Source: a bacterium (lineage in GTDB: Bacteria; Bdellovibrionota; Bdellovibrionia; Bdellovibrionales; Bdellovibrionaceae). From it: a stretch of 64,000 nucleotides of DNA. Below the pieces are notes generated by a model that ran no database searches, had not been told where the DNA came from, and was given only the letters and a program-made list of their open reading frames with translations. Positions 1 to 64,000 of the stretch are shown here, piece by piece. Every line of letters starts with the position of its first letter. The stretch's first letter is position 1. Made by a program: the position numbers and the translations under genes. Location of the stretch: contig JAIELP010000001.1 of the NCBI GenBank assembly GCA_019752925.1, positions 62,001 to 126,000 of the forward strand, read 5' to 3'.

Positions 1-802
1 CAATCGTCTCAGTATTAAAAAATAAATGATGAGGACTGACCTCGGCAGTTACTCGCAAGCCTTCATTCTTGGCCGCTCGAACTAGCTCTATCGTTTTTGC
101 GCTTGAAACATGAAGGACATGGTATCGAGCCATGGGAAATTTTCTTAAAATCCTGATATCTCGTTCTACCATTTTCCACTCAGGCTCATCGGGGTAAGGA
201 TTTGCATTTAGTTTTATTTGAATTGGTCCAGGAGCCATAGATCCACCATGGCCAAGAAATTCAGCGTGCTGAAGAAGTGGAACGGTTAATTCCTGCAATC
301 GAGAAAATGCGATGGACATCGATTCGTCATCCTGAACGCCAAGACCGTCATTCGTGAATGCTGAGACTCCTGCATTTACCAGCGACTCAAGATCAGTCGA
401 TTGATTCGTATTGAGGTTTTTAGTAATTGCGGCAGACCATAAAACCTTTACGCCAAATTTTTCCTCGTAAGGCAGGACCTCACTTTGACCCTGGCGCAGC
501 ACTTCGACCGAGTCGATTGTGGGGTTCGTGTTTGGCATCGTCAAAATGGCGGAATAGCCACCCTTAAGCGCTGCTAACAAACCAGTTTCTGCAGTTTCCT
601 TATGTGATTGACCTGGTACTCGTAAGTGAACTTGGACATCGACTCCGGACGGAATTAACACCATTCCGCGGAGGTCAATAACAGTTCCGGCGTCACTGAT
701 ATTTTGTTTCATTTGCAAAAGACGACCGTCCTTGATGAGGAGGTCAGTCAAAATAGGCGCTCGATCAGCAGACCAAACTTGCGCATTTCTTAGTACATAC
801 AA
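1..802 (-). CDS. pyrC: Dihydroorotase-like protein, class I (3' end cut by window edge)
   Basis: The protein resembles class I dihydroorotase, which cyclises carbamoyl-aspartate in pyrimidine synthesis. I translated about 267 residues; the C-terminus lies outside the window. Family landmarks are an early RGMVLIPSGVDVQVHLR stretch, KETAETG, MPNTNPTID, a TNDG loop, a QHAE metal histidine and LHVSSA. The usual DxHxH zinc motif reads DVQVH, so the first metal histidine is glutamine. No ATG fits; I chose TTG at 802, the last usable start before the conserved part, with an in-frame stop not far upstream. It is the third gene of a minus-strand run after icd and the DUF6671-like gene. It could be an inactive DHOase-like subunit rather than the enzyme. 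Confidence 0.8.
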   Translation of the reverse strand, partial: MYVLRNAQVWSADRAPILTDLLIKDGRLLQMKQNISDAGTVIDLRGMVLIPSGVDVQVHLRVPGQSHKETAETGLLAALKGGYSAILTMPNTNPTIDSVEVLRQGQSEVLPYEEKFGVKVLWSAAITKNLNTNQSTDLESLVNAGVSAFTNDGLGVQDDESMSIAFSRLQELTVPLLQHAEFLGHGGSMAPGPIQIKLNANPYPDEPEWKMVERDIRILRKFPMARYHVLHVSSAKTIELVRAAKNEGLRVTAEVSPHHLFFNTETI

Positions 803-847
803 GCAGCATTTTTTTATTTTAAAATTTTCAATACTTCACACTCCAGT

Positions 848-1705
848 TTAAGGGTTGCAAAATTCGCAATCGGAAGCTGGAATTGTGCGCATTCCGTCTG
901 GTCTTTCTTTTTGCTCTGAATAACTGCACTTCACGCAGCTCCACAAAACATCTTTTGAAATTCGACTTGGTTCTCCGCAATCGGCGCAAGGAAGTCCTGG
1001 TATTCCTTTGCTTATTGCAAATCCTGGTGTTTTGCATTCAGGACAGAACGAATTCAGAGACTCCATCAACTTCAATCCGGCCTTTTCAATCACTTTCATT
1101 CGAGTAGGATTAAAGTTGGCTCGCATATCCGTACTCAAAATTACTTTTGGTTCGGTGGAAACCTGAAATGCATCTATGATCGCCTGTCCTACAGCTTGAA
1201 GCGTTTGCAGATTTTTAAATACAGTGTCCTTGTTGCCTTTCGGTTTTACAATAATTCCATGTTCTGGAAATCCAATTTGCTTGAGGAATGCATGAAGATC
1301 ATCACGAGGTCCAAATTCAATTTCAGCATGATTGGTATCGGTACTGATCTCCTCGACATAAATTTCTGTGTTTAGTTCTCTATCAACGAATAAAAGTGCT
1401 TCGTGATCACTTTGAACAAAACCAATAAAAGGATGTGGGCCAAAGCTGCCTTCGCTGGCAATCAGGAATCTGGCATCTGGATTCACTTTTGCTGCAGCAA
1501 GGGTCTTGAGTCGCAAAGTTTCTCGAACTCCGGCAACCCTTTCGACTTCTCCACTAAAAGTTCCAAATTTATCCGTGTCCACATTGGCACGAATGCATTT
1601 CAACCCCAAGTCTTTAAGAAGTGGAGCCAAAACTTTCTCTTTAGAATGTTTAGTGGCGAAAAACACGCGTTCGCCACTAAATGGATGCTTATTGTCCTTG
1701 TCCAA
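848..1705 (-). CDS. DUF6671-like protein with C-terminal zinc ribbon
   Basis: About 285 residues. The N-terminal part has FFATKHSKE, FGTFSGEVER and ASEGSFGPHP stretches that I associate with the DUF6671 family, function unknown. The C-terminus carries four CxxC pairs (CPEC, CADC, CVKC and CEFC), which suggests two zinc knuckles. TTG at 1705 is chosen because it overlaps the end of icd by only 17 bp and has an AAAAGG stretch upstream; an ATG at 1762 would overlap icd by 74 bp. Tight overlap with icd and 45 bp to pyrC suggest co-transcription. The family name is from memory and is less certain than the gene itself. Confidence 0.75.
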   Translation of the reverse strand: MDKDNKHPFSGERVFFATKHSKEKVLAPLLKDLGLKCIRANVDTDKFGTFSGEVERVAGVRETLRLKTLAAAKVNPDARFLIASEGSFGPHPFIGFVQSDHEALLFVDRELNTEIYVEEISTDTNHAEIEFGPRDDLHAFLKQIGFPEHGIIVKPKGNKDTVFKNLQTLQAVGQAIIDAFQVSTEPKVILSTDMRANFNPTRMKVIEKAGLKLMESLNSFCPECKTPGFAISKGIPGLPCADCGEPSRISKDVLWSCVKCSYSEQKERPDGMRTIPASDCEFCNP

Positions 1706-3137
1706 GCGAGTAGCCTTTTTCGCCGTCAAAAAGATAAAGATTTTCTGTTTTGATAACGTCAATATTTGTCTGGCTTAACTCCCGCATGAGCATCCACAAA
1801 ACTCCGTGATTGCTGATGCCGCCATCTTTTGTAAGCAATCGGCAGCGCCAATGATCAGTTTTGAAGGTTTCTTTCATTCCTTGCGGATAAACTTTCACAC
1901 CGCGATTAGTGATCATTTGAAGAGTCAGTGGCAAATTTTTAATTGCAGAATTAAGTCTTTCTGCCAATAGATCAGGATTTCGGTTGTCTTCTTGAACAAA
2001 GACATCAACCCCGACAAGTTCTTTCTTAGCAATATGCGCGTTCTTTTTTTCATACTTGAGGTGCAGGGGTGCCTCATCGGAATACTTCACATTTTGGAGT
2101 TTTGTTGGTTCCTCGCCCAGACGTTTTGAAACTGCAATAGCAAATTCTTTCGTGCCGACTTTTTGTTTGCTGACTCCTTCACGGAAAAGGTCGTAAGTGT
2201 GAATGCCGTCTTCCATGGTTTTTAGCCAAGCATTATGAACTTTTTGAGCAACTGTGCCTTGGCCCATGTGAACAAGCATTTGGACAGACGCCAATATCAG
2301 GCCACTTGGGTTAGCAAGGTTTTGTCCGGCTCTTCTTGGTGCTGACCCGTGGATGGCTTCAAACATCGAGCAGTTTTCCCCGATATTCGAAGAACCCGCA
2401 AGACCAACTGATCCCGCAATCTGCGCCGCAACGTCGCTTAATATATCGCCGTAAAGGTTTGGCATGACAATGACGTCGAAAACTTCTGGAGTATCTGCCA
2501 TTTTTGCAGCCCCGATATCAACGATCCAATGTTCCTTTTCAAGTGATGGATATTCGGCTCCAATTTCATCAAAGACTTTATGAAAAAGACCATCCGTCAT
2601 TTTCATAATATTATCTTTAGTAAAGCAGGTCACTTTTTTGCGACCGGCGCGTTTTGCATATTCAAAAGCGTACCGGACGATTTTTTCACATCCAGGTCGT
2701 GTAATGAGCTTCAAGCACTGATAAACTTCATCCGTTTGTCGATGCTCGATCCCCGCATAAAGATCCTCTTCATTTTCACGGATAATGACTAAGTCCATGC
2801 TTGGATGTTTTGTTTTCACGAATGGAGCGTAAGAACGGCAAGGGCGAACATTGGCGTAGAGCCCAAGAGACTTTCTGACCGTGACATTCAAGCTCTTGAA
2901 GCCACCTCCTTGCGGAGTGGTAATTGGTGCCTTTAAGAAGATCTTGTTGTCCACCAGCTTATTCCAAGAAGAATCTTCGATCCCGGCATTAAGCCCACGG
3001 CTGTAAACCTTCTCACCGATTTCAACTGTGTCGATTGCAAAGTTTGCTCCGGCGGCTTCAAGTACATTCAAAGTTGCTGCCATTATTTCCGGTCCAATGC
3101 CGTCTCCGTGAGCAACAGTAATTCTTGGTGTTGTCAT
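1689..3137 (-). CDS. icd: NADP-dependent isocitrate dehydrogenase, long form
   Basis: Oxidative decarboxylation of isocitrate to 2-oxoglutarate in the TCA cycle. The 482-residue protein begins with the beta-decarboxylating dehydrogenase signature HGDGIGPEI (10-18), followed by substrate-binding SLNVTVRKSLG (82-92) and the RENEEDLYAGIEH block (about 120-132). Later come NLYGDILSD, which carries metal-binding aspartates, and HGSAPRRAGQ at the cofactor site. It is about 140 residues longer than the core; the C-terminal extension matches the Thermus/Rickettsia-type enzymes. The upstream GATCTCCTT (plus strand) gives an AAGGAGATC ribosome site for ATG 3137. NADP rather than NAD preference is inferred from subfamily. 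Confidence 0.92.
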   Translation of the reverse strand: MTTPRITVAHGDGIGPEIMAATLNVLEAAGANFAIDTVEIGEKVYSRGLNAGIEDSSWNKLVDNKIFLKAPITTPQGGGFKSLNVTVRKSLGLYANVRPCRSYAPFVKTKHPSMDLVIIRENEEDLYAGIEHRQTDEVYQCLKLITRPGCEKIVRYAFEYAKRAGRKKVTCFTKDNIMKMTDGLFHKVFDEIGAEYPSLEKEHWIVDIGAAKMADTPEVFDVIVMPNLYGDILSDVAAQIAGSVGLAGSSNIGENCSMFEAIHGSAPRRAGQNLANPSGLILASVQMLVHMGQGTVAQKVHNAWLKTMEDGIHTYDLFREGVSKQKVGTKEFAIAVSKRLGEEPTKLQNVKYSDEAPLHLKYEKKNAHIAKKELVGVDVFVQEDNRNPDLLAERLNSAIKNLPLTLQMITNRGVKVYPQGMKETFKTDHWRCRLLTKDGGISNHGVLWMLMRELSQTNIDVIKTENLYLFDGEKGYSLGQGQ

Positions 3138-3186
3138 TTTGTGATCTCCTTATATTCACTCATTCTAGGTTATTTCCATAATTATT

Positions 3187-3230
3187 AAAAATAGATAATA
3201 TAGTTGAATGACATCATAAAAACAGATAAT
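3187..3230. promoter_or_regulatory. Paired direct repeats between icd and the LysR gene
   Basis: AAAAATAGATAAT (3187-3199) and AAAAACAGATAAT (3218-3230) are 12/13 identical and start 31 bp apart, about three helical turns, in the 101-bp space between divergent starts at 3137 and 3239. This position fits a regulator-binding site acting on both genes, for example for the adjacent LysR protein. Binding is inference. Confidence 0.45.
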
Positions 3231-3238
3231 GTCTGAGT

Positions 3239-4129
3239 ATGCAGAGACTTAATCACCACCATCTCTACGTATTTTGGATGTTTGCAAGAACATCCAGTTT
3301 CACAAAAACCGCAGAATCGCTATCGATTGCACAGTCAGCCGTGACTTCGCAAGTTAAACTCCTCGAAGAAGTCTTGGGGCTAAGTTTGATTGATCGAACG
3401 AACCCAAGACGACCTCAAATTACTGATGAGGGACGCAGGGTCCTGGAATACGCCGATTCTATTTTTGAATCCAGCCGTGAACTCATCAACTGGGCGACGA
3501 AGGGATCACTTCCTAAAAAACGATCCATTCGCGTGGGAGCCATCTCGGGACTTTCGAGGAATTTTCAATTTGAATTTATCGAGCCCCTTCTCAAAGAGGT
3601 AGATGTCAAATTTGATATTACAACCGGAGACCAGGACAACCTGATCCAAATGCTGAGTGAACACCAGCTCGATGTCGTTTTAACATCGCGCAATGCAGAC
3701 CCTGATCACAAAACACAATTGCATTCACACGTCATGAAGCGATCTCCATTGCTTTTTGTCATTGGCAAAAAATCGAAAGCAAAAAGAAGAATGGATTTGA
3801 ATTCCATTTTGCAGACTCATTCATTGTTCATTCCAGGTCGACATTTTGAAGCGAAGCCGGAGCTAGACGCCTATCTTGAGAAGTTTAAGGGGACAAGGAT
3901 TGCGGGGGAAGTAGATGACGTTGCGCTGCTTCGAATTTTAGCGATCCGTTCAGGGGAAGTCGTTGTCATGCCAGAGATGGGCATCCGAAATGACATTGAG
4001 TCTGGCGACGTCGAGGTTCTTTTAAAGATGGCGCCTGTCGAACAAAGATTTTATGCGATCACGCGACAAAAAAAGGAACCAAATGCGGATGTTCGATTTC
4101 TTATCGCTAAGATGAAGCAGGAGTATTGA
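3239..4129 (+). CDS. LysR-family transcriptional regulator (NhaR-like)
   Basis: A 296-residue LysR-type regulator. The N-terminus LNHHHLYVFWMFARTSSFTK followed by SIAQSAVTSQVKLLEE is a winged HTH (about 5-64). The rest is a periplasmic-binding-protein-like effector domain. The LNHHHLYVFW opening is typical of the NhaR branch, which in enterics responds to sodium, though the ligand here is unknown. It is divergent from icd with a 101-bp shared promoter region, so it may control icd and/or itself. The ATG is the first codon of the conserved family start. Confidence 0.85.
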   Translation: MQRLNHHHLYVFWMFARTSSFTKTAESLSIAQSAVTSQVKLLEEVLGLSLIDRTNPRRPQITDEGRRVLEYADSIFESSRELINWATKGSLPKKRSIRVGAISGLSRNFQFEFIEPLLKEVDVKFDITTGDQDNLIQMLSEHQLDVVLTSRNADPDHKTQLHSHVMKRSPLLFVIGKKSKAKRRMDLNSILQTHSLFIPGRHFEAKPELDAYLEKFKGTRIAGEVDDVALLRILAIRSGEVVVMPEMGIRNDIESGDVEVLLKMAPVEQRFYAITRQKKEPNADVRFLIAKMKQEY

Positions 4130-4315
4130 ACCACAGGATATAATTCAGGAATATCTTCTTACACTCATCTATGAAATAATGGCCATTGTTTCAATGCACA
4201 ATACCAGGGAATATTGCTCATTGAAAAAAATTGTATTTCGGATGTTTGTCGAGATTGTCTAAAACTAATTTCAATTAAACTGACGCATTCTATAATAATA
4301 AGGTTTAATTAAAAG

Positions 4316-5491
4316 ATGAAGACACTTAATTTCGAAGACAAATTTGGCCTTCTTGCAGCTTGTGAAAAGTTTGGTGGCGAAAACTATCTTACGGAAACTT
4401 GGGCCTGGATTTTAAAGAACAATCAAATATTGCTTACATCTTATATTCGAGAATTGTTTGATGTCCAAATCACTGACCGTTCTTTCAATATACTTACGCA
4501 AAAGTACGCTCGGACAGATTCGAATACTGGCTATATCGATTTAGTGATAACCACCTCAGAGTATTGTTTTATTTATGAGCACAAAATCAATCACTCTTTT
4601 GAAGAAGCTCAAATTCTTAAGTATATCGAATGGGCTAAGTCTAAGGGTTATCCTACAGAAAAAATTATGTCGGCAACAGTCTCAGGTTACTTCATCAATC
4701 ATGAGGAGACCGTTAAAGATTCAAAAAATATAATTGTCAATTATCTGTGGCATGAAATTTTCAAATTTCTTGATAAAAAAATTGAAACTGAAAAGTTTAC
4801 GGAGACTGAAAAGTTTGTTCTTAGATGTTTTCAAAATTTACTGATTAAAAATGAACTTACTTGGGAAGAGACAGAGGTCAGCATGGAAGGCTTAAAAAAT
4901 TATTACGCCGCACTTGAGGTAAATCGAAGTTTACGCGATATGTTTACTCATATTAAAGAACAATATGATTGGAAGAATGTATATGAATTATTTCCTCGGT
5001 CAGGCGGTAAAAAACGTCCTCCCAAAACACCTATGGAGCGATGGGGAAGGATTGGCATTGATTTAGATAGAGAAATTGGATGGACACCATCAATTTTCAT
5101 AGGAGTTTTAACCGACACTAAAGATCATAAGGTTCATCCAAGCAGCCCTGAACTTGGCCCTGATTTCTGTTTGATTATCGACATTGATAAAAACCGTTTC
5201 GGCGATTTTGACTTAAGTAATGAATATATAAATCTAAAGTCGGATATGCAAAAGTGGGTTAATGAAAATGGAGACGGTTGGAAATTTTATGATCATCTAA
5301 AGGAAGCTACTGGAAGTCCTAACCTCTGGCATCCGCTGTACATTCGAAAACCACTTTATAAAATACTTGAAGATTCAGTAACGCCAGAGGAACAACGAAA
5401 GAAAATTGAAGTTGCTATGACACTGCTTTTAAATGCAATACTAAATAAATCATCGTTTCTTAAAATGAAAAAATCTTTTTCAGAAAACTAA
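4316..5491 (+). CDS. PD-(D/E)XK nuclease family protein
   Basis: 391 residues. The fold signature is visible: YIDLVI with D75, then YEHK giving E88-x-K90, and Q99-I-L-K-Y103, a RecB-like QxxxY element. This arrangement matches the PD-(D/E)XK_4-type nucleases often seen in accessory regions. No helicase or methylase domain is present. The gene is AT-rich and stands 186 bp downstream of the LysR gene, in a block of unfamiliar genes. A second gene follows after 15 bp, so the two probably form one unit. A role in defence against foreign DNA is inference from the fold and setting. Confidence 0.7.
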   Translation: MKTLNFEDKFGLLAACEKFGGENYLTETWAWILKNNQILLTSYIRELFDVQITDRSFNILTQKYARTDSNTGYIDLVITTSEYCFIYEHKINHSFEEAQILKYIEWAKSKGYPTEKIMSATVSGYFINHEETVKDSKNIIVNYLWHEIFKFLDKKIETEKFTETEKFVLRCFQNLLIKNELTWEETEVSMEGLKNYYAALEVNRSLRDMFTHIKEQYDWKNVYELFPRSGGKKRPPKTPMERWGRIGIDLDREIGWTPSIFIGVLTDTKDHKVHPSSPELGPDFCLIIDIDKNRFGDFDLSNEYINLKSDMQKWVNENGDGWKFYDHLKEATGSPNLWHPLYIRKPLYKILEDSVTPEEQRKKIEVAMTLLLNAILNKSSFLKMKKSFSEN

Positions 5492-5506
5492 ATATAAGGA
5501 TGCTCA

Positions 5507-6259
5507 TTGAAATTTTCCGTACAAGACAAAGAAGTATTCGAAAAATTAGACAAAGAGTTTGAACTTAATCAAAAAATTCAAAATTCATTTGAAGAATTCC
5601 ATCTTGTAAAACAATGGCATCGACTGCAAAGCTATTTAAGACATAATTTAGATTTGATAAAAAATGAAATGAGCTCTATCAAATGTAATGATGATGGTGT
5701 TCTATCTCAAGATTCGGTTGTAATGTTTTATGATCGAATCAATTTTCATGTATTTAATTTTTTGAACACAGCTTATGCATTCAGACAGTCATTGTTTTTA
5801 CCAAAAGAGCCCTCATTTAACTGGAAATCAAAAGAAAAATTTGATGTTAAGGCAACTGATTTTAAAAATATGTATTCTCAAAAAATCGTCATTGGAATTA
5901 GAAGCAGAATCAAATCAGGCCTACAGTTAGATAGCACACTAAACTATGAGGTGCGTACTATTCATCATCCAAGGGGGGATGGCTTTGAAATTGGCTTTGA
6001 TTTAGCGACTTCAGATTGGGAAAAAATTAAATCGGAATTGAACGCATCCAATAAAATAATTTTTGATGCCAGTAAAAGTAAAAATCGCTTGTTAGATATA
6101 TTTGAACTTTTTGTATCTGACGCAGAAAAGGTTCTAACAGATATGGAAAGCATTTTTAATGAAGTATTCAGTCAAAAGATCAAAGACAACACTGAGCTAA
6201 AAGCAGAACTGGCTGAAGTAGAGCGCTACTTTTCGGATAAAGGATTTCATAGACTGTAG
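5507..6259 (+). CDS. Hypothetical protein, partner of the PD-(D/E)XK nuclease
   Basis: 250 residues, not recognised. TTG at 5507 is used as start because AAGGA lies about 8 bp upstream and no ATG fits better. The protein is charged and largely helical, with no signal peptide or membrane segment. A short central part around FEIGFDLATSDW may be a beta region, and the last 60 residues look like a coiled coil. It lies 15 bp after the nuclease gene and shares its low GC, so they are probably co-expressed. Confidence 0.6.
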   Translation: MKFSVQDKEVFEKLDKEFELNQKIQNSFEEFHLVKQWHRLQSYLRHNLDLIKNEMSSIKCNDDGVLSQDSVVMFYDRINFHVFNFLNTAYAFRQSLFLPKEPSFNWKSKEKFDVKATDFKNMYSQKIVIGIRSRIKSGLQLDSTLNYEVRTIHHPRGDGFEIGFDLATSDWEKIKSELNASNKIIFDASKSKNRLLDIFELFVSDAEKVLTDMESIFNEVFSQKIKDNTELKAELAEVERYFSDKGFHRL

Positions 6260-6393
6260 AGTCTTTTGTTTTTTGGTCTTAACTAAACAGTAATCTAAAA
6301 TAGACTTGTTGCGTTACGTCGTCAGATAATAAGTACTTGTAATTATTGACAATGCTTAAAATTCCTTCAGACTTTTATCTAGGAGGAATGGCA

Positions 6394-6909
6394 ATGACTG
6401 CAATTCAAATCGAATACGCTCAATTAGAAGGATTTATCACCGCGCTCCAAAAGCACCGCAATGGGCGCACCCACTATCGACTTAAACACAAGAAAGGTGA
6501 AGCTTCGTTTGTAACCGCACAGGTTATTGATGGGATAGTTGGATTAAAAGGTCGAATAACGGGACCACATCAAAACCACGCGTCCTATTTGGTAAAGATA
6601 GGATCTGCGAAGCAAGTATTAATAAAAATTGATCTTGAAGATCCAACTGGGATCTACACTATCGATCAAGCTTACAACGATATTTTTTCCTCTGTAAAAC
6701 AGATGATGAAAAGTGCTGATAAGAAAGCTGATTTTTCAGCGGGTCGTGATACCAGTCGACTCGAAGGCTTTTATATTAAAAGCACTGGTAAAAATAAAGT
6801 CGGTGTAGACGGAAAAGAAACTTTAGCATTGGCCTTAGAAACTGAAAATATTAGTAAGGATTTTCATGACCATTGCATAGAGGTCGGCTTCACAATGGAA
6901 CATTATTAA
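6394..6909 (+). CDS. Hypothetical protein
   Basis: About 171 residues, not recognised. AGGAGGA (6381-6387) lies 6 bp before ATG 6394, which I prefer over ATG 6388 (too close) and ATG 6346 (no ribosome site). The protein begins TAIQIEYAQLEGFI and has a basic first third (HRNGRTHYRLKHKKGE) followed by mixed alpha/beta sequence. There is no signal peptide. It ends exactly where the convergent zinc-ribbon gene ends. Confidence 0.55.
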   Translation: MTAIQIEYAQLEGFITALQKHRNGRTHYRLKHKKGEASFVTAQVIDGIVGLKGRITGPHQNHASYLVKIGSAKQVLIKIDLEDPTGIYTIDQAYNDIFSSVKQMMKSADKKADFSAGRDTSRLEGFYIKSTGKNKVGVDGKETLALALETENISKDFHDHCIEVGFTMEHY

Positions 6910-7143
6910 TTAGCTAAGAACACTTTTCCAGAAAGTATCTGTTTTTTGGTCTCGGGGCGTGAGTACCACGCCTACATATCCAGATCCGCATTCGTGAGTC
7001 TCACTTGCGATACCTGCACAATCTTTTGTTAAGATTGGGAGTTTAATTTCGAATTGACCCTTACATTTAGGGCAGTGATACACATCTTTTTCAAGTTTGT
7101 GTTTTAAAATCCATTCATCGGTTTCGGAATTAACGTATATCAC
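6910..7143 (-). CDS. Small zinc-ribbon protein
   Basis: About 77 residues. CPKC and a later C...HEC arrangement suggest one zinc-binding knuckle. GTG at 7143 is chosen because AAGGAAGG precedes it by a few bases and the upstream gene's stop codon lies just before it. It follows the ribbon-helix-helix gene with almost no gap, so the pair is an operon. A small DNA-binding or toxin-type role is possible, but nothing in the sequence proves it. Confidence 0.55.
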   Translation of the reverse strand: MIYVNSETDEWILKHKLEKDVYHCPKCKGQFEIKLPILTKDCAGIASETHECGSGYVGVVLTPRDQKTDTFWKSVLS

Positions 7144-7145
7144 GC

Positions 7146-7358
7146 TTAACCTTCCTTGTTTTCTAAGGCCCAAATAAAAATTCTTCGGACTAAGTCGTTC
7201 ACGCTTCCTTCATTAGTTTCACTCTTAGACTCTTCGGCCCAATCATTCAGACTCTTTAATAGTTCCGCTGGCAGGCGAAAACTCGTTGTTTTGTAAACGA
7301 TTTTTTCGTCAGGCTGATATGCCAACTTCTTTTTTGGTTTCTTAATATTCACCTTCAC
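7146..7358 (-). CDS. Ribbon-helix-helix-like small regulator
   Basis: 70 residues. A basic tail (KKPKKKLAYQ) is followed by TTSFRLPAELLKSLNDWAEE, which looks like the beta strand and first helix of a ribbon-helix-helix domain, then SVNDLVRRIFIWALE as the second helix. Such proteins often regulate their own operon or act as antitoxins. The palindrome 15 bp upstream supports autoregulation. It is first in a two-gene minus-strand operon with the zinc-ribbon protein. Confidence 0.6.
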   Translation of the reverse strand: MKVNIKKPKKKLAYQPDEKIVYKTTSFRLPAELLKSLNDWAEESKSETNEGSVNDLVRRIFIWALENKEG

Positions 7359-7372
7359 TTTTACAGTATAAT

Positions 7373-7388
7373 ATATATTATAATATAT
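7373..7388. promoter_or_regulatory. 16-bp perfect palindrome, candidate operator
   Basis: ATATATTATAATATAT is its own reverse complement. It lies between divergent starts at 7358 (ribbon-helix-helix protein) and 7402 (HTH protein) and overlaps likely -10 sequences for both. Being all A/T it could also be chance or a bidirectional promoter. Confidence 0.4.
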
Positions 7389-7401
7389 GCTAGGAGTTTT
7401 T

Positions 7402-7671
7402 ATGGCTCGTTATAAACGGGGTACTACGCCAAAACTAAACGAAACAACTATTAAAGAAATTGCTGCCGCAATTCGAAATGGAGTTACAATCGAAAAAGCC
7501 TCCAGTGATTGCGGCATTTCAAAAGACACGCTTTACAGATGGCTTGATGCGCGTGATGGTAGGTACTCAACCCCTCTTATCATTGAATTCAAACGTGAAG
7601 TTGAATCTGCAATGGAAGAGGCGCGATTAAAGAATCTCGGACTTTTCAGAACTCCCGATTTAACTTTTTAG
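7402..7671 (+). CDS. HTH protein, possibly truncated at its C-terminus
   Basis: 89 residues with a helix-turn-helix (about 17-50: IKEIAAAIRNGVTIEKAS then GISKDTLYRWL). This type occurs in phage small-terminase and transposase-like proteins. AGGAG lies upstream of ATG 7402. Relatives I know continue after the EEARLKNLG region, whereas this one stops in FRTPDLTF and overlaps the 3' end of the opposite recombinase-like gene by 12 bp. It may therefore have been cut by insertion of the element on its right. Confidence 0.5.
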   Translation: MARYKRGTTPKLNETTIKEIAAAIRNGVTIEKASSDCGISKDTLYRWLDARDGRYSTPLIIEFKREVESAMEEARLKNLGLFRTPDLTF

Positions 7672-8163
7672 TGTTGATTGTTGAATGCAATTGTAAACCG
7701 TCTTTATGTGCCACTGAGCACCTACCTTGCGGCAAGGAATGTGTAACCTATTAAGCTCCTCAACGATTTGTCTAATTGAAAAGCCCTGGCCCTTTAACAT
7801 TCGGATTTTATCTAGGGCCGCCTGCTCTGATTCATGTTTTAAGAGCTGACCCTCTATGCGTTGAAATCCAAACTTAACCTGTTCATTGATCAGTCGGTCT
7901 TTGGTTCTCAAAGGGATCTTCATAAACAATAAATGACGCCGAACCGTCTTCCAGGAGGAAACTGTTTCGGCGGCAATTTCCTGCAAACTAAGCCCCTCTT
8001 CAAGGTACTTCTGGCGGAGGAAATCCTCATTTTTTAGTGACTTTATGGGTGCTAGTTGCGTTATATTGGATATAGGCGTGTGAGGAAAACTGGTTCGCTT
8101 CCGATGGGCGGGACTGAGCCATTTTATTCTCAATACCAGAATCGGTCCGCCGATTACCAACAC
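7660..8163 (-). CDS. Small recombinase-like HTH protein, overlapping the serine recombinase
   Basis: Up to 167 residues from a GTG at 8163, but the true start is uncertain because it overlaps the 3' end of the large serine recombinase by 137 bp in another frame. The recognisable part begins near KNEDFLRQKYLEEGLSLQEI, a helix-turn-helix. It ends with GFSIRQIVEELNRLHIP and KTVYNCI, which resembles the 'Recombinase' domain of large serine recombinases. It is a relative of the protein at 42009-42461, sharing NE(D/E)FLRQ, the HTH and the C-terminal element. It may arise by re-initiation or frameshifting from the recombinase mRNA. Confidence 0.55.
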   Translation of the reverse strand: MLVIGGPILVLRIKWLSPAHRKRTSFPHTPISNITQLAPIKSLKNEDFLRQKYLEEGLSLQEIAAETVSSWKTVRRHLLFMKIPLRTKDRLINEQVKFGFQRIEGQLLKHESEQAALDKIRMLKGQGFSIRQIVEELNRLHIPCRKVGAQWHIKTVYNCIQQSTLKS

Positions 8164-9850
8164 TGGTATGCTCGTCAGAGCTACTTATATTGAACTGCAA
8201 AATCCTTTTACCGTTAGCATCTAAATCGCTCACTTCAATACTTGTGAAAAGCGTGCGGTATGCATTTTTCAATGCAACGGGGTCTCGCTCCTGAATCAAT
8301 TTTAAAATCTTTTCAGATCGGGCGACAAGCGAGGCGGCGGTGAGGTCGGCATCGTGTAACTCAGACCGTGATCTTTCAATGGTGGAGATTTGCTGATTGC
8401 AGGAGTCGATGTCAGATTTGATTTTTCCGATTGCTTCGACATACTCGGCCTTAAACATATTAGCCTCTTCACTGCTTGCTCCCGCAATCAAAAAGTCGAG
8501 CCGCTTGTCCCAGCTATTTCGCCCGTTTTGTAACTGGGTGATTTTACCTCTGATGAGTTCAGCCTGACCTTGCAACTCTTCGGCTGCTGTCTTTGCAGAC
8601 TTGGCTCTTTCGACGAGAGCTGTTTGTAGTCGGGTAGAGTTTTTAATTATATCGAGCATAACTTTTTTAGCTTCAAGCTCGAGAACTTCTGCGCTCAGGC
8701 GAATGTGGTGCTTTGTGTTTTGATAGTAATCACTTCGCTGAGTTTTACCGTTCGCGCTGCTACCGCCGAAATTAGAACCGTCTTTTTTTAGTTTGAGTAT
8801 CCCGCTTAAGGGATAAACTCTTTTTATACGAGTGACCTTGGCTTTATTGCCCTTGAGATCTCTCACCGTGGCCTGAACTTTTTCAAACAACTTGGAGTCA
8901 ACTACGCAGCCATGAGGAAGATCGACCTCTTTATGCTGCTCAAATGACATCAGTTGGTGGTTATCCTTGCCCTTGTTCTTTTTATTGAGTTCCCACTTGC
9001 CGATGTATTTTATATTTGTGAGTAAACCAGTAAGTGAATTTTTCTTAAAATTGGTACCGTATTTATTTTTAACACCATGCTTTTCAATTTCTTCAAGCGT
9101 GGCTTGATAAGAGCCCAACCGAATAAATGTATTCATTACCCACGACACAGTTTTTAATTCTTCAATGTTGGCTTTGTATAGCCCGACCTTTCCTTCTATC
9201 GGGTCTAACCCGAGAACAGGGTGAGTGGCGTTGAACTTACCGCCGTTAATCATTGCGCTGTAAACATTTTCACGCACACGCTTTGAGGTGTTGCTGGCTT
9301 CGTACTGTCCAACTGCCGCCATCAAATTAAGTTGAAAAACACTCGTCGGGTCGTTCAAGTTGATTGGGAAATTAGGTATGACAAGCCTACAACCTGCGGC
9401 ATGGCATTCGGTTGTAATCTCAATAACAAGAAGCGCATTACGAGAGGCACGAGCTAACTCTTTGAATCCTGCAAAGCCGTGCTTTTTCTTTTTAATGTTT
9501 TTTCTCATAAGTAAAAACTGCGGTCTATCCTCAATTTGACCTGAGATGCCCGCATCAATATAGAAATGTGTAATGCGGTAGTTGATCTGATCTAGCTTTG
9601 ACAGTCGCCGCATTTCCTCAACCATTATGTGAGCTTGTTGAATTAGAGAACCGTCATCAACTAAGCACTGCTGCTCTGTGCTCAAGCGAATGTAAACGCA
9701 ACCCTCAACCGTCGACCAACTTTTATTGATTGGCACCCACTCATCAATGTATTTTTGAGAAAGCGTTTTACATTTTTTTAAGGCTACATCGAGAAGTAGT
9801 TTCTCTTCCTGTCGGCTCGACGGCTTTGGGTTAACTAGTTTCTGAATCAT
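8027..9850 (-). CDS. Large serine recombinase / integrase
   Basis: 607 residues, the usual size for a large serine recombinase. The catalytic motif is YIRLSTEQQ with nucleophile S57, preceded by an unusual 50-residue N-terminal extension. DAGISGQIEDRP (99-110) and ELARASRN complete the resolvase domain. A 'Recombinase' domain follows (about 210-310), then a long coiled coil (about 400-500). The expected zinc ribbon lacks its cysteines (LSGILKLKKDGS instead of a CxxC). AAGGAGA precedes ATG 9850, which overlaps the end of the upstream zinc-finger gene by 20 bp. It probably integrates and excises the surrounding island. Confidence 0.85.
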   Translation of the reverse strand: MIQKLVNPKPSSRQEEKLLLDVALKKCKTLSQKYIDEWVPINKSWSTVEGCVYIRLSTEQQCLVDDGSLIQQAHIMVEEMRRLSKLDQINYRITHFYIDAGISGQIEDRPQFLLMRKNIKKKKHGFAGFKELARASRNALLVIEITTECHAAGCRLVIPNFPINLNDPTSVFQLNLMAAVGQYEASNTSKRVRENVYSAMINGGKFNATHPVLGLDPIEGKVGLYKANIEELKTVSWVMNTFIRLGSYQATLEEIEKHGVKNKYGTNFKKNSLTGLLTNIKYIGKWELNKKNKGKDNHQLMSFEQHKEVDLPHGCVVDSKLFEKVQATVRDLKGNKAKVTRIKRVYPLSGILKLKKDGSNFGGSSANGKTQRSDYYQNTKHHIRLSAEVLELEAKKVMLDIIKNSTRLQTALVERAKSAKTAAEELQGQAELIRGKITQLQNGRNSWDKRLDFLIAGASSEEANMFKAEYVEAIGKIKSDIDSCNQQISTIERSRSELHDADLTAASLVARSEKILKLIQERDPVALKNAYRTLFTSIEVSDLDANGKRILQFNISSSDEHTSVGNRRTDSGIENKMAQSRPSEANQFSSHAYIQYNATSTHKVTKK

Positions 9851-10199
9851 TGATGATCTCCTTTATTGCAGCTCCCAAAATATCAGCAAAGGCATTAAGT
9901 TGCGTGGTGCTAAGCTCGCCGTGAACAGTAGAGCTGAATCCAGCGCCGCTCTTTTTGAGCTTGGCCTTTTGGGCTCGCTCCTTAGCTTTTCGGCGAAAAT
10001 TTCTGGCGCTTACGCATGCCTTACAATGGCTCTCCAGCCCGCTACGCTTAGAGGGATTTTTATGAAAATCCAAAAGAGGCTTCTCCTGCTGACAGCATGT
10101 ACAGGCCTTGCTCTCTGAGCTAATAGCTCCGAATGCATTTGGTTGGCACCGAAAATGTTCAGAAAATACCTGAAAATCTTTCTTATTTTGTTGGTTCAA
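9831..10199 (-). CDS. Small zinc-finger protein, coupled to the recombinase
   Basis: 122 residues from TTG 10199, with AAGGAGGA upstream. ACTCCQQEKPLLDFHKNPS and later HCKACVSAR form a C-x2-C...C-x2-C finger of the kind found before HNH domains, but no HNH catalytic part follows. The rest is basic (RRKAKERAQKAKLKK). It overlaps the recombinase start by 20 bp, so translation is probably coupled. A role as a recombination directionality factor or other DNA-binding accessory is speculation. Confidence 0.55.
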   Translation of the reverse strand: MNQQNKKDFQVFSEHFRCQPNAFGAISSESKACTCCQQEKPLLDFHKNPSKRSGLESHCKACVSARNFRRKAKERAQKAKLKKSGAGFSSTVHGELSTTQLNAFADILGAAIKEIINDSETS

Positions 10200-10321
10200 T
10201 CATAGAGCATCCTCCTTCCAATCTAATTCACTTTAACCGTGCCGATCCATTCTCTGAAACCTGTAATACCTGTACCGCTGCCTGAACCTCTTAGTTACAT
10301 TCGATTTTGCGAAACAAACCT

Positions 10322-10354
10322 GATACAAAATTTGATACAAAACCCGGTACAAAA
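10322..10354. repeat. Three 12-bp-phased GRTACAAAA direct repeats (iteron-like)
   Basis: GATACAAAA (10322-10330), GATACAAAA (10334-10342) and GGTACAAAA (10346-10354) recur with an exact 12-bp period. Nearby copies in the opposite orientation (CTGTACC near 10270, CTGTATC near 10376, CTGTACC near 10401) make a cluster of about 150 bp. It occupies the gap between the primase-helicase gene and the zinc-finger gene. Iteron or origin function is inference. Confidence 0.5.
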
Positions 10355-10409
10355 GACTTTAAAATTCTGTATTTCTGTATCAGCATAAATTTTTAATTCT
10401 GTACCGGCG

Positions 10410-13124
10410 TCAATGAACTGTATCTTCTGAATCTTGAATTCCCTCTGTATTTTCAAAACCTTGGAATGCTGGTTCATTTGGTTCAACTGGTACATCTTCA
10501 TTTTGGTTAGATATGGTCCGACCAAGAATTGATGATTTAATTCGATAGACACGAACTTGTCCAAGCGAGGGAAGACGAACAGGGTAGGTTGAGCTACCTG
10601 TTGTGTCGGCTACCAAAAACCCCATTTGCTTCAATACCTTTGCTACGTGTTTTGGGTCAAATCCCTGGCAGACTTGCCGTTTAAAAACTTCTTTGAGAAT
10701 GAGCCACTCCGAACCTCCATCATCCGATTGCCTCAGATATCCGGCACGGTTATGCAGACGACGCGATTCAGTGGGGGCATCAAGATCGGTGAACCGACTT
10801 TCGCCATGAGCCTCAAGAAATGCGCGAACTTGAGATACAGCCCTAATAGCTTCAGCATCTTTCGAACCGCCGCGTTCATTCAGCCAACTTTGAAAACATT
10901 TTTTGGCAGCATTAAAGGCCTCATCGGTGGCCCAAGGAACTATTCCAAATGCCGTCGCTATTTCGCCAGCTGATGCAATCAGTGCAAATCTTCCCGCAAC
11001 CCTTTTAACCTGGCCACTTGCGCCAGCAGGGACAACTTCATTCAAAAATCTATTTCTATCTTGGGCTATATCGTTTTTTATAGCTTCAATTTGTCTGGTG
11101 ACTTCCGTCATAAAACCACGAAGTGGAGTGCCATAAAACTTGGTAGTCAACTCTATCAAATGATTTGCAAATGCTGAAGGGTCACTGAATCCGTGAAGAT
11201 TTTCAAATAGCCCATAGCCAGCGCCAGCATCGGCGGGAAGATCAGCCATTCGTGCTTCTTGGCCAGCACGAACACGCTTACCGACTTCACCCATATGTTC
11301 AGAAAGCCCAATTTCCCCGGCAGATAAAAATAACAGTCGCCATTCTCTGACCCTACGGGCAGAGCCAAGTTCATTGGCTCGTGCTTTACCACTTCCATTG
11401 GCAAGCATATATGCTGCTGAACCAGCTTCAGACGGGTCAACTTGAGCAAGCTCATCAAGTATCAGAAGGCAATCGCAGTGAGTCTCCGCTTGCGCTTCCA
11501 AACCGTTAATAGTTGCCCGCCATCGATTCACATAGCCATTTACTCCACCACCACCGCAGACACTTCCGGCTATCTTCAATGCTGTCGTTTTACCAAGTGA
11601 TGATCCACTTCGAAGATGTATTCCTGCACTTTCATCGCCAGTGAGATTCAGAAGAGGAGCGGCGAATGCTGTTGAAATCGCAAAAAGAAGCCGAGAGTTG
11701 CCCCGACAAAGTTCTCCGATGTTTTCTTTCCATTCTTCGAGCGTTCCCTTTGTTTGAAATGATCGGTATGAATCAAGTGGCATCTGGAGAACGATCCGTT
11801 CTGGAATATCACCCGGAGCAAAAATTTCATCTGGCGGCAGTAGATATGCTTCTCCGTGCCAACCAATACGACTAACACAAAGGGCTTTTTCATTTGGCTC
11901 CGCAGTTTGAATATACATTGTTAGCCGTTCTCTTGCTTTTCTTGAAGTTGATATTGTTAGACCGAGACTTAATAGATGAGCGCGTAATTCAGCACCTTCA
12001 GTCGCCAGCAATTTCATTGGCATTGCCCACATTTTTTCATGACCGTCGCGATCTTTTATTTTAAGCAGACGGCCCCACTCTTCTTTATTTGAATTTCTTG
12101 TTAATGCCACTACTTCAATACGGGAGCTAATCCAAGACAACGAATCAGTGTCGCCATCGTTGAAGTAGAGTCCATCATCTTTAAGTACAAAGAGCGAATC
12201 GCCATCTTTTAAGAAGGGCTTAAATGCTTCGTTCTGATGCTGAGAAATGTGTCGATCAAAAAGTTGTCGTGCCTCAGCTAATTCAAAACTTGAGCGCTCA
12301 CAGTAGGTCTCGACTATCGACCACACAAAATCCTCTGCATGCCCTTGCCCGAGCCCTTCTCGAACCAAACGAACAAGAGTAGAATTTCTTCCTCCATCGG
12401 GATTGTTAGCACCCTCTTCTGCCGACAACGAATTTGCCCAAAGTCTGAATTTGGCGACCTTTTTTTCGTTTTCCGTTCGAACAGTTTTTACGGGTGGCTT
12501 TTTGTTCTCAATGGGGAAAAGGTTTTCAATATCCTCGACAGAGTATTTTCTGCCAGATCGGTTTAGTATCGAAACTAAAAATGGAGCATCCGGATTTTTT
12601 TGATGAAGAAAGCCGGGAACTCTCATCACTGATGCGGGATTACTCACGGCTCTATCTGCACCTAAGAGCATTATCAGCTTCCGTTGGATGGCCTTCCATT
12701 TTTTTAAATCTACTATTTCTTGGTCCAGCAACCAATAGGCGTGCTGGCCTCGAGCGGTTTGCACTAGAATACTTGGCTCAAGCGGAAACTCTCCAAATGG
12801 TCCATCATCTTTATCGGCAAAAAATGCTCTTGCTGAAACAATGTTTTCTTCTTTACGGCCGTGGCCATCACAACTGTTGACTGAAACGAATACACCAGCG
12901 CCACGATTATTAAGCTCAACCAGCTCCTGCTTAAAACTGTCATCAAATGCACGATTAAGATGTACTTGAATCAAGGATGTATTTTTTCTGCCAATCTTTT
13001 TACCCTCTGGGCTCAGGGACTGCACATCATCAAATGTTTGGAAGGTGAAAGCCATTGTTGGATCAAGCAGTCTCAAAAACTCCTCGGCAATATTCATATT
13101 TACAATTGGTCGTTCATTTGCCAT
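10410..13124 (-). CDS. Element primase-helicase (RepB-like primase N-terminus, DUF927-type helicase)
   Basis: 904 residues from ATG 13124, which has AAGGAGGA 8 bp upstream; a longer start at 13166 is less likely. The N-terminal 220 residues resemble RepB/archaeo-eukaryotic-type primases: FFADKDDGPFGEF, a QTARGQHAYWLLD block and RVPGFLHQK. The C-terminal half is a DUF927-type ATPase with Walker A GSSLGKTTALK and Walker B LLILDELAQ. It would prime and unwind element DNA. The gene is last in a four-gene operon (13804 to 10410) with overlapping ends. No structural phage gene is nearby. Confidence 0.8.
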   Translation of the reverse strand: MANERPIVNMNIAEEFLRLLDPTMAFTFQTFDDVQSLSPEGKKIGRKNTSLIQVHLNRAFDDSFKQELVELNNRGAGVFVSVNSCDGHGRKEENIVSARAFFADKDDGPFGEFPLEPSILVQTARGQHAYWLLDQEIVDLKKWKAIQRKLIMLLGADRAVSNPASVMRVPGFLHQKNPDAPFLVSILNRSGRKYSVEDIENLFPIENKKPPVKTVRTENEKKVAKFRLWANSLSAEEGANNPDGGRNSTLVRLVREGLGQGHAEDFVWSIVETYCERSSFELAEARQLFDRHISQHQNEAFKPFLKDGDSLFVLKDDGLYFNDGDTDSLSWISSRIEVVALTRNSNKEEWGRLLKIKDRDGHEKMWAMPMKLLATEGAELRAHLLSLGLTISTSRKARERLTMYIQTAEPNEKALCVSRIGWHGEAYLLPPDEIFAPGDIPERIVLQMPLDSYRSFQTKGTLEEWKENIGELCRGNSRLLFAISTAFAAPLLNLTGDESAGIHLRSGSSLGKTTALKIAGSVCGGGGVNGYVNRWRATINGLEAQAETHCDCLLILDELAQVDPSEAGSAAYMLANGSGKARANELGSARRVREWRLLFLSAGEIGLSEHMGEVGKRVRAGQEARMADLPADAGAGYGLFENLHGFSDPSAFANHLIELTTKFYGTPLRGFMTEVTRQIEAIKNDIAQDRNRFLNEVVPAGASGQVKRVAGRFALIASAGEIATAFGIVPWATDEAFNAAKKCFQSWLNERGGSKDAEAIRAVSQVRAFLEAHGESRFTDLDAPTESRRLHNRAGYLRQSDDGGSEWLILKEVFKRQVCQGFDPKHVAKVLKQMGFLVADTTGSSTYPVRLPSLGQVRVYRIKSSILGRTISNQNEDVPVEPNEPAFQGFENTEGIQDSEDTVH

Positions 13125-13320
13125 AAGAGTCCTCCTTTTTAGTTTCCAGATTTTGATTATTTGCATTGAGTACTTCTCTGCGCAGAAGATTTAACTGGTC
13201 TAGTAAGAAGTTGCGCAGGAATGGCCAGTTTTCTTGATGACCAAACGCCATTTCACAACCCTCTACAATCCGGCCAATCCTAAGTTTGAATCTTGATAAT
13301 AAGCGTTCTTGGTGGGTCAT
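13114..13320 (-). CDS. Small hypothetical protein upstream of the primase
   Basis: 68 residues, helical and basic, not recognised. It starts in an ATGA overlap with the cold-shock gene and ends 11 bp inside the primase gene, whose ribosome site lies within it. This packing is the main evidence that it is real. Confidence 0.6.
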   Translation of the reverse strand: MTHQERLLSRFKLRIGRIVEGCEMAFGHQENWPFLRNFLLDQLNLLRREVLNANNQNLETKKEDSYGK

Positions 13321-13571
13321 TCTACACCTCGGATTGCATATTCATCTTTTGGATTAACTATTTTGACATCAGTTGCTGCGAGGCCTTTTGCGGTTTGTTC
13401 AATTCTGAATGAGATAAGATTGCCCCGGCAAAGGCTCTTTAGTCCGCCTGAGAGCTGCTTCGAATGTACGAAAACCTCGCGGGATCTATCATTTAAGTTG
13501 CTCCATACAAAGCCGTAACCCTTTTCTTCGTCAAAAAACTTTACTCTACCTATATTAGATTGCGGACTCAT
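13317..13571 (-). CDS. Cold-shock-domain protein
   Basis: 84 residues. GRVKFFDEEKGYGFVW and EVFVHSKQL are the RNP1/RNP2-type motifs of the CspA family, which bind single-stranded nucleic acid. The VW in place of the usual I is minor. Overlapping ATGA junctions on both sides place it in the primase operon, so it may act as a single-strand-binding helper for element replication rather than in cold shock. Confidence 0.85.
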   Translation of the reverse strand: MSPQSNIGRVKFFDEEKGYGFVWSNLNDRSREVFVHSKQLSGGLKSLCRGNLISFRIEQTAKGLAATDVKIVNPKDEYAIRGVE

Positions 13572-13804
13572 AACTCGTGCTCCTTTTTAATTTGAGCTTG
13601 CAACGAGAGATTCTGAGAGGCTGCAATAAATATAAATTTGAGTTCAGTAGATAGTCCCTGGTTGCCAAGAGCCGCCAGTACAGATCGACGGATCAGGTTG
13701 AAATCCTCATCTTCTCCGTAAATATTTTTGATCGTGCGAATGATGATTCCAGCACATCTGCTGGTGGCCTCATCAATTGATTTTTCTATTTGGGTATCGG
13801 TCAT
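13568..13804 (-). CDS. Small hypothetical protein, first gene of primase operon
   Basis: 78 residues, acidic, helical, not recognised. ATG 13804 follows an AAGGAGGATG stretch. It overlaps the cold-shock gene by 4 bp. The four phased repeats at 13851-13890 lie about 50 bp upstream and may control this operon. Confidence 0.55.
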   Translation of the reverse strand: MTDTQIEKSIDEATSRCAGIIIRTIKNIYGEDEDFNLIRRSVLAALGNQGLSTELKFIFIAASQNLSLQAQIKKEHEL

Positions 13805-13850
13805 ACCGCATCCTCCTTTGTGTTGTGAAGGATGCGACTTGAAGAAGAAT

Positions 13851-13890
13851 TGAAATCAAATTAAATCAGCTCAAATCAAGTCACATCGCT
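13851..13890. repeat. Four 10-bp-phased repeats upstream of primase operon
   Basis: Consecutive 10-mers TGAAATCAAA, TTAAATCAGC, TCAAATCAAG and TCACATCGCT share T-x-A-A-A-T-C-A with exact 10-bp phasing, one per helical turn. They lie just upstream of the operon starting at 13804. A multi-site operator or a small origin are both possible. Confidence 0.45.
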
Positions 13891-13991
13891 TCGTGTGAGC
13901 GACCATCTATGAAGGAAGCTGACCTAAAATGAAACAAAACGGGCATACGGGGTCTTTGCCTCAACCTCGTATACGATTTTTTTATTGTAAT

Positions 13992-14771
13992 TTATACTAT
14001 TCTTTTTTTATACCGACCGACAGCTGATCTCATCGGCGCAACTAAGTCTTTACTATCTTTTCGCTTGTAAAAAATTTGTAAGGTTTCAGCGATCTCAGCA
14101 TAAATCGGCTCTGCTTTACCATCAGGCCTAAGGTTTTTGGATAAGACAGAAAACATGTTGTAGATTGCTTTGTCTCGGCTCGACAGTGGGTTACCAGTTG
14201 ATCCAAAATATTTACTTACTTCAATTAAGTTTTGCTCTGCCTCTTCTAATAATTCTTTCGAATCAGCTAGCAAGCCACTATAGAACTCTGTAACCCCATT
14301 CTGTCCTTTGGAGTGTGCAGAAAGAAATTTAGACGTTACCTCAGCAACCGTTGCGCGTATTTTGTCTAAATTTACTTCAGCGGCCTCTTTGTCTGAAAGT
14401 ACAAAAACATCATGATATTTTTTTCTCAACTTTGAATATTTTTTCATTTTTTTATATTTCTTTTTCACATCTTTTGGAATGCAGACATGATTAACTCTGT
14501 GCTCAAGGTCATCGGTCCAACTGAGCGTGGCCAAAAGTAATTCATTAAAATATTCTTGTGGAGGTAGCCCGCAGTTTTTTAGGGCCTTTATAAGGCGTCT
14601 TCGAACTTTCAAATAGCTTGGTTCCATCTCAATTTTTTGATCGCTATCCAAATCTTCGTTACACTCGTTCACTTTTGCTAGTGTTTCTTTGTAGTTGATT
14701 GCGCCGATTGCATTCGGACTGTAGATCCGAACTTCGAGCCCATTTTTTTTAATAAACTTTGGCATAAACAC
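13992..14771 (-). CDS. Hypothetical protein of the mobile element
   Basis: 259 residues, not recognised. It is rich in lysine with KKKYKKMKKYSKLRKKYHD in the middle, followed by a helical C-terminal half. No signal peptide or membrane segment. It stands alone between the primase operon and the tyrosine recombinase. It may have a nucleic-acid-binding role because of its basic centre. Confidence 0.6.
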   Translation of the reverse strand: MFMPKFIKKNGLEVRIYSPNAIGAINYKETLAKVNECNEDLDSDQKIEMEPSYLKVRRRLIKALKNCGLPPQEYFNELLLATLSWTDDLEHRVNHVCIPKDVKKKYKKMKKYSKLRKKYHDVFVLSDKEAAEVNLDKIRATVAEVTSKFLSAHSKGQNGVTEFYSGLLADSKELLEEAEQNLIEVSKYFGSTGNPLSSRDKAIYNMFSVLSKNLRPDGKAEPIYAEIAETLQIFYKRKDSKDLVAPMRSAVGRYKKRIV

Positions 14772-14942
14772 AGAATATCAAAATGATTTGATATCGTCAG
14801 GTCGAGATTCTAAATGGACCTTGGTACTAATTTGATGTCGGTAGCCATGTGTCTTTTGCTAAAATTTTAAAAAATTAGTGAGAGCCCAGAGTGGTCTAAA
14901 AAAGCTGTCATCTCTCCAAAAAAAAGACACCCCCCTATGGAG

Positions 14943-15557
14943 CTATAAGGCAGAATCAATTCTGTCTTGAGTTTGCTTGCTAAAATGCAAGTAAATAGAA
15001 GTCGTACTGATTGAGCTGTGTCCCATAATTTTGCTGACTTCGTGAATCAGAAAACCCCGGTTAAGTAAGTACGTTGCGAACTGGTGGCGTAGGCCGTGGA
15101 AGCTCACCGCACGGCTAATGCCAGCTCGCTTGAGCCAGAAACGCAGTCGTGCGGCGACTGCATGTCGGCTGAACTGCTTTCGATTTTGGTTTATGAAAAG
15201 AAAATCAGTCGGGGTCATCGGATGACGAAGCAATTCTTTTTTAAGCCGAAGCAACTCATCAATTGCCGCTTTTGATCTGCGGCCTAACGGTATTGAGCGT
15301 AGTTTGCGGCCCTTGCCGACAACTGAAATTGAGTTGGCGGAGATGTCACTCAACCGAACTGAAATAATCTCAGAAACTCTCATGCCAGTCAGCGAGCCGA
15401 TCAAAACGAGATAGTAGTCGTTTACAAAATGAGTTCGCTTGTTGGTTCGAGACGACTGCTCCATTGAGGGTAGAATTGTTTTAAGCAAGGCCTTCAGTTC
15501 GGCCTCGCTAATAATTTTGTCTTCGGTCAGGGCGTAGTTGTTGGCTTTCTGGCTCAT
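14943..15557 (-). CDS. Tyrosine recombinase, catalytic domain only
   Basis: 204 residues, much shorter than XerC/XerD (about 300), so the N-terminal arm-type/core-binding domain is mostly absent. All catalytic residues are visible: R60 (TGMRVSE), K82 (VVGKGRK), H154 and R157 (HGLRH), H180 (GHSS) and nucleophile Y189 (SIYLHF). AGGAGG precedes ATG 15557. Inverted repeats with dif-like geometry lie 135-160 bp upstream. Together with the serine recombinase this gives the element two unrelated recombinases; this one may resolve multimers or invert DNA. Confidence 0.85.
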   Translation of the reverse strand: MSQKANNYALTEDKIISEAELKALLKTILPSMEQSSRTNKRTHFVNDYYLVLIGSLTGMRVSEIISVRLSDISANSISVVGKGRKLRSIPLGRRSKAAIDELLRLKKELLRHPMTPTDFLFINQNRKQFSRHAVAARLRFWLKRAGISRAVSFHGLRHQFATYLLNRGFLIHEVSKIMGHSSISTTSIYLHFSKQTQDRIDSAL

Positions 15558-15604
15558 TTTAGACCTCCTATTGGCTGTAATTACCTAAACTTAATAAATT
15601 ATAG

Positions 15605-15735
15605 CTTTTGGTAATTGGTTCGGCACCGAAACCAAAAAGGGATTTTCAGGTCTTAGTAAAAGAGTTACTGGTTTTACGCAGTTAGAGAGTTAGTTACCAA
15701 AATAGCCCTTTTGGTAACTGGTTCATGGAGAACCA
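15605..15735. repeat. Repeat cluster with a dif-like inverted repeat
   Basis: AGTTACCAAAA (15692-15702) and TTTTGGTAACT (15709-15719) are perfect 11-bp arms around a 6-bp centre TAGCCC, the geometry of XerCD dif sites. CTTTTGGTAAYTGGTTC occurs at 15605-15621 and again at 15708-15724 with one difference. A further small inverted repeat, GGTTC...GAACC, lies at 15720-15734. The cluster is the promoter region of the tyrosine recombinase, so it may be its recombination site, an operator, or both. Confidence 0.5.
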
Positions 15736-15824
15736 ACTGATGCAGTCGCCGCCTACCGAATCATATAAATCTGGTATTATCTCTTGAGGAGAGGGCGTTT
15801 AAGAGTTTTAAATACGGAAAGAGG

Positions 15825-16181
15825 CTAGTCGCCAAGACCCTCAGACTTTTTTAGTTCGGGCAGTAACCCGAATGGAATTGGGTCGGCGGGTATTAAGTTC
15901 GCTGGTTCGCGCTGATGACCAAGAACGAACTTAATATATTCATCTCTTCCCCACGCTCGGGCGATTTCGCCGTCGAAAGCTCGAAACTGACTGGCTAAGA
16001 ATCTCAAATAACCCATTTCAAGCTCTACTACGCAGTTAAATTTAAGTGGTAGGTTCGCCCGAAAGTGCCTTTGCAACTCCCAGTAAAACATTCTTTTAGC
16101 GTCGTTAGATGCGTTGGCAAGTGGCCTCGATTTGCGAGCTAGGATTTCTTTGAAAGGATTGTCAATTTCGTGAGACTTCAC
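15825..16181 (-). CDS. Hypothetical protein
   Basis: 118 residues, not recognised. GTG 16181 is preceded by AAGGAGGG. The protein begins KSHEIDNPFKEI and has aromatic/arginine-rich stretches (FRANLPLKFN, FLASQFRAFD). It may be a soluble regulatory protein of the element. It is downstream of the small XRE regulator and probably co-transcribed. Confidence 0.55.
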   Translation of the reverse strand: MKSHEIDNPFKEILARKSRPLANASNDAKRMFYWELQRHFRANLPLKFNCVVELEMGYLRFLASQFRAFDGEIARAWGRDEYIKFVLGHQREPANLIPADPIPFGLLPELKKSEGLGD

Positions 16182-16232
16182 AGAGCCCTCCTTGATTATT
16201 TTTATATTAACAAAAAGGGAGTGCTGGGTCTA

Positions 16233-16454
16233 TTACCTCGGCATAATAAAAATCGACTCAACTCCTCGAACTTTGAGGGCTCTGGCGATGCGGATTGCAA
16301 TATCAAGTTTAGGAATAGTTTTGCCAGCTTCAATTAAAGTAATACTTTGTCGGCTTACTCCAACTCTACGAGCGAGTTCGGCTTTACTCATGCTTTCGTT
16401 TGGGTGTTTTTTCCCGTAATCTTCACGGGCTTCTTGTAAAAAGTTTTTCATCAA
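16233..16454 (-). CDS. Small XRE-family HTH regulator
   Basis: 73 residues, essentially one Cro/CI-type HTH: SMSKAELARRVGVSRQSITL with IEAGKTIPKLDIAIRIARAL. Such short proteins act as repressors within mobile elements. AGGAGGA precedes ATG 16454/16451. Targets may include TTCGG...CCGAA palindromes nearby at 15619, 16619 and 19087; this is inference. Confidence 0.8.
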   Translation of the reverse strand: MMKNFLQEAREDYGKKHPNESMSKAELARRVGVSRQSITLIEAGKTIPKLDIAIRIARALKVRGVESIFIMPR

Positions 16455-16618
16455 TCCTCCTCCTAAAAGCGTAAACTAAAGTTGTCGAATTGGCAATTTC
16501 ACTGACCGCAGTCACAAGTGCGAGTTCCCGAGGTTTCTATACTGAAAGGCCATACCACCGTAATTAAAAAATTGCAGATAAAATCTTTTGTAGTTTCAAA
16601 CGCTTACAAGAGAATTGG

Positions 16619-16636
16619 TTCGGCAGCTATACCGAA
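16619..16636. promoter_or_regulatory. TTCGG-N8-CCGAA inverted repeat
   Basis: TTCGG (16619-16623) and CCGAA (16632-16636) flank 8 bp. It shares the AATTGGTTCGGCA segment with the cluster at 15613-15625. It lies in the 294-bp gap upstream of the small XRE gene, where I see no other gene. Probable operator for an element regulator. Confidence 0.35.
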
Positions 16637-16748
16637 AAAGCGCTAAGTTTCAAATAAAAATATGAATGTGGTAACAGTGGGATAGTCTGCGGTAACTTCC
16701 CCGGTTTAAGCCCTAAAACTCGAGAACAATTGCGGTGAGTATTTTATC

Positions 16749-17525
16749 CTAATAGCGATTTTCAAAAAGCTTACAAGCTGGTGTTAAATCTACCTGAGTG
16801 GTACCGACCCAATAATCGCCGTCACGAATCACTTCCACTTTGTTCGTATGGAGTATATCAACTGCCCATCTACTGGCATCAGGCCAAGCAAACCATGTCG
16901 GCGTTTCAAAGTTCTGGACGATAAGCTCACATTCTTCTTTAGGGCGGTGCTGTTCGCAGAACTGAACCCACTTGGGTTGATCTTTCAGCCATGCCCTTTT
17001 ACTAACTGAGGCATACGCAAGCGGACTTTCATAGTCGTCGTTGGTTCGGGCGCATTCAATCCATGTCTCTTGATTGAGTGATATTGTTATCGGCCACAAA
17101 TGGGGCTTGTTACGGGCATCCAAAACTTTTACTGCGCAGACATTTCGGTTGGTGCGGGGGCGCTCCTTTAAGCAGGCATCATCGTCTGGTTTACAAAAAT
17201 ATGGTGTGTGGGTTGAGCACCATAAGGCTACTTTTGAACAAATTGAGGCCCTAGTTTTTTCAGCCTCAACATATTGGGTATATTCGCTTTGAGTCTCTCC
17301 TGAGTTTGGCTTACGAATCTTAACCGCAAAACCAGCAGAGAGTCGGTTATTGCCGTCACAGATGCGCTCATTAGGCTCAACCTGCATAAAGCCGTGATCG
17401 GGGATGTTGCTGAGTCCATCAACTTGACCCTCATGTGTTGTGAACTGATGACCACCGTGAGTTTGCATTGACGAGCAAGACGTTATAAACATTGAGAAGA
17501 TGAGTATCGCAGCTAAGGTTCTCAC
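16749..17525 (-). CDS. Predicted lipoprotein of unknown function
   Basis: 258 residues. The N-terminus has a hydrophobic segment ending in FITSCSS, a lipobox, so the mature protein is anchored by Cys17. At least ten further cysteines in the mature part suggest disulfides. It overlaps the thermonuclease gene by 4 bp and so belongs to the operon 18665-16749. In an element backbone an envelope lipoprotein might take part in DNA uptake, exclusion or transfer, but no family is recognised. Confidence 0.6.
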   Translation of the reverse strand: MRTLAAILIFSMFITSCSSMQTHGGHQFTTHEGQVDGLSNIPDHGFMQVEPNERICDGNNRLSAGFAVKIRKPNSGETQSEYTQYVEAEKTRASICSKVALWCSTHTPYFCKPDDDACLKERPRTNRNVCAVKVLDARNKPHLWPITISLNQETWIECARTNDDYESPLAYASVSKRAWLKDQPKWVQFCEQHRPKEECELIVQNFETPTWFAWPDASRWAVDILHTNKVEVIRDGDYWVGTTQVDLTPACKLFENRY

Positions 17526-18049
17526 GGCTGGTTTTCTTTTGCTGGAACTCGTTTCTTATCGAATTCACACCAGTTGATTTTTTGTTTAGTGCCGCCGTTG
17601 TATGAATAAGCAAGGTGGGCATTCATTACGATTTGGCTTAAAGATTTACCGTCAGCGATTACATCGGCAAGCAGACGGAAGTATTTGTCTCTTTCAATGT
17701 TTATTAAATCAATCCGTTTGGCAGTTGACAGCACTTTTTGAACTAGCTCTTGCGCTGCTCTTGCTTGCTGGCGCTCACACGCTCCATGTCCTGAGATTTC
17801 AGGTGCGTCGATGCCTTTTACTCGAATCGAAATGTTGTGGCCGATGATTGGCGGCACATTTGGAATTTCAACTGTGATTGTGTCGCCATCGTGAGCTTTT
17901 ATATACCGCACACATCTAAACATTTGAGCATCATGCTTACAATCGCTTTTAACTGATAGGGCTTCGTCCAGCTCGGCAAATGCTGGAAGGCCGACTGTCA
18001 GAGGCAAAAATAGCAAGAGTGCTTTCAAGCCATTATTGTACAATTGCAT
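17522..18049 (-). CDS. Secreted thermonuclease (SNase-like)
   Basis: About 175 residues. A signal peptide (ALLLFLPLTVGLPAFAE) precedes a staphylococcal-nuclease fold: HDGDTITVEI, RVKGIDAPEI with the catalytic Arg and Glu, and RDKYFRLLADV with the second catalytic Arg. It should cut DNA/RNA in the periplasm or outside. ATG 18049 is preferred over a TTG 9 bp earlier. It overlaps neighbours on both sides, so it is co-expressed with a membrane protein and a lipoprotein. Such nucleases are common on plasmids and integrative elements. Confidence 0.8.
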   Translation of the reverse strand: MQLYNNGLKALLLFLPLTVGLPAFAELDEALSVKSDCKHDAQMFRCVRYIKAHDGDTITVEIPNVPPIIGHNISIRVKGIDAPEISGHGACERQQARAAQELVQKVLSTAKRIDLINIERDKYFRLLADVIADGKSLSQIVMNAHLAYSYNGGTKQKINWCEFDKKRVPAKENQP

Positions 18050-18665
18050 CACCGCCAAGTCCGAGTAGCGTGGATTGAGTTTTCAAGCGGCCTTTTACTT
18101 TATAAGCTGAGCCCTTAACCATTTGCATAACTAAGTTTTTTGCCTCTTTAGGATAGCTCAACTGAACGTCTTGAATAAAGGAACTCGAGCCGACACATTT
18201 GAATTGTACAGTGAAGCCAGAGAAGACTCCTACGCTGACTTCCACGACCTCGAGCGACCATTCAAAAATCTTGCTGTCGTACTCATCTTTCCACAGTTGA
18301 TCTTTTTGAAGGTCAGAAAGTTTTGACTGCGCATCGAAGTACCTCGTTACTTTAATGCACGACTCTTTTAGTACAGGCTCAGGAGCATTGTTTTCGGCTG
18401 CGCTGACCGATGATGAGTCTGCCACTTTTTTTAAATCTATCGAACTACTGCTGGAGTCGGGCTTCTTACCGCCAAACATTATCGGCAACATTAAAACTGT
18501 AAGCCAAATAAAAGAGATAGCTTTTGCTTTGGTTGAGTACCCTTTGCGCAAAGTGAACCAAGAAAATATGTACGGCATAAAAAAAATGCCTAAACCTAGT
18601 AGGAATGAAACAGTTTTAGCTTGCTCGTTATTTTCAGGCTTTGAGTCGGTGGTTTTGTCTGCCAT
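18033..18665 (-). CDS. Membrane protein of unknown function
   Basis: 210 residues. Two hydrophobic segments at the N-terminus (VSFLLGLGIFFMPYIFSWF; ISFIWLTVLMLPIMFG) are followed by a Ser-rich linker and a soluble domain ending LLGLGGDAIVQ. Not recognised. It is the first gene of the three-gene operon with thermonuclease and lipoprotein, 3 bp after the XRE regulator gene. Confidence 0.6.
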   Translation of the reverse strand: MADKTTDSKPENNEQAKTVSFLLGLGIFFMPYIFSWFTLRKGYSTKAKAISFIWLTVLMLPIMFGGKKPDSSSSSIDLKKVADSSSVSAAENNAPEPVLKESCIKVTRYFDAQSKLSDLQKDQLWKDEYDSKIFEWSLEVVEVSVGVFSGFTVQFKCVGSSSFIQDVQLSYPKEAKNLVMQMVKGSAYKVKGRLKTQSTLLGLGGDAIVQ

Positions 18666-18668
18666 GCA

Positions 18669-19031
18669 TTAGTCCTTCTTTATTCTTGTTAAAAGTCTAG
18701 CTTCAATTGAAAAAATACCGCTGAACGTTGGATCAGGTTCACTTTGGAAAAGCTCGGCCAATGAAATCTCTTTTGCATCAACGGGAGTTGTGGAGCCGCA
18801 TAGGAGCCACTCCATGCTGCAATTCAACGCCCGACACAAGCGTTGCAACGCTATCGGGTCGCTAGGTGCGCCGCCACTCGTGGAATAAATCCAATCGTGA
18901 ATTGTGGCGGGGCTAACTTCGGCAATTGCTGCCGCTGCGGTTTGCGATAAGCCACGCTCTGCTAATATAGCTTTAAGATTTTTAGAAAAAGGGCTATTCA
19001 CCTTTTTTCTTGCAGGCTTTTTCTTGGTCAA
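18669..19031 (-). CDS. XRE-family transcriptional regulator
   Basis: 120 residues. A basic tail (TKKKPARKKVN) precedes a Cro/CI HTH (about 14-75): LKAILAERGLSQTAAAAIAE and SPATIHDWIYS, then LQRLCRALNCSMEWLL. The C-terminal 40 residues are of unknown fold. It probably controls the downstream operon (18665-16749). The 14-bp palindrome at 19087-19100, about 56 bp upstream, is a likely operator. Confidence 0.8.
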   Translation of the reverse strand: MTKKKPARKKVNSPFSKNLKAILAERGLSQTAAAAIAEVSPATIHDWIYSTSGGAPSDPIALQRLCRALNCSMEWLLCGSTTPVDAKEISLAELFQSEPDPTFSGIFSIEARLLTRIKKD

Positions 19032-19047
19032 ATAAAAACTCCTAAGT

Positions 19048-19106
19048 TAATTATTCGACTTTCACCTCAACCTAAACAAGGCTGGTTTCGGTTAACCGAA
19101 TAATTA
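19048..19106. promoter_or_regulatory. Nested inverted repeats upstream of XRE gene
   Basis: TTCGGTTAACCGAA (19087-19100) is a perfect 14-bp palindrome. An outer inverted repeat, TAATTATTCG (19048-19057) and CGAATAATTA (19097-19106), overlaps it. Both lie just upstream of the XRE regulator start at 19031, which suits an autoregulatory operator region. Confidence 0.5.
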
Positions 19107-19218
19107 CGGATATTCTTATTTTATATGAAGATATGTCTTAGGACACCGAATGGGTCAGAATCGACCGATTATACTCTGCAATGGTTAAAAACTATCCAAA
19201 AACAGAGGCTAAGATTTT

Positions 19219-19752
19219 TTAGACTACAAAAACTTTAATTTTACTGACAGTTTGTGTGGCCACGAAACCACCAATTAAGCTACCGAGTAGCCATAACCCA
19301 GCCATACCTACCGCAAGCTCAGCACCAACAGCAGAAAATAGCCCTAAAGAAATCAAACCAAGTGTGAGATTCTGTAAAAATTCAGTACGCTTTAAGGCTT
19401 TAACCTCTTCAATAGTCAAAAAGTAACCTGCGGCAAATAAGCTGATACTCACAAAAGTTACTCCGCAGCCGATCATACAAACACTGTAGCCACCGACGTC
19501 CATAAACCAGTCTGCCAGTGAGTAATTTGTATTAAATGGATTCAGACCAAACTGATGACACACCGATAGCGATAAAAACCCAGTTACTAAATGAATCGCT
19601 AAGATTTTTATAAACACAACCAATGCGCTAGGGTTTATAAGCGAGTGCATCTTTAACATGAGGTCACTGTTTATATCTTTAGGCACTTGGGCATTTTCTG
19701 AATTTAAAAAATCTTGATAATCATTCAGCCATTCATTGTTTTTTTTACTCAC
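19219..19752 (-). CDS. Membrane protein, presumed anti-sigma factor
   Basis: 177 residues with about four membrane segments and a short hydrophilic N-terminus (SKKNNEWLNDYQDFL). It overlaps the ECF sigma gene by 4 bp, the usual arrangement for sigma/anti-sigma pairs. It lacks the HxxxCxxC zinc anti-sigma motif, and its many membrane spans differ from single-span anti-sigmas such as CnrY. The anti-sigma role is inferred from position only. Confidence 0.6.
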   Translation of the reverse strand: MSKKNNEWLNDYQDFLNSENAQVPKDINSDLMLKMHSLINPSALVVFIKILAIHLVTGFLSLSVCHQFGLNPFNTNYSLADWFMDVGGYSVCMIGCGVTFVSISLFAAGYFLTIEEVKALKRTEFLQNLTLGLISLGLFSAVGAELAVGMAGLWLLGSLIGGFVATQTVSKIKVFVV

Positions 19753-20294
19753 GATTTACCTCCTTCACTAACTAGTTCTCTTAGTCGCTTAAGACTACGA
19801 CTAATTATTTGTCTGGCGTTACTCGGTGATACCGCTAAAGATTCTGCAATTTGTTCAAATGTTTGATCGTTTAAATATCGCATTTCGATTGCAGCTTTTT
19901 GTTGCTCAGGTAATTGCCGTAAGTTATCGAGTGCTTGTTCAAATTGCGGCACTGTTTTTTCAAGTTCTTCAGGGATCTGATCTAAATCATAGTTATTAGC
20001 CACCTTGATTTTATTATCTTTTCTAATCTCATCAATCATCACTGTTCGGGTTACTGTAAAAATCCAAGCAAGTAATGGTAAGCTGTCATTATACAGATAT
20101 TTTGATTTATGAATTTTAATAAAAACTTCTTGGTAAACCTCTGCCACTTTTTCACTACTATTAAGACGCTTTTTAAGAAAACCGTAAATTTTAGACGAAT
20201 GACGGCCATAAAGAACTTTAAAAGCCTCTTCGTCGCCGTTCTGATACAGCTTCATAAGCTGTTCGTCTAATAGGTTATCTTTATTTACAAGCAC
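19749..20294 (-). CDS. ECF-type RNA polymerase sigma factor
   Basis: 181 residues with sigma-70 region 2 (EEAFKVLYGRHSSKIYGFL, VYQEVFIKIHKS, LLAWIFTVTRTVMIDEIR) and region 4 (LPEQQKAAIEMRYL, TFEQIAESLAVSPSNAR). Regions 1.1 and 3 are absent, as in group 4 sigmas. A promoter TGTCACAAA-N14-CGTAATA lies 17 bp upstream, and the same pattern precedes the divergent operon and the first RND operon. It is thus probably an autoregulated metal-stress sigma, analogous in logic to CnrH. Confidence 0.88.
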   Translation of the reverse strand: MLVNKDNLLDEQLMKLYQNGDEEAFKVLYGRHSSKIYGFLKKRLNSSEKVAEVYQEVFIKIHKSKYLYNDSLPLLAWIFTVTRTVMIDEIRKDNKIKVANNYDLDQIPEELEKTVPQFEQALDNLRQLPEQQKAAIEMRYLNDQTFEQIAESLAVSPSNARQIISRSLKRLRELVSEGGKS

Positions 20295-20310
20295 CTTGCT
20301 CCTTAGTACG

Positions 20311-20340
20311 TATTACGCTAGCCGTAGGCTTTTTGTGACA
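20311..20340 (-). promoter_or_regulatory. ECF promoter of the sigma operon
   Basis: On the minus strand, TGTCACAAA (20340-20332), 14 bp, CGTAATA (20317-20311). Pattern and spacing equal those at 20373 and 26005. It lies 17 bp before the sigma-factor start and indicates autoregulation. Confidence 0.65.
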
Positions 20341-20372
20341 GCAGTTACTATTTAAATTTATTTTATTAAAAC

Positions 20373-20402
20373 TGTCACAAAGTTTTGGTTCAAAACGTAT
20401 TA
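20373..20402 (+). promoter_or_regulatory. ECF promoter of the MerP/cupredoxin operon
   Basis: TGTCACAAA (20373-20381), 14 bp, CGTATTA (20396-20402), 20 bp upstream of ATG 20423. Matches the promoter of the sigma gene itself and that at 26005 in both boxes and spacing. Confidence 0.65.
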
Positions 20403-20422
20403 ACAGGCAAAGGAAGTGCTTT

Positions 20423-21052
20423 ATGCGTTTGATAGCTTCATTATTGCTCGTATTAACTAGCCTGACAGTGTCAGCTCACCCTGTGTCTTATAAAGATGCG
20501 TTGGGCATTATGTCTTATAACAGCACCCAAATGAATGAGATCTTACTGACTTATTCTTTAAATTATAACTATGCCATCGGACACACCTATATAAGAGAAA
20601 AAAACTCTGAGTTTTATATTCCGAGAGTTAATTGGCTTGCCAAACGCTGGAACAATGAGGACTCACAAGGAAATCTGTATTTAAGTGCTGGCTCTGGCTT
20701 TGAAAAATATAACAATGTAACATCAAATGTAAGACTAGGCGAAGTCGTGGCGGATTGGGAAAGTCGCAAGTATTACACCTACCTTGAGCACCTTTATATG
20801 CTTCGAGACAATAAAGACAACCCTCTCTGGCCACAACGAGACGACAACCACACAAAACTACGCTTGGGTTTTGCGCCCTTCTTGGCTGATTATAACGACC
20901 TTAACATCTGGTTTATCACGCAGTGGACTCAGCACAATACTGAAAATATAGAAGCTACTCAATTTATGAGGTTTTATATGAAAAATGTCTTATGGGAAGT
21001 CGGCGCAGACTTCAATGGCGGCTTTGCTTTTAACTTTATGATTCACATTTAA
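20423..21052 (+). CDS. Exported protein, likely small outer-membrane beta-barrel
   Basis: 209 residues. A signal peptide (LIASLLLVLTSLTVSAHP) is followed by alternating aromatic/polar strands such as KYYTYLEHLYMLR, DLNIWFITQWTQH and FMRFYMKNVLWEVGAD. It ends with an aromatic/Ile C-terminus (FAFNFMIHI) that fits a beta-barrel. No family recognised. It is first in a four-gene operon with MerP-like, MerT-like and cupredoxin proteins, under the predicted ECF promoter. Confidence 0.65.
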   Translation: MRLIASLLLVLTSLTVSAHPVSYKDALGIMSYNSTQMNEILLTYSLNYNYAIGHTYIREKNSEFYIPRVNWLAKRWNNEDSQGNLYLSAGSGFEKYNNVTSNVRLGEVVADWESRKYYTYLEHLYMLRDNKDNPLWPQRDDNHTKLRLGFAPFLADYNDLNIWFITQWTQHNTENIEATQFMRFYMKNVLWEVGADFNGGFAFNFMIHI

Positions 21053-21067
21053 TTTAACGGAGGATTT

Positions 21068-21403
21068 ATGAAAAGAATAATTTTAATCATGATGCTTTCA
21101 GCGACAACAGCTTTTTCTAAAAGCGCAAACTCAGATGTAAAGGCACAAGTACCTGCTGTGGAGGCCAAAAGTGAAACTGTGTTGCCTCAAGAACTTAAAG
21201 TTGGCGTGAAAGGAATGGTTTGTGCTTTTTGTGCTCAAGGTATTGAAAAGAACTTTTTAAAGCAGCCTGAAGTTTCAAAAGTTGAAGTGAGCCTGGAAAA
21301 TAAATATGTAAAACTTAAATTCAAAGAAGGTAAAACCTTAGCCAAAGAAAAAATAGTTTCGATCTTAAAAGAATCTGGCTATGAAAGTGTATTTGGTGAA
21401 TAA
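21068..21403 (+). CDS. Periplasmic heavy-metal-associated (MerP-like) protein
   Basis: 111 residues. A signal peptide is followed by one HMA domain with GMVCAFCAQGIE; C52 and C55 form the CxxC metal site (Cu, Hg or similar). The ferredoxin-like pattern continues with VSKVEVSLENKYVKLKF. It would carry or sense metal in the periplasm. Its stop is 1 bp before the MerT-like start, so they probably work together. Confidence 0.85.
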   Translation: MKRIILIMMLSATTAFSKSANSDVKAQVPAVEAKSETVLPQELKVGVKGMVCAFCAQGIEKNFLKQPEVSKVEVSLENKYVKLKFKEGKTLAKEKIVSILKESGYESVFGE

Positions 21404-21404
21404 C

Positions 21405-21776
21405 ATGACTCGGATAAGAGATGGCTTTATAAACTATTTTACACTGTTTGGCTCTATGAGTACTTTAATCTGCTGTGCTTTACCTGCACTGCTTGTCAGT
21501 CTTGGGTTAGGAGCTGTGCTTGCGGGTGTAGCCTCAAATGTGCCCGCACTTATTTGGGTGTCAGAACATAAAATAAAGGTGTTTGCTTTTTCGGCGGCGA
21601 TGTTATCACTTAATGGTTTTATACTTTGGAGAAATAAAGATGCGCCTTGCCCGATAGACCCCAAACTTCGTGATGCGTGTATTACGGGTCGTAAAACTAG
21701 CCGCAATATCTATTTTGTCAGTTTAGGTATTTTTTTAATCGGATTCTTTTTTGCTTACGTTGCACCAATATTATAA
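21405..21776 (+). CDS. MerT-like small membrane protein
   Basis: About 123 residues from ATG 21405; an ATG at 21381 inside the previous gene is less likely. Three membrane segments; the first contains the vicinal pair in LICCALPALLVSLGLG, as in MerT/MerC-type mercury and metal transporters. A second site CPIDPKLRDAC lies in the loop. Next to the HMA protein, it probably takes metal from it across the inner membrane. Confidence 0.75.
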   Translation: MTRIRDGFINYFTLFGSMSTLICCALPALLVSLGLGAVLAGVASNVPALIWVSEHKIKVFAFSAAMLSLNGFILWRNKDAPCPIDPKLRDACITGRKTSRNIYFVSLGIFLIGFFFAYVAPIL

Positions 21777-21788
21777 AGGAGGACGTTA

Positions 21789-22124
21789 ATGAGAGTTTTG
21801 AATATAACCGCAATCGTATTTTGTCTTAGTGTTTTTGCACACGCCCAAGAACCAACACCTACTGTTATTGATTTGGAAGTTACAGAAAAAGGTTTTGTGC
21901 CTAATAAAATTGATGTCGTAACCGATAAACCAGTAGAGCTAAAAATTACCCGAAAAACTGACAACACTTGCTCGACTTCAGTTCAAATTCCATCTTTAAA
22001 ATTAAAAAAAGACCTGCCTCTTAACAAAACTGTAACCATTCCACTTGGGAAACTAACTAAGGGTGAAATTCGTTTCGGCTGTGGTATGAACATGATGGAT
22101 AGCGGAATTATTTATGTTAAATAG
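21789..22124 (+). CDS. Periplasmic cupredoxin-like protein
   Basis: 111 residues. A signal peptide precedes a cupredoxin_1-type fold: EKGFVPNKIDVVTDKPVEL and RKTDNTCSTSVQI. Possible metal ligands are C61, C98, M100 and M103 (GCGMNMM). This type (EfeO/P19-like cupredoxin domain) binds copper in metal-resistance loci. AAAGGAGG precedes the ATG. It is the last gene of the ECF operon and converges with the CsoR-controlled operon. Confidence 0.75.
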   Translation: MRVLNITAIVFCLSVFAHAQEPTPTVIDLEVTEKGFVPNKIDVVTDKPVELKITRKTDNTCSTSVQIPSLKLKKDLPLNKTVTIPLGKLTKGEIRFGCGMNMMDSGIIYVK

Positions 22125-22126
22125 TT

Positions 22127-22816
22127 TTAATCAATTATTTTAACTTGAGCTACTGAGCTGACCACCGAACGAACTCCAACTTTCTCGGAATTGTTTTCGT
22201 TAATTTTAAACTCACCCAGCCAGATACGCTTTACGGCAATCTTCCCATTGTCATTTGGAAGCTGGTTTAAGTATTGAGCGGGCACATTAAAGTCGCCGTC
22301 ATCATTTGTTGAGACTGTTAAGCGACCAGTTAGTTGCCCAGTTGCCGAATAGGTTTCAAAAATTACTTTAACCATAGAGGACGAGGCATCTGCTTTCCAT
22401 TGAAGTTTCAAATCTTTATTTTTTGGCACAATAACTTCATTTGAAAAATCTGGGAAAATTATTTCGATATTATTTCGTAACTCACCTGCATGATTAAAGC
22501 TAAAAGCCTTAAACGCTTCAGAACCTGCAACTTTTAAATTTAAAAACTTACTTTCGTCAGCCACTTGCTCAGTAGTTGTTTCTTTAAAATCACCACTATG
22601 CTGATAAACAATTTGATTCTTATCGGTTATTTTTCTTTTGAGTTTCTGATCTAACCATTCAACCTCAGTACCCGCATCGAAGTACGTCAAATTATCTTGA
22701 GATTTTAACTTACCATTTTGTATTGATGCTGGCGGCGGACTGTTGTGATCATGCCCGTCGTGAGCATGAGCCGACGATAAGACCCATAAAGCTGATAATA
22801 CAACTAAGGTACGCAT
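22127..22816 (-). CDS. Exported protein with His-rich N-terminus
   Basis: 229 residues. A signal peptide ends in SSAHA, followed at once by HDGHDHN, a likely metal-binding tail. The rest resembles a beta-sandwich (LKLQWKADASSSMVKVIF, GDFNVPAQYLNQLP). Not recognised. It overlaps the preceding gene by 13 bp and is last in the csoR operon (25054 to 22127). Confidence 0.6.
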   Translation of the reverse strand: MRTLVVLSALWVLSSAHAHDGHDHNSPPPASIQNGKLKSQDNLTYFDAGTEVEWLDQKLKRKITDKNQIVYQHSGDFKETTTEQVADESKFLNLKVAGSEAFKAFSFNHAGELRNNIEIIFPDFSNEVIVPKNKDLKLQWKADASSSMVKVIFETYSATGQLTGRLTVSTNDDGDFNVPAQYLNQLPNDNGKIAVKRIWLGEFKINENNSEKVGVRSVVSSVAQVKIID

Positions 22817-23121
22817 CCAACGACCTTATTAGCTAAAAATGCAGAACCATCTAACTTTGCATACACCTCAATATCCTTTTCGCAATTAGGTTGTGAAAAT
22901 CTAAATCTAATTAAACGAATCTTACGCGTTAAATCTTGCAGAGTTGAAACTCCAACTAGATTGTTAAAATCAGCCTCTACATACCCCGCTGCATTGTGAG
23001 TAACGTAATCATATGCACTTTCAGTAGTTTTATTGTAGTTAGCCAAAACTGGATGCACACCATGGGCTACTGAGATCTGTGAAATTAACAAAACTGCTGC
23101 TGCTAAATAAATTGATTTCAT
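22804..23121 (-). CDS. Small exported protein
   Basis: 105 residues with a signal peptide (LAAAVLLISQISVAHG). Two cysteines (NCEKDIEVY and the C-terminal VVGCVP) may form a disulfide. Unknown family. GGAGAAAAAAATG gives a plausible ribosome site. It lies in the csoR operon and is probably a periplasmic metal-response component. Confidence 0.55.
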   Translation of the reverse strand: MKSIYLAAAVLLISQISVAHGVHPVLANYNKTTESAYDYVTHNAAGYVEADFNNLVGVSTLQDLTRKIRLIRFRFSQPNCEKDIEVYAKLDGSAFLANKVVGCVP

Positions 23122-23141
23122 TTTTTTCTCCTTTGAAATAA

Positions 23142-23630
23142 TTAATTACTTATAATCTCTTGTTTAGTTGGACATTCTGGAAACCCAGGTATGCCACAAG
23201 GTTCATCTGGGCTTGTTGGCGGTGTTGGCGTGGGCACAGGGTTTGGATTGTTCGGGCAATCTGGAAACCCAGGTATTCCGCAGGGTTGATCTACAGGTTT
23301 AGGTTTGTACTCGTTTTTTGCTAAAGCATTAGTTCTCACCTTATCAAAAAGTACATTCTTGCTAATTGGCTCATGAAAAGAGGCCATTGCAAATAAGGTA
23401 GTTTTGCTATTTGAATAATCTTTTTGTATTTCGTAAGATAAATTGCCGACAATATTATGGTCTGGGGAATCAGAATTTTGCTTAACTAACTCAGGATCAA
23501 CATAATCCATTTCAACTAGAGCCTTAGGTTGCAATTTTTCTTTTATAGGACTGCAAGAAGTTACAAGTAGCATTGTGAATAACACTGAGCTTAATTTCTT
23601 TAATCTAGAAGGTATATTGAAGTTGTGCAT
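23142..23630 (-). CDS. Lipoprotein with duplicated PCGIPGFP motif
   Basis: About 162 residues from ATG 23630 (GGGAGG 3 bp upstream). The N-terminus ends in MLLVTSCSP, a lipobox. The C-terminal 50 residues contain two copies of PCGIPGFP(D/E)CP separated by a Pro/Thr linker. The paired cysteines suggest a metal- or disulfide-forming knot. Unknown family; part of the csoR operon. Confidence 0.6.
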   Translation of the reverse strand: MHNFNIPSRLKKLSSVLFTMLLVTSCSPIKEKLQPKALVEMDYVDPELVKQNSDSPDHNIVGNLSYEIQKDYSNSKTTLFAMASFHEPISKNVLFDKVRTNALAKNEYKPKPVDQPCGIPGFPDCPNNPNPVPTPTPPTSPDEPCGIPGFPECPTKQEIISN

Positions 23631-23667
23631 AACCCTCCCATATCGAAGTACTTTCTTCGCTAGTAAG

Positions 23668-24603
23668 TTATGTATTGCGAGCAAGTCCCAACACTGTCAT
23701 TCTTGCGCTCAGTTCTTTTTGCAGGCCAATTTCAGTGCTATTTATTTTATCGGCTCTTTCTGAAAAGGTACGATTCTCAACTGCATACGACAACTGTGCA
23801 TATATTCTAGCAAATAGCATTTTTTCCATAGCCAGCTTAATAGACTGGCCGCTGTAACGTCTTGTGCTGAGGTCAGAGTTGTTAATTGTATATTTACCTT
23901 GAAAAATCAAAGTTTGTTCTCCTAGTTCACCACCGTAGCTTAAAGTCATTTCATTCGGATTATCTGTAACTCCAGCAAGGGTAACCGCTGCATTTGAGCT
24001 CGGTTGCTCTGTTGGGGAAATTGGCTCGCCAATCCCTGTCGAAGAGCCAGAAGGCACTGTGTAGGTTCCATTTGGAAATTGGCGTACGCCATACAAGTAG
24101 CCTGCGGTTAAAGACCACTCATTTTCTAGTTGATATACAAGACTAGAGTTTAAGGCATAGTAATTGTAATCATTAATCATACGTGCGAGCCTAACCGCTT
24201 GGTTTAGCTCGTACTCACCAGTTAAATTAAAACTCATCTTTTCTGATATAGATTTTTTAACCTGAGCTAAAAAACGATTGTTATAATCTTGATCTTGGTA
24301 GTCAGACGTCTGGGTTGCTTGTGGCTCAGTGTTAAATTGTCTTAATTGAAATTCATAATTTAGATTTAAACTAAGCTCGTCCCCGCCAAAAAAAGAGTTT
24401 AAACTCGGCAAAGCACCAATGTAAGTACCGTATTCATACCCACTACGTAACTTAAAACCAACTGAAAATGGACTTTCGCTGTCACCAACTGAGCTAATCT
24501 TAGTTCGTGATGTGCTTGAAGGTGTCGACGAATGGCTATGTCCCCCATGGGCGAATACTTTTAAGCTAAAAATTGTAAATAAAACTATACTGAGTGTTTT
24601 CAT
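23668..24603 (-). CDS. Predicted outer-membrane beta-barrel protein
   Basis: 311 residues. A signal peptide ends in VFAHGGHSHS, a His-rich tail just after cleavage. The body is made of amphipathic strands (LSLNLNYEFQLRQF, KMSFNLTGEYELNQ, EWSLTAGYLYGVRQF, AQLSYAVENRTFSE) as in outer-membrane barrels. No family is recognised. It starts 1 bp after the stop of the 40-residue membrane peptide, within the csoR operon. A metal or solute pore is plausible. Confidence 0.65.
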   Translation of the reverse strand: MKTLSIVLFTIFSLKVFAHGGHSHSSTPSSTSRTKISSVGDSESPFSVGFKLRSGYEYGTYIGALPSLNSFFGGDELSLNLNYEFQLRQFNTEPQATQTSDYQDQDYNNRFLAQVKKSISEKMSFNLTGEYELNQAVRLARMINDYNYYALNSSLVYQLENEWSLTAGYLYGVRQFPNGTYTVPSGSSTGIGEPISPTEQPSSNAAVTLAGVTDNPNEMTLSYGGELGEQTLIFQGKYTINNSDLSTRRYSGQSIKLAMEKMLFARIYAQLSYAVENRTFSERADKINSTEIGLQKELSARMTVLGLARNT

Positions 24604-24604
24604 G

Positions 24605-24727
24605 CTATTCCACGCAACAACTTTTTTTAGATTTCTTTCGATTAACTATTGAAGAAATAGCTAATTTGCTTCCGACGGCAAGACCAATTAATCCCAACAA
24701 GGCCAAAATTGATATAGCCACATTCAT
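24605..24727 (-). CDS. 40-residue membrane peptide with C-terminal Cys pair
   Basis: Found by reading the csoR-porin gap. It starts 3 bp after the csoR stop and ends 1 bp before the porin start, so it is fully packed in the operon. It is MNVAISILALLGLIGLAVGS, then a basic stretch (NRKKSKK) and the ending SCCVE. One membrane span with Cys-Cys on the cytosolic side is predicted. A metal-handling or regulatory micropeptide is plausible; the family is unknown. Confidence 0.6.
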   Translation of the reverse strand: MNVAISILALLGLIGLAVGSKLAISSIVNRKKSKKSCCVE

Positions 24728-24730
24728 TGT

Positions 24731-25054
24731 TTAACCCTGTCCCTTAACTAATAAAATAATCTCTTCAATTTTTTCTTGAACGATAAATGGATCACGACTT
24801 GCAATTGCCTGCTTTACACAATGTCTCATGTGTCCTTCAATAATAGAAGCCTCTAAACTTTTAAGAGCCGATCTAGCGGCCTTAATTTGCTGAACGATCT
24901 CAGGACAATAGCGACGCTCTTGAATCATTCGCTCTACGCCTTCAACTTGTCCTTTTATTCTACTAAGTCTTTTTAGTTCGGCAGAGTGGTCGTGAGCACT
25001 GTGTTTATGTTCAGGATGTTTATTTGATTTTTTATTTGTTTCTCTATCTAACAT
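24731..25054 (-). CDS. csoR: CsoR/RcnR/FrmR-family metal-sensing repressor
   Basis: 107 residues of four-helix DUF156 type: RLSRIKGQVEGVERMIQERR, then EIVQQIKAARSAL. The copper ligands of CsoR are present: C50 (RRYCPEI), H75 and C79 (GHMRHCV, H-x3-C). A His-rich N-terminal tail (HPEHKHSAHDHS) is unusual. Cu(I) or Ag(I) binding would release DNA. Operator-like repeats lie upstream of its own start and of the divergent gene at 25249. It heads the operon running to 22127. Confidence 0.88.
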   Translation of the reverse strand: MLDRETNKKSNKHPEHKHSAHDHSAELKRLSRIKGQVEGVERMIQERRYCPEIVQQIKAARSALKSLEASIIEGHMRHCVKQAIASRDPFIVQEKIEEIILLVKGQG

Positions 25055-25086
25055 TTAACACCTGCCTATGTGGGTTAGTGCTATTG

Positions 25087-25107
25087 CTATACCCGTGGAT
25101 AGTATAG
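25087..25107. promoter_or_regulatory. Candidate CsoR operator, csoR side
   Basis: CTATAC (25087-25092), 9-bp spacer, GTATAG (25102-25107), 33 bp upstream of the csoR start. The same half-sites and spacing recur at 25200-25220. Confidence 0.6.
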
Positions 25108-25199
25108 GTCAATAATGAATTATATTTTTATATAAGTTTTAAAATTCATATATAAAATCGCTACTATTTTACCTACGCAGCGCAATAAGCCTTTATTAA

Positions 25200-25220
25200 C
25201 TATACTGGTGTAGGGTATCT
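25200..25220. promoter_or_regulatory. Candidate CsoR operator, divergent side
   Basis: CTATAC (25200-25205), 9-bp spacer TGGTGTAGG, GTATCT (25215-25220), about 29 bp upstream of ATG 25249. Its resemblance to the site at 25087 suggests both divergent genes are under the same repressor. Confidence 0.55.
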
Positions 25221-25248
25221 GATCAATAACTTCATAAGGAGTAATTAA

Positions 25249-26004
25249 ATGAATAAAGCTATTGTAATACTTACAACACTGTTTTTAGGCTTATTGAGTT
25301 TTGCCGACCAAGGGCATGGCTCGCGTGTTGAAATTAAAGCCGAGTCTCAAGCCTCTATTGTTGCGGGACAAGTTACTTATGCGTTCAAACTTTTCGATAA
25401 TGAGCAAAATAAAGAAATCAACGATCAAGACTTAAATGAAAGCCATACTAAGAAGTTGCACTTTATTATATACGATGCCGCTCTAAAAGAGTTTAGCCAC
25501 CTTCATCCATCCTTTGATAACTCAAATTGGCAGACAGATATTAATTTACCTAAAAACGGGCAGTATTTTATTTGGGCGCAAGGCGAGCTAATAGATGGCA
25601 CTGAGTTTTCAGCTTCAACTAAAGCCCAAGTTATAAACGGACTGACTGAGAACCAAAAACTTCCTTTGGGCGATGTTCGACTAGGCCTCGACAAGCAAAC
25701 GATCATAGACTTAGCAAAAACAAAAATTAAAGCTGGCAAAATGGTTATGCTTAATTTTAAAGTTTCTCGTAACGATGGCTTGGAGCCGATCATGACTCCG
25801 TACCTTGGAGCATTAGCTCATGTTATTGCAACGCCATTGGCTGGTAATGAGCTTATTCATGTACACCCTATGAATGGCAATACGCCAAATACAGGAATGA
25901 TACACGCCACATTTCCCAGAGAAGGTGAATACAGGCTTTGGGTACAGTTTAATGATCGAGGTGAGTTAAAAACGATTCCCTTATCTGTAATTGTTTATAA
26001 ATAG
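25249..26004 (+). CDS. Periplasmic metal-resistance protein with HLHP/HVHP motifs
   Basis: 251 residues with a signal peptide (VILTTLFLGLLSFAD) followed by two similar halves. Each half has a His motif, FSHLHPSF and LIHVHPMNG, plausible Cu/Ag sites. GEYRLWVQFNDRGE near the end fits an immunoglobulin/YtkA-like beta-sandwich often seen with copper genes. AAGGAG precedes ATG. It lies between a candidate CsoR operator and the ECF promoter of the RND operon. Confidence 0.65.
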   Translation: MNKAIVILTTLFLGLLSFADQGHGSRVEIKAESQASIVAGQVTYAFKLFDNEQNKEINDQDLNESHTKKLHFIIYDAALKEFSHLHPSFDNSNWQTDINLPKNGQYFIWAQGELIDGTEFSASTKAQVINGLTENQKLPLGDVRLGLDKQTIIDLAKTKIKAGKMVMLNFKVSRNDGLEPIMTPYLGALAHVIATPLAGNELIHVHPMNGNTPNTGMIHATFPREGEYRLWVQFNDRGELKTIPLSVIVYK

Positions 26005-26034
26005 TGTCACAAAAACTGTTGTTGTTGCGTAATA
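26005..26034 (+). promoter_or_regulatory. ECF promoter of the first RND operon
   Basis: TGTCACAAA (26005-26013), 14 bp, CGTAATA (26028-26034), 30 bp before ATG 26065. It equals the sigma operon's own promoter in both boxes and spacing. Confidence 0.65.
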
Positions 26035-26064
26035 GTCAGTAACAGTTACGAACAAGGTGTTTAA

Positions 26065-29000
26065 ATGCTAGATCGAATTATTAAGTTTTCGCTTTCAAAT
26101 AGAATTTTCGTGGTTTCACTTGCGGCTTTATTAATGGCTTATGGTGGGTGGATTGCTGCAAATCTACCAGTTGACGTTTTTCCTGATCTTAATAGGCCAA
26201 CAGTTAACATCATGACAGAAGCACCAGGCCTAGCTCCTGAAGAAGTCGAAACGTTAGTGACTTTCCCGCTAGAGACAGCTTTAAACGGATTACCAGGTGT
26301 TGAGCGAGTTAGATCAAATTCTGGTGTAGGACTTAGTATAGTGTATGTTGAATTTTCATGGGGCACCGATATTTATCGGAACCGTCAACTAGTCCAAGAA
26401 AAGCTGACCCTAGCGCGTGAAAAATTACCAAAGAATATTTCTCCTGTAATGGGGCCTATAGCTTCAATTATGGGAGAAATTCAACTCGTGGGCTTAACTT
26501 CAAAAGACCCAGCTATTAATCCTATGGATTTACGAACTATTGCAGACTGGACGATTCGCCCCAGACTATTAAGTATTCCTGGAGTGGCGCAAGTTACATC
26601 CATCGGTGGAGGAGTTAGGCAGTATCAAATACTGCTTTCGGCAGAAAAAATCCAAAAACTACAAATGTCCATTGAAGACATTGAAACAAATTTATCTAAG
26701 ATCAGCCTTAATTCAACAGGCGGATTTATCAATATTGAAAAAAATGAATCACTAATCAGGGTGCTAGGTGCAATTCGTGACAAAGAAGAAATTTTAAATT
26801 CAGTTGTCGGAATGCATTTAGGAAAACCTGTATTGGTTAAAAATATTGCCGAAGTAAAAGAGGCTCCACAAGTGATGCGTGGAGACGCCAGCGTGAATGC
26901 TAAATCAGGCGTGATCATGAGTATTCAAAAGCAACCTGGCGCAAGTACGATTGAGTTAACAGAGCAAATTAGCATAGCACTTAAAGAGTTAGAAAAAACT
27001 ATGCCTAGTTATGTTGAACTTAATCCTGATTTATTTAAACAGGCCACATTTATCGAATCTTCTATCGGTAATGTTAAAATTGCACTAAGGGACGGGATTC
27101 TTTTAGTACTCATTGTGTTATTTCTATTTTTATTAAATTTTAGAACGACGATGATTACAATGACAGCTATTCCGTTATCGTTTGTTTTAACTGCTATCGT
27201 TTTTAAATTGTTTGGTCTGTCGGTCAATACAATGACACTAGGTGGTTTGGCAGTTGCTATTGGTGAATTAGTGGACGACGCCATCGTTGACGTAGAAAAT
27301 GTATTTAGACGTTTGCGAGAAAATAAACAAAGTGCTCATCCTAAAAATACTTTGGTTGTAATATATGAGGCCTCAAGCGAAGTTAGGAATTCAATTGTAA
27401 TTGCAACCGTTATTGTATGTTTAGTCTTTTTACCACTATTTAGCATGGGCGGAATTGAAGGAAAACTTTTTATTCCACTTGGCATTTCATACATAGTTTC
27501 ACTATTGGCTTCAATGGTTATATCTCTAACAGTAACGCCTGCACTTTGTTCGTATCTTTTGACAAAAGGTAAGCTTTTAGAGCACAAGGATGGCGCACTT
27601 GTTAACTGGTTAAAAAAGATTGATACAAGGATTTTGCACAGATCTTTAAAGCATCCATACATAGTCATGGGGGTAACAGCATTTCTTTTTATAGGCGCTG
27701 TGGGTTTATCGTTTACCATGGGCCGAGACTTTTTACCAAAGTTTAACGAAGGCACGGCTACAATATCAATGATGGCTCAACCAGGAATATCTCTTGAAGA
27801 GTCAAATAAGTTAGGAAACTTAGCCGAGATACTAATATTAAAATCACCAGAAGTGAAATCAGTTTCTAGGAGAACTGGTCGTGCCGAACAAGATGAACAC
27901 GCTGAGGGCGTTCACTCATCCGAGATTGATGTGGATTTTAAAGAAGTAGGAAGATCGCGAGAAGTTGTACTAAAAGAAATCAGAGAAAACCTTTCTACTG
28001 TTGAAGGGGTTTATGTAAATGTTGGTCAGCCTATATCACATAGGCTAGATCATTTATTATCTGGTGTAAGAGCGCAAATCGCGATTAAACTTTTTGGCAG
28101 TGATTTATCAACATTAAGAGCAAAAGCCGCTGAAATTAAAAAAGCTATTGAAGAGACAGAAGGATTGGTCGATCTTCAAGTAGAGCAACAAGTTTTAATT
28201 CCACAAGTAAAAGTTCAACTTATGCGAGAAGAGGCTGCAAAATACGGTATAGTCGTTGGAGACTTAGCTCAACTTATGGAAAAAGCACTTCAAGGCGAAG
28301 TTGTTGGGCAAATTCTCGAGGGTCAAAAAAGCATAGATGTATTCATGCGCTTTGATGAAAAATCAAGAACTGATTTAGAGCTTATTCAAAAAACACCAAT
28401 TAAAACATTGCCCGATGGCACTAAAATTTTAGTCGAACAAGTTGCAGATGTTTATGAGTCTAATGGGCCAAACATTATTAATAGAGAAAATGCGCAAAGA
28501 CGCATCGTGGTTTTAGCAAACTCATCTGGTCGCGACTTAAATGGTCTTGTGAGCGAAATACAGAATAAAATTAATAAAAATGTAGAGCTACCAGAAGGTT
28601 ACTTTCTTTCTTACGGTGGGCAATTTGAAAGTCAGCAGCAGGCGGCACGCTTAATGGTTTTCTTAGCGATACTTGCTGTGTTAGGTATTTTTATTGTGCT
28701 GTACATGCATTTTAAATCTACTTTTGTATCTATTCAGGTCATGCTTAATATCCCAATGGCATTTATCGGTGGCATTATTGGTATTTATCTAACCGACAAA
28801 ACTATTTCAGTAGCCAGCTTAGTTGCATTTGTAACTTTGTGTGGAATTGCATCTCGCAACGGTATTATGATGATCTCTCACTACCTTCATCTTATGAAAC
28901 ATGAAGGGGAAAAATTTACTGAGCACATGGTTATACGAGGCTCTCTTGAGCGGCTTGTGCCTGTGCTTATGACCGCGTTAACCGCCATACTAGGTCTGAT

Positions 29001-29208
29001 CCCATTCGCCTTGGCTGGTGGAGAACCAGGCAAAGAAATCCTGCATCCCGTGGCTGTGGTTATTGTAGGCGGGCTCATTAGTTCGACCTTACTAGATATG
29101 TTCGTAACACCAGCTGTATTTTTTCACTTCGGTAAAAATTCAGCGGAGCAAAGTATTTTAAAAATGGAACAAAAATCTGCCTTTGAAGGAGCAAATAACC
29201 ATGTCTAA
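26065..29208 (+). CDS. Heavy-metal RND efflux pump (CusA/CzcA-like), first copy
   Basis: 1047 residues, full length for an inner-membrane RND pump with 12 membrane spans and two large periplasmic loops. The opening MLDRIIKFSLSNRIFVV and YNI-like LPVDVFPDL are typical. In the fourth membrane helix, GELVDDAIVDVENVFRR (about 400-416) carries the essential acidic residues; this variant differs from both classical CzcA (DFG..DGA) and CusA, so the metal cannot be named safely. It exports metal by proton antiport. The gene leads an operon under the predicted ECF promoter but is not followed by an HlyD-type adaptor. Confidence 0.92.
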   Translation: MLDRIIKFSLSNRIFVVSLAALLMAYGGWIAANLPVDVFPDLNRPTVNIMTEAPGLAPEEVETLVTFPLETALNGLPGVERVRSNSGVGLSIVYVEFSWGTDIYRNRQLVQEKLTLAREKLPKNISPVMGPIASIMGEIQLVGLTSKDPAINPMDLRTIADWTIRPRLLSIPGVAQVTSIGGGVRQYQILLSAEKIQKLQMSIEDIETNLSKISLNSTGGFINIEKNESLIRVLGAIRDKEEILNSVVGMHLGKPVLVKNIAEVKEAPQVMRGDASVNAKSGVIMSIQKQPGASTIELTEQISIALKELEKTMPSYVELNPDLFKQATFIESSIGNVKIALRDGILLVLIVLFLFLLNFRTTMITMTAIPLSFVLTAIVFKLFGLSVNTMTLGGLAVAIGELVDDAIVDVENVFRRLRENKQSAHPKNTLVVIYEASSEVRNSIVIATVIVCLVFLPLFSMGGIEGKLFIPLGISYIVSLLASMVISLTVTPALCSYLLTKGKLLEHKDGALVNWLKKIDTRILHRSLKHPYIVMGVTAFLFIGAVGLSFTMGRDFLPKFNEGTATISMMAQPGISLEESNKLGNLAEILILKSPEVKSVSRRTGRAEQDEHAEGVHSSEIDVDFKEVGRSREVVLKEIRENLSTVEGVYVNVGQPISHRLDHLLSGVRAQIAIKLFGSDLSTLRAKAAEIKKAIEETEGLVDLQVEQQVLIPQVKVQLMREEAAKYGIVVGDLAQLMEKALQGEVVGQILEGQKSIDVFMRFDEKSRTDLELIQKTPIKTLPDGTKILVEQVADVYESNGPNIINRENAQRRIVVLANSSGRDLNGLVSEIQNKINKNVELPEGYFLSYGGQFESQQQAARLMVFLAILAVLGIFIVLYMHFKSTFVSIQVMLNIPMAFIGGIIGIYLTDKTISVASLVAFVTLCGIASRNGIMMISHYLHLMKHEGEKFTEHMVIRGSLERLVPVLMTALTAILGLIPFALAGGEPGKEILHPVAVVIVGGLISSTLLDMFVTPAVFFHFGKNSAEQSILKMEQKSAFEGANNHV

Positions 29209-29527
29209 AAAAATGATTCTTATCAGCTTGACCCTACTCATTACATCTTCGTGTGCTACCAACATTCATAGGGGTGTAGTGGCAATGAAGGTTAGCGAAA
29301 CAACAGCGCATGTGGGTTTAAATAATAACGAAGTCTCTGTTGGAGATCATGTTGAGCTATTTTCAAACCAGTGTAATTCGGTCAAGGCAGAAGAAAGATC
29401 TTGCCGAAAGGTTTCTAAAGGTCACGGAAAAGTTACTGCTTTAATAAATGTAAACTATGTAGTCGTCGAATTTAATAAGGGCGTAGCCTTTCAAGAAGGT
29501 GATTTCATAGAAAAACATTCACATTAA
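29201..29527 (+). CDS. Small lipoprotein, paralogue of the one at 39315
   Basis: 108 residues from ATG 29201 (AAGGA upstream), overlapping the pump gene by 8 bp. LITSSCATN is a lipobox. The mature part (GVVAMKVSETTAHVGL, VSVGDHVELFSNQC, GHGKVTALINVNYVVVEF, EGDFIEKHSH) looks like an SH3-like barrel. The lipoprotein at 39315 has the same order of elements, so each RND module carries a copy. Confidence 0.65.
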   Translation: MSKKMILISLTLLITSSCATNIHRGVVAMKVSETTAHVGLNNNEVSVGDHVELFSNQCNSVKAEERSCRKVSKGHGKVTALINVNYVVVEFNKGVAFQEGDFIEKHSH

Positions 29528-29550
29528 AAACAAACAATAAGGAGATATTT

Positions 29551-29943
29551 ATGTTTAAAATAATTTTAACAACGGTTTTTATGGTGGTTTCAATTAATAC
29601 CTTTGCCCATGAAGGGCATGATGAAACACCTGGTGCCTTAAAAGCAAATCATGGTGGGGTTGTGAAGCCAGGAAAAGTGATCAATCTAGAATACGTCATT
29701 AAAGGTGATTCCGTTGAGCTTTATCCCGCTTCACACGAAGGAGCAGATTTGCCACTAACCGACGTTGTGCTTACAGGAACTGCTAAGCCTTCAAAAGGCA
29801 AAGCCACGCCACTCAAGTTTGAATCAAAGAATGGAGCTTATTTGGCTAAAGTTGATTTTAAAGGAGCTTACAGAGTTGAAGTGCAAGTTGTGGCCAACAA
29901 CAAAGGAAAAAAAAGCACTTTTAAATTTCAGGTTGAAAGATAG
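29551..29943 (+). CDS. Periplasmic metal-binding protein
   Basis: 130 residues with a signal peptide ending FAHEGHDE. The HEGHDE and NHGG motifs are likely metal sites. The rest is a beta-sandwich (EYVIKGDSVELYPASHEG, AYRVEVQVVANN). It lies between the pump and its TolC-type partner, where an adaptor gene would be expected. A metallochaperone or adaptor-substitute role is inference. Confidence 0.6.
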   Translation: MFKIILTTVFMVVSINTFAHEGHDETPGALKANHGGVVKPGKVINLEYVIKGDSVELYPASHEGADLPLTDVVLTGTAKPSKGKATPLKFESKNGAYLAKVDFKGAYRVEVQVVANNKGKKSTFKFQVER

Positions 29944-29954
29944 TTGGAGTATAT

Positions 29955-31178
29955 ATGGTAAAGGGTTTCTTTATTTTCATGTTGCTTTATAGCGCGAGTG
30001 CAAATGCTTTGATTGGAGTTCAGAATTTAGAAACTAAGTTGTTTGAACAAAACTCAGAGTTATCGTCTTTACAAAAGCAAGTTGAGGCTAAGGAAGCTCT
30101 TTATTCTTCTAGTAAATCTAGTTTTTTACCAACTGTAAATGCCATAGGTGGTTGGCAGAATAATAAGACTGATGCTTCTGCTGTCGCAGAAAAAGGTATT
30201 GTTGGATATATTGAAGGTAGATATAATCTTTTTAACGGGTTTAAAGATAAAGCTTCGTTAAGCCAAAAAGAAGCTGATCTAAATTTATCAAAATATGAAT
30301 ACGAACTCAAACAGCGTGATTTAAAAATTTCGCTAACTGAGATTATAAGTGAAATGCTGTATTTACATCAGCTTCAAGACATATTAGTTGATGAATACAA
30401 AGCTGTGCAGACGCAAAAACTAATGGCGCAAAAGAAGGTGGCGGCTGGCCTTACAGGGCCCGTTGATAACCTTGAGTTCAGTTTACGAGAAAGTGAAATT
30501 GAAATTGAACAAAATCAGATCAATCAACTTCACGACGAGGCTCATCAAAAGCTAACAAAATTATTTGGTGTCGACCTGGCTGATTCTGAGTTCGCAGTCA
30601 TTAAATATCAAAGTCATTCTGAACTAACAAAATTCAACAGTACTTTTGACCATTTAAAAAACCTTGAATATAAGATTGCTGAACAGAACCTTACTAAGGC
30701 AACTTTTGAAAAATCAGAAAGCCGTTCTGACTTTTTGCCCAAACTTGATTTAACGGCCAGTGTCGGAAGACTCACCCCAAGCGAAACTACCCCGACACAA
30801 TATAATGAAAGTAAATATGGCGTAACGCTTACGATACCTTTGTTTTCGGGACTCGATACTTACTATAAAGTTAAGTCATCAAAATTTAATGTTTCCTCTG
30901 CAGAAAAATCACTTGTTCAAGTAGGTAGCAATATTAAATCTGAATACAATATTATTAAAAATAAAATTATAGAGTTGGGAAAACTTTCTCAGATAAATGA
31001 AAAAAAGTTAATTACATCACAAAGTTATTTTAATTTAACTCTTGGCGAGTACCGCCGAGGTATTAAAAACTCACCTGACCTTGTGGGCGCAACTGAAAGA
31101 TTGTTTTCTGTGAGAAAAAAACAGGTAGAGATACTTAAGGATTTAGAAATTTTGAAAATTAAAATTGATACTTTATAA
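29955..31178 (+). CDS. TolC-family outer-membrane efflux protein
   Basis: 407 residues. A signal peptide is followed by the OEP repeat pattern: long coiled-coil helices (LEFSLRESEIEIEQNQINQL, YNIIKNKIIELGKL) alternating with strands (SSFLPTVNAIGG; RSDFLPKLDLTASVG). It forms the outer-membrane exit duct for the RND pump at 26065. It starts 12 bp after the previous gene. No lipobox. Confidence 0.85.
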   Translation: MVKGFFIFMLLYSASANALIGVQNLETKLFEQNSELSSLQKQVEAKEALYSSSKSSFLPTVNAIGGWQNNKTDASAVAEKGIVGYIEGRYNLFNGFKDKASLSQKEADLNLSKYEYELKQRDLKISLTEIISEMLYLHQLQDILVDEYKAVQTQKLMAQKKVAAGLTGPVDNLEFSLRESEIEIEQNQINQLHDEAHQKLTKLFGVDLADSEFAVIKYQSHSELTKFNSTFDHLKNLEYKIAEQNLTKATFEKSESRSDFLPKLDLTASVGRLTPSETTPTQYNESKYGVTLTIPLFSGLDTYYKVKSSKFNVSSAEKSLVQVGSNIKSEYNIIKNKIIELGKLSQINEKKLITSQSYFNLTLGEYRRGIKNSPDLVGATERLFSVRKKQVEILKDLEILKIKIDTL

Positions 31179-31191
31179 GGAGATATCATAT

Positions 31192-31641
31192 ATGAACGCA
31201 TTTATATTTTTCACAGCGACTTTGCTCTCAGCACTTTTAGCTTTTGCGCACGGTGAAGATAAACCAGGGCCACACGGCGGACATATTAAGATGCCTGCTA
31301 ATTTTCACACAGAAGTGATTGCAGACAAAGATGGCTCATTTCATATTTATTTATTGGATATGCAGTTTAAAAATCCGACAGTTAAGAGTTCTGAAATAAA
31401 AGCCTATGTTCTGAGTGGCAAAAAGAAAACTACGTTAAAGTGTAGTGTGATGGGTGAAAAACATTTTCATTGCAAAAGTAGCAAAGCCGTTAAGTCTGCC
31501 AGTAGTCTAGTTATTAAAGCTAAGCGTGAAGGCACTTGGGCTTCGATGGATGCCAAGTATAATTTGCCCTTGAAAGAGTTCCAGCAAGCCACTTCTGATC
31601 TGCCGACAGATAAAAAAGCTGACATCCATAGCTCTCATTAA
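31192..31641 (+). CDS. Periplasmic protein with CzcB-type GPHGG domain
   Basis: About 149 residues from ATG 31192 (AAGGAG upstream). A signal peptide precedes HGEDKPGPHGGHIKMP, which resembles the His-rich N-terminal segment of CzcB-like adaptors. The following region (FHTEVIADKDGSFHIYLLD, then KVKSSEIKAY-like strands) fits the domain that accompanies it. There is no lipoyl or hairpin part, so this may be a stand-alone piece of an adaptor. GEKHFHCKSSK offers another Cys/His site. Confidence 0.65.
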   Translation: MNAFIFFTATLLSALLAFAHGEDKPGPHGGHIKMPANFHTEVIADKDGSFHIYLLDMQFKNPTVKSSEIKAYVLSGKKKTTLKCSVMGEKHFHCKSSKAVKSASSLVIKAKREGTWASMDAKYNLPLKEFQQATSDLPTDKKADIHSSH

Positions 31642-31678
31642 AAGTATAGAGCGGTAAATTAAACCCCGAGGTTATTTT

Positions 31679-32422
31679 GTGGATAATAGATTAGTGGATT
31701 TTTCTAAAATTGAAAAAGGCAATACCCATAGAGGGGTAAATAAAAAAATTATTGAATTTCTATTTAAAAAAAAATTAGATGGCTTTAAAATTCAAAAAAT
31801 ATTTGATTGTCCGTGCGGTGAAGGTAACTTTTTAAGATCTGTAAAGTTCGTTTTTCCTGAAATAGAGTTTGAAGGTCAGGATTTATATGCAACACCTGTG
31901 CCTGAAATTGATCCATTTTTCTTTAAAGGAAATGCAACCTCCGATTTGAAGAGTATCGCCACAGATATTTATTGCGTGACTACATCAATTAGTGGCTTAC
32001 CTGTATTCGATGAGGGCAGAGAACATATTAAACAGTTAGCTCGGGTTACAAGGCCTGGCGGATACGTTATTATAACTAACGATAATATAATGACCATTCG
32101 TGATAGATTACACTTTTTGTTTTTTGGACACACAAAAAGGTTTAAATTATTCTTTAGTAAAAATGAAGATATTTGGAATATTGTTTGCCCACAAGGTATC
32201 CGTATGATTTTAGAGCAGAATAATTTAGAGATAGAGGAAGTTTTTTATGTTAACACTCAGCTTGAAGATCTTTGCTTGTTGCCTATTGCTATAGTCATGT
32301 ATCCAATAAATTTTATTTACATGCTAGTCTCGCAAACACATTTAACATTAAAACAAAAGTATCAAATGTTTCCTTTTTTAATGTTACTTTCTCGACATTA
32401 TATTTTTGTAGCAAAAAAATAG
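31679..32422 (+). CDS. Class I SAM-dependent methyltransferase
   Basis: 247 residues from GTG 31679. Motif I is FDCPCGEGNFLR (about 43-54), and the later LARVTRPGGYVIITND is motif IV/post-motif. The C-terminus has hydrophobic stretches (LLPIAIVMYPINFIYML), so it may associate with the membrane. The substrate is unknown. Its presence within a metal-efflux operon is unexpected; it might modify lipids, small thiols or metalloids. Confidence 0.75.
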   Translation: MDNRLVDFSKIEKGNTHRGVNKKIIEFLFKKKLDGFKIQKIFDCPCGEGNFLRSVKFVFPEIEFEGQDLYATPVPEIDPFFFKGNATSDLKSIATDIYCVTTSISGLPVFDEGREHIKQLARVTRPGGYVIITNDNIMTIRDRLHFLFFGHTKRFKLFFSKNEDIWNIVCPQGIRMILEQNNLEIEEVFYVNTQLEDLCLLPIAIVMYPINFIYMLVSQTHLTLKQKYQMFPFLMLLSRHYIFVAKK

Positions 32423-32437
32423 CATAGGGCGGTAAAT

Positions 32438-33214
32438 ATGAGTAGAAATATCATTTACACAAAAAGCGAACAAAATAACGTGTATTCTATAGATGGCATG
32501 ACCTGCCAGTCTTGTGTGAAGACGATAACCGAACGCATATCTGCTATAGATGGAGTATTATTTGTAAAAGTAACTTTAGAGAATAAAGAAGTTCAGCTTA
32601 GATCAAGCAGGAATATATCATTAGAGCAGGTGAGCGCTGCTTTAATTGATCTGCCTAAATATTCTGTTAAAAACGTAAAAACAAACATTAACCTAGTTAA
32701 ACCTTCGACTCAATCCGAGGCCTCATTACTGAAAACATACAAGCCACTCATAACGATTTTTATCTTTATTCTGTTGGTGAGTGTGGCTTATCAAGTTAGT
32801 TTGGGCAGTTTTAATTCTCATCTTTTTATGAACCACATAATGGCAGGTTTTTTTATCGGCCTGTCGTTTTTTAAGTTTTTAGACTTAAAAGCCTTTGCTG
32901 AGTCATTTTCAAGCTACGACCCTATAGCGCAGCGTTGGCTGAGTTACGGATATATTTATCCATTTATCGAGCTTATACTGGGGTTACTTTTTATTGCTGG
33001 GAAGTTTTTGCTAATTGCAAATTCCGCTACCGTTATCGTTTTAACTCTAACCACCTACGGTGTTTACAAAAGACTTCAGTCTAAGAGTTCATTTCAGTGC
33101 GCTTGTCTCGGCACAACTTTTAATTTGCCGTTATCGAACGTAACAATTGCAGAAAATCTAATTATGATAGTTATGAGTCTTTATTCAATTAACTCTTTAC
33201 TTAGAATTGTTTAA
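32438..33214 (+). CDS. HMA domain fused to MauE/DoxX-like membrane domain
   Basis: 258 residues. The N-terminal HMA domain has GMTCQSC (C23, C26). About four membrane segments follow (from about 105), ending in FQCACLGTTFNLPLSNVTIA, the signature of MauE-type proteins. MauE relatives assist disulfide or redox maturation. The fusion could couple metal transfer to thiol redox. It follows the methyltransferase by 15 bp. Confidence 0.75.
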   Translation: MSRNIIYTKSEQNNVYSIDGMTCQSCVKTITERISAIDGVLFVKVTLENKEVQLRSSRNISLEQVSAALIDLPKYSVKNVKTNINLVKPSTQSEASLLKTYKPLITIFIFILLVSVAYQVSLGSFNSHLFMNHIMAGFFIGLSFFKFLDLKAFAESFSSYDPIAQRWLSYGYIYPFIELILGLLFIAGKFLLIANSATVIVLTLTTYGVYKRLQSKSSFQCACLGTTFNLPLSNVTIAENLIMIVMSLYSINSLLRIV

Positions 33215-33294
33215 TGGTTGGGCATTTTTGCACAAAATAGCCAAATTATTGACTTTCAAAGCAACATGGCAGATCAATGGTGCAAGGAATAAGC

Positions 33295-33642
33295 ATGGCT
33301 AAGAAAATCATTTCAACATTTATACTCATAATTTTAATGATGAATATATTTTTTGAAATGTTTGTATCTCATCATATTCACGCCCAATCTCCCAACAATT
33401 CCAACGAACAAGTTTCACTCGACTTAGATCATTCGGCAGATAGTTCGCATCACGGTCAGTCGTCAGACGAACACTGCGCAAGTGGCGCATGTCATTCGGG
33501 TTTTTGTAAACTTTTAAATATGAACAAAGTTGTTCATGTGCCAGTTTACGAACATACAATCGCTTATGAAATTAAATCTCAGTTATTTCCAGAATCTCCA
33601 TTTTTATTTGCTAATCGCAGACCTCCTAAGGCTCTCGTTTAA
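33295..33642 (+). CDS. Small exported His-rich protein leading the second RND operon
   Basis: 115 residues from ATG 33295 (AAGGA upstream; ATG 33277 is less likely). One N-terminal hydrophobic segment precedes a His/Ser-rich region (HSADSSHHGQSSDEHCASGA) with CHSGFC nearby. The ending ANRRPPKALV is like small proteins that often lead CzcCBA operons. Probably a periplasmic metal-binding or sensory peptide. Confidence 0.65.
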   Translation: MAKKIISTFILIILMMNIFFEMFVSHHIHAQSPNNSNEQVSLDLDHSADSSHHGQSSDEHCASGACHSGFCKLLNMNKVVHVPVYEHTIAYEIKSQLFPESPFLFANRRPPKALV

Positions 33643-33692
33643 TTCTAACGTTCTATTTTTTAAAAGATAAACCCACATATTAAGGATTATTT

Positions 33693-34925
33693 ATGTCCAA
33701 AAAAGTATTCATGAGCATATTCGTGCTTTTGACTCAGCCGTTGGTTAGCAATGCCAAAGAGGCAAATACATGCCAGCCAACATCTTACGACGAACTCGTT
33801 AAATGTGTTGATTCGGGCTCACTAGAGTCGCAAATAATTAAACAGAAATTAGAGGCAGCTGCTGAGCTTGAAAATGCAGCCTCACAATTTGTAAACCCTG
33901 ACCTAGATGCGGAGACCTTGCGTAAAGATGGTGATAAATCTGAAACCACAGCATCGCTATTATTTAACTTTTCAATCGGCGGGAAAAGATCGGCTTTAAA
34001 AGCCGAAGCTCGCGCAGAAAAAGACAAGGTTATAGCCGAAGCCGACTTAAGCAAAGCCAGTTTTAGATTGGGGCTAATTAAGCAGCTGTATAGACTTAGT
34101 CAGCTCCGCAGTGAAATTCAGATTGAAGAAGAATCAATATCAACCTTCAATAAGATAATTGGACAATTTTCAAGAAGAGCGGCTTTAACACCTGAGCAAG
34201 AAGTTTCAGTTAGCATTTTTAAGATGGCAATTTCAGATCATCAGCTAAGCCTAACTGAACTTAAAAACCTTGAGCAAGAGATTCTGTCAGGCTTAGTTCG
34301 ACTCTCAAACTTAAGTGCCGAGCAGATTATAAAAAACCTGCCAGCAAAGAAAAACACTTGGCCGAAAATAGAAAGTCTTACGACTAGCTTAAAGCAATCA
34401 CCACATTTACGCTTCGCTGAGGCAGAGCTGCAACTTGCAAAGAGCCAAAAAGAAAAAGCAGTGTCCGAGTCGTTCCCTGATTTAAAAATAGGTCCTGTAA
34501 TTAAGAATCAAAAAGATGGCTCATTAAATGAAAACTTTGCAGGTATAGGCCTATCAATGCCGCTACCTATTTTTTCTTTAAATGGCTCAGCAAGAGCTTA
34601 TCAAAGTAAAAAAGTTTTAGAGGCTGAATTAACTTTGCAAAACGAACAGAAAAAACTTGAAGTAATGAAAGCTCAACTTGTTTCAAAATATAATAATCTT
34701 GTGACCAGTTTAAAAAACTCGCCTGACAAAAAAGTGATGGATGACCGTCATGCGAAAATTGAAAGACTATTCTTTGGCGGACTGGTTTCAGGGTCTTTAG
34801 TTATTGAAGCTCATAGACAACTATTTGATCTTGAACAAAAGCGTAACCAAGCCGAGCTAGAAGCTATTGAAGCAATCGGACAGCTATACATTATTGATAA
34901 TGCCTTTGATGGAGTTGTTTTATGA
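33693..34925 (+). CDS. CzcC-like outer-membrane efflux protein
   Basis: 410 residues of OEP/TolC fold. A signal peptide is followed by helix-rich repeats (AAAELENAASQFVNPDLDAE; SKASFRLGLIKQLYRL) and a strand-rich FSIGGKRSALKAEA segment typical of CzcC. It forms the exit duct for the pump at 35595. It overlaps the next gene by 4 bp (ATGA). Confidence 0.85.
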   Translation: MSKKVFMSIFVLLTQPLVSNAKEANTCQPTSYDELVKCVDSGSLESQIIKQKLEAAAELENAASQFVNPDLDAETLRKDGDKSETTASLLFNFSIGGKRSALKAEARAEKDKVIAEADLSKASFRLGLIKQLYRLSQLRSEIQIEEESISTFNKIIGQFSRRAALTPEQEVSVSIFKMAISDHQLSLTELKNLEQEILSGLVRLSNLSAEQIIKNLPAKKNTWPKIESLTTSLKQSPHLRFAEAELQLAKSQKEKAVSESFPDLKIGPVIKNQKDGSLNENFAGIGLSMPLPIFSLNGSARAYQSKKVLEAELTLQNEQKKLEVMKAQLVSKYNNLVTSLKNSPDKKVMDDRHAKIERLFFGGLVSGSLVIEAHRQLFDLEQKRNQAELEAIEAIGQLYIIDNAFDGVVL

Positions 34926-35578
34926 AATATGTTTTAATTATATTTTATATTTTATTCACGTTGATGCCGTTTAGCTTGGCCGAAGAGGGTCATGACCATA
35001 AACACGAAGAAGAAAAATCTAACACAGCCGACAAGACTACAAAAAAAAGTGAATCTAAGGCTACTAAAAAATCTGATGAGCACGAACATTCTGAAGATGA
35101 AAAGCACAGCAAAGAAGAGCACGAGCACAGCGAAAACGAAGGCGAGACCCATGCGAAAGAAGAAGGTCATGAAGAGCATGGCGACCATGATGATCATGGA
35201 GACGAGCATGGTGAGGAAAACTCTCAAGTTGGTCCTGACAAGGGAATACTAGAAGCTAGCGAAGAAAATGGTATTAAACTTTCGCCTGAGGCTGAGAAAA
35301 ACTTTGATGTAGAAAAAACAGCTGTGAATAGCTCACAACCGATCACGATCAGTAAAAAAACCATTGTTACATCTGGCGTTGAAGTTAATGTCTATAGATA
35401 CCGAGATGGATTTTATAAGCGCATCGACTTTGTACAAATTAGTAAAAATGAAAACACAATTACAATCAGCTCTAAAGATTTAGTTAGGGGTGATTCTATT
35501 GTAACAAAAGGTCTAGGGTTCATACTCATAGCTGAAATAGCTGCTTTCGGTGGTGCACCCGAAGGTCACTCACACTAA
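34922..35578 (+). CDS. Minimal CzcB-like protein with His-rich region
   Basis: 218 residues. A signal peptide is followed by a roughly 90-residue segment very rich in His, Glu and Lys (clusters HDHKHEEE, HEHSEDEKHS and HGDHDDHGDEHG). The last 100 residues resemble only the C-terminal domain of CzcB adaptors: ILEASEENGIKLSPEAEK and GDSIVTKGLGFIL. The lipoyl, beta-barrel core and helical hairpin that normally reach TolC are absent. It is placed where czcB would be (czcC - this - czcA). Metal buffering or a reduced adaptor are both possible. Confidence 0.75.
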   Translation: MKYVLIIFYILFTLMPFSLAEEGHDHKHEEEKSNTADKTTKKSESKATKKSDEHEHSEDEKHSKEEHEHSENEGETHAKEEGHEEHGDHDDHGDEHGEENSQVGPDKGILEASEENGIKLSPEAEKNFDVEKTAVNSSQPITISKKTIVTSGVEVNVYRYRDGFYKRIDFVQISKNENTITISSKDLVRGDSIVTKGLGFILIAEIAAFGGAPEGHSH

Positions 35579-35594
35579 CTTTTAAGGATTATAT

Positions 35595-38500
35595 ATGCTT
35601 AATAAAATTATTCATTTCTCAGTTTTTAATAGAGGAGTTGTGCTACTAGTCACCGTTGCATTAGTTATTGCAGGGGTCTATAGCTTTCAACATCTGCCTA
35701 TTGATGCCGTACCTGATATTACAAATAATCAAGTGCAGATAAACACGATTATTGATGGGCTTGCGCCAGAAGAAATCGAGCGGACAATCACGTTCCCTAT
35801 TGAATCCTCTATGCGAGGTATTGCAGGAGTTAAGCAGGTTCGCTCGATCACTCGTTTTGGTTTGTCGCAGGTGACAATTGTTTTCAAGGATGGCCTTGAT
35901 ATATATCGAGCCAGACAACTCGTAACGGAACGCCTGCAAGGTGTATCAGGAGATTTACCAAATAGCGCAAGACCTGAGCTTGGTCCAATCTCAACGGGTT
36001 TAGGTGAGATTTACCAATTCATTTTAGATTTTAAAGAAAAAAAGCAAGGCGAAGAACGCACAAAACAGCTTATGGAATTAAAAGCCACAATGAATTGGTT
36101 TTTAAAACCTCGTCTGTTGACTGTTGAAGGCGTTGCAGAAATAAATGTTTCAGGCGGATTTGAAAAACAATACCACATTCAACCTGACCCAAGAAAAATG
36201 TCAGGATTTGGAATACATTTTGACGAAATCAAAGAAGCACTTGAAAAAGTAAATAGAAATGTGGGTGGTGGGTATGTTGAACAAACTGCTGAACAGTTTT
36301 TAGTTCAAGGTATTGGTTTAATTAAATCACCAGAAGAAATTAAGCGAATCCCTGTTAAGACACTTGAATCATTTAAAATTGTAACTATTGGCGATATAGC
36401 TAGTGTTAATCTGGGCAAAGAGCTTCGCACTGGTTCGGCAACCCATGATGGAAATGAAGCTGTGCTGGGCACGATTATGATGTTACTCGGCGAAAACAGT
36501 AGAACAGTTTCAACCCGTGCGCATGATAAGATTCAAGAAATTCAAAAAACACTTCCCCCAGATATGGAACTGATTACGGTATACAACCGTTCAGATTTGG
36601 TAAACGCCACGTTAAGCACTGTTGAACATAATTTAATTATGGGTGCTGTGCTTGTTACAATTATTTTACTCATTTTACTTGGAAACATTCGTGCCGCCAT
36701 TATTACAGCCTTAACAATTCCTTTGTCGCTTCTTGCAACGTTTATGGTCATGAAGCCTCTTGGTATTTCTGGAAACTTAATGAGTTTAGGTGCACTTGAT
36801 TTCGGTATCATTGTTGATGGTACGGTGATCGTAATGGATAACATCGTCCGTTATATACAAAATAGAAAAAAAGAGTTCGGACGAAAGCTCACACCTGCTG
36901 AAATTAAAACAGCAGTTTATGAGGCAGCAGTAGAAATCAGAACAGCGGCTGGTTTTGGAGAGATTATTGTCGCAATGGTGTTTCTACCTATTTTTGCTTT
37001 ATCGGGTGTTGAAGGAAAAATGTTCGGACCAATGGCCTATACATTTATTATCGCCGTGTTATCAGCATTAGTTTTGTCATTCACAACTGTTCCAGCTCTC
37101 GCAAGTCTTATTATGTCAGGCGATACCAAAGATGCTGAGCCTCGCTTAATGAACTTCATTCGCAAAGCCTATGTGCCTATCTTTGAATGGGCTTATGCTA
37201 GACAAGCCATTACGATGGGGCTTGCGGCGTTATCTGTTGTAGTTGGTATTGCGCTATTCGCAACACGAGGAGCTGAGTTTTTGCCGCAGTTAAGCGAAGG
37301 CTCATTTGCTTTTCACATGATTCGTCCTGTAAATGTTAGCCTTAGTCAGTCTGTTGAGTTTCAAAAAAAGGCAGATAAGGTAGCTGATAGTTTTCAAGAA
37401 GTAAGTCACGTGTTTTCAAGAATTGGAACAAGCGAAGTTGCCACTGATCCAATGGGCGTTAACGTTTCAGATACTTATATCATGTTAAAACCCAGATCAG
37501 ACTGGGACGAAGTTGATGGCAAAAAACGCACATATCAAGAACTTGTAAATGCACTGGTAGCCAAGCTTCAACGTGAAGTTCCTGGACAAACTTACTTAGC
37601 TTCGCAGCCTATTCAAATGCGCTTTAATGAATTGCTTGAAGGTACAAGAGCTGATGTATCTGTTAAAATTTTTGGACCTGATCTTGATAAATTAGTTGAG
37701 TACGCTAAAAAAACTCAAGAGGTTATTTCAAAAGTTCAAGGCGCTGGTGACGTAGAAGTTGATTTAGCGGGCACTTCACCTGTTTTAAAAATTGAACCGA
37801 TTGAAGCACAGCTATTAAAATTCAATGCCTCAGTGAATGATGTTTTGAATACTATTGCAACAGCAATGGGTGGCGAAGAAGTTGGTAGCATCTACGAAGG
37901 CGAAAGAAAGTTTCCAATCGTGATTCGCCTTGAAAATGATTTAAGGTCAGACTTAGATTCTATTAGAAACTTACCTGTGGGCATTGCTGCTAATACGACT
38001 ACACCATTAAGTAATTTAGCAAAAATTGGATTTAAAGAAACCTATGGGTCTGTTAACCGTGAAAACTCAAATCGTCGAACTGCGGTTTTAATCAATCTGC
38101 GAGGGAGAGATACGGAGTCATTTGTTAATGAAGCCCAGCAAAAAGTTGAAGAGCAAATTAAGCTGCCAACGGGCTACTACTATGAATGGGGTGGTAATTT
38201 TAAAAACCTACAACAAGCTAGATCAAGATTACTCATCTTAGCACCTGTTGCTTTAATACTTGTTTTACTTATGGTCTATGCAGCTTTTGGTAGTGTGGCA
38301 CAAACATTATTGATTTTTGGTTGTATCCCGATGGCTCTTGTGGGCGGGGTTATTGGCTTAATGGCCAATGGATTACCATTCAGTATCTCGGCAGGTATTG
38401 GTTTTATTGCCCTGTCAGGTATTGCAGTTCTAAACGGTGTCGTACTCGTAAACTTTTTCAATCAACTTAAAGCCGAAGGTAAATCAGGAAAAGACCTCGT

Positions 38501-38729
38501 TTTATCTGGAACACTCATTAGGTTAAGACCTGTTATGATGACAGCCCTTGTAGCCGTGTTTGGTTTTATTCCAATGATGCTCTCAACAGGAATTGGTTCA
38601 GAAGTTCAAAAACCTTTAGCTTCAGTTGTCATCGGTGGAATTATTTCATCAACATTATTAACACTTGTTGTTTTGCCAGTTATTTTTTCTAAATTTGAAA
38701 AATATATGACTGGCAAGGTAGCACACTAA
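35595..38729 (+). CDS. czcA: Heavy-metal RND efflux pump (CzcA-like), second copy
   Basis: 1044 residues. The fourth membrane helix has GALDFGIIVDGTVIVMDN (about 397-414), the DFG/DGA signature of the CzcA group that exports divalent cations such as Zn, Co and Cd. PIDAVPDITNNQVQI and TFPIESSMRGIAGV are typical early motifs. All 12 spans appear intact. Metal choice is inferred. It works with the OEP at 33693; the adaptor between them is reduced. Confidence 0.93.
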   Translation: MLNKIIHFSVFNRGVVLLVTVALVIAGVYSFQHLPIDAVPDITNNQVQINTIIDGLAPEEIERTITFPIESSMRGIAGVKQVRSITRFGLSQVTIVFKDGLDIYRARQLVTERLQGVSGDLPNSARPELGPISTGLGEIYQFILDFKEKKQGEERTKQLMELKATMNWFLKPRLLTVEGVAEINVSGGFEKQYHIQPDPRKMSGFGIHFDEIKEALEKVNRNVGGGYVEQTAEQFLVQGIGLIKSPEEIKRIPVKTLESFKIVTIGDIASVNLGKELRTGSATHDGNEAVLGTIMMLLGENSRTVSTRAHDKIQEIQKTLPPDMELITVYNRSDLVNATLSTVEHNLIMGAVLVTIILLILLGNIRAAIITALTIPLSLLATFMVMKPLGISGNLMSLGALDFGIIVDGTVIVMDNIVRYIQNRKKEFGRKLTPAEIKTAVYEAAVEIRTAAGFGEIIVAMVFLPIFALSGVEGKMFGPMAYTFIIAVLSALVLSFTTVPALASLIMSGDTKDAEPRLMNFIRKAYVPIFEWAYARQAITMGLAALSVVVGIALFATRGAEFLPQLSEGSFAFHMIRPVNVSLSQSVEFQKKADKVADSFQEVSHVFSRIGTSEVATDPMGVNVSDTYIMLKPRSDWDEVDGKKRTYQELVNALVAKLQREVPGQTYLASQPIQMRFNELLEGTRADVSVKIFGPDLDKLVEYAKKTQEVISKVQGAGDVEVDLAGTSPVLKIEPIEAQLLKFNASVNDVLNTIATAMGGEEVGSIYEGERKFPIVIRLENDLRSDLDSIRNLPVGIAANTTTPLSNLAKIGFKETYGSVNRENSNRRTAVLINLRGRDTESFVNEAQQKVEEQIKLPTGYYYEWGGNFKNLQQARSRLLILAPVALILVLLMVYAAFGSVAQTLLIFGCIPMALVGGVIGLMANGLPFSISAGIGFIALSGIAVLNGVVLVNFFNQLKAEGKSGKDLVLSGTLIRLRPVMMTALVAVFGFIPMMLSTGIGSEVQKPLASVVIGGIISSTLLTLVVLPVIFSKFEKYMTGKVAH

Positions 38730-38749
38730 ATTTAAAAAAGGAGTTCAAT

Positions 38750-39010
38750 ATGAACAAAATTAAAAAGTTATTATTTGTTTTGGCAGCATTTACAATAATT
38801 CAGTCTCCCGCAATGGCTGGCGATGGTCATGCCCATGGAAAAAAAGGACATAAGCATTCAGAGAAAGAAATGTGTGTAGAGTGTAAAGATAAGAAAGACT
38901 GTAAGTGTGAAAAGGAAGAAATAAAGGACAACCATGACCACAAAGACGGAGACGGACACGATCATGGAAAAAAGAAAAGTAAAAAACCAACAACAGAAAA
39001 AAGTAACTAA
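38750..39010 (+). CDS. Exported His/Cys-rich metal-binding protein
   Basis: 86 residues. A signal peptide (LLFVLAAFTIIQSPAMAG) is followed by DGHAHGKKGHKHSEKE, a Cys cluster CVECKDKKDCKC and a second His cluster DGDGHDHG. No folded domain is apparent. It probably buffers metal in the periplasm next to the RND pump. GGAG precedes ATG. Confidence 0.7.
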   Translation: MNKIKKLLFVLAAFTIIQSPAMAGDGHAHGKKGHKHSEKEMCVECKDKKDCKCEKEEIKDNHDHKDGDGHDHGKKKSKKPTTEKSN

Positions 39011-39019
39011 GGAGCATAT

Positions 39020-39313
39020 ATGAAAGTTATAATTATCAGTGTTTTTATTTTATTAACCCAATATGCTTTGGCTAATGAAAAAACAACGGTAACAATTACC
39101 TCTTTAACAAATGGGGCAAGAAGTACAGTGTTAGAAGCTTGCGGTACCGCTACTCACATAGAGGGTAAAAAACCATTACTCGTCACCGCAAAACATGATG
39201 CATCTTTTTACACTACAATGACTAACGCCGACGGAAAATGGTGCGTATTGATTTTAAGATGGACGAATAAAGGTGAAGTTGATGCAACCGCTACAACTTT
39301 AACAGGAGAGTAA
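39020..39313 (+). CDS. Small exported protein of unknown function
   Basis: 97 residues with a signal peptide ending YALANE. The remainder is beta-rich (TTVTITSLTNGARSTVLEAC; WCVLILRWTNKGEVDATAT) with two cysteines that could pair. AAGGAG precedes ATG. It stops 1 bp before the lipoprotein gene. It resembles a small carboxypeptidase-regulatory-like sandwich, but no family is certain. Confidence 0.6.
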   Translation: MKVIIISVFILLTQYALANEKTTVTITSLTNGARSTVLEACGTATHIEGKKPLLVTAKHDASFYTTMTNADGKWCVLILRWTNKGEVDATATTLTGE

Positions 39314-39314
39314 T

Positions 39315-39704
39315 ATGAACATTAAGCAAGCCGTATTTATTGGCGCAGTAGCTTTAATTATGAGTGGCTGTGCAACTCAAACAAAGCATGAGCACACCAG
39401 CGGAAGTATCGTAGCTTTAGATTCAAAAACGGAGGCGCATGTTTGTCTAACTTCTAACAGTTCAAATGTGGGTGAGTTAGTAGATGTCTACGAAGTTGTT
39501 TGTGTTAAAACCAAAGTTGAAAATGATTCATCTTTAAAGAGATCAGCCACTCAGTCGTATACGACTAATTGTAAGCGGCAAAAAAGAGGCCATGCGAGGG
39601 TTGTAGAAAACTCAGATAATCACTTTGCTAAGGTTCGTTCTGAGGAATCGTTAGAACTAAAAGAGGGGTATTTAATTGAAACCTCACAAAGTATATTAAA
39701 GTAG
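39315..39704 (+). CDS. Lipoprotein, paralogue of the one at 29201
   Basis: 129 residues. LIMSGCATQ is a lipobox. SGSIVALDSKTEAHVCL, VGELVDVYEVVC, RGHARVVE and ELKEGYLIE follow the same order as in the lipoprotein at 29201, with an added insert around VENDSSLKRSATQ. Each RND module therefore has one copy. An SH3-like barrel that might contact the pump or OEP is plausible. Confidence 0.65.
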   Translation: MNIKQAVFIGAVALIMSGCATQTKHEHTSGSIVALDSKTEAHVCLTSNSSNVGELVDVYEVVCVKTKVENDSSLKRSATQSYTTNCKRQKRGHARVVENSDNHFAKVRSEESLELKEGYLIETSQSILK

Positions 39705-39711
39705 GATTTTT

Positions 39712-40326
39712 ATGGGTACTCATTGTTGCGAAGTTAAGCATGAAAAAGTTAGTCAAGGTTTTAGAAAAGTGCTGTGGATTGCACTGATCGTAAATTTTAC
39801 TATGTTCTTAGTGGAGCTAGCGTCTAGTTTTTCTGCCGACTCGGTGTCTTTGGTGGCAGATTCAATAGACTTTTTTGGTGATGCTGCAAATTATGCGGTA
39901 AGCCTTTTTGTTTTAAGTTCAGGGCTTGTTGTTCGTGCAAAGGCAAGCCTTCTTAAAGCCGCAACAATGGGTCTTTTTGGAGTATGGGTTATTGGTGCTT
40001 CAATTTACAATGCAGTTGTTATGTCTGCACCTCAAGCGGAAACTATGGGCTTTTTAGGCGTTATTGCTATGGTAGCTAACTTATTAGTAGCCCTTATGCT
40101 GTATAAATACCGTGATGGCGATAGCAATATGCAGTCGGTGTGGCTTTGTACTCGAAATGATGTCATTGGCAATATAGCTGTAATTGTAGCCGCTAGCGGT
40201 GTATTTTTAACAACCACGAGATGGCCTGATTTGATTGTAGCCTTCGGAATGGGTATTTTATCTTTATACTCAAGTCTGCAAGTAATTAAAGTCGCCAAGC
40301 TTGAGCTTAAAACGCAAAGTATGTAA
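39712..40326 (+). CDS. CDF-like cation transporter
   Basis: 204 residues with six membrane segments and no C-terminal cytosolic domain. N-terminal GTHCCEVKHE may bind metal. The second helix has LVADSIDFFGDAANY and the fifth SVWLCTRNDVIGN, the landmarks of a short cation-transporter family common in heavy-metal loci. It probably moves divalent cations out of the cytosol. It ends 1 bp before dsbB. Confidence 0.82.
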   Translation: MGTHCCEVKHEKVSQGFRKVLWIALIVNFTMFLVELASSFSADSVSLVADSIDFFGDAANYAVSLFVLSSGLVVRAKASLLKAATMGLFGVWVIGASIYNAVVMSAPQAETMGFLGVIAMVANLLVALMLYKYRDGDSNMQSVWLCTRNDVIGNIAVIVAASGVFLTTTRWPDLIVAFGMGILSLYSSLQVIKVAKLELKTQSM

Positions 40327-40761
40327 ATGATAAAAAAAGAAGACCAATATAATTTAAATTTACTTTTACAGTTAACCGTTGTTTTAGCTTCAGTCTTAGG
40401 AAGTCTGTTTTTTAGTGAGATCATGGGGTATGCGCCCTGTAACCTTTGTTGGTACCAAAGACTTTGTGTTTACCCAATGCTTTTTATTATTCTGACTGGC
40501 TTGTATTTAAAATCTAAAGATACAGTTTTGTTTTTGTTACCTTTTTCAATCGCTGGTTTATTTATTTCTGTTTATCACAATTTAATTTATTATAAATTGA
40601 TAACGGTTATTGTCCCGTGCACTGAAAGTGCGCCGTGTACACAGCAGCAACTGAATTGGCTCGGATTTGTCACCATACCACTACTTTCACTGGCCACATT
40701 TATTGTATTGGTTGGTTTGAATATAATTTCTTTTTCTCTATCAAGAAAGACTAAGGATTAA
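40327..40761 (+). CDS. DsbB/BdbC-type disulfide oxidoreductase
   Basis: 144 residues, four membrane segments. The first periplasmic loop has the redox CNLCWYQR (C38, C41), and the second loop VPCTESAPCTQQ has the other Cys pair. DsbB passes electrons from DsbA to quinone. It is followed at once by a DsbA-like gene, so the two form a disulfide-making pair within the metal island. Confidence 0.87.
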   Translation: MIKKEDQYNLNLLLQLTVVLASVLGSLFFSEIMGYAPCNLCWYQRLCVYPMLFIILTGLYLKSKDTVLFLLPFSIAGLFISVYHNLIYYKLITVIVPCTESAPCTQQQLNWLGFVTIPLLSLATFIVLVGLNIISFSLSRKTKD

Positions 40762-40762
40762 A

Positions 40763-41455
40763 ATGAAAAATAAAACATTTTTAATGTCACTCGTAATTAT
40801 TGCTGTGTTCATCGGAGCTTTTTGGGGGCTCAGTAAAAATTATAAAAACACTGAATCAAATTTATCAAATTCCAATTTGTCAGTTGCCAACAATCAGGCT
40901 TCATTTCAAATTACCCCGATTGATTCTAACTTGCTGATAAAACAACATTCGATATCAAAAGGTAACAATGATGCCAAAGTAACTATCGTTGAGTTTTTAG
41001 ACCCAGAGTGTGAGGCGTGTAGTGCAACTTATCCATTCGTAAAAAAAATAGCCCAAGAATTTTCTAACGATGTGAGATTTGTTGTTAGGTATATGCCTTT
41101 TCACCAAAACTCAAAATACGCCGCCAACATTCTTGAGGGCGCACGAGCGCAAGGAAAGTTTTGGGAGGCACTTGAGTTATTATTTGTAGAACAAGATCGT
41201 TGGGCTAACCATCACAATCCAAACCCTGACTTAATTCCTGAAATACTCGCTCCATTAAAATTGAACATGAACAAAATTATTACCGATGCCAAAAATGGAA
41301 AATATGACAACCTAATTTTAGAAGACCAATCTGACGGTAAGTTGTCTGGAGTTAAAGGGACACCTACGTTCTTTGTTAATGGTCATCAATTGCAAGAACT
41401 TGGATATGAACCTTTAAGAAGGGCAATTATGGAAGCCCTACAAAAGACTAATTAA
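40763..41455 (+). CDS. DsbA/BdbD-like thiol oxidoreductase
   Basis: 230 residues. One N-terminal membrane segment or uncleaved signal (FLMSLVIIAVFIGAFWG) anchors a thioredoxin fold with EFLDPECEACSATYPF (C83-E-A-C86). A later GVKGTPTFFVNG contains the cis-proline. It would introduce disulfides into periplasmic proteins, perhaps the Cys-containing metal proteins nearby. It lies 1 bp after dsbB. Confidence 0.87.
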   Translation: MKNKTFLMSLVIIAVFIGAFWGLSKNYKNTESNLSNSNLSVANNQASFQITPIDSNLLIKQHSISKGNNDAKVTIVEFLDPECEACSATYPFVKKIAQEFSNDVRFVVRYMPFHQNSKYAANILEGARAQGKFWEALELLFVEQDRWANHHNPNPDLIPEILAPLKLNMNKIITDAKNGKYDNLILEDQSDGKLSGVKGTPTFFVNGHQLQELGYEPLRRAIMEALQKTN

Positions 41456-41550
41456 AAGCAATAGGGAATTGGTTTTCTTGGGTGATTAAGTGTCAAGTTA
41501 ATACCACTGCAAACCAAGTTCACTATTAGCTAAATAGATAGGAGAGTGTT

Positions 41551-41973
41551 ATGAGCTTAATCCGAATAAAATACACAGATCAGTTGGTTGTTAAAGCAAA
41601 AGATGAATTTCAAAAAGGCCATTATCAGATTTCATGGCAATACTTAGAAGATGCCCATATATTTTCACAACCTTATCCAGTAATGCACACCTTTGTGCAC
41701 TGGACGATGCTGAGCTTCGCATTTAAATCAAGAGACCTATCGGAGTTTTTTGGGCAGGTATTAAGGCTAATACTTGCGCCTCCAGCTTCTATTTTTAAAA
41801 GATATCCAGAGGGAAATAACGGACGTAGCCGTACAGGTCTTTTTACTCATTTTCCTATACCGAATCGCATAGAAAAGAAATTGATTAAGCTGGATAGGTT
41901 AGAAATTAAAAGAATAAAATCTGGTGGAGAATCAGTTAAGTATATGCGACAGCATCCAATGAGCCGTAAATGA
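41551..41973 (+). CDS. DUF3703-family protein
   Basis: 140 residues. WQYLEDAHIFSQPYPVMHTF, HWTMLSFAFKSRD and FKRYPEGNNGRSR match DUF3703, a cytosolic family of unknown function found repeatedly in metal-resistance islands. AGGAGAG precedes ATG. The protein is basic with no signal peptide. It is the last gene of the metal cargo. Confidence 0.78.
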   Translation: MSLIRIKYTDQLVVKAKDEFQKGHYQISWQYLEDAHIFSQPYPVMHTFVHWTMLSFAFKSRDLSEFFGQVLRLILAPPASIFKRYPEGNNGRSRTGLFTHFPIPNRIEKKLIKLDRLEIKRIKSGGESVKYMRQHPMSRK

Positions 41974-42008
41974 TTCACTGACCACTTAAAAATAAGTTTG
42001 AAGAGAGC

Positions 42009-42461
42009 TTAGCGACTTGAAGATAGTTTTATAATCTTATAAATAGTAGCGGCACTCCAACCTCTGGCTCGATTCTTGGTCGGGAAACCTTCAGAGTTTA
42101 GCCAATCTGCAATAGCCCCGTATGAGCTGCCTGCGGTTCTCATACCTATGATTTTGCGGGTGATCTTGGTTTCACTAGCGTTGGGAACTAACCGCCCATT
42201 CTTTAGTTTATACCCATATCCAACTTGACCTAAATTTAAGCGCGGAGTTTGATTTGCCCCAGACCTTTTAAGTGCCTGTTTAATAGTCTCTCTGGCGGAA
42301 CCGCATTCGGCTGCAATTTGACGAATTGAGAGTCCTTTTTCGTGGTAAGCCTGTCGGAGGAACTCCTCGTTTTGGTAAAGGGGCGTTGACTGGATGGTTG
42401 AAATCATTGATATATTTAGGGCGGAACTTAATATGGTATTGAGTTCACTGGCGTGAGCCAT
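42009..42461 (-). CDS. Small recombinase-like HTH protein at the right flank
   Basis: 150 residues. The N-terminal part holds a helix-turn-helix (NEEFLRQAYHEKGLSIRQI, GSARETIKQALKRSG). The C-terminal part (GSSYGAIADWLNSEGFPT, WSAATIYKII) resembles the 'Recombinase' domain of large serine recombinases. No catalytic resolvase domain is present. It is a relative of the protein at 7660-8163 next to the serine integrase, on the same strand 34 kb away, so it may be an accessory or remnant at the other end of the element. Confidence 0.7.
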   Translation of the reverse strand: MAHASELNTILSSALNISMISTIQSTPLYQNEEFLRQAYHEKGLSIRQIAAECGSARETIKQALKRSGANQTPRLNLGQVGYGYKLKNGRLVPNASETKITRKIIGMRTAGSSYGAIADWLNSEGFPTKNRARGWSAATIYKIIKLSSSR

Positions 42462-42479
42462 TTTTTTCTAAAAATGGCT
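42456..42479. repeat. 10-bp inverted repeat at the start of the right-flank HTH gene
   Basis: AGCCATTTTT (42456-42465), 4 bp, AAAAATGGCT (42470-42479). It covers the start codon at 42461. TGAGCCATTTT here (42454-42464) also occurs at 8115-8125 in the matching place on the left flank. Operator or attachment-site remnant. Confidence 0.4.
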
Positions 42480-42544
42480 TTCAACGATCATAGTTATTGT
42501 TAAATTCTATTTGTTATCAATTCAAATCCAGTTAGTCTTAATAA

Positions 42545-43804
42545 GTGAAAAAATTCTTTTTATCGGCTTTAAAAATAGTTTCATTAACACTATTGGGTGC
42601 GCTGCTGACTTTAGTAATTGTCGAAGCCATATTTAGATTTGCTCCCGGAATATTTCAAAAAGAACAAAGTGCATCTGAAGCTGTCGCAATTACTCGTAAA
42701 GCTTTAACAAAAAAAGTTCAGGGCCGTATTTACAAAAACTGGAGCCGCAAAAGAAGCGAAGCTCCTAATCCGTTTTACTTACCGTGGGTTGCTTTTGAAA
42801 ATATAGGTTTTAAATCTGATAAACGTTTAGAATTTATTGTGAAGCAAACTAAATTTCCACCTAATGGAAACTGGGAAGCATACAATGTTTTTAGAAGTTC
42901 AGAAGAAAAAGAATCGACTAAATACAATGTTAAAACCAACTCATTTGGTTTCCGCGATTTAGAACGTTCAGTTGAAAAACCTAAAAAAACATTCCGTATT
43001 ATTGTATTGGGTAGCTATATCACATTTGGTTTTGCTTTGCAGGATGAAGAAACATACGTCAGAAAGCTTGAAACCAAGTTGAATAAAGCCAAAATCAAAA
43101 ATTTAAAATTTGAAGTGTGGAATGCGGGCCGCCAAGGCAGCACGGCTATTCAAGGCTATGCTTTACTAAAAAAAGAAATGCTTCAGTACAAACCGGACTT
43201 AGTTTTATTTGATTTCGGCTGGGCTGACCCATTTACCAATAATGATTCTGTGGGTAAAAACCGCAACGGCGAAAAAGATTTTTTATTTAATGTAAAACAA
43301 CAGCTTTATTACGGAGCAGTTAAAGTTTGCTACACCAATGAGGTTAGCAGCAAAATTTTTGGCACAACGGAAGTCTGTGCCCGCGTGACTGAAAAACTAA
43401 GCCAGCACCAAAGAGCATTAAGTATGCGTGGTTGGCGGGAAAGTCTCATTAAAACTGCTGAATTGGCTAAAGAAAACAAATTACCGATATTGTTTTTAAA
43501 TCAGGCTCCGCATATGAAGCCCGATATATTTCAACAGGTAGTTGATCCGCAAAATAAAGTATTTTTCTTAGATACGGTATCCTACATCAATGCCCAAAAA
43601 ATTACTGACGAAGTTAAAAATGAATTCTGGAGTAAAACCAATTGGCTTAACGAAGTTGGAATCAAGCGCGGAGACATAGGCGATGCTGATTACATTTATG
43701 TGCGAAACGATGCTATTCAGTACAACCAGCTAGCACATGATTTTATGTCAGACAGAATTTTGGTAGAATTAAAAGAACTAATTCCCCAATTATTAAAAAA
43801 ATAA
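42545..43804 (+). CDS. SGNH-hydrolase-like protein, apparently without catalytic residues
   Basis: 419 residues from GTG 42545. An N-terminal membrane helix (LTLLGALLTLVIVEAIF) is followed by an SGNH fold: NSFGFRDLER, then RIIVLGSYITFGFAL. The usual GDS of block I reads GSY (156-158), so the nucleophile is lost. Block III GxND reads GWAD, and the C-terminal DxxH reads DAIQ. It may be a non-catalytic envelope protein, as in some polysaccharide-modification systems. Ribosome site unclear. Confidence 0.65.
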   Translation: MKKFFLSALKIVSLTLLGALLTLVIVEAIFRFAPGIFQKEQSASEAVAITRKALTKKVQGRIYKNWSRKRSEAPNPFYLPWVAFENIGFKSDKRLEFIVKQTKFPPNGNWEAYNVFRSSEEKESTKYNVKTNSFGFRDLERSVEKPKKTFRIIVLGSYITFGFALQDEETYVRKLETKLNKAKIKNLKFEVWNAGRQGSTAIQGYALLKKEMLQYKPDLVLFDFGWADPFTNNDSVGKNRNGEKDFLFNVKQQLYYGAVKVCYTNEVSSKIFGTTEVCARVTEKLSQHQRALSMRGWRESLIKTAELAKENKLPILFLNQAPHMKPDIFQQVVDPQNKVFFLDTVSYINAQKITDEVKNEFWSKTNWLNEVGIKRGDIGDADYIYVRNDAIQYNQLAHDFMSDRILVELKELIPQLLKK

Positions 43805-43841
43805 TACAGGCTCAAATAGCGCCTGATCAATGTGAGGCTTT

Positions 43842-44954
43842 ATGAAGTATTTAATTTTAATCTCTTTTATTTGTTTAAATGTATTTGCCGTAAATACTGA
43901 AAATAAAACTGTTAGCTTAAAAAGCTTTGATGGTTTTGAGCTGGGCGCAATAGTTGAAGTACCTGAAGCACTCAGTAAGAAAGATGTTAAATCAGTTGTC
44001 GTGTATGTACACGGCTCTGGCCCGCAAAATATGGATGAAGATTTGTCCTCTGTTACAGTTCCGGTTGGAACTAAAAACTACTTCTTCCGCGATATCGCAC
44101 AAGCGTTGTTAAAAAAACAAATCGCATCGGTTCGTTATAATAAAAGAGCTTTTGAAGTTAGAAATAAAATTTTGGCAGATGCCAAATATAAAGAATCAGA
44201 CGAATTTAAAAATTATGCAGCTCATCCGTTGGATTATTTAATTAAAGATGCATCAAGTATGGTGGATTTTGCTAAAAATGAGTTTCCTAATGCTAAAATT
44301 TATATTTTAGGACACAGCGAAGGAACCGGAATTGCTTTAAACGTAGCTCAACAAAATAAAAATGTAAGCGGCGTAGCTTTAATAGGTTTTTCTAACGAAT
44401 CTATTACGTCATCTTTACTTGAACAGTTTGTATACCGCGCACAAGCTCATTTTAAAAAATTAGATATAAATAATAATGGAATTCTGTCTGCAAAAGAGCT
44501 TAAAGCTAACAATGATTTGGCTAAGTCTATATCTAAGCAAATGCCAGCTTTAGATTTAAATAAAGACAGCAGCTTGTCGTTAAGCGAGTACAATGCTGCC
44601 AATTACAGTAACTTAATTTTACAAGACGATTTTTATAATCAAAATTATCAAAGCGACTACGCAAAATTGCCTCGTCCATCGGCTATTATTAAAACAGCTG
44701 AATTTAAAGTTTTATTTTTACAAGGTCAGTACGACAACCAAACACCCGCGTATTACACAGAATCTATGGAGTTAGTTAACCGCCTATCGTGGCAAAAGAA
44801 AAATCTTAAGTTTGTGTACTTTGCAAAAGCCGGTCATGCATTAGACCCTCGCGATAGCCAAGAAGATATTAACTATCGTGTTATACCAGCGGCTAATCTT
44901 GAAAAAGTATCAAATGAAGTTTCAGGATTTCTAGTAACACCCACAGAAAAGTAA
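43842..44954 (+). CDS. Exported alpha/beta hydrolase with an EF-hand pair
   Basis: 370 residues. A signal peptide (LILISFICLNVFAV) precedes an alpha/beta-hydrolase: VVYVHGSGPQN (oxyanion region), ILGHSEGTG (nucleophile Ser) and KAGHALDP (catalytic His). Two EF-hand loops, LDINNNGILSAKEL (about 205-218) and LDLNKDSSLSLSEY (about 237-250), sit in the cap position between strands. Calcium could therefore control substrate access. Probably a periplasmic esterase or peptidase. Confidence 0.78.
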   Translation: MKYLILISFICLNVFAVNTENKTVSLKSFDGFELGAIVEVPEALSKKDVKSVVVYVHGSGPQNMDEDLSSVTVPVGTKNYFFRDIAQALLKKQIASVRYNKRAFEVRNKILADAKYKESDEFKNYAAHPLDYLIKDASSMVDFAKNEFPNAKIYILGHSEGTGIALNVAQQNKNVSGVALIGFSNESITSSLLEQFVYRAQAHFKKLDINNNGILSAKELKANNDLAKSISKQMPALDLNKDSSLSLSEYNAANYSNLILQDDFYNQNYQSDYAKLPRPSAIIKTAEFKVLFLQGQYDNQTPAYYTESMELVNRLSWQKKNLKFVYFAKAGHALDPRDSQEDINYRVIPAANLEKVSNEVSGFLVTPTEK

Positions 44955-44958
44955 ACTG

Positions 44959-45510
44959 ATGGTAAAAAAAATTAACGTCATCGGCACGAGCGGCTCAGGT
45001 AAATCTACTTTCAGCATTAAGTTAGCTGAGGCTCTGGGCTATCCTTATATTGAAATGGACAAGCTTTTTTGGGAACCTAATTGGAAGTGGTCAACTGATG
45101 AAAAATTTTTTGATCAGCTTAAAACGGCTTTAAATCGCGATACGTGGGTGCTGGATGGCAACTACTCACGCTCTGTTCCTATTAAGTGGCAAAATGTTGA
45201 AATGATTATTTGGCTGGATTACTCGTTTGGTAGGACGTTGTTTCAAGCCGTTAAAAGAGCTGTGCGCCGCACCTTAACGCAGGAAGAGCTATGGGAAGGC
45301 ACAAACAACCGTGAAAGCTTTAAAAAAAGTTTTTTCAGTAAAGATTCAATTATTTGGTGGACGATCACGACTCATAAGCAAAATAAAATTAAGTATGAAA
45401 ATGTTATGAGCGATGCGCGCTTTGCGCATTTAAAGTTTGTGCGTTTGAAAAGTCATAAAGAAGCGGCTCAGTTTATAGAAAATTTAAAAAAGACTGTAAC
45501 TCAAAGTTAG
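44959..45510 (+). CDS. P-loop kinase-like protein (adenylate-kinase / FlaR-like)
   Basis: 183 residues. Walker A GTSGSGKST at 9-17, then LGYPYIEMDKLFWEPNWKW and WVLDGNYSRS, features of the 'topology modulation protein'/adenylate-kinase-like family. Substrate unknown. It starts 4 bp after the hydrolase stop and overlaps the convergent GspF-like gene by 4 bp. Confidence 0.75.
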   Translation: MVKKINVIGTSGSGKSTFSIKLAEALGYPYIEMDKLFWEPNWKWSTDEKFFDQLKTALNRDTWVLDGNYSRSVPIKWQNVEMIIWLDYSFGRTLFQAVKRAVRRTLTQEELWEGTNNRESFKKSFFSKDSIIWWTITTHKQNKIKYENVMSDARFAHLKFVRLKSHKEAAQFIENLKKTVTQS

Positions 45511-46487
45511 AACATTGCACCTAGTGCAGCCAGATTTCCCAGATAAAGTGAAAGTATATTGTAAGCTACGAAAATCATAACAATCGCATGTATGATAACC
45601 GGAATCATTTTTGCCAATATTCCGATATCGCGGTTGATGTCGTTTCTTAACATTTCGGCGCTTTTACGTAGCATGGCCGGAATTTCGCCGCTTTCGTGTC
45701 CTAAAGTTATGCTATTCACGATATCGTGAGGAAATATAGATTCCATTTCAAAGGCTAAAGGCAGTGGCTTTCCACCCTTGGCTTCGCCAACTATTCTACG
45801 GCAAGCCATATTGATATCGTCGTTTGGTGATGTTTGTCCAGCCAGCTTGAGCGCATCAAAAATCGGTATACCGGCTTCAAGCATGAGCTCTAAGCTTGAA
45901 CAAAATTTTTCTATAGACATGGTGTAAGATAAATTTCGCAAAAATGGAACTTTTGCAAACAGAGCATGGCGGCGCTTGGCCATACTCAGGCTGTAATAAG
46001 ATTTCATGAAAAGATGAAATACATACTTAGCTACGAAAATTACAAAACCTAATTTTAATCCGATAGTAATAAAATACCGATAAGGGCTGATTTCGCCGAG
46101 TAAAATCGCCGGAGCTGACGGCAACAGTAAAGCAAAACCTAAAAGTAAAAATGGGTAAAGTAAACCACCGCGTATCACGCTTTCTGTGGCGGCTGCTAAA
46201 TCATATTCTTTAGAAAGGCTTTTAAAAATTTTAACTAATTCTCCGGATTTTTCGCCGGCTTCAATTACCGGTAAATCAAAAACCGGAATTAAATGGCTTT
46301 TGTGCAATGTTGAAGTTAGTGTCTCGCCTTTTTTTAGGTTTTCGATGATGAATTTGATTTTAACTTTTTGGCTATCGTTTTTTTCAGATTTCACGATTGT
46401 TTCAAAAAATGGAATAATGCCCACGCCAGCATGTAACATAACAGCTATATGATTATAAAAAAAAGCGATCTCGCGCAGATTCATCAT
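45507..46487 (-). CDS. GspF/PilC-family inner-membrane protein
   Basis: 326 residues with the tandem T2SSF layout: an N-terminal domain (MLHAGVGIIPFFETIVKSEK, VIEAGEKSGEL) and a second one (LMLEAGIPIFDALKLAGQ, SITLGHESGEIPAMLRKSA), each followed by membrane segments. These proteins are the platform of type II secretion or type IV pili. At 326 residues it is shorter than the usual about 400. No other pilus gene is nearby, so it may be an orphan. Confidence 0.82.
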   Translation of the reverse strand: MMNLREIAFFYNHIAVMLHAGVGIIPFFETIVKSEKNDSQKVKIKFIIENLKKGETLTSTLHKSHLIPVFDLPVIEAGEKSGELVKIFKSLSKEYDLAAATESVIRGGLLYPFLLLGFALLLPSAPAILLGEISPYRYFITIGLKLGFVIFVAKYVFHLFMKSYYSLSMAKRRHALFAKVPFLRNLSYTMSIEKFCSSLELMLEAGIPIFDALKLAGQTSPNDDINMACRRIVGEAKGGKPLPLAFEMESIFPHDIVNSITLGHESGEIPAMLRKSAEMLRNDINRDIGILAKMIPVIIHAIVMIFVAYNILSLYLGNLAALGAMF

Positions 46488-46647
46488 TTAGTCTAAGGTA
46501 CTATGCAAGCCTTAGCTTTAAAAGCACTAGTCGATAGCTTGTTAAATTTCGGATAAAATTCAAGACCTTAGATGTAAGCCTTTTTGAAACTCTTTGATTT
46601 TCGATAGGTGTAAAATAGAATTTGGTTATACAAAATCAGAGGTGTTT

Positions 46648-47022
46648 ATGAAACAAGTTGTATTGGGTGTAGTATTGTTAGTTTTAGCGGGCTGTGCTGC
46701 TGAGCAGTTACGTCCAGGAGCTCAAAAGGTTAGATTTATGCAGGCTGAGCCTAAAGGTTGTAAATACTTAGGTGAAACAACAGGTAATCAAGGCAACTTC
46801 TTTACCGGCGGCTGGACAAGCAATGAAAATTTAGAAACCGGCGCTCGTAATACTTTAAAAAATAATGCTTACGACATGGGTGGAAACGTTGTGGTTCTAT
46901 TAACTAATCGCGCAGGACAAACAGGCTCGTACAGCGGTGACTACGGCGGCAGATCTCAACAAACCAATGTGTCGTTATCAGCTACAGTTTATAATTGTCC
47001 TGCTAATGTTTTAAATCAGTAA
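46648..47022 (+). CDS. DUF4156-like lipoprotein
   Basis: 124 residues from ATG 46648 (AGAGG upstream); an earlier codon at 46594 is unlikely. LLVLAGCAAE is a lipobox. VRFMQAEPKGCKYLGETTG, then NTLKNNAYDMGGNVVVL, matches the DUF4156 family of small lipoproteins. Function unknown. Confidence 0.72.
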   Translation: MKQVVLGVVLLVLAGCAAEQLRPGAQKVRFMQAEPKGCKYLGETTGNQGNFFTGGWTSNENLETGARNTLKNNAYDMGGNVVVLLTNRAGQTGSYSGDYGGRSQQTNVSLSATVYNCPANVLNQ

Positions 47023-47104
47023 ATTTCAACATCGCTCATACGCGCGTTTTTGTTTGAAAATAAAGTCTTTTTATTATCTCATAAAGGCCTTAAGCGAGGT
47101 TTTT

Positions 47105-48811
47105 ATGAGATTTTTATTTATTGCAGGAGCCGCTTTGTTTTTATGGGGTTGTTCCACGAAGCAGACACAACTAAATTCGCCTATTACTGTTGATATTAAA
47201 GTTAGCCATAAAAATGTTGATGATTGGGAAGCGGAGTACAGTTTTTCACAGCCGATCATTTCGTTTGAATTTAGTCGAAATACAAATAATTTTAGACGCG
47301 AGCACTGGAAGCTTTCTTCTGGCAATGGAAATATAGAGTTTATTAAAGACAGAGAGGTCGTTGTACTGAAAGAGCCTGCTCGTAGCTTTAAAATTTCACT
47401 GAAAACCTGGGTTGAAGTATTACCGAAAGATTACGAATTGTTCCGGAAATTCTCTGAAGGCAGTAAGCTTTTATATTCAGGCCATTTTGAGGGAACTCCA
47501 GTAACAGCCTATCCTATGGCTCCCACTTTTTCTAAATACACTTTTGTGCCGCTTTCTAGCGAGCGGGTTATTCAAAATGGTAAAATCGGAAACTTAGGAA
47601 AAGCTTCTTCATGGGATGATGAAGCTGGCAATGGAACCTATGTTTACTTTGGCAATATAAAACCACTTTCAACACCTCACTTAACAGCTATTTTAGATCC
47701 TGCTTTGCCTTCTTGGATTAAGAATAAAACTTTAAAAGATTTGCCTCAGCTATTTAATTTTTATAATCAGAAATTAAATACGCCGCTTAATTTTAAACCT
47801 TTTGTTATATTAAGTGTGAGCGATTTGACATCAGAAGGTATTAGTTATGGCGGAGGTACTTTACCAGGCTTGGTAGAGCTTTCAATTTGGGGCCGTGATT
47901 GGAAAAAAGACTCTTTTATTAATACAGAAAAATATTTTAAATTTTTAGCGCACGAATCTGCACATTTGTGGAATGGCCAGCTTTTCGATGATCCTAGTGA
48001 AACCATGTGGTTGAGTGAGGGTGGAGCGGATGCATTTGCCTATCGTGCAATGAAAGACGTTGGCCTTATTAGCCGTTCTAGGTATTTGGAGCTGTTAAGC
48101 GGTGCTTTAAATAGCTGTTTGATGCAACTAAATGGAAAACCTATTTTCAATAACTCAGGATCAAATGGGGAAGCTTTGCCAGCTTATACTTGTGGGTCCA
48201 CAATGCATTTAATAATTGAGTCAGAAATTAAAAAAATAAATTTAAAAGAAGACTTGTTTAGTATTTGGAAATCTCTTTTTGCTAAAGCAAAAGCTAACAA
48301 TAACAAATATAGTGAAGAGCTTTACTCAGCAACAATTGATAATATGACGGGGAACAGCCATTTTTCTAAAAACCTAGTGAGCTTTATTCATGAAGGATCT
48401 AAAAATCAGGAAGAGTCTTTAATTGCTTTGCTGAATGAGGCCGGTGTAAAAACTGAAATTTCTGAAAACTCAGAATACGGACCTAAATATTGGCAAAGGC
48501 TCTGGGGTAGAAAATTAATGCAATCGTTAGTTACAGGAGACTGTAATGGCATCAGCATGTGGGGGAAAGAAGATCACTATCTAGTTGAAAAAATGCCAAG
48601 CTGTAAAACTATAAAAGAAGATATTCCGGTTAAGAAGGTTGCAGGCTTAGAGATCATTAGCAATGGCATTGGTGCATACGATAAAGTTTTAGAAATCTGT
48701 AAAGATAAAACTAAAAGCGTGAGTATAGAAGGTGAAAGCAAAGCTTATTTGCTTAAGTGCGTAGTTTTATCGAAGCGACCATCAAACTATAAAATTACTT
48801 TTGCGCTTTGA
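47105..48811 (+). CDS. Lipoprotein with gluzincin metallopeptidase domain
   Basis: About 568 residues from ATG 47105. AALFLWGCSTK is a lipobox. The peptidase site is HESAHLWNG (HExxH, about 283) and SEGGADAFAYRA supplies the third zinc ligand Glu about 20 residues later, as in M1/M61-type gluzincins. The N-terminal 200 residues are a beta domain. An outer-membrane-anchored protease is expected. The 3' end overlaps the convergent gene by 17 bp. Confidence 0.75.
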   Translation: MRFLFIAGAALFLWGCSTKQTQLNSPITVDIKVSHKNVDDWEAEYSFSQPIISFEFSRNTNNFRREHWKLSSGNGNIEFIKDREVVVLKEPARSFKISLKTWVEVLPKDYELFRKFSEGSKLLYSGHFEGTPVTAYPMAPTFSKYTFVPLSSERVIQNGKIGNLGKASSWDDEAGNGTYVYFGNIKPLSTPHLTAILDPALPSWIKNKTLKDLPQLFNFYNQKLNTPLNFKPFVILSVSDLTSEGISYGGGTLPGLVELSIWGRDWKKDSFINTEKYFKFLAHESAHLWNGQLFDDPSETMWLSEGGADAFAYRAMKDVGLISRSRYLELLSGALNSCLMQLNGKPIFNNSGSNGEALPAYTCGSTMHLIIESEIKKINLKEDLFSIWKSLFAKAKANNNKYSEELYSATIDNMTGNSHFSKNLVSFIHEGSKNQEESLIALLNEAGVKTEISENSEYGPKYWQRLWGRKLMQSLVTGDCNGISMWGKEDHYLVEKMPSCKTIKEDIPVKKVAGLEIISNGIGAYDKVLEICKDKTKSVSIEGESKAYLLKCVVLSKRPSNYKITFAL

Positions 48812-49925
48812 TCTGCTCAAGAGTTTCTTTTGAAATTAAATGAATTACTTGAGTTAGTAGTTCCGCTAGTTTTAATGCTTCTGTCGCATATTCAGCAGTT
48901 ACAGGCTTCATGTCTTTCAAAAATCCAATGCCTACGTTTTCGTGCCCGCTAGCATCGTTAATTTCACGGTGCACTTCAATTCGTGAGGCTGCAGCTTCAG
49001 CACCACCACTTTTAAGAACAGAAGCAAACGGATCTTCTTCTAAGTAGGACGTTCTTTCGAAAATATCTACAACCATACTGAAGGCTAAAATATTTCTTTT
49101 AGCAATTAAATAGAATAACTCCATAAGTACGATTGTGCTTGGTAATGCAGGGGTTTGATCAGCGCTGGTATCTAAAGTTGTTAAAGCTTTAGCTAAAATT
49201 TTATCATGACCACTTTCGGCTTGGATAAATTCTGAAATTTCATCGTAAGCGCCTTTAGCTATAGGCAGAGCAGCTTTAAGCACTCTTTCGCAATTTTCAG
49301 TGATGTAGTGATTTTGGCGCATTGTTAAGGCCGCATGACTTTTAAACTCAGCGCTGTTTTTAGGAAATGTTTGTAATAAATTAAATAAATCAGCTGTTTG
49401 GTTGTTTTCCATGTCATTCAACAAATGAAAACGTCGCGCGATAGAAAATAATGATTCAGGATCATAACCGTCAGTAGTTTTACTGAACTCCAGAGCGGCT
49501 TCAGTGTCCCATGTCCAATCTTGAGTTAAAGAACCATCTTCTGAAATTTTATTAACAGAATTCAAAACTGAAGGATTTTGCACTAGGTCTTTTAAAGTCA
49601 TGCGGGGAGAACTCAAGTTAGCTTTGTTGCCTACGCTATCATGTAAGTCAGAACCAAATACTGCATTACGTGGAAGAATGTAAGCAAATGGATAAGAAGA
49701 AAATGAAGATAAAAACCAGTTAACGTCGTTTAAATCTTCGGCTCCGATTTTTTTGTCAGAAATTTTTTTTGAAATCTGTTCAGCGCGCTGAACATCGTTG
49801 TTATCAACGCGGAACTGTCGTGTAAGCCAGGGAGCCGATAAAATAAATTTATTATCGGCTTCACTTTCCCTCGAAGCGCTCAATTCATCATAAGGCCAAA
49901 GGTTTCTTCGAGGGCTTTGATTCAT
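48795..49925 (-). CDS. Putative haem-oxygenase-like diiron protein
   Basis: 376 residues. The C-terminal half is all-helical with possible metal ligands arranged as in haem-oxygenase-like oxidases: H206, E210, AESGHD (E237, H240), FE290 and H319-x4-D324-x3-H328. This resembles the HDO/TenA/PqqC fold. The N-terminal 150 residues are unrelated and may be a partner-binding part. The gene follows a small exported protein by 3 bp, which might be its substrate. Activity is unproven. Confidence 0.5.
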   Translation of the reverse strand: MNQSPRRNLWPYDELSASRESEADNKFILSAPWLTRQFRVDNNDVQRAEQISKKISDKKIGAEDLNDVNWFLSSFSSYPFAYILPRNAVFGSDLHDSVGNKANLSSPRMTLKDLVQNPSVLNSVNKISEDGSLTQDWTWDTEAALEFSKTTDGYDPESLFSIARRFHLLNDMENNQTADLFNLLQTFPKNSAEFKSHAALTMRQNHYITENCERVLKAALPIAKGAYDEISEFIQAESGHDKILAKALTTLDTSADQTPALPSTIVLMELFYLIAKRNILAFSMVVDIFERTSYLEEDPFASVLKSGGAEAAASRIEVHREINDASGHENVGIGFLKDMKPVTAEYATEALKLAELLTQVIHLISKETLEQIKAQK

Positions 49926-49928
49926 AAA

Positions 49929-50222
49929 TTATAACTGAACTACACCTGGAGGTAAGCAAGCGCGGATAGCTAAATTTTCGTATGTTCTAATAGAAGCTTG
50001 GCCTTCAGCACAGCCGTTTTCTTTGATTTCTAATTTTTTGATTGTGTTGTTACGAGCCGAATCGCAGTTAGAAAGAGATACCGAACCATCTTGATTAGTG
50101 TATTGAGCTAAGCAGATAGTTTTAAGTACAGGTTTTGGTGCATTTGGGTCTTGAGGGCGAGGCATAGCTGTAGCAATAGTTGCAGAAGTCATAATCGCCA
50201 GCGTAGCAATTGTTTTTTTCAT
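49929..50222 (-). CDS. Small exported Cys-containing protein
   Basis: 97 residues with a signal peptide (ATLAIMTSATIATAM). Four cysteines (TICLAQ, SNCDS, NGCAEG, RACLPPG) are spread through the mature 78 residues. GGAG precedes ATG. It is directly upstream of the HDO-like gene. Unknown family; could be a modified peptide or simply a disulfide-bonded protein. Confidence 0.6.
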   Translation of the reverse strand: MKKTIATLAIMTSATIATAMPRPQDPNAPKPVLKTICLAQYTNQDGSVSLSNCDSARNNTIKKLEIKENGCAEGQASIRTYENLAIRACLPPGVVQL

Positions 50223-50382
50223 AATAATCTCCTAATGGGTTTATGTTTTTAAATTTAGAGAAACATACCAGAGATAATTTTTTATTACTTAAAAATTATA
50301 TTTTAGACTAGAAAATGGAAAAATACCTAGGAGTGTCTACAGTTTTTACACCCCAAAATGAGTTCGCGGTTCCAGTGTGGAA

Positions 50383-51210
50383 TCATTTGTAAGGAGATTT
50401 AATACAATTTTCTCTTTTAGAGTACCATTTTAACAAATCTTTAAAGTATCCCTTGTACAAAGGTAGATTGAATTTTTCGTTATTGTAAAAACCGCTTGTA
50501 GCTTGAAACTTATTAGGATCAGTGAAGTAAAAACGTAACTTCGGATTTACACGATTACCATCCCACTTAGAAACTTTATTTATCCAGCTTTGTAAATCAA
50601 GTACTTCATCATTTAAACTATCAATCACCAGCCATGTGCCTAATTCGTCTTGCACGGCGGTGGCTACATGATAGTCCCACCCTACATTGTCGCGATATAA
50701 TCCGCCCATTGCAAAAATCTTAACTATATTGATTGCGCTTACTCCAGACTTGATTAATTCAAAATGTACAAAGGCTGCGCGGCCAAAACAAAAACCTATT
50801 TCTTGCGATTTTAAATCGTATTTAGAAGCGAATTTTTTACCCACAATAGGATGAGTAAAAATTGAATTAAAAATCTTTTTGGCTTTGGCCATTGTTATAC
50901 GTTCTGGTTTTTTAAGTATATCGATATTGACACGGTTTTTAAAAAATAAAGACAAGTCTTCTTGATTGCGACGCTGTAAGGCTTTAGACAGCTCGGCTTC
51001 GCTTTGCTTGGGCGTAAGTGCTTTAGAAAGGTTTAATTTTATTTCTTTAACTTCAGAATCATAAACTGCAAACAAATCTTTATCATGGACCGAATTTTTT
51101 GCTGAAACGCTGTATAAAGGCGAAACACATTTGCCTTTATTGGCCTGTGCAAAAAAGCCCGCTGAAATCAAAGTCAGAAAAAGAATTTTTTTAAAACTCA
51201 TGATGTTCAT
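50383..51210 (-). CDS. Exported protein-glutaminase-like enzyme
   Basis: 275 residues (or 272 from the second Met). A signal peptide is followed by a papain-like Cys-His-Asp set: GFCFGRAAFVHFELIKSG (C141), WDYHVATAV (H181) and WLVIDSLND (D197). This order matches bacterial protein-glutaminases, which deamidate glutamine in proteins. The region before C141 may be a pro-part. It could act on prey or host proteins if the organism is predatory; this is inference. Confidence 0.68.
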   Translation of the reverse strand: MNIMSFKKILFLTLISAGFFAQANKGKCVSPLYSVSAKNSVHDKDLFAVYDSEVKEIKLNLSKALTPKQSEAELSKALQRRNQEDLSLFFKNRVNIDILKKPERITMAKAKKIFNSIFTHPIVGKKFASKYDLKSQEIGFCFGRAAFVHFELIKSGVSAINIVKIFAMGGLYRDNVGWDYHVATAVQDELGTWLVIDSLNDEVLDLQSWINKVSKWDGNRVNPKLRFYFTDPNKFQATSGFYNNEKFNLPLYKGYFKDLLKWYSKRENCIKSPYK

Positions 51211-51408
51211 TCAACCCGAACGATCTTAATTAAGCAATATGCAAACTGAACGCCATTTAAAATGTATTCTGCTGATTTTTTTTCTATCTCAAGTTGATAC
51301 ACCCGCATAATATTTTAACTCAAACCAAAGTCTTGCGATTAAGCGTAAAAATTTCACATTGAAGTTGTAAAAGTTTTTAAAAGGCATATAATTAACAATT
51401 AGAGCTCC

Positions 51409-53903
51409 GTGAAAAAATCTATAATTATTCCTATTTTAATACTGACCTCTGCAATTAGTATTGCTCAGGTTTTTATTCCTTTTTCATTTTGGAAGGGTCA
51501 GGATAGCGTTTTAACAATTAGCCCATCCACCACTCAATATATTAATCCGGGTGATCTTATTACTTTCACTGCTACGGGGGAAACCGGCATTTACAACTGG
51601 AGTATTAGCGGAGCTGGTACCGCTGATGGAGCTACTATTGATCCAACAGGTACTCCTTCTGATTATACAGGGCGCTTAACAAGCTATACGACTGACACAG
51701 TAACACTAACCTCCACAACTTCCCTTAATGTTGGTGTAACAACTTATGATCCCATGAGTATTAACCCAACAAGTTTAACATTAGCTACAAATGCTTCGCA
51801 GGATTTTTCGGTAGCGAATGGATTGTGCGTAACAACGCCGCCCACAGCCTGTACTGATGCTACGGCAACTTGGAGTGTGACCAGTGGTGGTGGTTCGGTG
51901 AGTGGTACAGGCGTTTTTACGGCGCCTGCAACAGCCGGCACCTCAGTTGTACAAGTGGCGGAGCTATTGGTAATACTTCTCAGGCCACCGTGACAGTTAC
52001 AAACACACTTACAATAACACCAGCAACATTAAAGCTTCCGGTGTTATCAACTGCAAACTATTCAGCTATTTTAGGTACTACACCGTATACGTATTCTGTA
52101 TTTTCCGGCGGAGGTTCAACAGGTTGCAACACCACTTTGAATGGTGCCATTACCAATGCAACTAACCCAATTACGGTGGCAAGTACGGCGGGTTGCCCAG
52201 ATAGAGGCGTAATATATATTGAAAGCGAACAGGTTTGTTTTTCCGGAAAAACAGCAACGACATTTACCGGTACTGCATTTGCGGGTACTACCGTTATACG
52301 AGGCTGTAATGGAACTACTGCAGCGGCTCATGCGAATGGTGTGGCTGTTAATCTCGCACGATCTGTTTATACGGCACCCAGCACAACAGGCTCAGCAACA
52401 GTACGTGTTACAGATAATTTAGGAGCCACCTCTGATTCTGCCGTAACAATTATCAAACCGGTAAGCTTAACCATGGGCCACTCATTTGTGTGTGCACTTT
52501 ATAACGAGGGTTCGGTTAAATGTTGGGGCGAAAATATTTATGGCCAGGCTGGCATTGGAACAGCAACTAACATAGGTGATTTAGGAACTGAGGTCGGCGG
52601 AGCCAATGCCTTTGTAAATTTGGGAACCGGCAGAACAGCAACAAAAATTGTATCGGGACAACAGCACGTCTGCGCATTTTTAGATAACACCACAGTTAAA
52701 TGTTGGGGGTACAATGCCTATGGTCAGTTAGGACAGGGTAATACATCCAATGTTGGAAATGTGTCTGCAAACGATGTGGCTAACTTATCTCCTATTAATT
52801 TCGGTGCAAAAACACCAAGTGACATTTGGGCCTTTGGTTACCAAACCTGCGTTCGTTATACTGATAATACAGCAGTGTGCTGGGGGCTTAACACTCGCGG
52901 ACAATCCGGGCAGGGAAGTTTAACTAATATAACTTCTCCACCTGCAACAGCATTAAATTTTGGTTCTTCTAGATATCCAACTAAAATGGTAGGAACAGCT
53001 AGTGCGACTTGTGCCTTGCTAAATGATAGCTCAGTCCAATGCTGGGGAGAAAATTCAACCAACGGACAACTAGGTAATGGAACTAACACCGATTTAACGG
53101 CGCCATCGGGCACATCTATAAATTTAGGAGTGGGCAGAACAGCTGTAGATTTGGCTGGTTCCGCTTCCAGCGGTACGAGTACCACTACAGAGGGGCATTT
53201 TTGCGCGGCTTTAGATGACGGGACCGTAAAATGTTGGGGCATTGGAAATCGTGGACAGGTTGGCGATAATTTAGCGAATACAAATAATAATACGCCGGTT
53301 GTTACGGGTACTATTGGATTTAATGTGAGCAAAATACATACCGGCCGCGAATACTCATGCGCGGAAACAAGCACTGGATATTTTAAATGTTGGGGACGCA
53401 ATACGCGTGGACAGCACTTAATGGGTAATACTACGCAACGTGATACGCCCAATTATTGTAGAACCACGCTTACCGGTGCACACACAGCAGTTGTAACCAC
53501 CATAACAGTTGGTGCAACTACTAGTTGTCCGAGTACAAATGGTAAAATTTTAATTGGTACAGAAATCATTTGTTATACAGGTTTAACAGGAACCACATTT
53601 ACGGGAGCTACTCGTGGTTGTGACGGGACCACCGCTGCCGCCTACGGTGGAGGTAATGGGGTTGTTGGAGTAATGAATTTTGGTACTGGCGTGCTCAAGT
53701 CTGTATTTGATATTGCTGGCAGTCGTTCAGGTTGTATAATTTCAAGCTCAGATCGTATTAAGTGTTGGGGTAATAGTTTGAACGCAGCAGGTAATGCCAT
53801 TTCAGGTTTATTTTTGTATTTTACTACATCAACAGCTACAAGTATTTACATTGGAGATTCAACGGCTGAGTTGGGTGATGGCTTGCCCTTCTTAAACCAC
53901 TAA
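51409..53903 (+). pseudogene. RCC1-repeat surface protein split by a frameshift
   Basis: Two overlapping frames form one gene. The first, from GTG 51409, has a signal segment and Ig-like beta domains, and ends at 51993 after reading out of frame. The second carries on as GGAIGNTSQATVTVTN from about 51951 to 53903, with the same domain style. One base appears missing near 51957. The second part has seven RCC1-type blades each with a CWG motif (VKCWGENIYGQ, VKCWGYNAYGQ, AVCWGLNTRGQ, VQCWGENS, VKCWGIGNRGQ, FKCWGRNTRGQ, IKCWGNS). Such proteins are secreted adhesins or binding platforms. Could be a sequencing error. Confidence 0.7.
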
Positions 53904-53909
53904 TAAAAT

Positions 53910-54365
53910 ATGCATATAATTAAATTACATATATTTTCTAGTTTAATTTTTTTCGTACTTCAACCGGCCTTGCTAATTTTGTTATTAATAGCTCTTTTCA
54001 AAAAAAACGAACAGATGGCGAAAATCATTCTAGGAACAAATTTATTTTTGTACGCCGTACTTTTTTTAAGTTATTTTACCGGCGAGGCAACTAAGAATAT
54101 GATTTCAAACTTTCCTGCAGTTACGGATGAAGTGTTAGATCCTCACGAAAATGCAGCCCGTATTTTGTTTTATTTAAGTATTGCGGCCACCCTGTTAACT
54201 GCCGCTGCATTTAAATTTTTTAACAAAAAGATTTTCATAAAAATATTTTGTGGTTTACTTGTGTGTTTAACTGTTTATCAAGTGCACGTGTCGATTTTGG
54301 GTTTAAAAATCCGCCACACAGAAATTCGCAATCAAGTGCAGCATTTTAACATGGACGAAGATTAA
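53910..54365 (+). CDS. Small membrane protein
   Basis: 151 residues with four membrane segments (FFVLQPALLILLLIALF; LFLYAVLFLSYFTGEA; ILFYLSIAATLLTAAAF; IFCGLLVCLTVYQVHVS). DPHENAAR in the loop resembles DUF2231-type proteins, which bind haem in some cases, but I am not certain. It starts 6 bp after the RCC1-repeat gene. Confidence 0.6.
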   Translation: MHIIKLHIFSSLIFFVLQPALLILLLIALFKKNEQMAKIILGTNLFLYAVLFLSYFTGEATKNMISNFPAVTDEVLDPHENAARILFYLSIAATLLTAAAFKFFNKKIFIKIFCGLLVCLTVYQVHVSILGLKIRHTEIRNQVQHFNMDED

Positions 54366-54434
54366 TCTTGCACGTTCAAGTAATGATCTAAAGTTTTTGT
54401 ACTCATTTTGATGCAATGACGTTAGTATCAAGCC

Positions 54435-55130
54435 ATGGATTTTGAAAATACAGTTCGCAAAAGAAGAAGCATACGTAAATTTACCGATCAAATATTTCCC
54501 GAAGAACAATTGATGAAAGCTTTTGAGTTGGCAGTGTTAGCGCCTAATTCATCTAACATTCAAACTTGGGATTTTCATTGGGTTAAGTCCCCGGAAAAAA
54601 AGGCTAAGTTGGTGGAAGCTTGCTTAAGCCAGTCTGCAGCCCGCACGGCGTCTCACCTAATTGTAGCCACCGCAGATTCTAGTAATTGGAAACGTTCACA
54701 AAATCCTCTTATACAATGGGTGCGTTCCGTCAGTGCACCCAAGCAAGTCATAGCTTACTATGAAAAAGTAGTTCCATTTTCCTACCGCAGTGGATTTTTT
54801 AATTTATTGGCACCATTTAAGTGGATTATATTTAACTCAGTAGGTTTATTTAGGCCCATGATGCGTAAGCCGGTAACGGCCCGTGATATACAAGAAGTCG
54901 CCATTAAATCTTGTGCTCTCGCCTGCGAAAATTTTGTGTTGTCGATCACATCACTAGGCGGTGCTACCTGTATGATGGAAGGCTTTGACGAAGTCAGAGT
55001 TAAGCGTTTACTAAAATTAGGTAGATCATCAAGGGTCGTTATGGTGATAGCCGTGGGATACGAAGGCGAACGCGGAACATGGGGCCCACAATTCAGGCTC
55101 CCATTAAATGAAGTCGTACATCAACACTAA
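54435..55130 (+). CDS. Nitroreductase-family flavoprotein
   Basis: 231 residues. RKRRSIRKFTDQ is the FMN-binding start of the family, followed by APNSSNIQTWDFHWV, and SLGGATCMMEGFDE with VIAVGYEGE at the end. It would reduce nitro-compounds or quinones with NAD(P)H. There is an insert (about 85-155) relative to the compact family. Start ATG 54435 is well placed. Confidence 0.8.
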   Translation: MDFENTVRKRRSIRKFTDQIFPEEQLMKAFELAVLAPNSSNIQTWDFHWVKSPEKKAKLVEACLSQSAARTASHLIVATADSSNWKRSQNPLIQWVRSVSAPKQVIAYYEKVVPFSYRSGFFNLLAPFKWIIFNSVGLFRPMMRKPVTARDIQEVAIKSCALACENFVLSITSLGGATCMMEGFDEVRVKRLLKLGRSSRVVMVIAVGYEGERGTWGPQFRLPLNEVVHQH

Positions 55131-55133
55131 AAA

Positions 55134-56093
55134 TTAATCTTGAACGCAGTAGTATAGAAACTCAGTGGTATTAACTTCCCGAGGTTCTCTTACCGGAGTT
55201 GGGTTGCGAAGCATAGGTGCAAATACTTTTCCTGAAGGTAAAGCCCAAATCTGATCGTTAAGGCTTACGCCGCCTGACCAATCGCCATAGGTATTTAAAA
55301 TTTCAAGTTCAAACTCGTTAGGCAAACGTGCATCTAAAGTTTCGCAGGCTTGTTTTGCGATTATTGTTGAAGGTGCACGATCTACAGAGCCGTTCATGCC
55401 GCCAACAAGTTTTAACATTTTCTTTCCAACTTTGATTGTTGATGGAAATTGTGTACGTTGAAATTCTTCAAACATCTTAGAAGCGATTTGGCTCATGACC
55501 ACACTGGGTTGACCTTGACCCATATATGATTTTTGAACACCATCACGGCCCACTAAGTGAATTGTAACCTGAATATCGCCGGCGCAGTTAGGTGCAAATG
55601 CATAAGTGCCGTAAGCTATGAAATCCAATTTACTAACCAGATTGGCATCGAGGTAACCATCGCGCTGCCCTTGGCTAGCTGCTCTTACAATACTTAAAAC
55701 ATCGTTAACCTGGTTGAAACTGATTTTTTGAACACGTGGACGTAAGTTGCGGTAGTAATCGCTGATGTAAGCTTTAAGAGTCGACTCTAAAGTAACATCC
55801 ATGTACTGGTGTTGAGTTGCGAGAGCCAGATTCAGATCGTACATTTGGTTGAATGTGGTTAGTAATGACAGCGCCTCTTTGCCTTTAGCTCCGGCCTGCA
55901 TAAGTTCGGAAGCGGACTTAACCATTTTTGCCATGTATTCGCTGCGGGTTTGTCCGTAGGCATCTTTGTAGCGGCATAAATCAGCGCCTCGTACAAAAGG
56001 AATGGTTGGCCAAATGTTAACGCGTTCTACGGCTGTTGCTGTTGCAGGTAAAGCAGCAGCAAACAATAAAATGATTTTTTGAATGGAGCGCAT
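55134..56093 (-). CDS. Exported protein of unknown function
   Basis: 319 residues with a signal peptide (IILLFAAALPATATAV). The body is mixed alpha/beta; the C-terminal 60 residues (ARLPNEFELEILNTYGDWSG, CVQD at the end) have a faint resemblance to formylglycine-generating-enzyme-like (sulfatase-modifying) folds, but the match is weak. AAAGGA precedes ATG. Confidence 0.6.
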   Translation of the reverse strand: MRSIQKIILLFAAALPATATAVERVNIWPTIPFVRGADLCRYKDAYGQTRSEYMAKMVKSASELMQAGAKGKEALSLLTTFNQMYDLNLALATQHQYMDVTLESTLKAYISDYYRNLRPRVQKISFNQVNDVLSIVRAASQGQRDGYLDANLVSKLDFIAYGTYAFAPNCAGDIQVTIHLVGRDGVQKSYMGQGQPSVVMSQIASKMFEEFQRTQFPSTIKVGKKMLKLVGGMNGSVDRAPSTIIAKQACETLDARLPNEFELEILNTYGDWSGGVSLNDQIWALPSGKVFAPMLRNPTPVREPREVNTTEFLYYCVQD

Positions 56094-56313
56094 AGGAAAT
56101 CCTTTTGTATTTTAGATGAGCCATAGCAAGGCCTATTCCTGTTTTAAAGCATTTAGTAGGAGTTAATAATTTTTTGCATGTAATAAAGTCGGGGTCGTTC
56201 AATAAATAGACACTTTTGATCACACCAACCCATGACGACATAGCTAAAATCTATAATTCGGTGAACATTGAAAAATTTGGGACTATTCTGAATACATACA
56301 ACGGAGGTTGGTA

Positions 56314-56784
56314 ATGAAAAAAATGGATATTGGTATTTCAGATGCAAACCGCAAAGAAGTGGCTCACGGCTTATCAAAACTTTTAGCTGATACGTACACG
56401 CTTTATTTAAAAACTCATAATTTTCATTGGAATGTGGAAGGTCCGATGTTTCAAACTTTACACGTTATGTTTATGGGTCAGTACACCGAAATGTGGAACG
56501 CTTTAGACATTATTGCGGAAAGAATACGTGCATTAGGTCACTACGCTCCGGGTACTTATTCGGAATTTATTAAACTGAGCTCAATTAAAGAATCTAAGGC
56601 CGTACCTAAAGCTAACAAAATGATTGAAGAACTAATTGAAGGCAATGAGGCCGTTATTAAAACAGCCCGCAGTATTTTTGATTCTGCTGAAAAAGCCAAA
56701 GACCAAACCACAATGGATGTATTAACTCAGCGTTTAGATATTCACGAAAAAACAGCTTGGATGTTAAGGAGTTTATTAAAATGA
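56314..56784 (+). CDS. dps: Dps-family DNA-protection ferritin
   Basis: 156 residues from ATG 56314 with ACGGAGG upstream. LLADTYTLYLKTHNFHWNVE and YTEMWNALDIIAERIRALG contain the ferroxidase His/Asp/Glu of the Dps interface; GHYAPGTYSEF is also typical. It protects DNA and stores iron under stress. The stop codon overlaps the pirin start (ATGA), so they are co-translated. Confidence 0.9.
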   Translation: MKKMDIGISDANRKEVAHGLSKLLADTYTLYLKTHNFHWNVEGPMFQTLHVMFMGQYTEMWNALDIIAERIRALGHYAPGTYSEFIKLSSIKESKAVPKANKMIEELIEGNEAVIKTARSIFDSAEKAKDQTTMDVLTQRLDIHEKTAWMLRSLLK

Positions 56785-57482
56785 TTAAGATCAGAAAATC
56801 TAGCGAGCGCGGTTATGCCAATCACGGTTGGCTTGAAGCGCGCCATACATTTTCATTTGCCGATTACCGTGACCCAGCCCATATGGGATTTTCGGTTTTG
56901 CGCGTAATTAATGAAGACCGTGTTGCTGGCGGAGCGGGATTTCCCACTCACGGCCACCAGAATATGGAAATTATCACCTACATTATTGAAGGTGCTTTAG
57001 AACATAAAGACAGCATGGGTAATACTGCAGTTATTAAGCCAGGCGAAGTGCAGCGCATGAGTGCCGGAACCGGTGTAAGACATTCTGAATTTAATAATTC
57101 AAAAGAAAACAAAACACACTTGTTACAAATTTGGATTATGCCGGATAAAAATGGTTATCCACCAAGTTATGAACAAAAAGATTTTAAAGAAAAACTTTCA
57201 AGTAACGAACTTTGCTTAGTAGCTTCTAATCATGGCCGCGATGGATCTGTGAGTTTAAGTCAAGATGTGGATATGTACGCTTTAAAATCGGCTACAGCGG
57301 GCGAAAGAATTCTTAACTCAGAGGCCGGTCGCTTTTATTGGTTGCAAGTTGTAAGCGGTGTGGTGAAGTTTAATGACGTAACAGTGGCCACCGGCGATGG
57401 TTTAAGTGCAAGCATGGAAACGCGTATTCACTTAAAGTGGCAGGCGGGTACGGAATTTATTTTATTTGATCTACCTAATTAA
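56781..57482 (+). CDS. Pirin family protein
   Basis: 233 residues from ATG 56781 (AAGGAG upstream). Bicupin with the pirin signature: RHTFSFADYRDPAHMGF, GFPTHGHQNMEIITY and AGTGVRHSEFN supply metal-binding His and Glu (HGH...E...H). The C-terminal cupin is present. Pirins act as quercetinases or stress regulators. Overlaps dps by 4 bp, suggesting an oxidative-stress unit. Confidence 0.88.
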   Translation: MIKIRKSSERGYANHGWLEARHTFSFADYRDPAHMGFSVLRVINEDRVAGGAGFPTHGHQNMEIITYIIEGALEHKDSMGNTAVIKPGEVQRMSAGTGVRHSEFNNSKENKTHLLQIWIMPDKNGYPPSYEQKDFKEKLSSNELCLVASNHGRDGSVSLSQDVDMYALKSATAGERILNSEAGRFYWLQVVSGVVKFNDVTVATGDGLSASMETRIHLKWQAGTEFILFDLPN

Positions 57483-57500
57483 AGACCTCAGAAAATAAAA

Positions 57501-57536
57501 AACCCGCATCAGTTTCCCGATGCGGGTTTTGTTTTT
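57501..57536. terminator. Strong Rho-independent terminator, both directions
   Basis: AACCCGCATC (57501-57510), 8-nt loop, GATGCGGGTT (57519-57528), then a T-rich run; an A-rich stretch before the stem serves the opposite strand. It separates the convergent pirin and protease genes. Confidence 0.9.
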
Positions 57537-57551
57537 TAATAACTGATCAAA

Positions 57552-58355
57552 CTATTGAGTTTGTTGAGCGATCCAGTCAACCATTACGTTAACTTTAGAG
57601 TACACGCCGAATTTATTCGGACGAGCGCAACCTTCGCCCCAGCTCACAACACCTACTAATAAGTAGTCGCCGCTAGTTTGTTTTACGAATAAAGGACCGC
57701 CAGAGTCGCCTTGGCAAGAATCTTTACCACCTTGAGGTAAGCCGGCACACATCATACGATCTGTGATATCGCCATTGTAAGCTGTAGCCGCGTTACATTC
57801 TTTAGTAGAAACTAAAGGAACTTCAACTTTATTTAATAAGTTAGGTAAAGTGTAAGAACCCTCTGAAGTTGTACCCCAACCAGATGTCCAAACATTTACT
57901 GGATCGCGACCGATTTCTGGGATTACGATTTCAGTTGTATTTAATTCGATAGTTCTGAATTTAGAATCACCGTTCAACTGGATTACAGCGTAGTCGTAAT
58001 CTAAAGTGCTTCTGTTATATAAAGGATGTGGAACAACTTTTACAGATGTAAATGTTTCAGTTCCAACTTTATTTTTTTGATCATGTAAACCAACAACGAT
58101 CTTGTTTGCTTTATTCCAGCCGGCTACACAGTGAGCAGCTGTTAAAACCCAATTTTTCTTAATTAAAGAACCACCGCAAAAATGTGAACCAGAAGAACTC
58201 TGTAAAGAAATCTGGAAAGGAAACTCTCCCTTTTCAGCAACAACGCCACCTACGATAAGTGGTTTGAACTCAGAACCTTTAGTTGCGATTTGTGCTGCTT
58301 GAGCACCGATTGATAATGTTGCAGTGATAATTACTGCGAGTAGTTTTGAAGACAT
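57552..58355 (-). CDS. Secreted trypsin-like serine protease (S1)
   Basis: 267 residues. A signal peptide and pro-segment are followed by activation site IVGG, then VLTAAHC (His), DYDYAVIQL (Asp) and KDSCQGDSGGP (Ser). The Asp six residues before the serine predicts cleavage after Lys/Arg. Six conserved cysteines fit three disulfides. Close to animal-type trypsins, as in several Bdellovibrio and Vibrio proteases. Confidence 0.93.
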   Translation of the reverse strand: MSSKLLAVIITATLSIGAQAAQIATKGSEFKPLIVGGVVAEKGEFPFQISLQSSSGSHFCGGSLIKKNWVLTAAHCVAGWNKANKIVVGLHDQKNKVGTETFTSVKVVPHPLYNRSTLDYDYAVIQLNGDSKFRTIELNTTEIVIPEIGRDPVNVWTSGWGTTSEGSYTLPNLLNKVEVPLVSTKECNAATAYNGDITDRMMCAGLPQGGKDSCQGDSGGPLFVKQTSGDYLLVGVVSWGEGCARPNKFGVYSKVNVMVDWIAQQTQ

Positions 58356-58491
58356 CCTTTTCCCCCTCTTGAAAAATTTGTTGTCCTCGAATATTACAGA
58401 CCAGAAACTCGGACTTGTTGATCAATCATTAGGCTAGTATGTAAAATCTCGACTACAAGCGGGGTGAAATATAGACTATAGTCTGGTCCAT

Positions 58492-58798
58492 ATGATTATT
58501 CGTTATACAAACCAATACGAAGGTCGGGCGGATGAAATAACCGCGTTATTACATCAATCCTACGCGCCCTTAGCCGAAAAAGGAATGCGCTATCTAGCCT
58601 CTCACCAAAACTCCGAAAAAACTTTAGAGCGACTAAGGGAGGGTGAGTCCTATCTATACGTATTGGACGAAAAAATCGTCGGCACTATTACGTTACGCTC
58701 GCATGTATGAAAAAAGAAACTATCGATTTGTTCAAAATGCTGAGTGGAGTATAACTAATTACCTGAGCGTTGTGATGAGTAAAAGTCTAATCATCTAG
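58492..58798 (+). pseudogene. GNAT acetyltransferase with an internal deletion
   Basis: The first 72 residues (MIIRYTNQYEGRADEITALL to VGTITLR) match the N-terminal half of a GNAT enzyme and then run into TGA at about 58710. Immediately after, in another frame, MYEKRNYRFVQNAEWSI and NYLSVVMSKSL, ending with TAG at 58798, match the C-terminus of the same family. The central acetyl-CoA-binding motif is missing, so an internal deletion with frame change joined the two ends. Confidence 0.65.
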
Positions 58799-58934
58799 AG
58801 TTAATATTCAAAACCAAATTGTCGTCACTTGTGTCTCACTATTAGACAGATACTCTGCTTTATAAGCAATATACGTGTTTTAAGCTTGGTTTGTTATTTG
58901 TAACATAGCCCCTCGTTAAGGAAGAAGGCTCACG

Positions 58935-59462
58935 ATGTTGCACGTAGTTTCCTACAGAGCGTTGATTATATTTTCAGTGGCGCTAAGTTGTATAGCTCCC
59001 GAGCTTTCTTTTGCTGACACCTCAGCTTTTCCCCCACAGCAGCACGTGAGTACCGGGGTGCAAAGTTTCAGAGAGTGGAAAAGTGCAAAAGTTCAAGATG
59101 CACAACTTAGAGTAAAATTTCTTAAGCAAAAAATTAAGCCTGAAGCTTCAACAGCAATGGGCACACAAGATCCAAACTTAGCCATGAAATCTGTAACTTC
59201 TGAAGCCGGCCTAAGCCGTGAATTAAACGACCAACTTGAGCGCGAAATTCTAAATTTATCTCTGACTCAGGATCTGACGATGTCGGATTACTTTGTAGGT
59301 TACCTCACAAAGCAGGCATCCTTAGATCTGGCTATACGTGATTTATCGACCCGTCTTACTCCTGAAGAAGTCGCTGAATTGATGTCGGCTTATGCTCAGA
59401 ATTTTTTCCAAACCAAGCCCTCTACCGTAAAAGTAGCTCCTAGAGCCGATTCCGGCCAATAA
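58935..59462 (+). CDS. Exported protein of unknown function
   Basis: 175 residues with a signal peptide (IIFSVALSCIAPELSFAD). The mature part is helical and charged (REWKSAKVQDAQLRVKFLKQ; LTMSDYFVGYLTKQASLDL), ending in a disordered tail. AAGGAAGAAGG lies upstream. It has no recognised domain; it precedes groES by 185 bp. Confidence 0.6.
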   Translation: MLHVVSYRALIIFSVALSCIAPELSFADTSAFPPQQHVSTGVQSFREWKSAKVQDAQLRVKFLKQKIKPEASTAMGTQDPNLAMKSVTSEAGLSRELNDQLEREILNLSLTQDLTMSDYFVGYLTKQASLDLAIRDLSTRLTPEEVAELMSAYAQNFFQTKPSTVKVAPRADSGQ

Positions 59463-59549
59463 TTTAAGCAAATTTAATGCATTTTAGAGGGAAAAGCGGG
59501 CTTTTTGCTATGCCTTTTTATTGCGCAAAACTATATCCGGAATAGGACC

Positions 59550-59578
59550 TTGACACCTTTCCTATGGGCCTCATATTA
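59550..59578 (+). promoter_or_regulatory. groES-groEL promoter
   Basis: TTGACA (59550-59555), 17 bp, ATATTA (59573-59578). The same stretch can be read as a heat-shock (sigma-32-like) site, CTTGACA with CCTCATATTA. No CIRCE inverted repeat is visible before groES. Confidence 0.5.
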
Positions 59579-59647
59579 CCTAAGCAACGAATTATTAATT
59601 AACCGGTGTTTCACTCTGAAATACCGCACTTTTATGGGGGTCATTTT

Positions 59648-59956
59648 ATGGCAAAAACAGATTTAGGCGTTCGTCCTTTACACGATAGAATTTTAGTTCG
59701 TCAAATGGCAGAACAAGAAAAAACAGCTGGTGGATTATTTATTCCAGATACAGCTAAAGAAAAACCACAACGCGGTGAAGTTGTTGCTGTTGGTGGTGGT
59801 CGCGTAACTGAAGACGGTAAAGTTTTACCTCTTGAAGTTAAAGTTGGAGATAAAATTCTTTTCCGTAAATTTGCAGGCTCTGGTTCAGAAATCAAATTAC
59901 AAGGCGAAGATTTCTTAATGATGACTGAGCACGACGTTTTAGCAATTATTCAATAG
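59648..59956 (+). CDS. groES: Co-chaperonin GroES
   Basis: 102 residues from ATG 59648. [13 protein letters not shown], the mobile loop [37 protein letters not shown] and [14 protein letters not shown] are all typical. It caps the GroEL ring. groEL follows after 36 bp. GGGGGTCATTTT upstream provides the ribosome site. Confidence 0.97.
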
Positions 59957-59980
59957 TTTTTTTAAATAATAAGTTCTTAA

Positions 59981-61639
<1,659 letters not shown>

Positions 61640-61733
61640 TCGCGAGCAGAGCTCGCAGGATGTGAGCGCCATCGGCGCGACACTAGACTGCGAGAACTGT
61701 CGCCCATCGTGTTCATAAAGCTCAAAGCTTTCG

Positions 61734-61766
61734 AAAAGCCTCGGTTGTACCGGGGCTTTTTTTATT
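61734..61766 (+). terminator. Rho-independent terminator after groEL
   Basis: AAAGCCTCGG (61735-61744), TTGTA loop, CCGGGGCTTT, then a T run. The A-rich left side could also serve the convergent gene ending at 61767. Confidence 0.85.
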
Positions 61767-62708
61767 TTATTGATCTATAAATTGCTCAATTTTTTTCAAG
61801 AGATCCTGATAATAAGGATTAGTCCACTCTTTCGGTGAACCCGGCTCCACATCCAATTCAGAGCGTTGAATGTTGTCGTGCTGAATGCCACTTTTTTTAG
61901 GGTAGGTGATAAGTCTGAAAATGTGTGGATTTGATTTATACAAATTTAATACTTCGTCATGGCGAATAGTTGAATCGTTTTCAGTTGAAACCAGCATTAC
62001 TGGCGTTTGTATGCGTGTGTATGTTAATATTCTTGAGTTGTCATCGGTACCAAATATATTTTCAATTAGCTTCTGCACATAAACTCCAGCTATGGCCGGG
62101 CGTACTTGTAAATCATATTCAGATTCTGCAGCGTCAGGTGGTACTGTGTTTTGGTTCAGTCTCAGTTTAGAACCTATTTTAGAAACCCAGATCACGCTAT
62201 TCTGTAACTTAATCGCCGGCGAAAATAAAATAACATGGCTGATATTAAATGGAGTGGCTGAAACAATCTGGTTTAAAGCTAAAAGCGCACCTGTCGAATG
62301 CCCGATCAAAATCATTTTGTCGCCAAGCTCCTGTGCTAAATTTAAAATTTCTGTAACTTGGCTTTTCCAGATTTGATGAGAGGTTTTATAAAAAGCATTT
62401 TGATCTTTGCGCCAGTGCCCAGATAATAGTGGAGCTACCACATTACAGCCACGCGCGTAAAAAAAGTTAATTAAGCCCTGCATATCTTTAGGTGATTGAA
62501 ATAAGCCATGTAATACAACAGCCACGCATTCTTGTTTTTCACTATAAAGCTTAAGCTGCATATTTCTGCTGGCTACTAGAAGCGAGGGTTCAATACTTTT
62601 TTGCATTGTCTCAAGTTGAGACTTGGCCGCCAAAAATTGTTGATCAGCTGAGGCCGAGCATAGGGTCAAAAGTGCGTATAAGCTTGTCAGTAGCGTTAAA
62701 ACTCTCAT
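61767..62708 (-). CDS. Exported alpha/beta hydrolase, lipase-like
   Basis: 313 residues from ATG 62708. A signal peptide (TLLTSLYALLTLCSAS) is followed by VVLHGLFQSPKDM (oxyanion strand), ILIGHSTGALLAL (GxSxG nucleophile), MLVSTENDSTI (Asp region) and a C-terminal His (KKSGIQHDNI). It resembles bacterial carboxylesterases/lipases. Substrate unknown. Confidence 0.78.
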   Translation of the reverse strand: MRVLTLLTSLYALLTLCSASADQQFLAAKSQLETMQKSIEPSLLVASRNMQLKLYSEKQECVAVVLHGLFQSPKDMQGLINFFYARGCNVVAPLLSGHWRKDQNAFYKTSHQIWKSQVTEILNLAQELGDKMILIGHSTGALLALNQIVSATPFNISHVILFSPAIKLQNSVIWVSKIGSKLRLNQNTVPPDAAESEYDLQVRPAIAGVYVQKLIENIFGTDDNSRILTYTRIQTPVMLVSTENDSTIRHDEVLNLYKSNPHIFRLITYPKKSGIQHDNIQRSELDVEPGSPKEWTNPYYQDLLKKIEQFIDQ

Positions 62709-62772
62709 GCTTTTATACAACAGCAAACAGGAAGCCAAACGTCGAGATTAGGCTTCAGAAATTTTAGTGTTT

Positions 62773-64000
62773 TTAGAACAAGTATTCGATGCCGATTTGT
62801 TCGTTCAGTGTTTGTATAGAAGTGGATTTTGCCGGATTAGCTCTGGTAGCAGTACCACTGAAACTTACATTAATATTAGTAACACCAATATCAGCGCGCA
62901 CCCGCACTTTATCAGATACCGAATACTGACCGAAAATTCCTAACGAAGTGATGGAGGGTTTTGAGTTGCCGGAATTCACCGGCGACTCAGACAATTTTGG
63001 CGAAACATAAATGTCAAATTTAGCGCCGATATTAACTGGATACTCAGGGGTTAGAGGCATGGCCGCTTTTAACTGTAAAACCAGTGAATCTGTTTGTGTG
63101 CTAGTTAATGCAGTAGGAGTTGTATCCGATACTCCGGTTTTTATCGAAGCAAAGCCGATTGCTGCGGATAATTTAATTGGATCAGAAGATGGTTGTTCTT
63201 CATCAACTAAATCATAATCATAACCGATTGAGCCCGAATAACGGGTATAGGTGTAATTCAAATGAAACGGGGTAGAGCCAGAAAGCATATTATCGCCACC
63301 GAAAAAATTCATCTGCGTATTGAAGTCTACAAATATACTGGGCAGTACATTTAGTTGAACACCCAAATAAATTCCAGGCGCCATGTTGTTGGAAGAGCCA
63401 GCCGTTGTACCATTAGTAAGTTCAGAAGACTCTTTATATTGGGTAATAACCCCCTGAGCTGTAAATACACCAAAGGTATTTTGCTTATCGAGTAAAGCTT
63501 CTTTTTCAGCTTCTAATGAGCGGTCTAACTTAGGGGCTTCAGGATCAACTTCAGAAACGAGTGGTGGTCTTGATGTCTGTGGAGGAAAATCGCCAACCAC
63601 CGCACCTTGGGTATTAATTTGAGGTACAGGATAAGCAACATATTCGGAAGGAAGCACTTTTGCACCTACAGCGACAACGCCAGTTTCTTTTTCAAAAGTA
63701 ATTTGTGCAAAACTCAAATAGGGTTCAACTTGAGTCACTTTTACTTTAGCGATAATTTCTTTTTCAACGCCCACCATTGTTTTTAATTTCGGGTGGCGGT
63801 TCAGTTTTAAAATTTGTGCAAGAGTGAGCTCTTGACCCTGCTTAACACCGTTCATAGAGCCTAAGTTTAAAGTTACATCTACACCGCGACGACTCAATAC
63901 GTAACCACGATAAGGAAGTTTATTTTTAATGTTATAATACATGGTTACAAAACTTTCGCGTAGCTTTGAAACTTCGAAAGTATTTAAATCCTGAAAAGCC
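62773..64000 (-). CDS. Envelope protein with FlgT-like segment and beta-barrel C-terminus (5' end outside window)
   Basis: Open reading continues to the window edge; the Met at 63942 is internal, as in-frame codons before it have no stop. The visible N-terminal part, VTLNLGSMNGVKQGQELTL with VKVTQVEPYLSFAQI, resembles the C-terminal repeat of FlgT-like or similar envelope proteins. After a linker (about residues 140-175) come membrane-strand patterns (IYLGVQLNVLPSIFVDF; SGSIGYDYDL; IGIEYLF at the end) that suggest an outer-membrane barrel. Confidence 0.65.
   Translation of the reverse strand, partial: AFQDLNTFEVSKLRESFVTMYYNIKNKLPYRGYVLSRRGVDVTLNLGSMNGVKQGQELTLAQILKLNRHPKLKTMVGVEKEIIAKVKVTQVEPYLSFAQITFEKETGVVAVGAKVLPSEYVAYPVPQINTQGAVVGDFPPQTSRPPLVSEVDPEAPKLDRSLEAEKEALLDKQNTFGVFTAQGVITQYKESSELTNGTTAGSSNNMAPGIYLGVQLNVLPSIFVDFNTQMNFFGGDNMLSGSTPFHLNYTYTRYSGSIGYDYDLVDEEQPSSDPIKLSAAIGFASIKTGVSDTTPTALTSTQTDSLVLQLKAAMPLTPEYPVNIGAKFDIYVSPKLSESPVNSGNSKPSITSLGIFGQYSVSDKVRVRADIGVTNINVSFSGTATRANPAKSTSIQTLNEQIGIEYLF

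Follow-up and report, generated by a model that had tools for sequence, protein, structure and literature searches.

The 64,000-nucleotide stretch of Bdellovibrionaceae DNA analysed here (the window) carries what is, with a probability of roughly three in four, a copper-responsive pair of an ECF sigma factor and a membrane anti-sigma factor, together with its regulon (Table 1). The copper-removal genes of this predatory lineage appear to be switched on by the small ECF sigma factor through one promoter pattern, and an undescribed membrane protein with three invariant cysteines probably restrains this factor. Sequence comparison establishes the promoter class and how it is conserved, as well as the gene pair, the triad of cysteines and the presence of copper genes among the targets. 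A literature search found no direct report of a copper ECF in Bdellovibrionota; two Bdellovibrio ECF genes studied in 2012 were reported to have no recognisable anti-sigma gene beside them (PMC3464611). For a predatory phylum about whose ECF regulation little is known, the locus offers a concrete and testable copper regulon with its promoter code. With it come a candidate anti-sigma family, whose thiol site is compact and lies in the membrane, and, besides NrsF and CorE, a candidate further way of coupling copper to an ECF.

Table 1. Features of the putative copper regulon; coordinates are those of the window.
Feature	Coordinates	Strand	Remarks
Candidate membrane anti-sigma factor (partner)	19219..19752	-	177 aa; four membrane helices (predicted); 4-bp overlap with ECF gene
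Codon of invariant Cys96, partner	19465..19467	-	
Codon of invariant Cys92, partner	19477..19479	-	
Codon of invariant Cys65, partner	19558..19560	-	
ECF sigma factor	19749..20294	-	181 aa; contains only regions 2 and 4; lacks cysteine and any C-terminal extension
Promoter 1, autoregulatory (predicted)	20311..20340	-	TGTCACAAA-N14-CGTAATA; upstream of ECF gene
Promoter 2 (predicted)	20373..20402	+	TGTCACAAA-N14-CGTATTA; upstream of barrel–MerP–MerT–cupredoxin operon
Predicted 12-strand outer-membrane barrel, 'DIV209'	20423..21052	+	First gene of target operon; mature N-terminus predicted HPV
MerP-like periplasmic HMA protein	21068..21403	+	
MerT-like membrane protein	21405..21776	+	Name from first-pass annotation; no Pfam or NCBIfam match
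Cupredoxin-like protein	21789..22124	+	PF13473
Promoter 3 (predicted)	26005..26034	+	TGTCACAAA-N14-CGTAATA; upstream of RND pump 1
RND pump 1 (RND1), CusA/CzcA-family	26065..29208	+	TIGR00914
Outer-membrane efflux protein	29955..31178	+	PF02321; probably same operon as RND1

According to the best reading of these sequences, the partner acts as an anti-sigma factor in the membrane: its three thiols bind copper, and the sigma factor is thereby released. As long as copper is absent, the two N-terminal helices of the partner, lying in the cytoplasm, would keep the sigma factor at the membrane. Copper in excess, most probably as Cu(I), would be bound at the periplasmic face by C65, C92 and C96; this binding would alter the helix packing of the partner and free the sigma factor. 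RNA polymerase with the freed sigma factor would read TGTCACAAA-N14-CGTAWTA, and transcription from promoter 1 would yield more sigma factor and partner as a feedback. Promoters 2 and 3 would supply the outer-membrane barrel with MerP, MerT and the cupredoxin, and the RND efflux system. On balance, we lean towards a still wider reading, in which a phylum-wide and so far unnamed family of four-helix membrane anti-sigma factors senses copper directly by a Cys3 site (C65, C92, C96 and perhaps Q67) at the periplasmic face. Bdellovibrionota in general, and the predators among them, would then rely on this family as their copper switch, perhaps replacing a CusRS/CopRS-type system.

The first-pass annotation had proposed a metal-stress regulon. 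Metal genes are indeed among the apparent targets, and because of these target genes 'metal' can be narrowed to copper. The annotation placed promoter 2 before a MerP/MerT/cupredoxin operon; the position is correct, but the first gene, for the predicted barrel, had been omitted. The most probable start of MerT is the ATG at 21405. The targets that suggest copper are ATPases of the CopA type, a multicopper oxidase of the PcoA type, RND pumps and the barrel–MerP–MerT–cupredoxin operon. The ATPase in the ECF operon of locus L044 scores above the TIGR01511 copper cut-off, and a copper_res_A-type oxidase lies behind a box in L047, the copper_res_A matches scoring below the curated cut-off. The assignment to copper rests on such targets, and the MerP/MerT-like genes of the operon could point to mercury. 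The pair might then sense another soft metal (Hg, Ag or Au) or periplasmic redox or disulfide stress, as disulfides are possible among the three thiols and the gig cluster of C. metallidurans is reported to respond to Au, Ag and Cu (PMC8224329). This alternative is unlikely, given the Cu ATPase and copper_res_A-type oxidase among the targets in other genomes and the lack of any MerA over the cut-off in the window's genome, in which two related flavoproteins scored below it. A CsoR-like gene is found nearby, at 24731-25054, and in L034 the ECF gene has as its neighbour an ORF that looks MerR/CueR-like (from a reading of the ORF start).

The partner is very likely the anti-sigma factor of the neighbouring ECF sigma factor. 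Its family is found phylum-wide, in 194/368 genomes, and its gene lies directly downstream of the ECF gene and co-occurs with it, as is characteristic of the membrane anti-sigma class. Residues C65, Q67, C92, C96 and W154 are invariant in 89/89 rows. Row set A2 is without seven divergent partners (L041, L046-L050 and L052) and row set A3 without L068, which has a broken frame. The cysteines follow the layout CxQ...CxxxC, with C65 closing TM1 and C92 and C96 early in TM2, and are predicted to lie near the periplasmic face of the four-helix membrane domain (topology from charge bias; structure model with pLDDT 87.9). It is likely that they sense copper directly. The partner has no Pfam family and belongs to no recognised anti-sigma family; comparison with the PDB gave neither a fold match at E<=0.001 nor a sequence match, and no plasmid copies of the partner or barrel gene were found at E<=0.01. 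Zinc anti-sigma (ZAS) factors, such as RsrA and ChrR, exert thiol-based control of an ECF by the product of a neighbouring gene, much as is proposed here. They carry HxxxCxxC in a cytoplasmic zinc domain, whereas the cysteines of the partner are predicted on the periplasmic or membrane side. The first-pass annotation had described the partner as lacking this motif; HxxxCxxC occurs in 0/84 partner homologs, which excludes a ZAS factor, and the three invariant cysteines stand in its place.

The partner resembles no described anti-sigma family, which also suits a reading in which the ECF reads the box but the partner, although co-regulated, acts as a copper transporter or thiol protein, and the sigma factor is regulated in some other way, for example through its synthesis alone; the CxxxC and CxQ motifs could have a part in transport or in the exchange of thiols. 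Such a role is improbable, however, as sigma factor and partner are adjacent on the same strand in 84/87 loci (five of which duplicate genomes already present), with a 4-bp overlap in 9/20, the window counted. Moreover, the pair is constant while the target genes differ between genomes, the conserved N-terminal segment of the partner (helices 2-16 and 25-39) is predicted to be cytoplasmic, and the sigma factor is without an extra domain and cysteine-free in 14/20 ECFs compared.

An anti-sigma role for the partner finds a close precedent in the sigma-F/NrsF system of Caulobacter crescentus. NrsF is described as a multi-helix negative regulator of the inner membrane with conserved, probably periplasmic cysteines; sigma-F is autoregulated through a shared promoter, its regulon is copper-induced and the sigF mutant is copper-sensitive (PMC3511200, PMC8224329). 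Both systems, as far as these reports describe sigma-F, combine an ECF gene and a multi-helix membrane partner having conserved cysteines with a shared promoter, autoregulation and a link to copper, the last two being predicted for the present system. In NrsF, however, the helices number six and the conserved cysteines two, against four (predicted) and three in the partner; the known targets of sigma-F comprise DUF692/DUF2282 clusters and a sulfoxide reductase, whereas those found here are efflux genes. PF06532 (NrsF) matched none of 20 partner members at E<=1 and nothing in the window's genome, while the Caulobacter control did match. At the level of sequence matches, this result and the helix and cysteine numbers speak against membership of the NrsF family. 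By analogy, the best reading is that the partner works like the sigma-F/NrsF system, yet is not detectably of the NrsF family. The suggestion that the sensing mechanism may be new is thus only partly right, because a membrane anti-sigma factor of this type was already known.

The ECF protein scores over the cut-offs for PF04542, PF04545/PF08281 and TIGR02937, and its restriction to Sigma70 regions 2 and 4 places it among ECF sigma factors. CorE and CorE2 (ECF44/ECF238) of Myxococcus xanthus are similarly copper-linked and control multicopper oxidase and P-type ATPase genes (PMC3107203, PMC8999054, PMC10141476). CorE is reported to sense copper itself through a cysteine-rich C-terminal domain with a CxC linker; by contrast, CxC is found in 0/20 of the ECFs compared here, which, with their scarcity of cysteine, rules out CorE/ECF238. 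The ECF41 promoter is given as TGTCACA-n16-CGTC (PMC3426412), identical to the present box in its -35 element and spacing but different in its -10, which is CGTA here. ECF41 is described as controlled by a fused C-terminal domain, whereas the present ECF has a membrane partner and other targets. The missing SnoaL-like extension and the -10 sequence exclude ECF41. On this comparison, a different ECF group seems to use the TGTCACA -35 element too, although PMC3426412 calls it ECF41-specific. Nor is the ECF Bdellovibrio bd0881: in genome G188 the bd0881 primer lies at 832516 and the partner-family gene at 1650164. The bd0743 primers had no match in six short loci searched.

The ECF sigma factor encoded here very probably reads the box, as comparative evidence across the phylum indicates. 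On the strand of the ECF gene, TGTCACA-N16-CGTA is found upstream of it in 49/77 Bdellovibrionota genomes, and on the opposite strand there in 48/77; it occurs on either or both sides in 55/77, and its footprint at the ECF gene reaches 15/17 families sampled, the counts not being independent, since the sampled genomes are often related. Ten of the 87 loci with sigma factor and partner are outside this set: five that repeat genomes already included (L057, L058, L059, L061, L065), the named records L063, L069 and L070, and L152 and L158, which are without an ECF match. The strict box is absent from the searched stretch in 22 of the 77: in six the -10 core is a different one (CCTA or CGTT), in one the upstream sequence is only 136 bases long, and the rest have no recognisable box. 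The spacing from TGTCAC to CGTA is 17 nt in 90 of 99 distinct sites, and conservation extends to positions left free in the search. At loci with both promoters visible, the two share the -10 core in 44/44 cases (43 CGTA, one CGTT), and the three bases following it agree better within loci than between them. Genomes with a close ECF ortholog (21, including G049, in which the contig ends inside the ECF gene and the partner could not be seen) hold 51 box sites versus five reversed-control matches; 38 others, among them six with distant ECF and partner pairs (G005, G009, G018, G025, G036, G057), hold 16 versus 13. Box enrichment is therefore confined to genomes having a close ortholog. Remote intergenic boxes are mostly upstream of efflux genes, and boxes also precede RND1 operons in L034, L038 and L045. 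The layout of the window recurs in a relative, Bdellovibrio sp. qaytius (locus L055, which is genome G013, and L038). Because the box tracks ECF presence and flanks the ECF gene, one ECF-dependent, autoregulated promoter class is strongly supported, which supports the earlier proposal that a single autoregulated sigma factor would drive all three units.

The boxes might instead be operators of another regulator, such as a CueR activator or CopR-type response regulator, with the ECF gene merely one target. The CsoR-like and MerR/CueR-like genes mentioned above would suit this, as would G010, where a good box precedes a 31165-like gene and RND1 while ECF and partner are not detectable. It is nevertheless very improbable: the box is asymmetric and bipartite, with fixed spacing, and points at each gene near its start codon; in -35 element and spacing it is identical to an ECF promoter type reported as experimentally shown (PMC3426412); it follows the ECF across genomes; and no CopS/CusS-type sensor kinase scored over the cut-off in the window's genome.

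Within the window, TGTCACAAA-N14-CGTAWTA has three exact matches, just where the first-pass annotation had seen the same boxes with 14-bp spacing. The genome search that it suggested gave no exact box elsewhere in the assembly (2,738,205 bases, 94% complete) and 0 matches to the reversed-pattern control. Chance similarity is practically excluded by this uniqueness, by the phylum counts and by the 0.00 matches expected from 100 dinucleotide shuffles of the window, none of which contained any. After the three perfect sites, the next best in the genome are two with 2 mismatches each; with <=3 mismatches allowed, 51 genome matches compare with 56 control matches, and no further sites in window or genome rise above this background. 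The boxes lie 16 nt (GTG 20294), 20 nt (ATG 20423) and 30 nt (ATG 26065) from the start codons, an orientation and position that suit promoters, and the box of promoter 3 starts directly 3' of the stop codon of 25249-26004.

Three matches of the bipartite pattern TGTCACAAA-N14-CGTAWTA, a candidate ECF promoter referred to here as the box, are present in the 64 kb window; 100 shuffles of the window gave a mean of 0.00 matches. The source assembly (2,738,205 bases, 14 contigs, 94% complete, with the window at C3:62001-126000) contains these three exact sites only, and the reversed pattern, used as a control, has no exact match in it. The three identically spaced boxes proposed in the first-pass annotation are thus borne out. 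With up to three mismatches, the whole assembly contains 51 matches (three with none, two with two and 46 with three) versus 56 for the reversed control. Since only three matches are exact and relaxed matches do not exceed the control, the exact box is confined to this locus.

Features of the metal-associated locus and its surroundings (window coordinates)
Feature	Position	Strand	Remarks
Genes of unknown role	16749-19031	-	downstream of the sigma–partner pair
Cro/C1-type HTH protein	18669-19031	-	follows the sigma–partner pair
Partner	19219-19752	-	candidate membrane anti-sigma factor; no Pfam or NCBIfam family match
ECF sigma factor	19749-20294	-	regions 2 and 4, plain ECF
Box	20311-20340	-	
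Box	20373-20402	+	
Barrel gene	20423-21052	+	first gene of barrel–MerP–MerT–cupredoxin operon; modelled with 12 strands, pLDDT 79.3
CsoR-like repressor	24731-25054		in metal island; no box
Box	26005-26034	+	
RND pump (RND1)	26065-29208	+	
Second outer-membrane efflux protein/RND set	33693-38729		no ECF box

Sites fitting a looser pattern, TGTCACAA-N14..16-CGTAW, were tallied in 59 relatives, including the source genome, with the genomes divided by the presence of a close ECF ortholog. The 21 genomes with such an ortholog contain 51 sites versus five in the reversed control, with at least one site in 20 of them; the 38 genomes without it, six of which have distant ECF–partner pairs, contain 16 sites versus 13, with at least one site in 12. 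The partner adjoins the ECF gene in 20/21 genomes of the former group; the contig of the other, G049, stops within the ECF gene. Named records bearing the partner (Bdellovibrio sp. qaytius, Bdellovibrionales and Pseudobdellovibrionaceae MAGs and two Bacteriovoracaceae MAGs) point to Bdellovibrionota, and we infer the same affiliation for the other compared genomes from contigs matching named records (e.g., locus L055, matching genome G013).

A stricter site, TGTCAC-N15..18-CGTA, was sought in the 430 bases surrounding the start of the ECF gene (136 in locus L128) in 77 genomes, one locus each, chosen for closeness and spread over families. It was found on the ECF strand in 49/77 genomes, on the opposite strand in 48/77 and in one or both orientations in 55/77, with at least one site in 15 of 17 families. 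Among 99 distinct sites, the TGTCAC-to-CGTA distance is 17 nt in 90; beyond the positions imposed by the search, A7 is conserved in 100%, A8 in 93% and A9 in 76%, and the base after CGTA, also not imposed, is A or T in 90%. In all 44 loci with two recognisable promoters, the −10 core is the same in both (43 CGTA, one CGTT), which adds little alone because the core is nearly always CGTA. The three bases 3′ of the core agree at 1.91 of 3 within loci, a value reached in 0/2000 shuffles, versus 1.39 ± 0.10 across shuffled loci; kinship among genomes inflates such figures. A strict site is missing from 22 genomes: six keep the −35 but carry a CCTA or CGTT core, and the rest have no recognisable box in the stretch searched (430 bases; 136 in L128). 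The distant ECF pairs of L053, L031, L033 and L172 (genera g6 and g1) retain the −35 TGTCACAA with a CCTA core, a difference that could help to trace −10 specificity to ECF region 2.

The fetched loci contain 118 sites, nine flagged as lying within coding sequence. The ECF gene follows 51 of them, an RND-pump run 17 and a barrel gene 15, the last usually succeeded by MerP and MerT; 28 precede genes unlabelled by comparison with the window and seven have no ORF run behind them. Fourteen sites in the 21 genomes are remote from the ECF gene (L071-L084): seven lie within ORFs (background) and seven are intergenic, five of these standing before genes for RND pumps or P-type ATPases (L075, L076, L078, L082, L083), the L073 site before a 31165-like gene and the L080 site before no clear target. 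Among the 16 sites of the 38 genomes, 12 (L091-L102) are divided equally between the inside and outside of ORFs; the other four comprise one within an ORF (G025), one unclear (G036) and two just upstream of barrel genes (G057). One of the six outside ORFs, in L096 (G010:C108:34700-40700), is a good box, TGTCACAA...CGTAATA, lying ahead of a 31165-like gene and an RND1 homolog, and neither ECF nor partner was detected in that genome; either gene loss, an assembly gap or a different sigma factor reading the box would explain this.

The sigma–partner order on one strand is found in 84/87 loci (five being duplicates), with a 4-bp gene overlap in 9/20, including the window. Local duplication of the switch is seen in L155 (G174:C30:27500-33500), where 6 kb contain three partner-family and two ECF matches; the profile search listed six partner matches for G174. 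In L152 and L158, partner homologs are present with no ECF gene detectable in the fetched 6.5 kb. CorE has a CxC-type built-in sensor, whereas CxC occurs in 0/20 aligned ECF orthologs here and 14/20 have no cysteine, which speaks against a sensor of that type.

The partner family is present in 194/368 genomes according to a profile search, and tblastn found no copy on plasmids. Twenty homologs gave weak scattered Pfam matches only, NrsF not among them. C65, Q67, C92, C96 and W154 are invariant in 89 aligned rows; of the 84 remaining after removal of five known duplicates, 51 contain exactly three cysteines, and the zinc anti-sigma motif HxxxCxxC occurs in none, so its absence, noted earlier for the window's partner, extends to the homologs. 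The AlphaFold2 model (17 sequences, pLDDT 87.9) has helices 2-16, 25-39, 43-64, 79-111, 114-122, 124-141 and 148-176; a PDB fold search gave no match at E ≤ 0.001. Mean K+R is 4.9 at the N-terminus, 3.4 in the middle loop and 2.3 at the C-terminus, versus 0.37 in the loop that follows helix 43-64 and 0.12 in the one that follows helix 124-141. This bias predicts cytoplasmic termini and two short periplasmic loops, placing C65 where TM1 ends on the periplasmic side, and both C92 and C96 within the periplasmic part of TM2.

There is precedent for ECF/anti-sigma pairs, for copper-responsive ECFs and for thiol anti-sigma factors. As a parallel, Caulobacter NrsF is a membrane regulator with six helices and two conserved cysteines, which are required to hold sigma-F targets at basal level (PMC3511200), whereas the partner has three invariant cysteines; copper induces the sigma-F/NrsF regulon (PMC8224329). 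ECF41 promoters, given as TGTCACA-n16-CGTC (PMC3426412), make the −35 and spacing of the box a genuine ECF promoter type. Searches of open-licence PubMed Central papers brought up neither the partner family nor the promoter code nor a copper regulon in Bdellovibrionota.

Three ATPases exceed the TIGR01511 copper cut-off: that of L044 is encoded within the ECF operon, after the partner, and those of L034 and L047 are only nearby. Copper_res_A-type oxidases, scoring below the curated cut-off, occur in L046 and L047, one directly behind a box (L047:16456). By sequence, these ATPases and oxidases indicate copper as the probable metal. ATPases in an operon behind the box (L043) and behind a remote box (L075) have CPC, YN and MSLSSVSV, a pattern typical for Cu(I). 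No MerA (two related flavoproteins score below) or CopS/CusS-type kinase exceeds its cut-off in the source genome.

The barrel is a predicted outer-membrane protein, and the best fold matches of its model include the outer-membrane porins NanC, OmpG and KdgM. His-Pro stands at the predicted mature N-terminus in 19/19 aligned homologs, and in the predicted mature protein the N-terminal histidine could bind copper. G+C is higher on the left-hand side of the metal island, which may mark an island boundary.
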